A stretch of 64,000 bases of DNA from Ptychodera flava (lineage: Eukaryota; Hemichordata; Enteropneusta; Ptychoderidae): contig NC_091935.1 in the NCBI RefSeq assembly GCF_041260155.1, forward strand, positions 6,749,501 to 6,813,500. Direction: 5' to 3'. The translations under genes and the position numbers were made by a program. Under the pieces are notes generated by a model, which worked only from the letters and a program-made list of their open reading frames with translations, was not told the DNA's origin and ran no database searches. This document shows, piece after piece, positions 1-64,000 of this stretch (the stretch's first letter is position 1; every line of letters begins with the position of its first letter).

Positions 1-296
1 CGAGGAATACGACTCGGACCATAACCGACTACACCTGATGGCCGGAAACATCCTCCCCTGGCACCAGGTGCTTGTGGCAGTAACTGTACACGCATCCCAT
101 CTCTATCAGCATCACCACAACCTTGGCTCTTAATGGGTAAAATGAAAGCATGTTAGAAATGTTCTTTTTGCGAAATAACATTGCTGTGTAGATGTGTGCT
201 TTGTATTTTTCGTCGCAGTTAGTGTAGATCAGTAAGCTCCCCTCAAACTAAACCAACGCAGAACGTAAAAAATATTACACTTTGTAAAGATACTAA

Positions 297-358
<62 letters not shown>

Positions 359-461
359 TGCAGGTATACACGTTAGTTTCTAATCTCATCAATGAGAATG
401 TGTACTTTGTAAGTAGGTAGGTAGGTATATGCATGTATATTTATTTATATGTACCGCGTAC
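1..461. other. Left edge: sequence downstream of the partial lectin exon
   Basis: This stretch follows the 462-694 lectin exon on the minus strand and contains a long CT dinucleotide run. A weak candidate for the next lectin exon lies at about 1-85 on the minus strand, after an acceptor-like 'tgtacag'. It reads open in the right phase but shows no recognisable CTLD motif. The window ends before this can be settled. Confidence 0.25.
300..353. repeat. (CT)n microsatellite, about 27 units
   Basis: Uninterrupted CT dinucleotides. The Arg/Glu-repeat frame seen on the minus strand here is a translation of this repeat and not a gene. Confidence 0.95.
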
Positions 462-694
462 CTTACGCCTTCCAACCCAGAATTCATACTTCAGCGAAGA
501 CTGGGTATCGAGTTCATTCCACATTGCCAGGTTCACGATTTCATCGATATCGTTCGCCTGTACTGAGCCTGGCTGAGGCAGACTTGCCGCGTACAGAGTG
601 GAGCAAGTCCGCTGGGCTGTGAACCAGGTCCGGGACTGGGCTTTCAAAAGATAGCATGATCCCCTGAAGAAAATCCAGCCCTCATCGCAGAATG
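462..694 (-). CDS. Partial C-type lectin, middle CTLD exon
   Basis: The exon translates to the start of a C-type lectin-like domain. It reads CDEGW, then FFRGSCY, then TWFTAQRTC (helix 1 cysteine), an acidic stretch, and FWVGRRK (strand beta-2). That is the normal CTLD order of GW...SCY...W..A...C....FWVG. It probably starts after the acceptor 'gttcctcag' at about 695-700 with incoming phase 1. It ends at the donor AAG|GTACGC, so the outgoing phase is 0. The second half of the CTLD should lie further left, at or beyond the window edge. I found no signal-peptide exon between here and the next lectin gene at 1498, so the 5' part is missing or cryptic. The sugar-binding residues are not visible, so ligand specificity cannot be judged. 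Confidence 0.6.
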
Positions 695-1497
695 CTGAGG
701 AACAATTACAATCAACGATTATGGACTCAGGCTCCAACGATGGGACAATAAATTAAAAGTTAAATTAACTGTAACTTTCGATTAATATGCAAGAATTTTC
801 TTCTGTCTGTAAATTGAAATAAAAGTTTGCGATTCTCACTTCCAAAATCATGTCGAAATATTTCGTGTTCTTCTTGTCAATACAGCCTACATGTCATACT
901 TGGTTCAAGTCGGTGATTATGTGAAATAAAGTGATTTCAGCAGGTCATAACGGCATTGATGATACATTTTGGTATGAAACACACTGAGTGAGATGACTGC
1001 AATGCGATCAGAACTCTACGAGATGAACGCGGCTTGACTGCATGATCAAGGCCAATAATGATAAATGCTGATTTAGGAAGTATTTTATTTGAAGAATGCC
1101 TACACATATACTCAAATCATCGGCCATAATATTTCGAACAACAGATGTAATAGGTGCTTCCACAAAGGGATGCAGGGGACGGACCACTAGATCCTAGGAG
1201 GGGAAGGTCAGAATGCCGACATGCAAATTTTATGGAGGTGGGGGAGGGTGCGCGCGTTCGAATTTTTTTCATGTTTTCGGAGATTTTGCATAGCATTCAT
1301 TCCTTCATTTCGAGATATTCACACTGTTTTCGGCTGGCCGTCATGTGATTTGTTTCTTAAAGCTATCAGGGCTGTAATTTTTTTCTGACATGTTCTAAGC
1401 AATTCTTCCCATTCGGATCTGTATAAATATAACAAGAGATTGTACGTCATATAGTAAATTTTCACCACATTTGGCGAGATCACAGCTTACATAAAGA
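695..1497. other. Gap between two minus-strand lectin genes
   Basis: No convincing exon was found on either strand. I looked for a minus-strand signal-peptide exon ending in phase 1 for the downstream lectin and found none. A TTTATT near 1084 (AATAAA on the minus strand) could be the poly(A) signal of the lectin ending at 1498. Confidence 0.4.
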
Positions 1498-3748
1498 CTA
1501 CATACTCGATGCAATCAGCTCCTGCGGGTCATAGAAAACGAATTCACAGACATAGCCGCGTCTTCTAGAGCAATAGTCAGTGCTGAAGGTAGATTCGGAT
1601 CCATCATTGTTTCTAAAAGACGAAAATAAAACAGAAATTTGTTGCTTTCGTAGAAAGCAAATAAAACTAAGCATGATATGGGAATAAGAACAAAGCAGAC
1701 TGCATTTTACAGACAAAACAACAGTTCTGGGAAAAGGATGAAAAGTGTCAGCCATAAATTGATCTGTAGGCGGTTATGGTTTATTCGTTTGCCTTCTTAA
1801 TTTTGCTGGTGGGGTTGACTTTTGGAGATATTACCTTATAATTCCACATCTTTCTTCATCATAAATCTTTCCCACCAGTGAATCCACGTCAAAGTATTGT
1901 TTTCCGGTGTCCACCCTCGACATTCTGGTCAACGGAAAGCCCGAGTCGTCGTACCAGAAATCAAGACCTGCACATGTGCCCGAGAAACGAAAAGTGGTCG
2001 TGACGTCATCGGCGGCCTCGGAATTCTCATCGGGAATGTGGGCAAGTTTCCCGCCTTTGAATGCGCACGACCGATCGGCAGCGTCTAGACTCTCCTTGGG
2101 TTCCTCAAAAACACGGTAAACTACACGAAGAATAAAAGGAAAAATCGTTCATTTCACTATACTTCGGATTTGTGACGACTGGACATCAAGCATGAGGTAG
2201 TGGTTAAAACATGACGACTCCACCTAATAAATCAGTATTCTCAACTCTCTCAGCTTACACGTCATAACATGTTAGAGTAATACCTTGCGAATACTCCGAT
2301 CTTGGAAACGTTTCCCTTACAAAATCAAATTTGATAAGTAGGGGTCATAAAGAAATTGTTTTGTTAGGAAAACAAATTATCTCAAATTTACCAATACATT
2401 AAAATCAAAACACCATCTCATCATACACTTCTGTCTACTCGCTGTTACCTATGAGATATGCAATTATAAAAAAAGTACAATATTTTTACTTTTTTTAGTC
2501 ATCCATCTGAATTTAATATTGATCGTAACATTTTAGGAACTTTCTGTGGTTGTACGACGGTCTTGAAGGCAAGAAACCTGAAAGGGGAATCGTGTCAGGG
2601 ATAATAATCCGCATAGAATTGCCACTCTCCAGTGGAATTTTGCATTCTGAGTCGGTGAAATCACGAAATAAAACGATTTCTTTTTGAAACATGTGTTCAT
2701 GAAATCATTAGATACAGTTATAAGACAGAATAAGGTTTTGCCTGGGGTATTGGGTGGGGTAGAAAATACGACACGGCTGACATTAGCTGAACAGGTTGCG
2801 CCGTGGCGAGACAGAAAGATATTGAAACAGAGACAGTCAGCCATATGATTTCAAGAAAGAGATGTTTTACATGCTATTCATACATACGAATTGAGTTAAT
2901 AGCTATAGGGGACGTGAAAGATGTTCGCGACTACCTTCCCGCTACGATTTTAAGTTTTTCTCTCAAACATTCTTGTTTATCCACTCCCTGCTGGCCCTCT
3001 CCCCGTTACGGAAGCTCCTGAACTTTTCGGCCCTCCCTAGTCAGTAACCCCCTTAACAACGAAGTCATATTCCGTACCAACTGAACTTTCTGTTTTGTAA
3101 TTTTCGTCGAGCAACCGCACCACTGCTAAGTTCTTCCGCGAACATCTTTCTCAACAGCCCCTGAAAGTTCTTTTTAACTGACATTTGAGCCTTCCCGTTG
3201 TCATCATGACATTTTTGATGTTCCTAGAACTCAAAAATTTCTCATGTTTAACCTTTTTCTCGACTGTGGGTAGAACAACAGCCTGAACGTCAAACACTAT
3301 ACGATAAACTCTGATAATCGAATGCATAAAGAAAAATACACTAGATTGACTCCGGAGTGATTGTGTGTGCAACATAGGAAAAAGAGTGCCGCTGTAACTT
3401 TTGATTTTCATCTTTCTTTTCTAGAAACAGAGTTCGTTTTTCTTACTCTTCGAAAAGCATGTATTAGCCATAATAATGCACTGCACTGTTCACAGTATAT
3501 GCTATGTGCACACAATGCGTCTGTGTTTCCGTGGCTGATATCCCGTATGTCAACATACAATAGGGAGCAAAATATTATGCGGTTATTTTGGTAGAACAAA
3601 AATACATGATACTGCAAAATGTGATCAACTACAGCTATAGTCATGAAATTTATGAAAGTGACATACCTTTGTTGGTTTCCGTTACTGCGAGCGACCCAGA
3701 GAGCACCAACCCGATAAAAATGAACGAAAAAAACATATTCATGTTCAT
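1498..3748 (-). CDS. Secreted single-domain C-type lectin, 160 aa, three exons
   Basis: The exons on the minus strand are 3748-3667, 2120-1835 and 1612-1498. Their lengths (82, 286 and 115 nt) sum to 161 codons including the stop, and all phases match (1, then 2). Exon 1 encodes a signal peptide with a hydrophobic core FFSFIFIGLVLSGSLA, probably cut after Ala21. Exon 2 starts the CTLD (YRVFEEPKESLDAADRSC, then GGKLAHIP). Exon 3 carries the last two CTLD cysteines (DYC and GYVCEF). No EPN, QPN or WND calcium/sugar motif is present, so binding to canonical sugars through calcium is unlikely. An extra cysteine occurs in FSGTC. The acceptors 'cttcgtgtag' and 'tcttttag' and the donors GTATGT and GTAATA are good. 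The product is probably a secreted recognition or immune-type protein; its ligand is unknown. Confidence 0.8.
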
Positions 3749-4010
3749 GAAACTAGCTGAAATAGCTCTTAAATGAACGGTACAGATTAAACTGTAAGAA
3801 AATTAAACTGTCCTATGGTGACTTTGTTTCGAGTAAAAGTGCTGATCTGCTATTCTGTTCGTCGTTATATGCATGTTCTCTTCGACCATATGGCGGAATG
3901 TTTCTTATATGACTTTAAGCAACTTGGTTGACGTCATAGCTGTTGCGATAACAACGATGGACAGGTGTGTAGGTGCCCTGAGAAAGATGAAATGGCGGCG
4001 GCAGGTGAAG

Positions 4011-4133
4011 TGATGGCGACGACGACGATGATAAGACGATAACGACGACGACGACGACGATGATGATGATGATGATGATGATGGTGGTGGTAATTGCAGC
4101 GGTGATGGTAGTGGTGGTGGTGGTGGTGGTATC
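4011..4133. repeat. Degenerate ACG/ATG/GGT trinucleotide repeat
   Basis: Runs of ACG, then ATG, then GGT triplets make an impure trinucleotide tract about 120 bp long. No coding frame with other support crosses it. Confidence 0.85.
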
Positions 4134-4922
4134 AGAGGAGGGGTTTGGTAGTGATCTTGACCGTGATCTAATACAGTACTTGGATAAAGGAATTATACTG
4201 TGAAGATTGCCGGGAAAACCCGTCTTGTTGATGCAAGGGAGTGGCAGTTATTGTGCTGAATTTTAACGTAATCGCCCCTCCGGCTGTAAACTTCCAAATA
4301 AAGATGATATCAGAGAATGGCTGGTCTGAAAACGTATTGAAAAACAGTAACCTACTTTTCCTATAAAATGATACCAAATAACATAATTTACAATGTCTCT
4401 TGAATGTGACCAAGTGCTAACGTAGTTAGGAGATTGATATTTGGACGGTGCCAATAGTGGCATAGGATGTGTTCATATCTTTCGAATTGGGTGATATCAC
4501 TTCATGGTCTATCCCTGTAGTACCACACGTCTTCATGAGTTTGGTGTGAGTTGTCCACATGTGTTCTGTCAAAAACTGACAGAGACAAATGTACCACAGC
4601 CAATCCAGTATTGAATAAATAATCATGTTTCCTCCTCCTGAAAGGTGATATAGTTCACAATGTACGACAGGTTTTTAAAAAAAATGACAATCTCTGATGA
4701 CAGATTTTAAGAATGGCGGTTTTATTTCTGAAGTGACAGAGGATAAAAATGCCAAGACAATGAAATAATGAACTTGTAGAATAGTGGAAAAATATGTCAG
4801 AATCCTGCACAGATTTTCATTTAATAGAAACAGCCATGAGTTAATAGGTTTAGTTAATGTATTCAGAAAAGTATATGGTAATTCTTGGATTGCCATTTTA
4901 TCAGAGTGTCCATCCCACACAC

Positions 4923-5532
4923 CACAGTAAGTGAGGCTACCCACAATTCTCCATGATCCGTACACACGGAGATCACTCACTGAACTGAAGCAAATTTCTT
5001 CTGTACATAGAACAGCTCGATCCATATTTCAAAATTCTGACAACACAATTTTGATAATCATAATTTTCTGATTTCTCACTGTGAATAATGAGAAGATAAA
5101 CCCCCTTTCCGCGGAGGAGATAGTAATTTTGTTGACATAGATTTTTGACAGCCATACACAATATTTTCAAGGGAAACTAAGGGAATAAGTTGCATCTGTG
5201 TTGGCAAAAGAAAGGGTATTGATTTTTTTATGTTCGTGAAAAAAGGAAATTTGCATGTCTGACAGGTGGTATGATGTGACCATCTTAGTTGCTGATAACT
5301 TTACCTTGACAAGTGTACAATTTTTAGCCCCTCCAAACATCGACTTCTTATTCAATTTACTCTTGAATTTTAAGCATAATCAATAATTTTGGAACATAGT
5401 TTTAACAAATAATCCTGAAATTGAATTCTAAGTTTCAAATTGTTCGGAAGCTGATAAAATTGAAGAAGCTTTTAGCAAATAATGTCTGAGTGTACAAATC
5501 AAGGGGAATTGTGGGTAGCCTCACTTACTGTG
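4923..5532. mobile_element. Non-autonomous element with 27-bp terminal inverted repeats
   Basis: The sequence from 4923 (CACAGTAAGTGAGGCTACCC and on) recurs as its reverse complement ending at 5532. At least 27 bases pair without mismatch. The 610-bp interior is AT-rich and has no transposase. This has the form of a MITE. The target-site duplication is not clear, so the superfamily is left open. Confidence 0.65.
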
Positions 5533-6153
5533 CGCACAAAGAAAATTATATGGTCTGAACAAGTTCATGATGTACAATGTTGAAGCTACTTCCGTTAAAA
5601 TATAACCTGTAATATACAGGACTATACACTTACGCTTTCTTTGAAAACAAAAACAATTATTGACATAGGGTGGACAGCAAGTGTGAAGGAAAGATTCCAC
5701 ATCTGCTGGTGTTGGACTTTTGAGTCAGTGTTGATATAAAATGCATGCTAAGTTCTTGTCAATGACGAATCGTATACATCCTAATAACCTTTTCAAATTG
5801 AGTACTTATTCGGATAATGTTTCGCAGTTTGTTTGTTTTTTAGGGGAAATGCTATTTTTTACATCCAGGCTTTGCTATGTACACAGCAGTCTTAACGTCC
5901 CTTTGTAGATTCCCTAGAAATCCCTGGTGGCAGTATTCGATTTGTGTGCCAAAGTCACTATCATTTTGGTATAAAATGATTGTTTTTCTTGAAAGAAGAA
6001 AACTTTAAAGGGACAATTCTACTTCCTGGAATTCCAATATTAGACTTTGTGGCTTGGCATACACACAACACGCAAACAAATTTCCGGTTTTATGTTTTGT
6101 TTCGCGTTTTGTTATAGTTCTTGACGGCAATAATACAGGAACGATGACGTAAT

Positions 6154-16187
<10,034 letters not shown>

Positions 16188-17203
16188 ATTTCAAGACAAC
16201 GCGAATGTTTTTACATCGGACGTTGTTATGCAAAGCTCATAATCAGAACGAACACTGTGTACGGATTATGTTACCGCTGGTGGAATATTGGATATCGTTA
16301 ACCTCGGCTTTAAAGGGTTGACATTTTTATTCCAAATTACTTGACGACAGGGAGTCTGCTTGGAAATTAATCTATATGATCTGATATTTCGCTAAAATAG
16401 TCAAGGACAGGGTTGAGCTTTAAATGATATTGTATTTCGTCAGCTATGTAGTACTAGTACGAGTTACTTTTACCATCGTGCCTTGAGCCAAGACATGTCC
16501 CCAAATGAGGGCACAGCATGACGAAAGATCAAAGATATACACTGGCCAATAAGTAACTACGGAGTTGACATATAAATAGACTAAACCAATGCCTGTTCGA
16601 TTATAAGCGCGTCTACATGTTGTTTGTTTTCTCAGTGATGGACCAATAAACTTAGGGATGAAGCAATAAATCTTAAGAGGTGTGGTCAGAATGCCGAAAG
16701 ATTTTCACGAACTTTTTAAATAGACGGAGCATGCACCCTTCGTCCTCAACTTCAACTGCGCACTATTTCAGTGTCTTGTCATGTGTACACTTTTCGCAAA
16801 GGCAAAAAGGTTGAACAGATTTTTTACAACTTTTTTCTTCAGAGACCTTCTCATTTCACTATCCCTCCCAAAATCTAATGGCCCATCCCTTTCTGAATGC
16901 ATGTTCATGCATGGTGACGTTCGCCGGGACCGACAGAAATCAGGCCAAAGTTGCTTGTTTTTCGACTTGCAGCGCATTATTGTTGGAGCCATTGTTGTGA
17001 TTTTCGTGTTTGTTATTATAAAATCGGTAGTAACAGGTACCAGGTTAAGACAAATGTTGAATTTTCGAAAATCCTGGCCAAAATTTACTCAAAGCTAATA
17101 TCTATACTTTTACATTTTGAAGAACTGATTGGAATGTGACGTCAGTGGAGTCTGAAGTCTTCCCGCCTTTCTTTCATATTGTACTATCAAATATGACAGC
17201 TAC
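16188..17203. other. Upstream flank of the membrane lectin
   Basis: This is the promoter-side region of the lectin that starts at 16187. On the plus strand, 16973-17036 could be a small exon: acceptor 'cgacttgcag', a frame reading RIIVGAIVVIFVFVII that looks like a membrane helix, and donor ACAG|GTACC. No partner exons were found on the plus strand, so I treat it as a curiosity and not a gene. Confidence 0.3.
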
Positions 17204-17416
17204 CTTTCGCAAGCAGAGAGACTTCTTTCTCATCTTTTAACTCACATATTTGTAGGCTATAAAGTACGCCACCACCGTCCTCGAACACAATGCAATGCGT
17301 ACGCATTGCCGACCTGTTGTATGGCGCGTTCACCAATGTTTCCATTTTCCATTCAGACACTTCCTTGTGTACTTCATGACCATCGCATTTTGTTCGAGTA
17401 AAGGATAAAGTAATTC
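17204..17416 (-). CDS. Orphan phase 1-1 exon, 71 codons, cysteine-containing
   Basis: On the minus strand the acceptor 'agaaatcag' (before 17416) and the donor GCGAAAG|GTAGCT (ending at 17204) bound a fully open 213-nt exon. It enters and leaves in phase 1, typical of shuffled extracellular modules. It reads FTRTKCDGHEVHKEVSEW, then NAPYNRS (an N-glycosylation site), then THCIVFEDGGGVLYSLQIC, with three cysteines and alternating beta-like residues. The other two frames have stops. I do not recognise the domain. It lies upstream of the membrane lectin on the same strand and could splice in phase to the lectin CTLD exon at 9771 as an alternative 5' exon. It could equally belong to a separate lectin-neighbourhood gene whose other exons I missed. 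Confidence 0.5.
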
Positions 17417-18307
17417 CTGATTTCTATTATTCTTAGAGGATACTTTGTACTTCTGAATCAATTTACGTCTGTCGACATGTACTGCAGTGCATCAATAAAA
17501 TGAAGGTATAAGCAAATTTTATATTTCGAATAAAAGCCCACGACAGGTGAAGGTCCAAGTCGAGTAATGGTCCTGGTCATCCTACGGAAGAAAGAAGAGC
17601 GTACCTACGCGTGTGTTCCTGTCTGTATGTCTAGCTTTGTGTATATTTGGCTCTTTCTGTCCGTGGCTATATGGCTCACCCTGTCAATTTGCTATACACG
17701 ATTTCCTTCTTCTTGTATTTCCGTCAACTCTCTAATATTTGTCGTTTTTTCGAAATGCTTGTAAGGGGAAGACTTGCAGCCATAAACGTTTGGATTTGGG
17801 AGGTCTGGGCCGTGAGAAACTTTGTGGTGTACACAAATTACTCGGCCTCGATTTTTCGAATGCTGTATAGGATTTAGCAACAGTGGAAGTAATTGAATAG
17901 GATACATCCATGAGAGTCAGCAGCAAAGTCTTAAAAAGTTTCTTTGAGGTTTGGTTCCTCCTTTGATAAATCACGTTTAACATTCAACCACTTTGAAAAG
18001 AAAGGGAAAATCCCTCGCTGTTGAGATTGCTTTGGAGGACAGCAATTGTAAAACCCCTTTTTTTCTGGGTAAAGGACGAAAGCGCCAACGACTGAATCAA
18101 GACGTTGCATAATCCTTTATGTTCAGGGCAAGGTCGCTGAGTAATTAGTTTGCTGAAAGTCCCTCATTGCAGAGACCGTGGAATGTCGCATGCCTCACAT
18201 ACCTGAAAGGTGACTTGGTCTGTGTGTGTAACAATGCATGGTACTGTCATAATTCCCAGATTAAATATAAGAGAAAGGTCTGTTTGTCTGTCTATTACAC
18301 TCACATG

Positions 18308-18418
18308 ACACACACACACACACACACACATACACACACACACACACATTCACACACTCACTCACATATAAGTCAAAGTATACAGAACAGATATTATTTC
18401 TTTGTACTTGAAGTAATT

Positions 18419-18482
<64 letters not shown>

Positions 18483-18514
18483 TCTTTGTACTTGAAGTAA
18501 TTTCTCATATAATA

Positions 18515-18570
<56 letters not shown>
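18308..18570. repeat. CA then TA microsatellites with a duplicated 35-bp unique segment
   Basis: A CA tract (18308-18356) is followed by a long TA tract (18424-18570). A 35-bp unique segment (starting ATTATTTCTTTGTACTTGAA) occurs at 18393 and again at 18477, flanking the first TA run. This suggests slippage or a local tandem duplication. Confidence 0.9.
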
Positions 18571-18571
<1 letters not shown>

Positions 18572-20462
18572 GTCACATTTATAGATGATAGTTAAAATAT
18601 TACGTAGAAGGTAACGATGCATACCGTTAGGCCTACAAACTTCTTAACACGATGCAACAATGAGGATGTAATGACAATAAGCCATATTTTAAAACCACGC
18701 CGGAGTTGGAAATTAACAAACCGATGTTTGGCTTACAAATGGAAATTTCTTTGTGTGGATTTTTTACGGACTTAATAGTTTTGAATAGTTTTGACAAAAG
18801 GTTTTCGATAAAACAAATGTGAGCCAGAAATCGTGCAAAAAAGTTTCGCGCCAGCATGATTCTTTTGTAACAACAATGTAATGCTACCATGTATCGCGAA
18901 ATGTCTAGAATTTCCAAAATATATTCATCGTTGAGCTCATGGCTCCTCTGTCACCTGATATGCAATTCGTTGTTTGAAGGCAGTCATTCTAAATGTGAAA
19001 TGAAAGTCACCTCTTTGTGCAAATTATAATCCTCTCAGCGAAGTTTTGGTGCCGCGGGCCCGGCCCCGTCATTTCCAATGCCTGTATTAAAACCCCATTA
19101 GCTGTATCTTTTTTGCATTTTTCCGATATAATGGTTTGAAATCAAAAGTACCTTTTGTAAAAATCTTTACTGAATTGTGACCACAGAATGTTTTTCAAAC
19201 ACTGGCGACAAGCGCATAGCCGTTATAGATTTTAACAACCAGATGATTTTTTCGAGATGCAACTCAAATATGGCCGTCGGAAATATACGCATAGGCTCCT
19301 TAATTTAATTAACCAAATAATCATCAAGGATTGAAATATTGATATTTTCAAAGAAGATAGGGTTTGGCTCAACGACAGGAACTCAAAACACCTCTCTGGA
19401 GATTGGATGGTATATCCTGATATTAAGTAAAATGCATAAAAATACTACTAATGGGGCTTTAAATAGACAGGGAACGGAAGCACTGAATTTCCCAATTTGT
19501 CTATATGGTTATCCAAAACATATATTTATCTTTTACCTTGTAAAGACTTCCTCCCGTAAAACTTCCCATCCTCTGTTACAGTAGGTGTTTGTTAATCTCT
19601 GATCTTTCTATTGACAGGAATACGGAAAGTTTAGATGGCAGAAGTAACTTAAGTAATTACGACACACTAATGATACTACCAAAAGAAATCAAAGGATCAC
19701 ACTTCCCTCTTCAAAATTCCCACACACACGTGTTCCCTGTATATTTGCATTAGTACACAGTGCAGGTGACGAGTGTGCATTACTGAGTACCACACTGTTG
19801 ACAAATCAGTAAAGGTTATCTAATACAGGGATTTCTAACAACGCCTATTTGAAGGATTACAATAGGTAACTCTGATCCAATGCGCCTCGGGAATGGATGA
19901 TTAGTCTCTCAAATTTACCACTTGTGGGAACTCATTTTAAAAGCTCTTGGAGAAAGAACATTAATTTTATAGTGTTTTTTTTTCCAAAATCGTGAAATTT
20001 ATTTTCCACATAGAGTTAACATAGGGATGGCGGTCATTTTAAATTTCAGATATCAGTTAATGTTAGGTACCGGTAATTTGTTTCTCTAGCACCACATCTT
20101 GCAAGATGACACCTGTTTTTTTATTCTCGACTTGATAAAAAAATATGATTGAAAGATTCACTGGAAAAGATTGAGCTGAGGTTTAGTTCTTTCACTTTCA
20201 AAGTGCGTACAAAATAATTTTTCTAGTACTTTGTTTAGATATGGTGCGATAGACCAACTTCTTTCAGACAGTACACATTTTAACTGAATTTGTAAAGAAG
20301 ATAAAAAAATACTCCCAGGTGATAAAAACATGTGAGGATACGTACCGATTTCCATGAATTAGGGCGTGCTGGACCCATACACTGCTAACTCATTGCAACA
20401 ATTTTTGAAAAAAAGTCCTGTAGAATCTTGAAAGTCGAGTAATTGAAAATAACACCTGAAAC

Positions 20463-20752
20463 CATTAAGGATGTATGCACCTCGAAAATGAAAGACAGAT
20501 TTTCATCGATGAAACTTTGAACCATTCTCTTAAAGATCGAGAATAAAAATTAGGGGTCACTGCGCAAACTTTAGAATTAGAGAAACAAATTATCCAACCC
20601 ATACTGAACAGATATTTTAGCGTCAAAATTTCCCCGTTCGAAAAACTAAGACGATGAAAATTGTTCTTACTCCAAGAGCTTTAAAACGAACAAGTGGTAG
20701 TCTACCACTGTATTGTTAAAATTTAAGACTCCAAAGGCACATGCTTCCTTAA
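20463..20752. mobile_element. Diverged MITE of the TTAA-ended family
   Basis: Ends read TTAAGGATGTATGCACCTC on the left and, as reverse complement, TTAAGGAAGCATGTGCC on the right. Inside are the family landmarks 'ctagagaaacaaatta'-like and 'agagctttaaaa' words shared with the copies at 25650 and 59875, in the same relative order. Confidence 0.6.
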
Positions 20753-22054
20753 CGTGTTGACATTATTGCGACGGAAATGAAACATGTTGTGTGCAGACGT
20801 TAACACAGATTTAGACAATTTAAGCTTACGCAAACACTAGAAAGTGTTGATAATCAGCATGCAAATGACGTAAATGAGCTGCTTATGCGGTGAACCCGGA
20901 TATGCGTTTATTTCCCGGTCATAAACTTGGGTGTGGTACGCTTTGCTGCGTCGGTGCAAAGCACCGAAATTAATGTAATTGAATTTGCACACAGGTGCTA
21001 TCGATAGCTCGGCGTATTAATTAGTTTCCATGGTTACGCGTCATGCAACCAGCCCGGTACGGTGGACAAGACTTTACAATTTTGAACGCAGACAAATAAA
21101 ATACTAATGTCCGAACGCCAACAGCATATTACAAATACAAATTACACCATGTCTATTGATACAAAATTAAAATGTGAATAAAAATAGGCAACCATCAAAA
21201 TGAAATGTTTTATCGTACCTGATGCAATGCTTGCCATATGCCTACACTTTTTTACAACAACCTGACGAGGCTTGGCCTAGCTGGCCTACGAATGTTTGTC
21301 TGAAATTGGAAATGTTATAGAACAGAAAATTTTTCAAAGAGATAGCACATGAAATCATAATCCGAGCCTCTTTTGTCCAGTATCTGTATCGTCGTTTATC
21401 ATATAGGCCTAGATGCGTTCTCTATAGTCACTCTCTTAATGGGCACATTTCAGTATTCCTACGTCCAACGCGTTAACGCCCTCACAATACTATACTAGAA
21501 CCTGTCCTTATTTGCATGTTAATCAGTAGAATAGCGCTGTTCACGGTTACAGGTTTGTTACTAAATATAGCTGTACGCGCGCGACATCGGACACGCAGCT
21601 TGAAATGCGGACAAATTTTATCAATGTTGCGTGCGTGGCTGTTTTTGCAGCTTGTACTCTGAGTCGTGAATATGTTTTTTAGTATTCACTGTTACACTAG
21701 CAGTCGCCCACTGCGATGTATTTTCGTCGTTCTTGCATGCGTAATTTTCAAAAGCGTAATCTAAAAATGCGGACAAATATTTATTTTTGCATATTAATGA
21801 GAGAACAGTGACGTAAACTGTGAACTGCCCTATACTTTCCCCTTGAGCTTTCGCTCAATCGCTGCACCTTTTATTATTGCCAGTTCACACAATACTGCCG
21901 AACGCGGTACAATACCATACCTTGGCCCGACACGCCGCGAAAACGGCACAGTTTCCTATTCATCACACAGTCTACGCGTCGGCCGATGTGCCCCCTGTAA
22001 ATAACTTTCAATCAGTCGTCAATCGCTATCATTTTGTACCGTTTGACTGTCAGA

Positions 22055-25000
22055 ATGACGATGAAAAACCATTCGATGATACCGCCGTTTGTGGCAGTTC
22101 TGGTGTTGTTGGTGTGTCACGTCCACGCTCACGTACGGATGACATTTCCTCCTGCAAGAGAGTTCGATTTCGATTTCCTTGACAACGTTCGTACCAGGGG
22201 ACCATGCGGTATGCGATCAGGTCCAGGTAGGTACCGTAGAATGGTCCGTCATTAGTTCACAATTTTTACTGAACTCGCGCGATTCAAGGTTAACATCGCA
22301 TTTTTTGCGGTTTCGTTGGGTAGTTTCTGAATGTATGCAATTTGCAAGTATTCAATTCACTGGCGACAGCTTGCAAAGGTGCGCGGACCACGATATCACC
22401 TGGCGTACATTAAATTTAAACCAGAAAGTGGTTTCATGAATTCACTCATCGCAACGATTTTTCCATTTATTTTCCCCGTCACATTCTGTTATGTACTACC
22501 GTCCCCATTCCCCCGGAGTTGCGAAGGAATCATATATAGAATGTGTGTGCATGTGAAAGTCAAACAACTATTGAAGACTGGTTCAATCAGCGGTTGTAGT
22601 GTATTGTGTACGTACGCGGTACGTAAAAGGCCCGGTAAAAGGTTCTCTCGCGTACCCTCCAATGTTCATTATGTAGTGTAAGGTTAACCTGGCCCAATTC
22701 CGCCATTGATGACTTTTTCGGCATGAAAAATATGTAAAGCTTGCTACGAAACTTATCGTTATGTAGTTTTGTTTCTGGAGTAGCGCTTTCTCTGCGTTGC
22801 AGGTTTCTCTCCGGCACAGGCGTTCTGTATTGTGGGTAGTTTGTAAAAGTGTAGTTTCTGCTACGTTCCGACGTTCTCTTCCGTAGAACGTCGGAACGTA
22901 GCAGAAACTTAGCTGCAATAATTGTAGCCTTGGTTGGCCGTGGGGCTTGGGCTTCTGTCGTGCGGCTCGTGCCTTGCCCCAACCAAGCAAGGCACGAGCC
23001 GCACGACAGAAGCCCAAGCCCCACGGCCAACCAAGGCTACAATTATTGCAGCGTAGCAGAAACTACACTTTTACAAACTACCCACAAAATTAAAACAGAA
23101 CGCCTGTGGTTACCGGCTCCGAGCTGCCAAGCAGTGCTAGCCTAAGAGCGCTATAAATCTTCTACTTAGCACTAAGCTATGGCGTGTTACAGAAGCTCTT
23201 GTGTTTTGTTTGCAAACACTTGTAATATTTCCCCTTTATTTGTCTTAACGTACACGTTTCAATGTACTCAAGGAACAGCGCATTGCTTTTTTAACGTCGT
23301 GAGCCGAACACAGAACTATTAAAAAATAGAGACCATTCAGTACGAATGTAATGTTGAACCATGGAGGTAGTCTTCCTACCTCTATGGTTGAACAGATGAA
23401 ACCAATTATGGCAAGATAGCGTGCTATGGAGAGTGCTTTGAACTTAGGCTTAAACGGCTGGAGATTCTGACAGCGACAATTCAGGTGCAGCCAACGGAGC
23501 TATTTATCGAAAAAGCTATCCCGGGAGCAATTTTTTGAGGGCAGGGGACCTTTAATTTTCTTGGGCAGGGGATATATTTTTAGCTGGCAGGGTGCAGATC
23601 TTAGTTTTTCTGTCGGGCATGGCAGATATCGGTTGATTGGCCTGGGGACCGGGATAGGGGAAAAAACGATGAGAGGGGAAGTTAGGCCTACTTGTAAAAC
23701 TGGGACAGAGGAGGTTGATAGTTATAAAATTAAATATGAGGAAAATCGACAGGTTTTTATCACAAGGCAGGGGAGTTTCATGTCTGCAGGGGAATGATAA
23801 CATTTTAGGGGAAATTTTTTCCAGGGCAAGGGAAATCAAGGGTTTTTTTTCCGCCACAGGACAGGGAGGCTTCAAAAATTCTAAATGGGGAGGGGAAACA
23901 GGCAAAAATATGTGGGGAATGGGTAAAAATGAAGTTTGAGTGCGGGAGGGTAAGTCGAAAAATTTTCAGTTGGAGGGCAAATTATGAACAGCTAATTAAT
24001 TACCCTCTTGACTTAAAAGTAGTCAGTTCACATTACATGTCATGTACAATATATCTTATCAAAATAAGGACCCCTTAAAAGTGCACTGTTCGTTGGCTGC
24101 ACCTGAAAATTTGTCATGAAAAGTGTGCAATTGTTTCGACAGAGATGTGTATTTGTTCCAAACATGTATACACAATGCAGCATGTTACCAGTACCCCAAA
24201 AAGTTACTGATTATTGTGTCATTACATTAATTTATTCCATATCGGCATTTTTGAGGCTCTATTATCTTGTCTTTGACATTCAAAAAACGCCTATTACTAA
24301 TAAAAATACCTACAATTATATTACCATGCCTGTCCATCGCATTTTAATTGGTCGAGCTGAACCATGTGATCGACCACAAATACGCAATAACAGTTTGTTT
24401 ATGAGCCCGTGAATATGAATAATATCGTAAACATCGTAACTTTTCAGCTAAACCGTAAATTGTAATCTGTACGAAGATCATAATCAATCACAAAATGAAA
24501 TGGAGCACTTGTGGGCCAAGTTTAGACACCTTTTTTTGAAAAATCTCCGGATTTGCAAAATTTTTACAGTGCGCGCATTACTCACTGAAAAGTTCTGGGG
24601 CCCCGTTGTCGTTCGCGCGTCGCGGGGGAAATTTTCGTAAATTTTGACGGTTTTGGGGGTTCGTTGATAATATAATGGAAATAACAGACTCCGCGCTGAC
24701 CATTAACGTTTATTTATGGGCGCGGGCTCGAGGAAAGCCAAAATTAACGGGCTCGGCAAGCCTCGCCCGTTAATTGGCTTTCCTCTCGCCCTTACCCACA
24801 AATAAACGTTAATGGTCAGCGCGTCGCCCGTTATTTCTATATTAACCATCTTGACCTGGTGGTGAAATATGGCCTTGGCAGGAAAAGGGTTAATAAAGGG
24901 ACAATCACCGTCCGGACGGTGGGACAATGTACCCGAGGGCGGATGACCATTTTGCCGGACCCAAGGGCAACTGGTCTCCTTCCCATGTGTAAATAGTCCA

Positions 25001-28000
25001 TTGCCTCTCTTGTGTCACGATTGCTTTTTCACACATAATGAGAGGTATCGGTCGGGGATTGTAACGCTTGCAGTAATTGAAGCTGACACCAATTGGTTAT
25101 ATACACCAAATTGCTAAACAGTCATGGAGACAACTACAAAGTCAACTGTCCAATGTCTCTACCAGCTGGCTTCTACCCTTTGTCTTGAAAGTATACGACT
25201 TAAATCTTTCCAAATCTACATATTGTAACGAATGCTTTAAACTTTGATTACATAATGCACTGGAAGAATGTAAAAGGTGTCCAAAACTAAACTAAAACTT
25301 GTCAAAACAGTATTAAGATGTTCTAAAAAGGCAGAGCTTGTTGACGAAGTTTATGACTATGTTAAAACAATACATTACGATATGTTCTCACGGATGGCCG
25401 ATGATTGTAGCATCTTTAAACATCAAGGGTTGCAACTGAATTCAATAGTGTAAAATATATAACAATAGCAAGTTTGTATAAGAGATTTCTCAGCCTTAAC
25501 AATTCGAGAAAGGCTTGATATCACGTGGATATCATTGTACACCAGGCATGGCATGGCACTCGTTACACTATCATATTTTTCCCTATGAATTTTAGGTTTC
25601 AGTGAAAAATGACAATCACATGCTTTTCCCCATGGTAGACTATAATCCATTAAGGTAGAACACACCCCGGGGACAGATATTTAGACTGTCAAATTTCTAC
25701 AGTTCTTTTCTAATCTACCACTTGTGAGGGCTCATTTAAAAGCTCTTGGAGAAAGAAAAGCTTTAACTTTTTTACTTTTTCGAAAATGCGAAAATTTATT
25801 TTTCCCCACAGAGTTAAACAGGGATGGCGGCCATTTCGAACTTCCAATATTGCAAAATGTTGGGTAATTTGTTTCGCTAGTTCAAAACTTTTCACAGTGA
25901 CCCCCAATGTTCATTGTTGATTTGGTAAGAGGTTGAAAGTTTCTTTGAGGAAAGTTTGAGCAAAAGTTTAAGACTTTCACTTTTGAGGCGCATTCTACCT
26001 TAAAAAGGTCATTTTCATCATCGAATGTCACATACATATATCTAAATGATAGCTGTCATGAGTTTATCAATTATTATATATAATTTTCAAAAAAAACAGA
26101 TTTTCTATATAAAACATGTAGTTTGATCATTTTTGAATCCTAAATTTTTAAAATTGAATATAGTTCTGGGTCACTTTCAGTCAAATGATTTGTCTTGGTT
26201 ACCCAGACTGCTCTGCTGAGGCTCTCTGACTGTGTGGATCGCTACATCATCATCAAGTCACCATAAAATTCGTTGGGCATACAACTTTTTGATATAGAGG
26301 CATGTAATAATTAATAATAAGAGATGGATTTGCCTGCATGATAATTATATCTGAATAATATCTATCACATTTTCAGTCATTAGCTAAATAGGTCAAAGGT
26401 CATGTATTTAAATTAAGATTACAGATAACGTGTGCAAATGGTATTGATTGAAATGAAGATTTATAGATTTTCACTTTATGTGAACTTATTCAATCAAACT
26501 TTCATGTTTTGCCCTTTCAGCTGGACCTCTGACGGTGTTGAAGAAAGGCCAGTCCCTAAATGTTACATGGCACTTAGCATATGTGCACAGGGTAGGTCAA
26601 AGTTCATACTCTTCCATGTACTGTAGATGGACTAAATGAGCTGACTAAATCTCTTTTTTAACTCTTTGAGCGCCAAAGTCAATTTTTGTCACCTTTATAA
26701 AATATACTCTAGTAAATTTTTTCCAGATTTTTGCCAAAATTTGGATAAAAAATGTATCAAATGAAATATGTCTATTTGGTCCAAAATTAGCAAGAAAATT
26801 ACAGAAAAATTTGCAAAAACTGGTAAAATGTTGTACTAAAAATTTTGGTGGGAAAAAATTACGGCACTCAAAGGGAATTTAAACTTTTGAGTTTGTTATG
26901 AAGCAAGATACTTCCTCTCACACTTTGCCAGAGCTTAGGTCATTTGTTCAACACTCCTTGTCATTTGAGTGACACCTGTTACACCCATGGCATATTGATT
27001 TGACTGAGGCTGTGACAGGACACACCTGAGTGTTCTAGACTGTCTACTTAAGTTACAGACTGTGCATTGTCAACAAAATACTATGACATGGTTGCATACA
27101 AACATGAATCTTTCAGAAGCACAACAATCACCTGAGACTAACCTCATTTTTATGCAGACAGACAGTCTGACCCAAACGGAAAATTGCTGCAAGGAAATAA
27201 AATCCCGGTTGGAAATTTCCACAATCTGATAAATGTGGAAAAACACCTACATTAAACTATAGTGCTCCATTATTCTCAATAGTTTATTTTCCAACTCTTG
27301 GAAGAAGTTTTTCCAACATTGGTAATATTATCACTTGTCAGTATGTATTCACCTTTGCAATTTAGTGGCCTCATTATCTTAATGATAACACATGTACATA
27401 CATGTAAATGTCTTCAAAAGTCTCTATTTGATGATTTTAGAAATTAACTCTCAAAACTCTGACAAAAGTTTAGAAAAAGTTTTTTCTTCAGGAGCTTCGG
27501 TGCATCAAAAGTTGACTGTAGAGACATTGTTCTCAGGAGGTCAGTGGAAATTGCTTCTCAAAGTTATTTCCTGGTACTGTTCAATACCCTATGTCCGCAT
27601 CCCGAGTAAATTGAACCCCATTTGATTGCTCATAGGAATATGTAGGTTTAACGGTAGTTTGTCTGGAACCCATTGAAATAATGGGCTCTGCATGGCAAAT
27701 GGGCTCTACTCTGCAATTATTATTGTCATGACCTCCCAAGAAACTGGTCAAGCGTTACGATTTAAATACGTGAGTCAAAGAAAAGAACACGTGTTAGAGC
27801 CAGCACTGTGTGGTACCATTCAAACAGTATGGGAAAAAATAGAAAGTTGAGTCGTGACTGCACTGAACCATGCAAATATGCATTACGGAAGCCATATGTT
27901 TACCTACAAAGTTTTATGGGGTCAACTCTTCATGCCATACCTAAGTATCATAGAAGGTGGGCAACAGAAATACTTGGTACCTGTGTTACAAGACAATGGA

Positions 28001-31000
28001 AACTCACTCCAAAAACAATGACAGAGAAATTGCTAGTGCATATATAAAAATGTGGCAGGCACCTTCATGGAAATTACACAGATTTCAATACATCGCTTTG
28101 TTAATGTTGAATAGGTTTTAAATCTAATCTCACTTTGTGTGTGTAAGTGGCACCTGTAGAGATCTCAACATGTACTTGTGCTCAGTCACGATACATTACC
28201 ATTTTGCAATGGGCATACAAATATACTGCTTGTCAGCAAGTAAACATGTGTCAGTCAGCTTTTAAATCCATTAATAGAAACATTGACATTTTTGTTACTT
28301 TTACGATCAAACATCACTAAATTTGTTGATAGTTTAACACAGTTATTGCAGAAGACAATTACTCACACTATGCTTAAAGCATTTTGATCTAGGTTATAAT
28401 CATTTTTTATTGTAATATATATGAATTGCTCAAAATTGATGTGCATATGTGACTCCAGCCAATAACTAGACCTGTGTCAACCTAATGTGTTACTTTGGAG
28501 TTACTAATATGGAAAATGTTTTTATCTATGCTTTAACAGTGGTAAATATATAGTTCAATATGCTTGGCTTTAAACTCAACACTAATTGGTGCTTGTGGAA
28601 TATGATATTCACATTAGATGTAAGAATTTACCATTGATGATTACCAACTGTGGTACTGTTTCCTTCATACAAGATACTGCACTGGTGCAGAATGGGTACT
28701 TACAGTTATACGAAAAAATACCAAATTGACATAAGTTCAATGTGATTTTTGCTTTTATTGTACCCCCTAGGGTGGAGTTCTGATTGACATTTTGGAAGGT
28801 GATGAAGTGAAGTACAATTTGACAGAGTCAGATTTGGACAACTTTGTCAACCAAAATGATTCCACGTAAGTTTTCATATATTTCATTTCATATGTTTGAT
28901 ATTGACACTGCTGATGAAGCTTCAATCATCGTTACAGCAAACAGATAGACATCGGGGTTATATTGAATTCTGCCAGGATTCTGAAGGCCAGCAGCCTATA
29001 TCATGCTCTGTTTGTCACATACAATGATAATGGAATAAAATAGACGCACAGTGTTCTGCAGACTCAGCACACCCAAGAGATCACATGATGCTGTTACAAA
29101 CAAACCCACAAGTACAAAGGCGTATAGAAATAAATGTCTTTCTGTGTGCTTTATGTATGTGGGTTTGTTTGTACTGTGGTCCATTCAAATTCCAGGCTTT
29201 GTTCTTACAATACATGTATGTATATTCTGGAGTAGTGCGCCCTCTAAGGCTGAAAATGAATGCACCACTGAATCAAGAAAGTTCATACTGACACCAGAAC
29301 CGTTTACCTATTACATGTACTGGACCACTGAGGCTTGCTGTGTAGAAATTTCCAAAAATATTCCTGGATGGACTGTACAAATTATAACGAATTCCTAAAT
29401 CCACTCAAAGAGTTTGTAATTTGGATAGTACATTGTTCTGGGGTATCTATAGATACATGTACATGTACTAACAGGCCAAATAAAAAAAATTGTGTTTTCA
29501 GTAACATGATTGCCTACAAAAATTAGGGTAGCGTAGGCCACAGGAAATTTTAGTTTGTTTTTATGGCTGAAAGCCATAAAATACAATTAATTCAGAGAAT
29601 TTACTTGAAATTTTTTTTAAATGCGAAAAAGATGTCTATAGGGTCAGCAGGTTTTTTCTAGGAATGGTCAGGTTACCGGAAACACACACATAATTTTTTA
29701 TTTGGCCTAATGAAAATTAGCAAGGACTTTTAAGTTAATTTAGTACTTCTGAACAAGCTCCCCGACAAGAACATTTTGTGAATGATCTAGAGATTTTCGT
29801 CTTTGAAATAGATTACATCACACTTGATCAATGTCAAGTTCAAATTGACACTATTATGAATGTGGGAAGTCTTCATTTTCATATATCAGTATTTTTTTAA
29901 TCAAGAGATTGAACATAATAATAATAATAATATTTATTTCTTATAGAGCGCATTACATTTTAAAAATCTCAATGCACTTTCACACAACACTAAAAAAGAG
30001 GTAAATTATAAATAAAAATTACGAGAAAACACCAATAAAATGCAAGGAGATAAAATTTTAAAAAATGTCTAGGAATAAAATGAGCTAAAAAGATAAGTTT
30101 TTAACTGACTTCTAAAATTGTTATAAAAATTAGCAAGCCTTATAACAAATGGTAAAGCATCCCACAAATGGGGAGCACATACAGAAAAGGCTCTATTGCC
30201 ATAAAAAGCCGTGTTGCAAACAGGCTGATGCAAAATGATCGCACCACTAGACTGGGACCTAAGTGTACGACCAGTATGACGTACTGTAAGCATTTCTGCT
30301 TAATAGTCAGGGGCTTGGCCTGTAAAATTTTATAAGTGAAACAAAGAATTTTAAAATCGATTCGCTTCTGGACTTGAACATAATGTTACTTTCAGATATT
30401 AACTTGAAAAAAATGCAGAAATAGGTTTTTCAAAATTTGAAGATTTTCAGTCCCAATTTTTGTGTATTTGTAATCACTGTCAGCATGCCAGAAGCATATG
30501 TAAGGTAAAAAAGGGGCAAAATAATGTAAAATGTAACATCACATGTGTAGCAGTCATCATAGACATCCTAGATTTGTGTTTCAATAAATCTATTGAGTGC
30601 ACTTGGCTTTGTTCATGACAATTCACTTGACATATACCATACTGCTACAGTTCATACCACTCTTGTCTTGATATTAACTCTCAGAGGTCAAACATTTGAA
30701 GATAAACATGTGTCAGCTAATGCTAAAGCTTAAAGTGCTGAAATTTCTAAAATTCAAGTTGACCACAGACTGCCACAAGGAGTATCACGTTGGTACATTT
30801 AACTCTGATTTGAAAGATTTAGTCAAAGGAAATCCATAGTTTGAACAGCAATCATGGCAAAAAAGGTGTCAGTGTGGAGTGGTTAAGAAGATTGTAGCTG
30901 ATTGGCTGTTTAGAATAATTCATCAGTGTCAGGGAAAGTCGGCCAACCAATAAGCAGCAATCTTTAAAGGTGCATGGTATTTGTTAGGACTTACTCGTAA

Positions 31001-31271
31001 ATCTCTTAGAAGATAAACACAAAATAACAAGATGTTGCATTTTTGTGATAAAACTATTATGTAGGGCAAGGTTTAAAAGATCAAAAGTGTTCACCAATTC
31101 TGCATTTTATTGTTCATACTGTCGACAGCTCCCAGCAGGTAGAAGTCACTTTGCCTTCAGATTTCATGTGTGAGAAATGTACGTTGCGATTGCTACGACA
31201 AGCCGGAGAGTGGACCGCAAACAGATCTGGTGGATACCTCTTCTGGAGTTGTGCCGATATCAAAATTACAG
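22055..31271 (+). CDS. Exons 1-4: signal peptide and LPMO-like His-brace domain
   Basis: After the hydrophobic stretch PPFVAVLVLLVCHVHA the mature chain begins HVRMTFPPAR. It continues with GPCGM (Cys51), WHLAYVHRGG (His80), CEKCTLRLLRQAGEW (Cys127, Cys130) and YLFWSCADIKI (Phe151, Cys154). This matches the LPMO pattern: histidine at position 1, a second histidine in an A-x-x-H-x-G-G-like turn, and an axial Phe/Tyr just before a final SCA(D/Q)I strand. Four cysteines could make two disulfides. The domain is about 135 residues, shorter than typical LPMOs. I cannot place it in a named AA family from memory alone. A structural or copper-carrier role instead of catalysis remains possible. Confidence 0.75.
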
Positions 31272-34200
31272 GCAAGTTTAGCACATCAAAGCCCAGGTAT
31301 AGAAGTGTTTTTTTGTGAACTGCGTATTTTATTTGGTGTATAGTTGGGTTTTTCACGAAACCGTATTGCTTAATCCTAACAGCTTCTTGGTTTATTTCTC
31401 GTTTAATCTCAGATGATAATATGGGATGTGATGACAATATGACATGCTCTGGACTTGGCACATGTAATAGTGATGACACGTGTGACTGTATGCCTGGTTA
31501 CTTTGGCGATTATTGCCAGTATGTCGGTAAGTGGTCTGTAGTATATTTCACACAGCATTAAAATTGCTTACAACACATTGGAAAATGCCAATTTATAATA
31601 AAATTCATGGAAGTTTCAACGATAGAGACAGATACTGACACCATAAAAAAATTCAGCCAGCAAGAGCAGCATTCAGGAACTCCGATGACTACGTAATGAA
31701 ATGAACATGCAATATTAGCCAATCAATTTTAACAACTGTAGGAGGTTTATAATATAATCAGCCAGTTTGGGACATAGTAGTGCTTGAAATTGTATTGTCA
31801 TCAAAGCCTTTCTGATGTATATCTATGTGTGTGGGTTTATTAAATGCGTATTGAACATTTTTATCATCATAGTAGATCAAAATAATATGATTAAGTGAGC
31901 TTGTTGTCATTACTTATTTTTAAATATTTTGGTTTCATTTTGCTGGTTCCTGTTTGTGGAATTTATGGTCAGTTGTGAGCCTGAGTTACAAGATGATAAA
32001 TTATATTTGTCTCAATTAATCTATTTATAAAAACACTTCAGTTTTAAAGCAGATACTGTAAGAAATCTTGCCATTGAAAGTTTTTGAAGATACCACTTTT
32101 TGGGTATCATTTAAAAAAATTGACAGTTTTTCATATTAAAATGATGTTAATCATATTGTTCAGATTAATGACAGAAATCAAATCACATAACATTCATGAG
32201 CTACTTTCTCTGCAGTACAGTGATTGTATATCAATTCTGTTTGTTACAACTATTGGTCCACTTTACTCAGAATTTCAACTTATTAAAATTGCACAGTCAC
32301 TAATAATTTCCCTGACATTCTTCAATTGAGCCATTCTAATTTTTGACAGCCATGGATTATTCCAAGTTGCCTACAGTTCAAATTGTACAGTAATAAAGCA
32401 AATCCAGTGACAACCAATCACATAATTCCTTACTTGTACATTGTACCTGTCTCCATGGCAATGCCCACAAATGAGAAACTGATTTGGATTGGTCTTTCCC
32501 TTCCTAATCAGTGAATCATGACTTCAAATGGAGATCAGAGTATATACAGTTATAACCATGGTAACATATTCATATTTATCATCAAGACAAAATTGTGTTT
32601 TCAAATAGATACAACTTCTGTCATTCTATGACCAATATAGAAAGTACATATTTGCCTTTGTTTGACAGATGGATGTGTCAATGACACTGATTGTTCTGAC
32701 CATGGAAAATGTTTGGATACCATGGCAACAACTTACCCAAAGAAAGTCTGTTACTGTGAGCCAGAATATTTTGGTGATGACTGCTCGAGAGGTATGGAAT
32801 CACAGCATTTCATTTTTCAGCAGTTTACTGGTATGATTGTACTTGACTGATGTAATACTCTACCAAACACAAAGCATTCTTGTATGTTGTATATTTCAGT
32901 GACCTACCTTAGTATGCTCTTGGTATGATCAAAGTAATCCCATTTACCCCTTTGCTATGATGGTTTGGCCCAAATCCATCAATATTATCCCTTTTACCCC
33001 TTTGCCACAATGGTTTGGCCCAAATCCATCAATATCATCCCTTTTACCCATTTGCCAAAATAGTATGGTGCAAATTCGATATCAGTTGTGATTGTGGACT
33101 TGTTTACCTGCAATCAGGGGTGAATTTATAGAGATGAGAAACATGACAGTTTGAGACTGTTCGGTCTGAAAGCAATGAAGATTTTTATCAATTACTATCG
33201 ATTTAAAAAACTGTTAGTTTAATGAGAGTCTTATCTTTTATCAACAGTAAATCCATCAGGCTTTACTGCAGATATTGCAGAAAGTCATTATTATCATGTG
33301 AAGCTTGCAGAAGACTTTGACATGTTCTGGAAACTAATGACGGTAAGGCAGCCCATTTTCAGCAAACTCACTTCTCCTTCTCTAAGAATAAGTCCCAAAG
33401 TTAAAACCTGTATCTTGCCAAACCTGTCACAATGCACTGAAATCAGGCAACACATCTTGAGACATGCAAAAGAATTTTTTCAAAAAATCTTTTGACAACC
33501 TTGTCACATGCTCTGCAACTTTTTATTTGGAAATAAAAATGAGTTGTAAATTCATTATGTGAGCCTTATACAGTATAACACTGTACATTTAATGATGAGA
33601 TACATGTGAAAAAATTTAATTCAATCTCTTCTACTCAGCCACTTCTTATATAGACATGACCTATGACCCCACGATTCTGCACAGTGAAAATTTGATGTCA
33701 CTAACAAACAGAATAAAAAAAAAAACAGAACAGAAGCCTATTATCACCATTTCTGAAATCATGACTCCTCCAAGTTTGTTGTATGGATACACAAATGTAA
33801 TAATGGGGATGCAAATACTCCAATACCAATCATAGTTGGCATCCGCTACAGTCTGAAAGATCTGTCAACTGAGGGCGCTCTCTATCGAGTTTCAGTCTGG
33901 CATCTGTAAAGTTGCTTTTAATTTGTATAAAAGTTACCTTTCGACAATTAGTTGTCAAACAGAAACTGTCTTGTTTTCCTTTGTTCATTGACCATGATTC
34001 ATCTCTCACATTCATTTTTTAAATTTTAATTCAGGCTAGAGATGAGATAGAAATTGCGCTCAAAGTGAAGACGACCACGTGGGTTGGTCTTGGAGTCAGA
34101 CCAATGGGTAAGAATCATTAGACGTAGCTTAAGCTATCTGATACCAAATCAAAATATGTCAAAACTTGCACTTTACAGATGAATATTCGCATGCATTTAA

Positions 34201-37200
34201 CATCGAAGGGATCAAGTAGAAGGTATATGTGTTAAATATCAATATGTGAGGACCTCCCAAAGAAAATCCACTGTAAAATTTTGAACTTTGAAAATATTAT
34301 AGTAATTGGTCTGCAGCTTTAATGCTGTTATTTGTATCTGGTAGAGGAGATTGATCCTTCAGTCTTGTATTATCATTCTCAAAGAAGGATGGTCAGTTGT
34401 TTGAATTTCAAATATTTATAAGTGAAGTAATTAGCCACAATTTGAGTTCACACATGTGAGCTAATATCGCACCTCAATCTGTCTGTCAGATCTCAGCCTC
34501 AGTCTGTCAGTGTCTGTCTGTCAGCACAATATCTAAAGGACGGCTAAGGGACTGGTCAGTTTCTTAATCCAGGGGGTGTCAAAAACAGGGTGACACCCCC
34601 CCCCATGAATCCACTGGCCCCCCCCTAGGCCGAAGAAACTGACCAGTCCCTAATCAGATCAGAATCAAACTCTGGTACTTTCTGTTTGAGAATTAGAAGA
34701 ACTCATCTGTCTTGGTGGGTGTGGTTTGCATAATTGATACTAATTTGCATATTTTTTTGTTCAGAAATCAGTTTTTCTTAGAATGACAATATCATATCTC
34801 ATGAATGTTCTTAAAGAATATGTTAATGAAGTAGCAACATGACAGATTTCAAGGTCAGTTAGGAGTTTAATTGGAGAGTATGGCTGTGGTCATTTGCATA
34901 TGTCATGAACTTTACTAATTAGGGCTATATACCTTGCTTGACTTGAGCTAGGTTGACAAAAGTCTCGATTTACATTGAAGATGATATGTACATCATGAAA
35001 GTCAGTATGCATTTTTAAATCAGCTAATTAATAATTTGCATAACTAGTCAACTTTCCTAGTTATCGACTTGACCAAAGTTAATGAAACTTGCTGCGTATA
35101 AATGTATTGATGGTAGAATTGCATAAAAGACATTTTGCATTTTCATATAAGCTAATTATTGAATCGTATGATGACTGCTCAGCTTTCACTTGGCATATAA
35201 ACTTGAGGGAGTTGACCAAAGGCAATTTACTGTGCAACATTATTAAGTGATGATGCAATTAAAATATGACAGTGGTGAAGAAATTCAGCATTTTCATTTC
35301 AGCTAATTACTTATTTGTATACATATAGTCAGAGATGATAGTGTCACTTTTAGACTACTGCAACATAACAGTACAGAAACACATGAGTATTTTCAGTTTG
35401 TATCTGGTTTTGTTCTCCCGTCAAAAAGAATTATTAATGGTCACCAAGTATAAAAAGCTTAGAGTGTAGTATGTTGGTGGCACAGCTTTATCATATGACA
35501 CAGCAGTACATAATTGTATAACCTTCCATAACACTATCTTCAACAACAAACTGTGATATGTAGATTGTAAGTAACTGTCAAAAGCCATTAAGTTAAGGGG
35601 TCTAGGTTAGAGTTGAGTTGAGGACTCCCCAGAGCAACTGTTTTAGTTTTACTCACTCTATAGTAAGCATCTACAAAACTTCACTGTGCAGTTGTATTGT
35701 ATTGTTAATTGCTTTCAGGTTTGGCAGGGACTTGCCAGAACTTTCCAATCCAGTACAATGGATATCCAGCAAATAACAACAATACAAATACTGGGACAAG
35801 GGTAAGTTGTAGACGTGGATATACCTTTATGAATCCATGGCATTTGTATTCATCCGATTTGGATGCTCATTTTAGATAAAGATACTTACTGGGAATACCA
35901 GTACAACCTGACAAGTTACATTAAGATTGCAAGTTTTGATATTTCAAATATGAATATCTGTGTAAAGTACTGATAGTCCCTGGCCTAGCATTAAAGGTCT
36001 GTGCCAGCATCAGATTGTCTGGCAGGGAAATCTACTTATTAGATTACAACTGAGAACAAAAGGATATGACAGTCCATAATCTTCTTATAGACAAAAGCAA
36101 ACTTGATCCTGGGGATCAAGTCCCTGGCCTTTAAGTGGACAGCAACTAGAGTTAATCACATTAAAGGGAATTTGTTGGAAATAGTAAATAGAAATGTTTA
36201 GCTTACTCTCAGTTGAACTTATTACAATATCTGTGTGATTTGTTGAACCCACATATTATATTATTTGAATTTCTGAATCTGCATGAAACTTCTTGCTGTG
36301 TCAAGTATTGACCTGGTATTTGATCTTACTTGACAGCGGCGCCGTAGTTTTATCGGTACTCCAGACTTATTGGATCAGTCAGAGTCATCAGATGTTCTGC
36401 AGAGATTTCGTCGAGAGCAAGGCAATTCTGAAATGTATGATTGCAGGACTGCAATTCCTGAATCTGAAGCTGAACCGGAAACTGAACCAGAACCGGAAAC
36501 TGAACCAGAACCAGAAACAGAACCAGAGTCAAGCTCAGAGCCTGAAACTGAACCTGGGCCAGGTAGTAAGTACTGATATTGTTTCAGTGTGATGGTGTAA
36601 CACACTCAAGATGGCTTTTTCATTAGCTTCTTCATTAATATTCTTATAAATGTGCCAGTATTCTAAATCACACAACATATAAACCGTCATCAAAGGCATC
36701 CTTGTCTTGTAACTAGGCTGTTAAACTTAGTCTGTAAATTGCATCCAAACTTCTTTTCCACTTTATCAATGTCATTCATCCCCTTGATACCATCCAATTC
36801 ACTCAGATATTTGAAGTCACTAGCTAATATGGCATAAATATTGTCTTTTCATGACAACAGTTTCAACACCTCCCTGTATTCTTATACTATCATTCAACAA
36901 TATGTTTCATGGATGCATCAAACATATACAAAATATAGTTATTGGAGCATTCATCAAAGCTGTATACTCTTCACAAGTTCAAATGATCTGTTGGTGGTAA
37001 AAAGTGTAGGACCAACAAATCCACTTTTTGAATTTCCCAGAAAAGAAAAAGCAACATATGATTTGTGTTTGGTCAACTTGAAAGTAACCTATTTGTTCAT
37101 AATGTTAAAAGAAGGTGTAGCTGTAATATTTGAACAGTTTATGAATTGTTGGTAAAGTAATTCTAGGCTGAAAATGTTTGCACTATTTCAATGACGTAAA

Positions 37201-40200
37201 ATTTTCTTCTGAAAGTTTTTAACTTTGCTGCTCTGGGAGGCAAATCCCCCTCAAATTCCTGTTTAATACACTGCCACAACACACTTATTCAAAGAGTTTG
37301 TGTCGCTGATACAGATCTTCACCCCATGGACTGTACTGACATTGTGATCGGTGGTGTAAAGATGGGTACATTGAGTCGCATCGGTGATTTCTACACCAGA
37401 GATAGAGCTACTCCACGACCAGATGATTGGTACAGCAGTGATGGTAGTGATAGTCTAGTCGCTGCAACTGGGAAAGAAGCAGATGGTGTCACTACAATTG
37501 TATATCGAAGAAAACTCACAGGTAAGGTAGATTTATATTGTCTTGTAGAGGGAGAAACCTGTCAGTGATTCTGACTGGTGAAATTTCACCCGCAAAGGTA
37601 TTTCTCTGAGTGCTTTAGTAATTTCAAAAGGCCTCTAGAGGGCGCCCTCCGCAACTTTTCGATTTGTGCCCCTGATTTTACCTCTTGGTTACATTACAAG
37701 CGGTTCATCTCATTACTGACAACAAGTAATGAAGTAGGGATGTGCATGTAGCCAATGGGGAATGTGTGCCATGGACTCTCATCCATATATTATACTATGA
37801 AGAAGGGCATTTGGAAAATGGGTATAGCACATCTCAAAAATGAAAAATTTGTAAGCTTTTCCTCATTTATGCATTTATTTTGGATTCTGTGATTACGGTA
37901 CTATCACAATTGTAAGCGCTTGAAGTGGCTGTTTGGTCTCACAGATATATATCTTTCCTAGTGAAAGGACATAGTTATGTAAAACTTACTGATCAGCGGA
38001 GTTGGAAAAGTGCAGATTTGCTGAAAGTATAAAAGCTGAATTATCGTATAAATCTATGCAAATGTAAAAAAAAGCCACGCTACTGATCGGAAATGTCGTG
38101 TTTGGTCCCAAAATCCCACAATTTTGCCATGTTTCCGGCGTTCATTGTCATTGAATCTTGCATATGATGTGTGTGAATATATATAGCAATTAAACTTGAG
38201 TCGAAAAATAAGAAAAAAATGTTCCGTATTTTGTTGGAAAAAGTGTTCCCTATACATATACGACCATTTGACCCCTCTTTGCATATGTCCTTCTACCCAG
38301 TGTATGAAAATGGCTGCATCATCAGTAATCACCCTATTGTGCACCCACGGTCCTGTAACTTCCTGTTTTACTTTGAATTTTAGGACTTTTTTCATAGAGT
38401 GAAATTTTGTTGAAATTTTTTGTAACCAGCAGCCTTGACACCATTATCATTAAAATCATATGACAAATTCAAGTTCAAAATGAACAATATAAATTGTAAG
38501 TGTGATATTTCAAAAAAAAAATATCAATATTCAGATAGTTGAATGGAACTTGAGGGGAGTATATAATTTAATTTATCATTGAAAATGAGTAATTGCAGTT
38601 GCCTGTGTGTTTGGACTTGTCCCTAACAAATGGTTGAAAAGATTTCCTACTAGAAGCTGCGGCTTCAATTAGAATTTTGGAAATGACCTCATCCAACTTT
38701 TGCGTTTACCTTAGAGGGACATAAGCTGTAACTTGTGGCAAGTGTTTCAGTATTCTGCTTCTGTATATCAACCACCGTGTCTGACCCTAATCTGTTTGTC
38801 ATGCTGAAAGTATTCTTTTTGTCAACATAGCTTGTATGTGTAGTGATCATTGTTTATTGTTTACAAATGAATTCTAGTCCGGACTTGAATACAATTTTCA
38901 ACAATAACAATGGAGATTATAGTCATATAGGTTGTGTTGATATGCTAAATACTTGGCATTTAATTACAGTTTAGGGATTCAATGCAGAAAGTGTAGGAAA
39001 ATCACAAAAGAAAAGTTCTGAAAAAATAGCGAAAAGATACAGCTAATTATGGAGCTTTGACCAAGTTCTTCTTTGTTTTATTTTGTCTTGACTAGCAATG
39101 GAAATGACTGACCACAGCATATCCAATGGTTTGACTCATGTCATATGGGCCAAAGGTCAGGACCCTGGCAACTACTGGCACACACCGCCATCTGGCATAG
39201 AGACCTGCATGGCAACAGATTACATGTTCTACAGAAGAGATGAACTCAAATATCATGGAACTCTACCAACCCAAAGAGGTGTAACAAGCATGAATTTCTA
39301 CGGTATGTTGAAAATGTGTTGGAAACAAATTTTGCATACATTGTGTACCATTCAGAGAACTTTAAATGCTGATTTGATAATGAATTGCTCATATTACGGT
39401 AGTATATTCATCTTCCATAGCTTTATTTCACTATATCCCTCACTGATGTAAAGGTCAGTGCATGTGACCACAATTACATCAATTTAGAAAACCAGTGCTT
39501 GACTCAGGATTTTCTTTTGTGTATCATGTTGTGACTTGGGGAAATTCAGAAATTTGTAAACTGCCGTGAAAAGTTGAGATATCTTTGAAATTTGACGGTA
39601 CACTGAACAAGCGTGTGTCCATGGTATTGACAAAAAAATGACTTCAATGTATATCAAAGTTGCAGATAAAGTATTCAGAAATACAAACACTTCTTTGATT
39701 CAAATAATTCTCAATTTCATGAATAGTTGTACATATTTTTTTATTTATTTATTTATTTATGCAAATTTTACTAATGAGCATTGTTTAAGCATATGCAGAC
39801 CGTAGGATTATGAGTCATAGAATATTCATTGGTGTTAACCCTTTTAGTGCTGAAATTTTTCCCACCAAAAATTTTGGTGCAACATTTTACCAATTTTATG
39901 AATTTTTATGCAATTTTTTTTCATAATTTTGGATCAAAAGGACATCACATTTCATTGACTACAGATTTTTTTCAAAATTTTAGCAAAAGTTAAGAAAATA
40001 TTGACCGGTGTACGTATCATAAAGGTGACAAAATTTGACTTTGGTATTCAAAGGTTTAAACAATGCATTATAAATGTACTTTGATATGCAAATGGCACTT
40101 CTGCAATACAGTGGAGAATTGCAATTGTACATATTATGAAAAATTTCAGTAACCCATGAAAAATCAATCTACTATATGGTATATACAACTCTGCAATTGA

Positions 40201-43200
40201 AAAGTTCTTCCATGGTGCATTCAGTGAAGCGCAAGTCATTTATACCAATAACACATGTTTAATATGTTGTGCAATTTTCTGGTAGTACCTTCCTTTTGTA
40301 CAGTGTCAGTAAATTTCTCAAAATGATAGCAAGCCAATTGTATTTTCAGAGGATCCAGATGCCCCTCCCAGTACAGGTCATTGCCGTGGCCAATGGAGCA
40401 CCCCACAAGGTTGTTCTGGTAGCGACTGTACCTACCGTGCAGCTTGGGTGTACGATGGGTTTGATGACACTATGACCTTTGAGATAACATCCAGAAATGC
40501 ATACGATAGCAATGGAAATGCTAAGTGGATTGGCATTGGCTTCTCAGATGATAGATACATGGTTTGTGTAGATCTTCTTCTCATTTGGTTTCTTTGAAGT
40601 ATGATTGTATGCTTTAATCTGTTATCATAAATAACAGAGAAATGCTATGTTATTGATTGATATCTACTTTCAACACCATCTTTTTATACCAGCATAGTAA
40701 ATCACAAGGAACTATGACTGAATAACAGTAAACAAGTAAATAAAAAATAGAAAAAAATAGAAAAAATGGTCTACCATTGTAGAGTAATAGAAAATACGGC
40801 TAGTTTTCAATCGGGTTCGAACCCACAACATATGGCATCAGTCGCCTAGCGGAGCAGATGACCATGCCACTACCAAGGTGAATCTAGTCGGGAGGACCAT
40901 GCCATAGCAAACTGAATCTAGTCTGTTTGTTTGTTTGCTTGTTTATATGTTTGTTTTTGTTTACTTATTTTTGTTTATTCTGCCTTTTTTTCTTTTTTGA
41001 CCATTTTTAGTCTCACAATTGATCAGTCAGTCATCTGTTTGTTTGCTTGTTTACCTGTTTGTTTTTGTTTACTTGTCTTTGTTTTACTTTTTTCCTATTT
41101 TTTTCTAATTTTCATTTACTTGTTTACTGTTATTCAGTCAGAGTTTCCAGTGAGAAAATTTCATCAAACTAATAGAAAAGGGCACGTTTTGCTGTTGCAG
41201 ATCATAATTGTAAATTTTGTCATCTCATGAAGCATCGCCTGCATATTATATATTTCTGTACGAGGTGTCAAAAATGTCTAAAACAAATATTTAGTTTCGA
41301 TTAATGATGGCGCTGTAATGTCACACACCATCGGGAATCAGTCCAACAAAGATCATGCGTCTTTATGAGGTGACAATAGCCTTTCTTGTGTCAAATACTA
41401 CAGTCATTATCATCCTTTCTTCACTGTACTGCAATTCATTTTCTCTGTTTAACATAAAATAATAGCAAATGATGTGGTCAGTCGTTTGATTTCATAATGT
41501 GGTGATTTGTCAAAAAATTTAAAGGAAATTAACATTTGGTTTGTTTTCATTTTGATCACTGAAAGGTCTCTGGTGAAACATGTCGCAGGATTATTTTAAA
41601 TTTGAAAATTCTTTGTGACCATGCATGCACATACTTTGATGTGCGTGTATTATTTTATTCTTACAGGCAAATAGTGACATCATTGTTGGGTGGCTTCAGA
41701 TGGATGGCCAATCAGAAATCACAGACAGGTGGGCCTCAGGTAAAACCCATCCTCCAGTGGACGCACGCAAAGATCTCACAAATACAATGATATCGACTAA
41801 CAATGGCGTGACGACCATGAAATTCACACGAAAACGGAACACCAATGACAACCAGGTATTTAAAAAGTCAATACAATATTTGTTTTGCACTTTTTTTGCA
41901 TTTGGATTCAGATCATTTTTGTAATTGACTGTTTTGAGAATTAGGGACAGGCAACCCTTAGAAGTATGGTATTTTATTATGTTGATGCTATTTCTCAGTA
42001 AACAATTTGTCTCACAGATCAAACTATCTCAGTGTGTTCTTCAGGAGGAATGTGCGAATCCCCTCTAACTAATTAATCAAAACCCTTGTCAAATAAACAC
42101 AAACGCCGCGACATAATATATGTCATCTTTTTGCAACAAGTTTTGCGATTATGATTTATACAGAGTGTTTATGGTAGCATTCAACTTCATGATCATTGTC
42201 TTCTATCATACATGCTATGCCTGTATAGCCATTTTTTATTGTTAAGAGAGTACTGATTTGAACCCTTAAACTGTTAAAATATTTCTTGGGCCTGGATTAA
42301 CTCAATATCTCCACTCAATTGAAGCAGACGGGAAACATGAGGGTTCGCCGTCACTTCAAACATGCCCACAATATTTGTGGCACGTTGGTTGTCTGTTGAG
42401 CATGTTGTCGTCTTCGATGACATCACACGCCTCCAACGCGCAATTTTTGAAAATGGTGCCCAAAGAATCAGAATCTTGAGCAATGTTCATGTCAAATTTA
42501 CCATTTTCTTCCATCCATGCATGTAAAATGTCCACGGAGAAAATTAGGCCATTTGTAGCCAGCATTACATAAGTAATGACAATGCAGCAACATACACACC
42601 TGTACAGGAATTCGGTTGCCTCGACCACTTGGTATGCGGCGTGTACTGTTCAGTTGAAACGACTCGCCAACTTTTAGGGTGAAAAAACACGCCAATGGCA
42701 ACTCTCCAAGCCACAATTCCAATTCCCATGATTCAGCTAGGTCTTATATATCTTGCGGAAACATTGACAGGCAAAACCCGAATCGTTCATGCGAAAAAAA
42801 TAACAAGATTTCAGGACACCAAGTGCTCTGGCTATGCCTTCGTGTCAGGTCACGTGACCATCAAAAACAAATTGGCAATCCAGAATACTTTTAAATATAT
42901 TCACACTTAGAATTAAAGATTGTTACCGACAGGAATGGCATCAACAAATCACAGATTCATCTAGATTAACATTGTATTGTGAATTTAAATCGCTACTAGA
43001 ACCGGAAAGATATTAAATATTTTAAGCCAGAAGTACAAACTTGTGTTATCAAATTTTCGCTGTTCTTGCCATAGACTTAATGTTGAGACCGGGCGTCATT
43101 TAAAGCTTCCATATCAGGAAAGAATGTGTGTTTAGTGTAAAAATGCAAAAGATATAGAGTTATTGAGACAGAGTTTCATTTTGTATTTATTTGTCCATTG

Positions 43201-44334
43201 TATGCAGACATTAGAGACGAATATATACCAATGTCACTGAGAATATATCCATCACAGGACAAGCTGATTAGAATTTTATCTTCCCAAAATCCACAAGTTA
43301 TTTGTCAATTTTCTAAGTATTTGTGGAATGCCTTTAAACGTCGTGATGAAATAGTTTCAGATTTGACAATTTAGCAGATATTTGTTGTGACTCATTGAAT
43401 ATACTGAATTGTTGTTGTATCTTTATTTGTCTACTGGATTATAACCATTCTTCCTTTTCCTCTCTCTGTCTGATTTTGTATATTTATACATTTTTTTGTG
43501 TCCGGCTAGAAATTCACTGACCATCGATTATATTTAAATGTATTTTGTAAATATTCTGTACGATGGGCCGAGGCCCTGTATTGAAATAAACTGAACTGAA
43601 CTGAACTGTTAAAATATTTCAATTTGATATAAGAGTTATTCGGAACTATACTTACACCTAGGTATATGCGTTGGTATATTCATATACATAAACAGGTAAA
43701 ATAGCAAACACTCCGAAACGTCATTAGTTATCGTCCAAATAATTTCCATAAATTCCATATCAGTAAAAAGAGCATTAATATGTGGATATAATCAGAATAT
43801 ATTTATGTATCTGTTTATTTCAGGATATTTCATTCACTGACTCAGCGTGTAGGTATTTGTTGTACCCAGTCAGTGGAGGTAATGTGGTGAACCATGATGC
43901 AATGCAAATTGGCTATCACTCATCCACTCCTGTCATTTCGTCTCAAAGAATTTGTATCGGAGAGTGTCTTGCAGTAGGATCTTGTAAGTATTAATTTTAA
44001 ACAGTATTTTTTTCACAGTTAATTAGGTTGGGTAACTGTGTGCACTATAGGTAAGAGTATTTTCAATCACTGAAATACAGGTAACTTGGATTGCGAGATA
44101 GAAAAACCATATTGAAGACATGTTCATTAAATATTAAAGTGAATCACATTTCATAAAGGTCAATGAAGGTCATTATTGACTATTGAACATCGTCGTATTC
44201 TACAACCAATCAGAATCAATTACTGATACCTTTCAAATTATTTTATACATACAGCTATCAAAACATCCATGCCATCAGTACATCTGGTCGTCATGGCAAT
44301 GGTGCTGAGCATAATGATGCTGATGAGACAGTAA
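22055..44334 (+). CDS. LPMO-like His-brace / 2x EGF / 2x DOMON protein, 749 aa, 16 exons
   Basis: The exons are 22055-22226, 26521-26591, 28771-28865, 31129-31271, 31413-31526, 32669-32791, 33248-33342, 34035-34107, 35719-35801, 36337-36562, 37315-37521, 39096-39302, 40350-40561, 41667-41855, 43824-43983 and 44255-44334. They total 2250 nt (749 aa plus stop) with every phase consistent. Order of parts: signal peptide 1-25, LPMO-like domain 26-160, EGF-like 166-195 and 201-237, DOMON-1 about 253-530 with a long insertion, DOMON-2 about 566-705, hydrophobic tail 732-747. The chosen Met gives a 25-residue signal peptide whose predicted cut (VHA|H) exposes His26. LPMO-like domains bind copper through their N-terminal His; DOMON domains bind haem or sugars. 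I infer a cell-surface or secreted redox protein, possibly acting on a polysaccharide. Intron 4 is GC-AG. A possible poly(A) signal is at 44527. Confidence 0.85.
22815..23108. repeat. Nested perfect foldback (palindrome) in intron 1
   Basis: There are three nested hairpins. A core of two 65-bp arms (22912-22976 and 22988-23052) is perfectly complementary with an 11-bp loop. A second hairpin with 24-bp arms (GTTTCTGCTACGTTCCGACG and on) has a 7-bp loop and lies at about 22854-22908. The outer arms (22815-22865 and about 23053-23108) share CACAGGCGTTCTG and a GTGGGTAGTTTGTAAAAGTG segment. No mismatch is seen in the core arms, so it is very young, maintained by conversion, or an assembly artefact. 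Long open frames reading across it are palindrome translations. Confidence 0.9.
23353..23394. repeat. Small hairpin, about 18-bp arms
   Basis: GTTGAACCATGGAGGTAG and its near-exact reverse complement flank a 5-bp loop. It may be a very small foldback or MITE remnant in intron 1. Confidence 0.6.
23481..24106. mobile_element. MITE-like element with TCAGGTGCAGCCAACG ends
   Basis: The 16-bp inverted repeat TCAGGTGCAGCCAACG starts at 23481 and ends, reversed, at 24106. The 626-bp interior is purine-biased with repeated GGCAGGGGA-type words and no transposase. It lies in intron 1 of the His-brace/DOMON gene. Confidence 0.6.
24666..24848. repeat. Foldback element with long inverted arms
   Basis: CGCGCTGACCATTAACGTTT at about 24692 pairs with its reverse complement ending at about 24822. 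Inner arms (AGGAAAGCCAA and ATTAACGGGC) pair around a short centre, and the outer ends share GAAATAAC. The whole 180-bp unit can fold into one imperfect hairpin, consistent with a foldback MITE. Confidence 0.75.
25650..26003. mobile_element. MITE with TTAAGGTAGAA ends (best family copy)
   Basis: TTAAGGTAGAACAC at the left and the reverse complement of TTAAGGTAGAATGCGCCTC at the right delimit 354 bp. Relatives with the same internal words (CAAAATGGCCGCCAT-like, AGAGCTTTTAAAATGA-like) occur at about 19870, 20463, 54280 (interrupted) and 59875, and a fragment at about 50870. The TTAA ends suggest a TA or TTAA target. Confidence 0.7.
26661..26876. mobile_element. Short MITE-like repeat with CTTTGAGYGCC ends, copy 1
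   Basis: The ends CTCTTTGAGCGCC and GGCACTCAAAG are inverted relative to each other. The interior is T/A-rich with AAATTTTGGTGGGAAAAA near one end. The same unit occurs in opposite orientation at 39835-40058. Confidence 0.6.
29919..30350 (-). mobile_element. 3' fragment of a non-LTR retrotransposon (LINE)
   Basis: The minus strand translates to a typical LINE reverse-transcriptase C-terminal tail: FYGNRAFSVCAPHLWDALP, then NNFRSQLKTYLF. It is followed by an AT-rich end and an AAT microsatellite at 29919-29942, which is the 3' tail of the element. Only about 430 bp survives, so this is a 5'-truncated copy, CR1/L2-like by style. It sits in intron 3 of the plus-strand gene. Confidence 0.75.
31413..32791 (+). 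CDS. Exons 5-6: two EGF-like domains
   Basis: Exon 5 (31413-31526) encodes six cysteines spaced C-x5-C-x5-C-x5-C-x-C-x8-C (residues 166-195, ending GYFGDYC). Exon 6 (32669-32791) encodes a second set, C-x5-C-x5-C-x12-C-x-C-x8-C (201-237, ending YFGDDC). Both exons are phase 1-1, the classic shuffled EGF arrangement. No calcium-binding D-x-(D/N)-E motif precedes the cysteines. They link the His-brace domain to the DOMON part. Confidence 0.85.
32946..33063. repeat. 50-bp tandem repeat, about 2.3 copies
   Basis: ACCCCTTTGC recurs at 32946, 32996 and (as ACCCATTTGC) 33046. The intervening TGGTTTGGCCCAAATCCATC is identical. It lies in intron 6. Confidence 0.85.
33248..39302 (+). CDS. Exons 7-12: DOMON domain 1 with a long insertion
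   Basis: The first strands read DFDMFWKLM and IEIALKVKTTTWVGLG. The domain resumes after the insertion with HPMDCTDIVIGG, GDFYTRD, GVTTIVYRRKL and THVIWAKGQD...YWH. DOMON family members that bind haem use a Met just before the D-I-V-x-G strand and a His near the end; here these would be Met403 and His496 (His482 is an alternative). Between WVGLGVRP and HPMDCTD lies an extra stretch of about 100 residues (roughly 296-400). It carries a basic TRRRRS motif at the exon 9/10 join and an acidic PE-rich repeat encoded by exon 10. Exon 10 has two in-frame donors three bases apart (after 36562 or 36565). Confidence 0.75.
34548..34650. mobile_element. Solo Harbinger-like MITE, 103 bp
   Basis: The ends GGGACTGGTCAGTTTCTT and its inverse delimit 103 bp, flanked by TAA on both sides. 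A 3-bp TWA duplication is the hallmark of PIF/Harbinger insertion. The interior has GTCAAAAACAGGGTGACACC and C-runs, the same words as in the larger copy at 54417-56068. Confidence 0.75.
39835..40058. mobile_element. Short MITE-like repeat with CTTTGAGYGCC ends, copy 2 (inverted)
   Basis: Reads as the reverse complement of the unit at 26661-26876, from CCCTTTTAGTGCTGAAA to TTGGTATTCAAAGG. It lies in intron 12 of the plus-strand gene. Confidence 0.6.
40350..43983 (+). CDS. Exons 13-15: DOMON domain 2
   Basis: The frame reads AAWVYDGFDDTMTFEI, then KWIGIGFSDDRYMANSDIIV, then THPPVDARKD, GVTTMKFTRKR, and MQIGYHSSTP. This is a compact DOMON with Met607 directly before the NSDIIVGW strand and His702 near the end. 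That is the same pair that ligates haem in cellobiose dehydrogenase cytochrome and ferric-reductase-type DOMONs. A cysteine-containing linker (HCRGQW, GCSGSDC) separates it from DOMON-1. Exon 13 ends at a weak donor (ATG|GTTTGT). CICIGEC-like cysteines 714 and 718 follow the domain. Confidence 0.8.
40800..40910 (-). mobile_element. tRNA-derived SINE-like sequence
   Basis: On the minus strand an A-box-like TAGTGGCATGG lies about 50 nt upstream of a perfect B box GGTTCGAACCC, as in tRNA-derived SINE heads. Stem pairing of a real tRNA is not convincing, so I call a SINE head and not a tRNA gene. Low-complexity TGTT-rich sequence lies beside it. Confidence 0.5.
42960..43612 (+). mobile_element. 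3' end of a LINE with ACTGA tail
   Basis: Across two frames the plus strand gives a LINE C-terminal signature: FRCSCHRLNVETGRH, LPYQERMC, then PMSLRIYPSQDKL and KYLWNAFKRRDEI. It ends in an untranslated GGGCCGAGGCCCTGTATTG followed by AATAAA and GAACT tandem units. It is 5'-truncated and decayed, with at least one frame change. It lies in intron 14 of the His-brace/DOMON gene. Confidence 0.7.
44255..44334 (+). CDS. Exon 16: C-terminal hydrophobic tail
   Basis: The last exon encodes SIKTSMPSVHLVVMAMVLSI and then MMLMRQ before the stop. About 16 hydrophobic residues followed by only Arg-Gln, after a small-residue stretch GSS, look more like a GPI-attachment signal than a full transmembrane helix. 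It would place the protein on the outer cell surface. An AATAAA lies at 44527-44532. Confidence 0.7.
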
Positions 44335-47300
44335 AGAGAGATGAAGAAAGACAAAGAGATCAGCAGTAACTACAAACAGTGCAATACTGCTTGAACTTTG
44401 ACCCCAACACTTGATGGCAGCCTTTTGTATTGGAGATGTCAGGGGCTCGTCAAAAAGTTACAATAGTACTACAAATATCTTTCGAATTGATTCAGCTAAG
44501 TTTGACTGTCGTATTTCTGGTGAAGCAATAAATGACTCTGATAAAATTGCTTTAGAAAATATTCCAGCATTACGTATGAAAGCTTCATAAAATATAAATG
44601 CCCTGTTGGTAACTTGAAAGCAGAGTTGGATCCCCGTAGTTACTGAGTGATTAAGCTCTCCCAAAATTCTTGATACCTTGAATATGATTTTGCCACCTTA
44701 AGTGAGTCTTAAGTGAGTCTGGTGGTTGAATATTTTCAATTTTGACTGGTAAAATACATAACGTTTCTGAAATCAAAGTAAAGTTCAAGGTTATACAGGA
44801 ATTTCATATAAGAAAAGCCTAACTAAAACAAAAAGATGCATGATTTTAACTACTTTCAAAAACAAACAGGACTTTTTGCAATGAAATGTTAACATTTGCG
44901 TTAAAAGTATTTATGTGATCACTGTCTCAAACTCTTGCTGTGGTGAGACGTCAATTTTTACCCACAATGCATTTCTATATCATGCAGTTTGCCCCCCCCC
45001 CCCCCCCCCCAGTACAAGACAAAGCTATTCAAGGTAATGAGAAATGAAATGGCAACTGAGAGCAAATACCAAAAGTCAAAGGTCAACGTAACATTATTTT
45101 CCAACTTTGATTTATATTGTCCAAGATTTAATAAGACATATGACCCAGATATATCCACACTCAAGTATTTAAAAATAATTTAGGAATACAAATTATCAGT
45201 AACAGGGTTATGAATATGTATGTGCCAAGATATGTGATAAATTATGGACACAAATACTTTCAAAGTGACGATGAGAAGTAAATTGACTGTAAATTTACTA
45301 AAAGACTGTTTCTACATGTAACTGTGCCTAAATGCACTCTAAACTTGACATTACAGTGACTGGTCGTATCTCACCATGATATTGAAATTTTTATTGGTTT
45401 TCAAGCACATATAATTACATTGATGATTGAAATTAGCTTTTCCATATTTTGCATTTAGCTTCATGAAAGCCCTATAAAAATCAATGTTTTCATCATCACT
45501 GTACAGAGTTAGCAATTGAAAGCAATCATTGTAAATTTACTGTAATTTTTATGCATATATTAAGGCAGCTTTTGACAGGCCTGACTAATTGTATGATAAC
45601 AATGTATAAACCTGCCCAGAAGAGTGTAGATTTGAAAGAAGAAATTACTGCAGTCACACTTGTAAGCAAATGAGAAAATTCTGGGGCAATATTAACACTC
45701 CTAAATTGAACAAAATCCTCAGTTTGCGGTTTTTCTGAACCTTTCATGAACGTTTTATACTTCAAAAATTTCATCCTAAATTGCGAAATGACATGATTTG
45801 AGTTGAAATCAGAATAACTTGGCACTGACCTTAATGGCGTCATGTGATGGTCACATGACAACATTACTTGCCAATGTCAAAGACAAGTAGTCGTAGTTTC
45901 TATTGATAGACAATAATAGTTTAAATGATAAATTGTTGATGTATAGATTGAATGGTGTGTGAGGAAATGCTGCAAAAAATTATTTTTAACAACAGATAGA
46001 TAGTGTATTTAATCCATGCAATCATAAGCTATCAAAGTGACTTATTAAAAGGCAACACTAAATGCTGTGTAAAACATGGGGAGCCACCTGACTTACTTGT
46101 TACTGCGGATTCATAACTTCACTGATTTGAAAGGAAATCCTAGTTGTAGATTTAAGTTACAACAGTGTGGTTGTGATCATTGTGTTAATTGTCACTACAT
46201 CATATTGAAGGAATTTGGTCACCTCCCTATGTTGTAACCAGTCATTTAATTTCACAAGGAGTGCCTTACAAAAAAGTATACAACAATATATGGCTGACAG
46301 GTACTGCATATTTCCCTGATATGGACATATGCAAATTAGCCATGGCTCTGTAAATTTCATCCTAATATTGTGTTTTCAAATAGTGTTAATTTGCAAGAAG
46401 ATAAAGTTAACTTTCATATAAATCATGGATTCTCCTGGCATTTTCAGTTTTGTAATCGCCTGTGAAGTATTTTGTATATACAGATTCACTAGTATGGGCA
46501 ATCAATGGAAGCAAATTTCATGTACTTTTTTTTGATATAATATCAATAAATGCATAAATGTTGAATTTCTGTGTTTATGGGAGAAATTTTGTAACTTCTT
46601 CCTAACCGAAAGAGAACTTTTGTACATCAAACTGAACTGCAACAAAATTAAGACAATGGAATTTTGTTATTAATTAATAACAGGCTAATGAATTCTGATT
46701 AATTGATGTACATGTTCTATTTGCTCAAGAATATTATATTTGCTGAAATCGCTGAAAAAAAGACTGCTGGCTCGTCTATTATTATGACCTGGAAATGAGA
46801 TTTTGTGTAATTTGTACTCGGATGTCTTGTAACTTTATATTCAGAGTTTCCTCCATGTACTAATTTATTGACATTTGTACCTACTTTAATTGATTAAATA
46901 AACAGATATCAAGGATGGTTATCATTTCAGTGAGTATATTGTATATCATTGTGATGTGATCAAAGTTAATTAATTGATATGATTCAAGATTCTGAGAATG
47001 AAGTGCCGGGTGTAAAACAACTGTAAATGTGTAGGACAGGTCCTGACAAAATATACTGTCAAATTCTTCAGGAGGAACCAATTTGAATGTGCATGATAAC
47101 ATTAGTGGCTAGCTGTGGTGAAATTGTGCTTGAAGGGCTCCCGTACAAAATGCTGTTGAAAAGTGAAAAGTTCTCATTTGATGCAGTTTTATTATGCAAA
47201 TTGTTTACTGATCAATATTTTTTCGAGTCCTGGGTCTTACACATTTTGAAAATATTTTCATTCATTGCAGCCCCTTTTAACTAATTCTGCTGTCATGTGA

Positions 47301-48706
47301 CTGTCATGTGACAATTATGTTTCTTGATTATCTTATTCGAGCATAATACCATGGCGCTTTATAACTCTGATGACTCTCCAACATTTTGTGGAGGGATGAA
47401 AGGACCAGGATATGTGTAGGTATCTGAAGAGAGTGTACGTTTGGAGAGAGTTGCACCGGGTCAAATAATGATAGCATTCTTATACTGTTTCTTATGACGT
47501 CTACATTACGTTTGAACACGGTCCCTATAACTGTGGTTTGAAACAACAACAACACAATTATGTTCGTTGAATTTCATTGGTCAACAACAACAAACACGAC
47601 TATAATGTAAACATAAATAACAATACAAACAACCAGGTTTCTGGGTCCCCTGTGGTTTACGCATGTACAGACTGGCATTACAAGCTGAATACTGTCTACC
47701 TCGGTATGCTTTTGTGAGTAGTGACCGCCTAAATTTTCCAGCAGGACCACAGAATTGCTCGATTGGCTCCATGATTGGAACTCTGGGGGATCGGGATCTG
47801 GACCTGATACGGACGAATAACGTACGCCCTCTAACGGCTGCAGCAGTGTGTACGATCATTTTATCGATCATTTTTCTCATATATCATTTTGACCTATAAA
47901 GCACGGGTGATCCTCTCATATCATCTTTGACTTCTCTGTGAAATCTGTTCTGGTAAGTTGCGGCGATTATTTGGAATAAACATCTGTTGCAAGAGTGTGA
48001 TTGATGTTTCGTCGTACCCTCAAACTGAACTTGGCTTTAGCGTCGCAGGGGGTGCCAACGATAGGGTGATATGACCGTATCAGATCGAATATGCTTCTAT
48101 GAACGAAAGCTTGTCAGTTTTTGGACGGGATGCAATCAGTATCATGCCGATAAATATTGAGACGTTGTTCAGTTCAATAGCTGCAACACTTTGTCGTAGT
48201 TCTTGATCGCTTTGAATTCCCATACATTGAACCATCTTGCTATTGTTTGTAGATTATAGGACGCCGGCTCACTCCATTTCTAATATTACTTGTCCCCCGG
48301 AATCGGGCGACATTTACAATCTACTCGTCGTCTGTTAATGCAGGGAGCGCCATATGGTGGGGACAGAGTTGTCCTTTGCTTTATTAATCATCTTATCCCA
48401 TTGCGTAAGCTGTCAGGCCTACGCCGTCATAGAAACTTTCAGTGTTTCATGACACGTTAAATGGGGTGTAATTTGTCGGTATCCACCTTGGGAATGACAT
48501 GAAGCGAACAGCCTGAACGTCGCCACCCAATCACCACTTCTCAGCGGTGTTGTGCCAGCCACTTCCGGGTTGATATTACTGCACCATGGTATATAGTCAC
48601 CGCTCAGTGTCCTGCCCGCACCTCGACTGAAGACCCACAATTAGGTATCGTTCTGTAAACACTCAGGTAACAGCTAGCTGCAAATAACTCGTGCCAACCA
48701 GTTGCA
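44335..48706. other. Intergenic region between the DOMON gene and the ZIP gene
   Basis: I see no well-supported gene. It holds the DOMON gene 3' UTR, a 20-odd-base poly-C run at about 44993-45010, several AATAAA sites (for example near 46544) and the weak two-exon minus-strand candidate listed at 47328-47772. The last 400 bp before 48707 is presumably the ZIP promoter and 5' UTR. Confidence 0.5.
47328..47772 (-). CDS. Weak candidate two-exon small gene
   Basis: On the minus strand an ATG in open frame starts MEPIEQFCGPAGKF and reaches a donor CGAG|GTAGAC in phase 1. After an acceptor-like 'tcaaaccacag' the phase-compatible frame continues with VIGTVFKRNVDVIRNSIRM to a stop at 47328, giving about 91 aa. 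I recognise no family and the intron would be only about 155 bp. It could be chance open frame. Confidence 0.2.
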
Positions 48707-49759
48707 ATGGAGCTTCTTGTACTTCAGATCATTTTCATGGCTGCCATTTTCTTGGGCACCTTACTATGCGGCCTGATACCTATAAAAGTTATCCCGAGGC
48801 CGGGCGACAAGGAGACCCCGCTCAAGACACGATCAGGTCGTATCATCGCTGTTTGCAACTGTTTCTCGGGCGGAGTCTTCTTGGGAACTTGTTTTCTTGG
48901 CGTAATACCAGCAGCCGAGGAGAAACTCGAGAGCATACTACGGGAGAAGGATATACAGACGACATATCCATTGAACGATCTTATTGTCATGCTTGGATTT
49001 ATCTTCATACTGTTCCTTGAGCAAACCGTTCTGACGTTCCAGGACAGTCGCTGCAGCGATCGTAGAGATAAAGGCGACCCGGAACTCGAGTTGGGCGATG
49101 TAAACAGCAGCCATGCTATGCTTATAAGAGAGGACAGCAGTGAGGAGGAGGAAATAGTCAGTAACCATAGCAACAGGGTTGATGACAACCCATTGGTTGA
49201 AAAAGTAAATGGTGATGCCAAACAAGAATCTCACTCTCATCATCATGATCATCATCATTACCATGGGCATAGCGATTTTGGACACAGTCATCACGGTCAC
49301 ATTGACGGGACCAGCACTCTCCGTTCTGTCATACTGTTACTCGCTCTATCATCTCACTCCTTCCTCGAGGGGATGGCTTTCGGATTGCAAGACGACACAA
49401 CTCGAACTATCAATCTCTTCATCGCAATCATCATCCATGAATGTCTAGCATCGTTTGCCTTCTCTGTAAGTCTTATAGGTGCATCACGTTCCAAGCGTTC
49501 AACTCTGATGTATGTACTGCTCTTCTGCGTTATGATCCCCATTGGCATGGTGATCGGGCTGTCACTGCAGACCTCGCCCAGCGCATCAGCCCAGCTAGCG
49601 TCTGCCATCTTGCAGAGTTTTGCAGCAGGAACGTTTATTCACGTTACCTTCTTTGAAATACTCTCTCACGAGTTTGAGACGGGTTCTGATAGACTTCTAA
49701 AAGTACTGTTTTTGACGTTGGGTCTTGGTGCAATCGCTGGGCTTGAATTTGTAGACTGA
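48707..49759 (+). CDS. SLC39A1-like: ZIP-family zinc transporter (SLC39A1/2/3-like), intronless, 350 aa
   Basis: ZIP proteins move zinc (and related divalent metals) into the cytosol across the plasma or organelle membrane. The frame encodes eight hydrophobic helices: about 4-26, 46-68, 88-108, then a long loop, 203-227, 234-256, 266-288, 294-316 and 328-347. The helix-4 signature LALSSHSFLEGMAFG (His217, Glu221) fits the ZIP family pattern exactly. Helix 5 has IIHECLASF (His244, Glu245). Helix 7 has AAGTFIHVTFFEILSHE, typical of subfamily II. The loop at 176-199 is rich in histidine (HSHHHDHHHYHGH) and follows an acidic EEEE stretch. The start at 48707 is the first in-frame Met and places a helix at once. 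The coding region has no intron, unlike its neighbours, so a retrocopy origin is possible. ATTAAA at 49863 may be the poly(A) signal. Confidence 0.93.
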   Translation: MELLVLQIIFMAAIFLGTLLCGLIPIKVIPRPGDKETPLKTRSGRIIAVCNCFSGGVFLGTCFLGVIPAAEEKLESILREKDIQTTYPLNDLIVMLGFIFILFLEQTVLTFQDSRCSDRRDKGDPELELGDVNSSHAMLIREDSSEEEEIVSNHSNRVDDNPLVEKVNGDAKQESHSHHHDHHHYHGHSDFGHSHHGHIDGTSTLRSVILLLALSSHSFLEGMAFGLQDDTTRTINLFIAIIIHECLASFAFSVSLIGASRSKRSTLMYVLLFCVMIPIGMVIGLSLQTSPSASAQLASAILQSFAAGTFIHVTFFEILSHEFETGSDRLLKVLFLTLGLGAIAGLEFVD

Positions 49760-52700
49760 TTTTGAAATCACTGGATTTATCAGATACATCCTCCTTCTAT
49801 TGAGCAGTCCTATTATTGTGCAACCAAAGAGTATTATAACATCTTAATATTCTTTGTAGCAAATTAAATATATAACACTATTGTGAAATATTTCACTCTC
49901 TCTCTCACACACACGAACACACACGTTATGTGTTTTGTATTGTATCAACCTGGCATAACTTTAATTCATTGTACTCCCACTCTCTGCACTGCTGTAAAAT
50001 GTAAAATGTGCCATATTGAAAATGACAAAATAGTTATTTAAACCATGTGGCTTTGTTATTACCCATCTGGTCTTTACCGTCACAACATGTCGTAGTGGTC
50101 GCAGCATAATAATTCTAATCATCCCTGTACAGGTTGCCACAATCATTTGAAGTCTGTCACTCCTAATTTAACGTAAGATGTATTTTCAACGTGTCTCTGA
50201 GCAATGCAAATTAAAATTGGATAGCCATTCAGAGTGTCAGTACCAAGACTTGACATGATCAGAGCAGCTCAGCTGACATAATGCTTTCCCTTCTAGGACA
50301 AAGTGCCCTAAATCATGTGTTTTGGCATAAACAGAAAAACTATCTGCAATACAGAGTTTCAATGTTTAAAAACATTTCATAAAGTGTTTTATGTGCTGTT
50401 CACTCCCATGTAGTATGGAATGGCCAATCCATTTTCAAAAACAAATTTTTCTGTCCTATCAGACTTTCTTTGAGATGTGTATTGTCAAAGAAGTATAGCG
50501 CTCAATCAGAGAATACCTTACTTTCAGACGTATTATTCAATATTGTCCTGTTGGGTATTTCAATACAAAGCCAAAGGCCCCCTGAAATACTGTAAATTGC
50601 GGGTATTACTAGAAAGACTGTGACCAGCCTTCGTCAGGGGCATATATGCCAGACAATTTACACTGCCAGATAGCCTCATTACTGATTGACAGATGTTATC
50701 ATGATAAATCACAGCCACACTATGTGGCATAAACAATCATTAACCCATGCTCAATTGTTGTGACATGTTTATAGGTTGAATGATCACAAGACTAGCGTGA
50801 TGGCTATCAAGTTGATGGGGTATCAAAATATTTGTCTCAGTTCGACTGCCAACTAATAGACATCATGAGAATGGCTGAGAGTTTCCTTGAAGAAAGTTTG
50901 AGCAAAACTTTGAATTGTTCACTTTTGAGGTGCACAGGTGCATGTCAGACGCTGTTGGAGAAATGCTGCCATACGCTGTAGTTCACAACCAAAACAGGGT
51001 TGCTCAGTTGAAAATATGAAATGTATTAGTCCATCAAATCACTGAGGGTCCATGATCAAAGTGAAGCCTCACCTGGTCATCTTGAATCTTTCTGAACACT
51101 TCTCTATACCCAAGATTACTATTTACACATTCACATACGAGTTTAACAATCACTTCATGTGTAAATTTAACATGTACATATTAGAGACTTGATAGTGATC
51201 TTACTTAGACCTCTAACACACTCTGACTTGACGGTACAACAAATCAAATTGAAGGCATGGGAGGTGGATTTGCACGATCTTTTGAATATTGGAATCGCAC
51301 TGAATCAGACTTCAATGTGTGAAATTTAATTCCTTTCGATGACATTGACAGAGGGATTACAATATAGCAAGGTAACTCAAGATGTAGTGGAACCTACAGT
51401 GTTGCGTTTCATGAAACCGAGAAATAAACATGAATTTACAAGTGCTTGAAACTGACAGTTTATTACAGTGAATGTTATATCTTCATTCTGTTTTTGGCAT
51501 TAGAAATTTAAACTCTGGAAAAGCAAAAGTTATTCCTATTCTTGTTGCTTTCAAGTTATTGTATTGATTAACAAATTATTTTAATGTTTTGTAAAAAATC
51601 TTTCCAGGCCACAAATCATTTCTGACTTATAAAATGACTACTAGGTAAGACACAAAAGCTCAAAGAATTGAACAAAAGTGCAATGAATGTATCACTGTTT
51701 ATAAAGTGGTTTAGCTAATATATATTTCTACCAATAAATTGTCAAATATTTTATGTAGTCTCCCCTAGCACAAACAATTGCAAACTATAAAATATAATTT
51801 CTGTTTGGAAAGAGTACAGGGTATACTCAATGATTTATCCACAGAAAATACTTTGTATTGTATGAAAATGTGTGCATCAAAGATCAACATTGTCAGCACA
51901 TCACTTCCAGTGTGGGCTGAAAAAAAAACATGTACCAGTATGTACAATATATAAATGCATTCATAAGTCTATATTTTGATGTATTTTAATGTTACTATTG
52001 AAAAAAAAATAATCAGACTAGATTTCTTGCTTTAAACCCAAAGAAGTGTAACTTCTGACAATTTATCAGGAATTCTGTTTTCACGATTCGTTTGCAGTGC
52101 TGTCTAAGATATGTCGTAATGCAGAGTTTGGTTCATGTACAAATTGTACATGTAACATGCATTCCTTTGTATCGAAAACTGAACAATATTGTAATATCCA
52201 GTCATAATGATAAGTATGTCACAAGTTATAGTTTCTGGGGCTCTAACCCTGCCATCCCCCATTACCATGTGTATGGTTCCGTTATTTCTACAGAAAACAA
52301 TAGGGTTTTACCAAACTTTGGTAGTGAAGTCGTGAATTCACAGTTGCACAACAAAGAGAAATGTCACATAGAATGAATATTGTGGTATTTATAGACCACC
52401 CAGAAGTACTTACAGTTGTGTGAACAAAGAACTTTATCAGTTTGCCAAAAGTGAAGTTTTCTACGGAAATGTTGTGAACTTTTTCCATTTTTTTCTGACA
52501 ATACACATATAAAGTACAGCCACACACACACACACACTGTGTCACATATACAAATGTCCACATACATCATATAAATGAATATTCCTCAGAATATTGGCAG
52601 CAACACTCAAATTACAAACACTTTTTAAATTCTGCACTATCCTTTGTTTTCATCGATAATACATTTACAAATAAGATTTCTAAATGTAATAAAGACAATG

Positions 52701-54416
52701 CATTGAAAACTGTCTAACCTGTGTGTTCTGTACTAAGTATATCGATTGCTTATAAAACTAATTTACATCAATTATTAATTGTTCGAGAGATAAAAATAAA
52801 TTTGCAATTCTCTAGAGAGCACCAATGAAACAAATTCTTCAGAAATTTGTCAGACTGGTCAACTTCTGTAGCATTAAATTCAAAATTTAAATTTCTTGGC
52901 ATAATTTTGCCAATTGCCACCAGGCCAACTTGCTTCTTTCATAGTAAACGTATAATTATATGTATAACACAATGTGTTTGCACATTATTCTCTAAAATTC
53001 ATTTCCTTAATGCAGCTCTTAATATTGATGAAGCCTTAGATTCTCAAAGGAGTATGGATATTGAGAGAAGATGGCTGATATAAATGATATGGAGACATTC
53101 ATTACTAGCATGTAATGATAATTTGTGAATGTTCAGATTAGAAAAAGGAAGCGTGTTTAAAATGATAAAAAAATTTTCATTCGTATTCTTTGGTATCGAA
53201 TGACAAAATTTCCTTTCATTGTTAATTGGTTCTTATCAGTATACATATCAAGGTAAGAGCATGACCTGTGAAAGACCTTGAACTGTGTCATGTTTCTGCT
53301 AAGACTGACAGGTTCCAGTCTAGAAGCTAACCATGCATATCAAATTCTGTGAACTGGATAATTTTGGGTTAGCAGAGCTGCATGGCTAGGTTTTAGACTT
53401 TGACAGGTAGATATGCAAATTTGGAATAAAAAGCAGGCATGGCATATGGATGGTGTGACAATTAAGAGAAAAAAATGGATGACACAAAACACTTTGACAC
53501 CATACTGTTACAATTCATAGGACTTTTCGGAATGCTTGTTGCCAATATTCAATAATCGCATAGCTGACTCTGAATCAATGGAGTATTAACTTGTATATAT
53601 AACAAAGCTGGAACATATCCCAGTGTGTTTATCCTATGGGAAGATGGATACAAATGTCTTCACATGCTTACAGTACAGTGAATTTTTGTTACTTTAAATA
53701 ATTAATTTGTTGTGCAAATTTTTTCATTATAGCTAACATAAAATCCCTCCCTACCCACATTCATTTATGAAACTTATAACAGATAATTTGCCACAATGCC
53801 ATCAAATATTCAATAAAATGTGTTCATGCTTGTTTTACAGAATAGTTATATAAAACCCAACAACCAGCAGATATGCAGTCATTGACTATCATTTGAACAA
53901 ATATGAATTGTCTAATAATAACGATCTTGAATGGTTTCCCATATAAGTGAAGGTATTTCGGAATGGTTTACGACCCTGTGGTACCACTGAAATTCCCATA
54001 AAACAGGACAAATTTAGAATTTAGAAACAAGTCGGCATACAAGTGGCCAGGCTTTTTAGAATGGTGACTTTTCATTGTGTTACATAAAACAAGTAGACAA
54101 TGTAAACTGCATTCACAGACCAGAATTGAAAAAACCACACTGCATGCCCATAGAAAAAAATAACCCACAATGCATTCTCTCATATTACGATAAACAATTG
54201 AAACAGACATCCATTGTCTATGGTACAATCCTTATGCTGCATTCAGCTGGCTTTCCAAAGTTCCTAGGTAATATTTTAAGTGAAGACTGAAACTGTAAGT
54301 CAAATTTTCCACGATGAAGCTCTCAACCATTCTCTTACCAAATCAAGAATAAAAAGAGGTCACCATGCAAAGCTTGGTATAAAAGAAACAAATCACCTAA
54401 CATTTAGGGACTGGTC

Positions 54417-56068
<1,652 letters not shown>

Positions 56069-57075
56069 TTACCATACTTGAAATCCAAAATGGCTGCCAT
56101 CACTGTGGTTTCTACATGAGGGAAAATAAAATTTTTGATATTCTAAGACAATGAAATGCTTTCTTACACCAAGAGCTCTAAAATGAGCCCCAACAAGCGG
56201 TAGATCAGAAAAGAATTGTAAAATTTTGAAAGTCAAAATACTTGTCCCAGACGGGCATTTTACTGTGAGCGCTCTAATAAATAGTGAAAAAAATTTGGAA
56301 AATCACATACAAGAATGATTTCATAGAATTATGCTAGATTCACCTCCACATGGAAAAAATAATTTGTACATCTGTATGATATCATGAATTAGTTTTTTCA
56401 AATTTCATACTCTACATGGCATCATACATTGCATTTTGATTTTATTAATTTGGTATTCACTTGGATTTGATGAACTACAAAGAAAAATATCTGGAAATTG
56501 GGGTTAAAATAAGATGTGCAAAGTGGAGGTCTGAGAATAGTGATACACAAATATTGTAAAATAATCAACAAGGACAGAGCATTATAAATCATTATTGTCT
56601 TCAATCAAGTGTATAAAGAGGCAGAATTTGATGAAATAAATAGACATGAATTTATATTGAATTATATTTATTTTGATAAAAAAAATCCAAGTATTTGAGC
56701 AAATCTACCCTGTTCACTACAATGGTTTCACTGTCTAAACATTGAATAATATTATTGAATTCTGATCACAAATCTTTAGTTCTGTAAATCAGCTTCTATG
56801 GTTATTGAAATAGCAGAACCAAAGTAATTTCAGCATTTAAAGAAAAATCCAATTGCAAAGAGTATTCATTCTTCTGATCAGCATGTCTAGACCTGTCGTA
56901 AAAAAGTGGGGGACAAATTTTTTGTGAATATAAATACACAGCCACAGTTGTCAAATTGTAGTAATTGAATTTGATTGCACACTTATACCATGTTTTCAAT
57001 AAGTAATAGTATTTCTACTCATAAAAAATCCTGCTTTGTATCAAATTATCTCTGTAAAGACTGCTCTTCAAGTCT

Positions 57076-60000
57076 CTATTCATAGTACACTGATGAAATA
57101 TCAAAAAATCCGGCTGTGTCTGGTTCCAGTGCATTGTCGGCCATGTTGGATATCCTGTGATTGACATGTTTCACAAACCGCAGTGTTTCTTTGTCCCTGT
57201 ACACCAAAGCTAGTGAGTTGTCGGCTGGACTGACACACAAAAGCTGCAAAAAATTTGAAAAATGTTTTATTTGTTTTGCTAGCAGAGGTAACACACCCCA
57301 AAAGATATCACTGAAGAGTAACCACACAATACACCAGTACATTACATTGTCACATTTACAAGTTTGTGACATTAAGATTTTTATATATGGTTTTATTACA
57401 AAAATGTCAGTTTCTTTTGACTGTTGTTTTCTGAGTGACTCATTCTCTCTTCAAAGCATGTTAAAATACCAAGTATTCAGCTTGTTACACCAATGTGATT
57501 AAAATCAGATGTAGAGTAAGGTGATGTCTACTTATGCATGTGCGGTATTTTCTTGGTGTCGAGAGAATACCGCGTAAGTCGCTGTACTCTGCATCTGATT
57601 TTAATCAGATTGCTTGTTACACATAAAGACTTATAGTGACACCAGTTAGGTCCGCATTAAAAAAGTAAACACTAATATTTGTAGCTATGTAAAATTAGCT
57701 TCAAGTTTCTCTATGCAAGACATGTCTGGAAAATATCAAACTGCCCTTTCAGGAATACCTGTATTTTGGGAAGTAACAGCCACGCAGGAAAAGATGTAAT
57801 ATTAATACAGGAAGTGACCAAATTTTCAGCTTACCTCTTCGTCTTCACCTTTGGCAAGATATGAAACGTAACCACCACAATCACTTTCCCAACCTAGAAA
57901 CAAAGCAATTTAGCTACCATTTCAGTCATTTTGAACACTTAAGTATTGATTGTTTTAAAATAATTCTTTCAGACGGTCTAAAGACAATATTGTAACATTA
58001 ATGAGTACATTGAATGTCATCATCCTTCCTCTGAAGTTTTGAGGCGTTAACATGTACATTTTATTAAATATAAATTATACTTTGAATTTTATTGATTATG
58101 AATGAACTGCTAAGGGGAGTGACAAATTCTGACATTGGGTTATTCTCTAAGTTTCTATGATTGGACACACAAAAGTATCAAACAAACAAGAAAATACATC
58201 TATGAACATGAACTTCTAGTATCTCTATCTTTCATTGAATTCAGAAACTGTTTTTTATACATCATGGAACAAAATTTTCAGGAAGTTGCAGAAAACATAA
58301 TACTAACACATTTATCTTTATTGTTGAAATACAATCTTAATTGCTATCACTCACACTTAAAGCTACTATCTGTTTATATTTACGGTCCAATTTTCTCACC
58401 TGTACAGTTCAAAAACAACATGGCATCTAGTGCATATTCTGAGCCCTCTGTGTCGGTGTCATGTAGCAGTGTATAGGAACCATGCTTCCACTGTCTGACA
58501 TCACTGCGACATCTTGGGTGGATTTCTCGTTTTCCTTTCCCTGTGTTGTGAGACGAGAAATTTCGGTTCAATAAATGTGAAAAAATCTTACTTAGGCTGA
58601 GCCTTATCTACTGAAGTAACTGCTTACAAAAACTCAATTTGCTTCACCTTGATGTTTTAATTCCAATCATATTATCATCGAAATATGGAAAAAGGTCCAC
58701 TGAAATGACAACTGACTAAGTAGTATAGTAAAACAAACTTGATTTCATAGTGAAATTGAGGTTACATTCACCATACGATGTGTTGACTTATTTTGAAATA
58801 TCTAACATCATTTACATTCTTGTTTTTCAAAACTTTAAATGGACTTTACATTTGTATCTGTCTCATACTGACTTGACTCTGCATGCTTTCTTGACAATTG
58901 ACATTTTTGAACTTACAAATGTGTCATTAGACCATAATCCTGGGGCTTGGAATCATCATTATTACAACTTTCAAAAAATATTACAATGATATCTTTAAAG
59001 AGCACCATGATCTTATTGCTATTAGTTCTGACCTTTTCTTTCTTTATCTTCATTTTTCACTTCCTCTCTCTCCTTGGCTTTCTCCCCTTCTTTTGTCTCC
59101 TCCCCCTCCTCATCACCCTCATCACTGTCACTCTCTGGTGCCAGTTCATGCAGCTTCAGTCCGGTAAAATTGGACAGCAGCAGAAACATTTCATCAGACT
59201 GTAGAACCTTAACACACTCTTTGATGATTTCAGGCAGACTATCTTGTTCAGCCCGCTCATAATTCCTACAAATTCACAAAAATAAAACTCTAATCATTAT
59301 CAAAGTAGAGGTTACCATGAGAATTTTCTCCAACATAAACTCAATTCATGCCCTTTTTTTACTACTTTGCTCCTATTCCCTTAGCAACTATAATTGTTTC
59401 ATCAAGAAAGGTTCCAGCTACTCAACTCTAGAGGGCGAACTTACAGGCAGAAGGATAAGATCATGCTTGTATCACCCACACAGAGCTCGGAAAGGGTCCA
59501 GTCTATTCACAACTTGACTTTGCACAGACAGAAAGACCATTGTATCACAAGACCTCAAAAAGTCCAGAACTTGTCAGAACTTTCATTCAATCACTTTTGC
59601 CTATCTCACAAACCGTGAAAAATTCAGTTATTTACATCATGTCTGTGAGGCTTTGCACCAGCTGTCCAGTATATTGTAGTAAAAATCCTATGAGTGTTTC
59701 AATGAATGTTTCAGTATTTTTCTTGGTCATTCTATAGTTCTTTTCAGGAAGGCAAAAAAATAATATTTCTGCTATTTAATTGACAAAGGGTTCATAGTAA
59801 TTTTACCTCAATATCCTAGTGCATTTAAACTGATTGTGGTAATTATAATTTGTGATAACGATGATAGTATGCGTCTTGACAGTGAAAAACTTAAACTTTT
59901 GCTCAAACTTTCTTCAAAGAATACCTCAATCATTCCCTTTCAAAATCAAGAATAAAAATCGGGGTCATCGTGCAACTTTCAGAACTAGAGAAACAAATTA

Positions 60001-60382
60001 CTCAAGATTTACCAATCTTGAAATTCAAAATGACCGCCATCCCTGTGTTAACTCAACAGAGAAGGAATAAAATTTTCGATTTTCGAAAAACTAAGCTGGT
60101 GAAAAGTTTTCTTACACCAAGAGCTTTAAAATGAACCCCCACAAGTGGTTGATGAGAAAAGGATTGAAAAAGGTTGAGAGTCTGAATATCTGTCCCGAAG
60201 CGCGTTCTACCTAAGTTCAGCCTTTGTACCAGTAAAATGTCCCAAAATTCAGATACGAACAATAAACAGTGAACAGATAGCAACATGTACCATCACACTT
60301 GCCTTTTATTTGCAGGTCCTCTGTGCTGCCATTTGATGGCATTCTCTTTCACAGCTGCTGCAACTGCCAGGTATTTCTCTTC
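57076..60382 (-). CDS. OGFOD1: OGFOD1 prolyl hydroxylase, last five coding exons (226 aa, 5' end not in window)
   Basis: OGFOD1 (yeast Tpa1) is an Fe(II)/2-oxoglutarate oxygenase that hydroxylates a proline of ribosomal protein RPS23 and affects translation. Exons on the minus strand are 60382-60303, 59265-59033, 58540-58400, 57893-57835 and 57243-57076 (681 nt, phases 2, 1, 1, 0). They encode KWQHRGPANKR, MFLLLSNFTGLKLHELAP, an acidic Glu/Lys-rich linker, WKHGSYTLLHD, ALDAMLFLNC, GGYVSYLAKGEDEE, NSLALVYRDKETLRFVKHVN and the C-terminal SVYYE. Order and motifs match what I remember of human OGFOD1 from the end of the catalytic domain through the non-catalytic C-terminal domain. The N-terminal catalytic exons are not seen up to position 64000. 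The first intron here starts with GC. Intron 1 contains a MITE. Confidence 0.92.
59875..60214. mobile_element. TTAA-family MITE copy inside an OGFOD1 intron
   Basis: Shares with 25650-26003 (in reverse orientation) the words TTGCTCAAACTTTCTTCAAA, GAAACAAATTACTCAAGATT, CAAAATGACCGCCATCCC and AGAGCTTTAAAATGAACCC. The right end CGCGTTCTACCTAA is close to the family end. It lies between the exons at 59265 and 60303. Confidence 0.7.
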
Positions 60383-60452
60383 CTGTGGAACCAAAATACC
60401 AAAAATAGCGCCAATGGCACTTGATCACAACTGGCACATTGTGAAACTACTC

Positions 60453-60830
60453 ATAATTAATGAGGTACAATATGTGGCGTCATGCGGTGTCCCATCATAC
60501 CATATATGAAGGGTGTAGCACTTGTGGTTACTGAGTTATGGACAAATATGTATATTTCAGGTCAAATGTCACTGAGGTCATGTGACATTTTGTCAAAAAA
60601 ATTGAATTGCTAAGTCATCCCTATATACCAAAAATCAGACCTAGCTCTATTGGCTCGCTCAAAATTAGATATGCACATAATTAATGAGGTACAATATGTG
60701 GCGTCATAAGGTGTCCCATCATACCATATATGAAGGGTGTAGCACTTGTGGTTACTGAGTTATGGACAAATATGTATATTTGAGGTCAAAGGTCACCGAG
60801 GTCACGGGAGATTTTGTCAAAATATTTTAT
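60453..60830. repeat. Direct repeat, period about 224 bp
   Basis: ATAATTAATGAGGTACAATA at 60453 recurs at 60677, followed in both by GTGTCCCATCATACCATATA and a GTCACTGAGGTCA-like word. About 1.7 copies are present upstream of the first visible OGFOD1 exon. Confidence 0.85.
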
Positions 60831-63000
60831 ATATCTGCGTGAATAGAGGACATGACCCAATCTATAAGGCCCTGGACTTCATCCATGGGGACTAAAAACT
60901 GTGTCACTGAATCCTTTTTGCAAATGAATATGATGACAAACTAAATTTTATTTTACTTGGCCTTATACATGGGATTCTATAGACAGCTGACTTATACATG
61001 GTAGTCTATGGTGGTGTAAACTAAAAAGTCTCTAACATGGCCAAATCGACGTGCATCTGTATGGGGTAGGGTACTATCCTTGTGCAAAGTTTGAAAGAAA
61101 TTGGCCAGGGCATGTCTGAGATATCTGCGTGAAGTGAACAGACGGACGGATGCACACACGGACGCAGGCACGCACACACGGACATGACCAAACCTATAAG
61201 TCCCCCCGGACGGTGTCCGTGGAGACTAATTAGACAGACCACGAAGTCAATGAGCAACATACAGCTGAAAGACTATTTTTCACATTGCGATTTTAAGCCC
61301 ATTTTTATGAGAAAAGGGACATGTATATGTATATGGAGAAAAACAGCAGAAGACATATTTGTAAATTGTTTGTTAAGTGACAATCATATATGCATCTCTT
61401 GAAATTTTGTGGTTATAAGGTATAACAGTAGTGTAAGAATAATGAGGTTAGAATAAGTTAGTAAAGCTAAGTTGACAGTAATTAAGATTACAAAATTTAT
61501 ACACTAAGCTGAGGAAATCTGAATGAAATAAATGTTGAAAAGTAGCAAAGTCATGGTCATCTTTTGTCTAATACCTTGTGTAAGTTCATGAACTTTACAT
61601 AAATCTTGCTATAGATTTGTTGCTAATGGGCAATAACTGTGTTTCAGATCATTTGAGAGCAATCCATCCATGACAGGTTTAAATTGTAATATACTTCTAT
61701 TTAAAGGAGAGAAACTTCTCAAATAATTTTTTCCCTGTAATTTCCTGTGAGAACACATGGACATGCGTAGGACTCTATGCTGGTGCTACCTTGCAACTTG
61801 TCATGGCATTGTCTAACCTGTTCACCCCAATTTCCTGTAGACAGGTCCACACTCACCATTGATAACAATGGGTTTGGGCCATACCATGGTAGTGAAAGAC
61901 TGTAACATGTGAGGTCATGGATACTTAATCTCAGGAATGTCAAAGTCTGTATATTGACTCAAGGATGTTTACATAACAAAAGCTTAGGGTCATCTCAAAA
62001 GTGAGAATCTAAACTATGAAATATGTTTTTTTTCATTGCTTTTGATACCCAAAAGAGCATAGAAATCTCTTATACTTTGAATCAGCCATCCTGCATATTT
62101 CTAACATTCATCAAAACCTCATTTCTGTTCCAGAACTCATAAAACAGTCCACAATGCAGGATTGGTGTACATTCCAAAACTACATATATGAAAGACCCCT
62201 AAAATCAATTAGTTAAAAAGGGGGGTTAGAAATTTCCCAAAACTATATAACCTCCGCTCCGTTTGGCTCAATTTTTCGGAATTTGAACCTTGGAACCAGT
62301 CTATGTATCGGTACCAAATATCAATGCAGTCTGTTCAGCAGTTTTTGACTTTTTGTCGTTTACGGAAATGGACGACATCAAACACCGGTTGAAACCACCT
62401 CTATATCACAACTTCCAGTTGTGATAAAAATTATGACGAAATATTCAAATACTGCAGAATGATTATGCAAAGAAAACTGTCCTACTGTATTTGGTTTATA
62501 AACATGTTTCATTGACTTACTGCAATCATATTGTCTGCTTTTGTGTAAATATTCTGTGTGTTTATTTTGAATGAAAAACATGAATGGTCCTATGACCTTG
62601 GCCATGATGTGTGACTATGGCATGCTATGTAAAGTAGGATAACAGAATTAGGCTATTGGTGCACGCTTTGCAGTGTGGTACAACTAATAAGTAAACAAGC
62701 AACATGTATCCTAAATGTATTTATGTGTTTCTTCTCTCAGCTTATTCCAAAACTTGGCAATTTGATCTGTGAATCATAATACCTTTACAACTGAATATGA
62801 TTGAACTCAATATATTGCAAGAAGATACACATAATGTGATAGAATGCAGCAATGTGTGACAAACAATTAGTTTGTTCATATCACTTACAGGATTACTGCA
62901 GCAATATATGACAAAAGATGAGACTGTTCATATCATTCATAGGATTAAATCACAGTCACATCTGTTACAATAACAGTCAGTTTAGTGATCTTCCATCAAT
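60831..63000. other. Probable OGFOD1 intron sequence, no exon found
   Basis: This lies 5' of the OGFOD1 exon at 60382 on the minus strand. I searched for an upstream exon in phase 0 and saw none. It contains GACGGAC-type low-complexity sequence (61130-61230) and a 57-bp imperfect tandem repeat near 62830-62945 (GATTACTGCAGCAATATATG-like units). Confidence 0.4.
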
Positions 63001-63165
63001 CTGTTACACCAGCTTTATGCAAATTATCATGCTGCAAACAACCTGTTACATTAGCTTTATGCAAATTAAAATGCACCCAACAAGCTGTATTTTAATTGGC
63101 TTTATGCAAATTACCATGCTGCAAACAACCTGTTACATTCGCTTTATGCAAATTACCATGCTGCC
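63001..63165. repeat. About 42-bp tandem repeat, four copies, each with ATGCAAAT
   Basis: GCTTTATGCAAATTA recurs at about 63012, 63053, 63099 and 63141, separated by CATGCTGCAAACAACCTGTT-like spacers. Each unit holds the octamer ATGCAAAT, the sequence POU/Oct factors bind. The spacers are too variable for a CRISPR array and this is animal DNA. Confidence 0.8.
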
Positions 63166-63220
63166 AAATATTACAAATGAAGAAAAATACTACAGGAATA
63201 CTGACATGGTCACCTCTAAA

Positions 63221-64000
63221 GCCGGCCGCACACGAGAGAAATTAGCTGAGCAAAAATCCTCGCGAGGAAAATTGCTCAGCAAACTTCTCTCCGTGTGCGG
63301 TCGATTTTTTGCGCGTTGCATCACTCTTTTGCGCGTTGAGTAAAATATCCAACATGTTTGATATTTTTTTCCTCGCGAGGAAAATTACTCACCGTGTGCG
63401 CTCGACTGAGTAATTTTACTCACGACTTTCTACCTACGCGCATGCGTGGAATCACATGACAGTACAAAATGGCTTCCCCAATGGAAAACGATAGTTATAT
63501 TAATGATGCAGTTCTTGAGGATAAATTAGTTGAAATTAATTTTCAGGGTAAATTTCCCTTTAATTATTGTACACACCAATTGGTTTCTGATTCAAATTGA
63601 CATTTCGGCCAATTGTTTAAAAAATTATTTTTTATTAAAATGAGAGAAGCCATAACTAATTTATAAAAGTAAAATATACTTCCTGCAAACATGCTTTTCC
63701 TTCTCTCCACCCACCCTTACTTGAAAAATCAAAAAGGCGAAACATTCAGATTTTATCCTGATCTTTATGAGATAAATATAAAAAAAAATTATATGCTAAA
63801 ATTCATGATTGGTTTTTTCCTATTTCTTTTTCTGTTTATGTTCCCCTTTTTCTGAAAATCACATAATTGCCTATGAATGCCACAGTATCGAAATGAAAGG
63901 CGCCATACAACAATAAGATATAGGCCCCATTTAGCATTTTTGTAACAGGTGACAAAGTGCTTCGCCGCCATAATAAAATTAAAAAGAAAAAGTGACACCT
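63221..64000. mobile_element. Possible end of a Harbinger-like transposon at the right edge
   Basis: GCCGGCCGCACACGAGAGAA opens a long palindrome centred on CCTCGCGAGG (63258-63267), with arms reaching about 63225-63300. Part of it is repeated at about 63361-63415 (CCTCGCGAGGAAAATTACTC, CCGTGTGCG). A short plus-strand frame starts at 63469 (MASPMENDSYINDAVLEDKL) and meets a donor-like CAGG|GTAAAT at about 63548. Terminal sequences with GCACACGAGAG followed by a small first exon are seen in autonomous PIF/Harbinger elements. The rest lies outside the window. Confidence 0.35.

Follow-up and report, generated by a model that had tools for sequence, protein, structure and literature searches.

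The locus treated here raises the question of whether a copper domain, EGF modules and DOMON domains are carried by one animal protein in Ptychodera flava, and of what such a protein would do. It lies in a 64,000-nt stretch of genomic DNA, the whole of which is referred to as the window hereafter. The initial annotation had described a gap-free frame of 16 exons and 749 aa, and an independent rebuild reproduced both its length and its end: 16 plus-strand exons with compatible phases form a single open frame of 749 aa, from the ATG at 22055 to the stop codon ending at 44334. Fourteen of the 15 introns, which range from 141 to 4294 nt, have GT-AG splice sites, and intron 4 is of the GC-AG kind with the donor AG/GCAAGT. 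The exon 10/11 junction is less certain, four alternative joins giving 750, 755, 756 and 782 aa. From the N-terminus, the encoded protein has a signal peptide, a His-brace-type copper domain (26-160), two EGF modules, two DOMON domains and a hydrophobic C-terminal tail, distributed over the exons as follows.

22055..22226 (+): exon 1, signal peptide (aa 1-25), His26 (codon 22130-22132) and the GPCG block with C51; gene model, H26 lying on position 1 of the bacterial profile
26521..26591 (+): exon 2, part of the copper domain, including H80 (codon 26586-26588); gene model, bacterial H80 column
28771..28865 (+): exon 3, copper domain; gene model and bacterial profile alignment
31129..31271 (+): exon 4, CEKCTLRLLR, F151-W-S-C154-ADI (F151 codon 31241-31243), end of the copper domain, GC donor; gene model and bacterial profile
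31272..31412 (+): intron 4, 141 nt, between the copper-domain and EGF exons
31413..31526 (+): exon 5, EGF module 1, 6 Cys, phase 1-1; gene model and Pfam
32669..32791 (+): exon 6, EGF module 2, 6 Cys, phase 1-1; gene model and Pfam
33248..33342 (+): exon 7, start of DOMON 1; gene model and Pfam
34035..34107 (+): exon 8, DOMON 1, WVGLGV strand; gene model and Pfam
35719..35801 (+): exon 9, opening half of an insertion in DOMON 1 that leaves the frame unchanged; gene model and Pfam
36337..36562 (+): exon 10, remainder of the insertion, with RRRR (first R from exon 9), RFRR and an acidic EPET-type repeat; gene model and Pfam
37315..37521 (+): exon 11, DOMON 1, candidate haem ligand M403 (37326-37328); gene model and DOMON alignment
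39096..39302 (+): exon 12, end of DOMON 1, candidate haem ligand H496 (39179-39181); gene model, His placed by eye
40350..40561 (+): exon 13, DOMON 2, with M607 (40559-40561, the last codon of the exon) as candidate haem ligand; gene model and DOMON alignment
41667..41855 (+): exon 14, DOMON 2; gene model and Pfam
43824..43983 (+): exon 15, final part of DOMON 2, with H702 (43917-43919) as candidate haem ligand; gene model, His placed by eye
44255..44334 (+): exon 16, hydrophobic tail SIKTSMPSVHLVVMAMVLSIMMLMRQ (first codon shared with exon 15) followed by the stop, a probable GPI-anchor signal; hydropathy
44527..44532 (+): AATAAA, possible polyadenylation signal, starting 193 nt past the stop

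The three residues that the initial annotation had assigned to a copper site were all located in the rebuilt model: H26 directly after a hydrophobic signal sequence ending in VHA, H80 in WHLAYVHRGG, and F151 in LFWSCADI. Signal cleavage after VHA would expose His26. With the full protein, Pfam gave DOMON at 2.5e-43 (three stretches) and EGF_2 at 1.5e-7 (two stretches); each EGF module is encoded by one phase 1-1 exon, which is the usual pattern of shuffled modules. There are eight N-glycosylation sequons in the 749-aa model, one of them within the signal peptide. The tail has its hydropathy peak over 727-749 and no cytosolic part, and on its hydropathy it is probably a GPI signal, so that the protein is predicted to be GPI-anchored; fungal Bim1 is described as GPI-anchored in a passage of PMC10952591.

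As for the function, our preferred reading, which falls a little short of an even chance, is an extracellular copper-haem protein, secreted and probably GPI-anchored, that would use DOMON haem to reduce a brace copper. His26 and His80, with F151 in the axial position, would form a histidine-brace copper site in a domain of the kind present in bacterial SCE4755-family proteins, close to fungal X325/BIM1 and short of a full LPMO. The two EGF modules would serve as a spacer, and each DOMON, of the DBH/CYBDOM type, would hold a b-haem between a Met and a His. An extracellular donor, either ascorbate or a membrane cytochrome b561, would supply electrons to the DOMON haem, from which they would pass to the copper within one chain; no electron donor domain (b561 or flavin) was seen by Pfam in the chain itself. 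The likeliest output would be redox handling of copper or O2 at the cell surface: Cu might be reduced and held for uptake, or O2/H2O2 chemistry might be run under control. The cutting of crystalline polysaccharide would be a less likely output. In the boldest form of this reading, which we regard as rather unlikely, the two DOMON cytochromes would feed the brace copper intramolecularly, and the protein would act, without outside partners for this step, as a copper-haem oxidase, a peroxygenase or a cupric reductase; no counterpart of such a self-sufficient protein was met among described systems. If true, histidine-brace copper chemistry would be extended to a minimal, fused, membrane-anchored animal form with its own electron supply, and haem-to-copper-brace transfer, known from separate fungal proteins, would be measurable within a single chain.

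The family of the copper domain was examined with three profile models. LPMO_10 of Pfam matched at 24.9 bits with the full protein and at 30.3 bits with the domain alone (cut-off 23), and the match runs from profile position 82-83 onward, leaving about the first 81 positions unmatched. BIM1-like (PF20238) gave 22.2 bits with the domain alone, under its gathering cut-off of 27, and aligned domain residues 1-134 with profile positions 3-121 of 140. The best-scoring named family was NCBIfam NF043005 ("SCE4755 family polysaccharide monooxygenase-like"), with 40.1 bits and an E value of 3.4e-10, under the equivalog cut-off of 75. On these scores the copper domain is a homologue of the NF043005 family and not a member of it, and the P. 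flava protein provides a eukaryotic lead into this bacterial family.

Bacterial relatives were collected by scanning prokaryote genomes for the motif CTLQ[LV][IVM]Q of SCE4755-type proteins. The scan gave 99 loci with 104 pattern-bearing ORFs, of which 78 had the downstream Cys pattern and 66 also a mature N-terminal His; the other 12 of the 78 were dropped as truncated or unmatched, one of them (L059) being plainly unrelated. With a profile of the 66 bacterial domains, the copper domain scored 52.9 bits (best domain 50.4) in an end-to-end alignment that starts at His26 and reaches the last strand, while the best of 1000 shuffles of the domain reached 4.7 bits (best domain 3.9). With about 32% identity to its best bacterial relative (40/124), the copper domain is, as far as profile comparison can tell, distantly homologous to the SCE4755 family of bacteria.

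The conservation within this set has to be read column by column. The 66 domains had been picked or trimmed by means of the motif (including C130), the N-terminal His, C154 and the CG of the GPCG block (C51), so that conservation at these places is not independent. The columns of H80, C127, F151, E76, R85 and M138 played no part in the selection. Among them, the H80 column has His in 66/66, the C127 column Cys in 65/66, and the F151 column Tyr in 66/66 bacterial domains. The E76 column (Glu in 65/66) and the R85 column (Arg in 66/66) have Leu in the P. flava protein, and the M138 column (Met in 66/66) has Ala. The D104 column, Asp in all 66 domains, is kept in the P. flava protein, whereas the Arg of HPGHYR, likewise invariant in the 66, is absent from it; because the Asp is kept and this Arg lost, the substrate or partner of the animal form may not be that of the bacterial ones. 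The P. flava domain shares with the SCE4755 family the N-terminal His, the second His, the CG and C..CTL..CAD cysteine blocks and the aromatic residue three positions before the last Cys, and it differs from it in its sub-threshold score, in the replaced E76, R85 and M138 columns, and in its fusion to EGF and DOMON. Seven of the nine bacterial tails inspected end in a linker and a hydrophobic anchor.

For the distribution of the domain, it was found in at least 26 of 140 sampled genomes from the phylum of a genome labelled Labilithrix (at 1e-10) and in at least 1 of 149 from the phylum of a genome labelled Planctomycetota (at 1e-8), the seed genome being included in each count. A first genome scan with the bare P. 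flava domain gave 81 pattern matches, of which none was confirmed, and three scans of viral contigs gave 25, 0 and 54 pattern matches, again with none confirmed. Two tblastn matches in plasmids (E 5) were rejected as chance. At six bacterial loci, 20 flanking ORFs were called mechanically, some of which are surely not genes in this GC-rich DNA; five of the 20 had a Pfam family at 1e-5, with no common theme. Among 15 genomes of bacteria that carry the copper domain, none was found to have a DOMON, in a search whose positive control also gave none; with this silent control, no conserved partnership backs the redox coupling. Five loci (L006, L011, L014, L026 from Nannocystis, and L083) carry two SCE4755-type gene copies each, about 0.85-0.9 kb apart, and in a further Nannocystis locus (L022) one copy was seen.

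To what extent is the domain an LPMO? Twenty-six of the 66 bacterial domains were aligned as a family profile; NF043005 matched 26/26 of them, and BIM1-like and LPMO_10 matched 23/26 and 22/26, respectively, at E up to 1. Against the PDB, this profile found TdAA15A (3.9e-5), AoAA13 (1.9e-4), PcGH61D (5.8e-4) and AA10 (0.026), and 8 of the 9 chains among the matches listed were LPMO-type by name. Addition of the P. flava row gave 7.2e-6, 6.4e-4, 1.6e-4 and 0.0013 for the same four, with LPMO-type chains again 8 of 9. A direct phmmer search of the PDB with the copper domain alone found no LPMO and only chance fascin and kinase matches, and no X325 chain was matched in any of these three PDB searches. 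Counted along the chains, the alignments put H80 at position 91 in TdAA15A and at position 76 in PcGH61D, and F151 comes to lie at position 160 in PcGH61D; we take these positions to be copper ligands and the first residue of each chain to be His1. The initial annotation's statement that H26, H80 and F151 are the three positions of an LPMO copper site therefore stands as a computed alignment of sequences: the N-terminal His and the second His map onto the brace positions, and the axial Tyr/Phe position before the last-strand Cys is occupied.

What is weakened is the word LPMO in its enzymatic sense. Counted along the chains from His1, the two brace histidines are about 75 residues apart in PcGH61D and about 90 in TdAA15A, whereas H26 and H80 are separated by 54, a value inside the 47-67 range of the 66 bacterial domains; the full core with a long inter-His stretch is therefore not present, and the LPMO_10 match starts late and the E76 and R85 columns have become Leu. 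The long loop, which makes up much of the substrate face of LPMOs, seems to be missing here. Because of the short spacing, the partial LPMO_10 match and the whole-domain BIM1-like match, the domain is placed between LPMO and X325/BIM1; judged by these alignments, it is a minimal histidine-brace domain and is not filed as an LPMO. With AA15, AA10 and AA9 LPMOs it has in common a homologous core, the brace histidines, the axial aromatic residue and the last-strand CADI. With X325/BIM1 it shares a short domain and the His-brace, although its score lies below the PF20238 cut-off. X325/BIM1 is also short-spaced between the brace histidines, X325 has an Asp as a further copper ligand, and to our knowledge there is no DOMON in X325.

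These features bear on the alternative that the protein is a self-sufficient LPMO, in which the copper domain would cleave chitin, cellulose or an extracellular-matrix polysaccharide oxidatively and the DOMON cytochromes would take the place of cellobiose dehydrogenase as source of electrons. The score over the LPMO_10 cut-off, the matches of the family profiles to AA15, AA9, AA13 and AA10 structures, and the retained axial position agree with this alternative; moreover, cellobiose dehydrogenase can reduce LPMOs according to a passage of PMC7924993, and its cytochrome has a DOMON fold according to a part of PMC4846438. Nevertheless, the 54-residue spacing and the match to only the later part of LPMO_10 make polysaccharide cleavage doubtful, and it would be less likely than for a true LPMO. 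PMC7924993 also describes several X325 members for which degradation of polysaccharides was not detected, and gives Bim1 a part in copper uptake. We thus consider a glycan-cleaving enzyme unlikely.

The DOMON domains provide the second half of the proposed copper-haem protein. Against PF03351 (gathering cut-off 32.7), DOMON 2 scored 99.0 bits. The match of DOMON 1 was split in two at 57.7 bits and became continuous, at 67.5 bits, when exons 9-10 were omitted; the two DOMON domains of the initial annotation are thereby confirmed. As for the haem that it had suggested, a candidate Met/His pair at a haem-ligand-like spacing is seen in both. M403 and M607 align with each other, weakly and with the DOMON 1 row cut by hand, and H496 and H702, placed by eye, follow them by 93 and 95 residues. 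For plant HYP1, a part of PMC10784544 gives a proposed M90/H174 pair, 84 residues apart. M607 lies opposite a Leu of human DBH in a weak match (E 0.16), and the DBH DOMON is described in PMC4846438, within the part cited above, as being without the typical haem axial ligands. In PDB searches, DOMON 1 and a two-row DOMON profile had no match and DOMON 2 matched DBH alone (at that E value), so that no haem-DOMON chain such as cellobiose dehydrogenase was among the matches of either domain; no CDH-cytochrome model was among the Pfam matches of the full protein. Haem in both DOMONs is plausible from the placing of these residues. In comparison with CYBDOM proteins and DBH, the P. flava protein shares the DOMON family and has a candidate Met/His pair like that of HYP1, and it differs in having no cytochrome b561 or DBH catalytic core by Pfam and in combining two DOMONs with a His-brace domain.

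One region of DOMON 1 deserves separate description. Exons 9-10 (35719-36562) form a frame-neutral insertion with the furin-like sites RRRR and RFRR and the acidic repeat; they amount to 309 nt, and skipping them keeps the frame and leaves 646 aa. Because DOMON 1 is continuous and scores higher without them, these exons may be alternatively spliced or may provide a cleavage point.

A serious rival to the copper-haem reading is a matrix or adhesion protein resembling insect Knickkopf, in which the DOMONs would be sugar-binding or structural, the EGF modules would space them, and the copper site would be vestigial or structural. EGF modules are common in adhesion, and the copper domain has lost residues that are invariant in its bacterial relatives, both of which suit this role. 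Knickkopf itself is a chitin-organising protein whose DOMON is described as essential for activity in a passage of PMC11354708, and it is likewise an animal DOMON protein acting on extracellular polysaccharide. It carries DM13 domains, however, where the P. flava protein has EGF modules and the His-brace domain. In spite of the low identity to the best bacterial relative, the protein retains all three residues of the copper site and the four cysteines of the domain, and both DOMONs have Met where the non-haem DBH has Leu. A purely structural role is accordingly given only a small share of our confidence.

The last alternative, that two or more adjacent or nested genes (a copper-domain gene and an EGF/DOMON gene) have been joined in error, is very improbable. 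In its favour, exon 4 could extend 15 codons to a stop, its junction with intron 4 has a GC donor, and a nested first exon farther upstream is formally conceivable. Against it, intron 4 is so short (141 nt) and free of ATG in every forward frame that an independent EGF/DOMON gene would have neither a start nor a signal peptide within it, the earliest ATG in frame with the EGF modules (M164) lies inside EGF 1 with no signal peptide, the phases match across the exon junctions, the donor sequence is a typical GC donor, and a sentence in PMC6950343 mentions LPMO_10/DOMON/EGF sequences from elsewhere. In addition, the alignment to the bacterial copper-domain profile spans the junctions of exons 1-4, and that to the DOMON model spans exons 13-15. 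The copper domain, EGF modules and DOMON domains thus appear to share one gene, and the fusion proposed by the initial annotation is borne out at the DNA level.

The same annotation had seen in this architecture the strongest candidate for an undescribed system in the window, and the word undescribed is too strong. In a 2019 LPMO tree (PMC6950343), LPMO_10 sequences with DOMON/EGF, apparently the same domain combination, are mentioned in one sentence as an early branch; the section on these sequences contains no analysis of function, cofactor or residues. Within the open-licence literature, covered mostly by titles and the starts of abstracts, neither an account of the function, the copper-plus-haem reading, the bacterial kinship or the short brace nor a paper under the name SCE4755 was found. 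The domain combination has thus already been noted, and it is these four aspects for which no earlier account was met in that literature.

Several other features were observed in the window, in which no tRNA or Rfam match was found. Downstream of the copper-domain/DOMON gene, a 362-aa open frame at 48671-49759 (+) matches the ZIP zinc transporter family (PF02535, 4.3e-63), and a C-type lectin domain exon (PF00059, 9.1e-10) lies at 9449-9820 (-). Fragments that by eye resemble the C-terminus of a LINE reverse transcriptase occur at 30069-30385 (-) in intron 3 and at 43141-43610 (+) in intron 14; neither piece had a Pfam match, and the latter is followed by a short tail of TGAAC-type repeats. 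Intron 1 contains, at 22855-23075, nested near-perfect inverted repeats, found by eye, which are foldback- or MITE-like.
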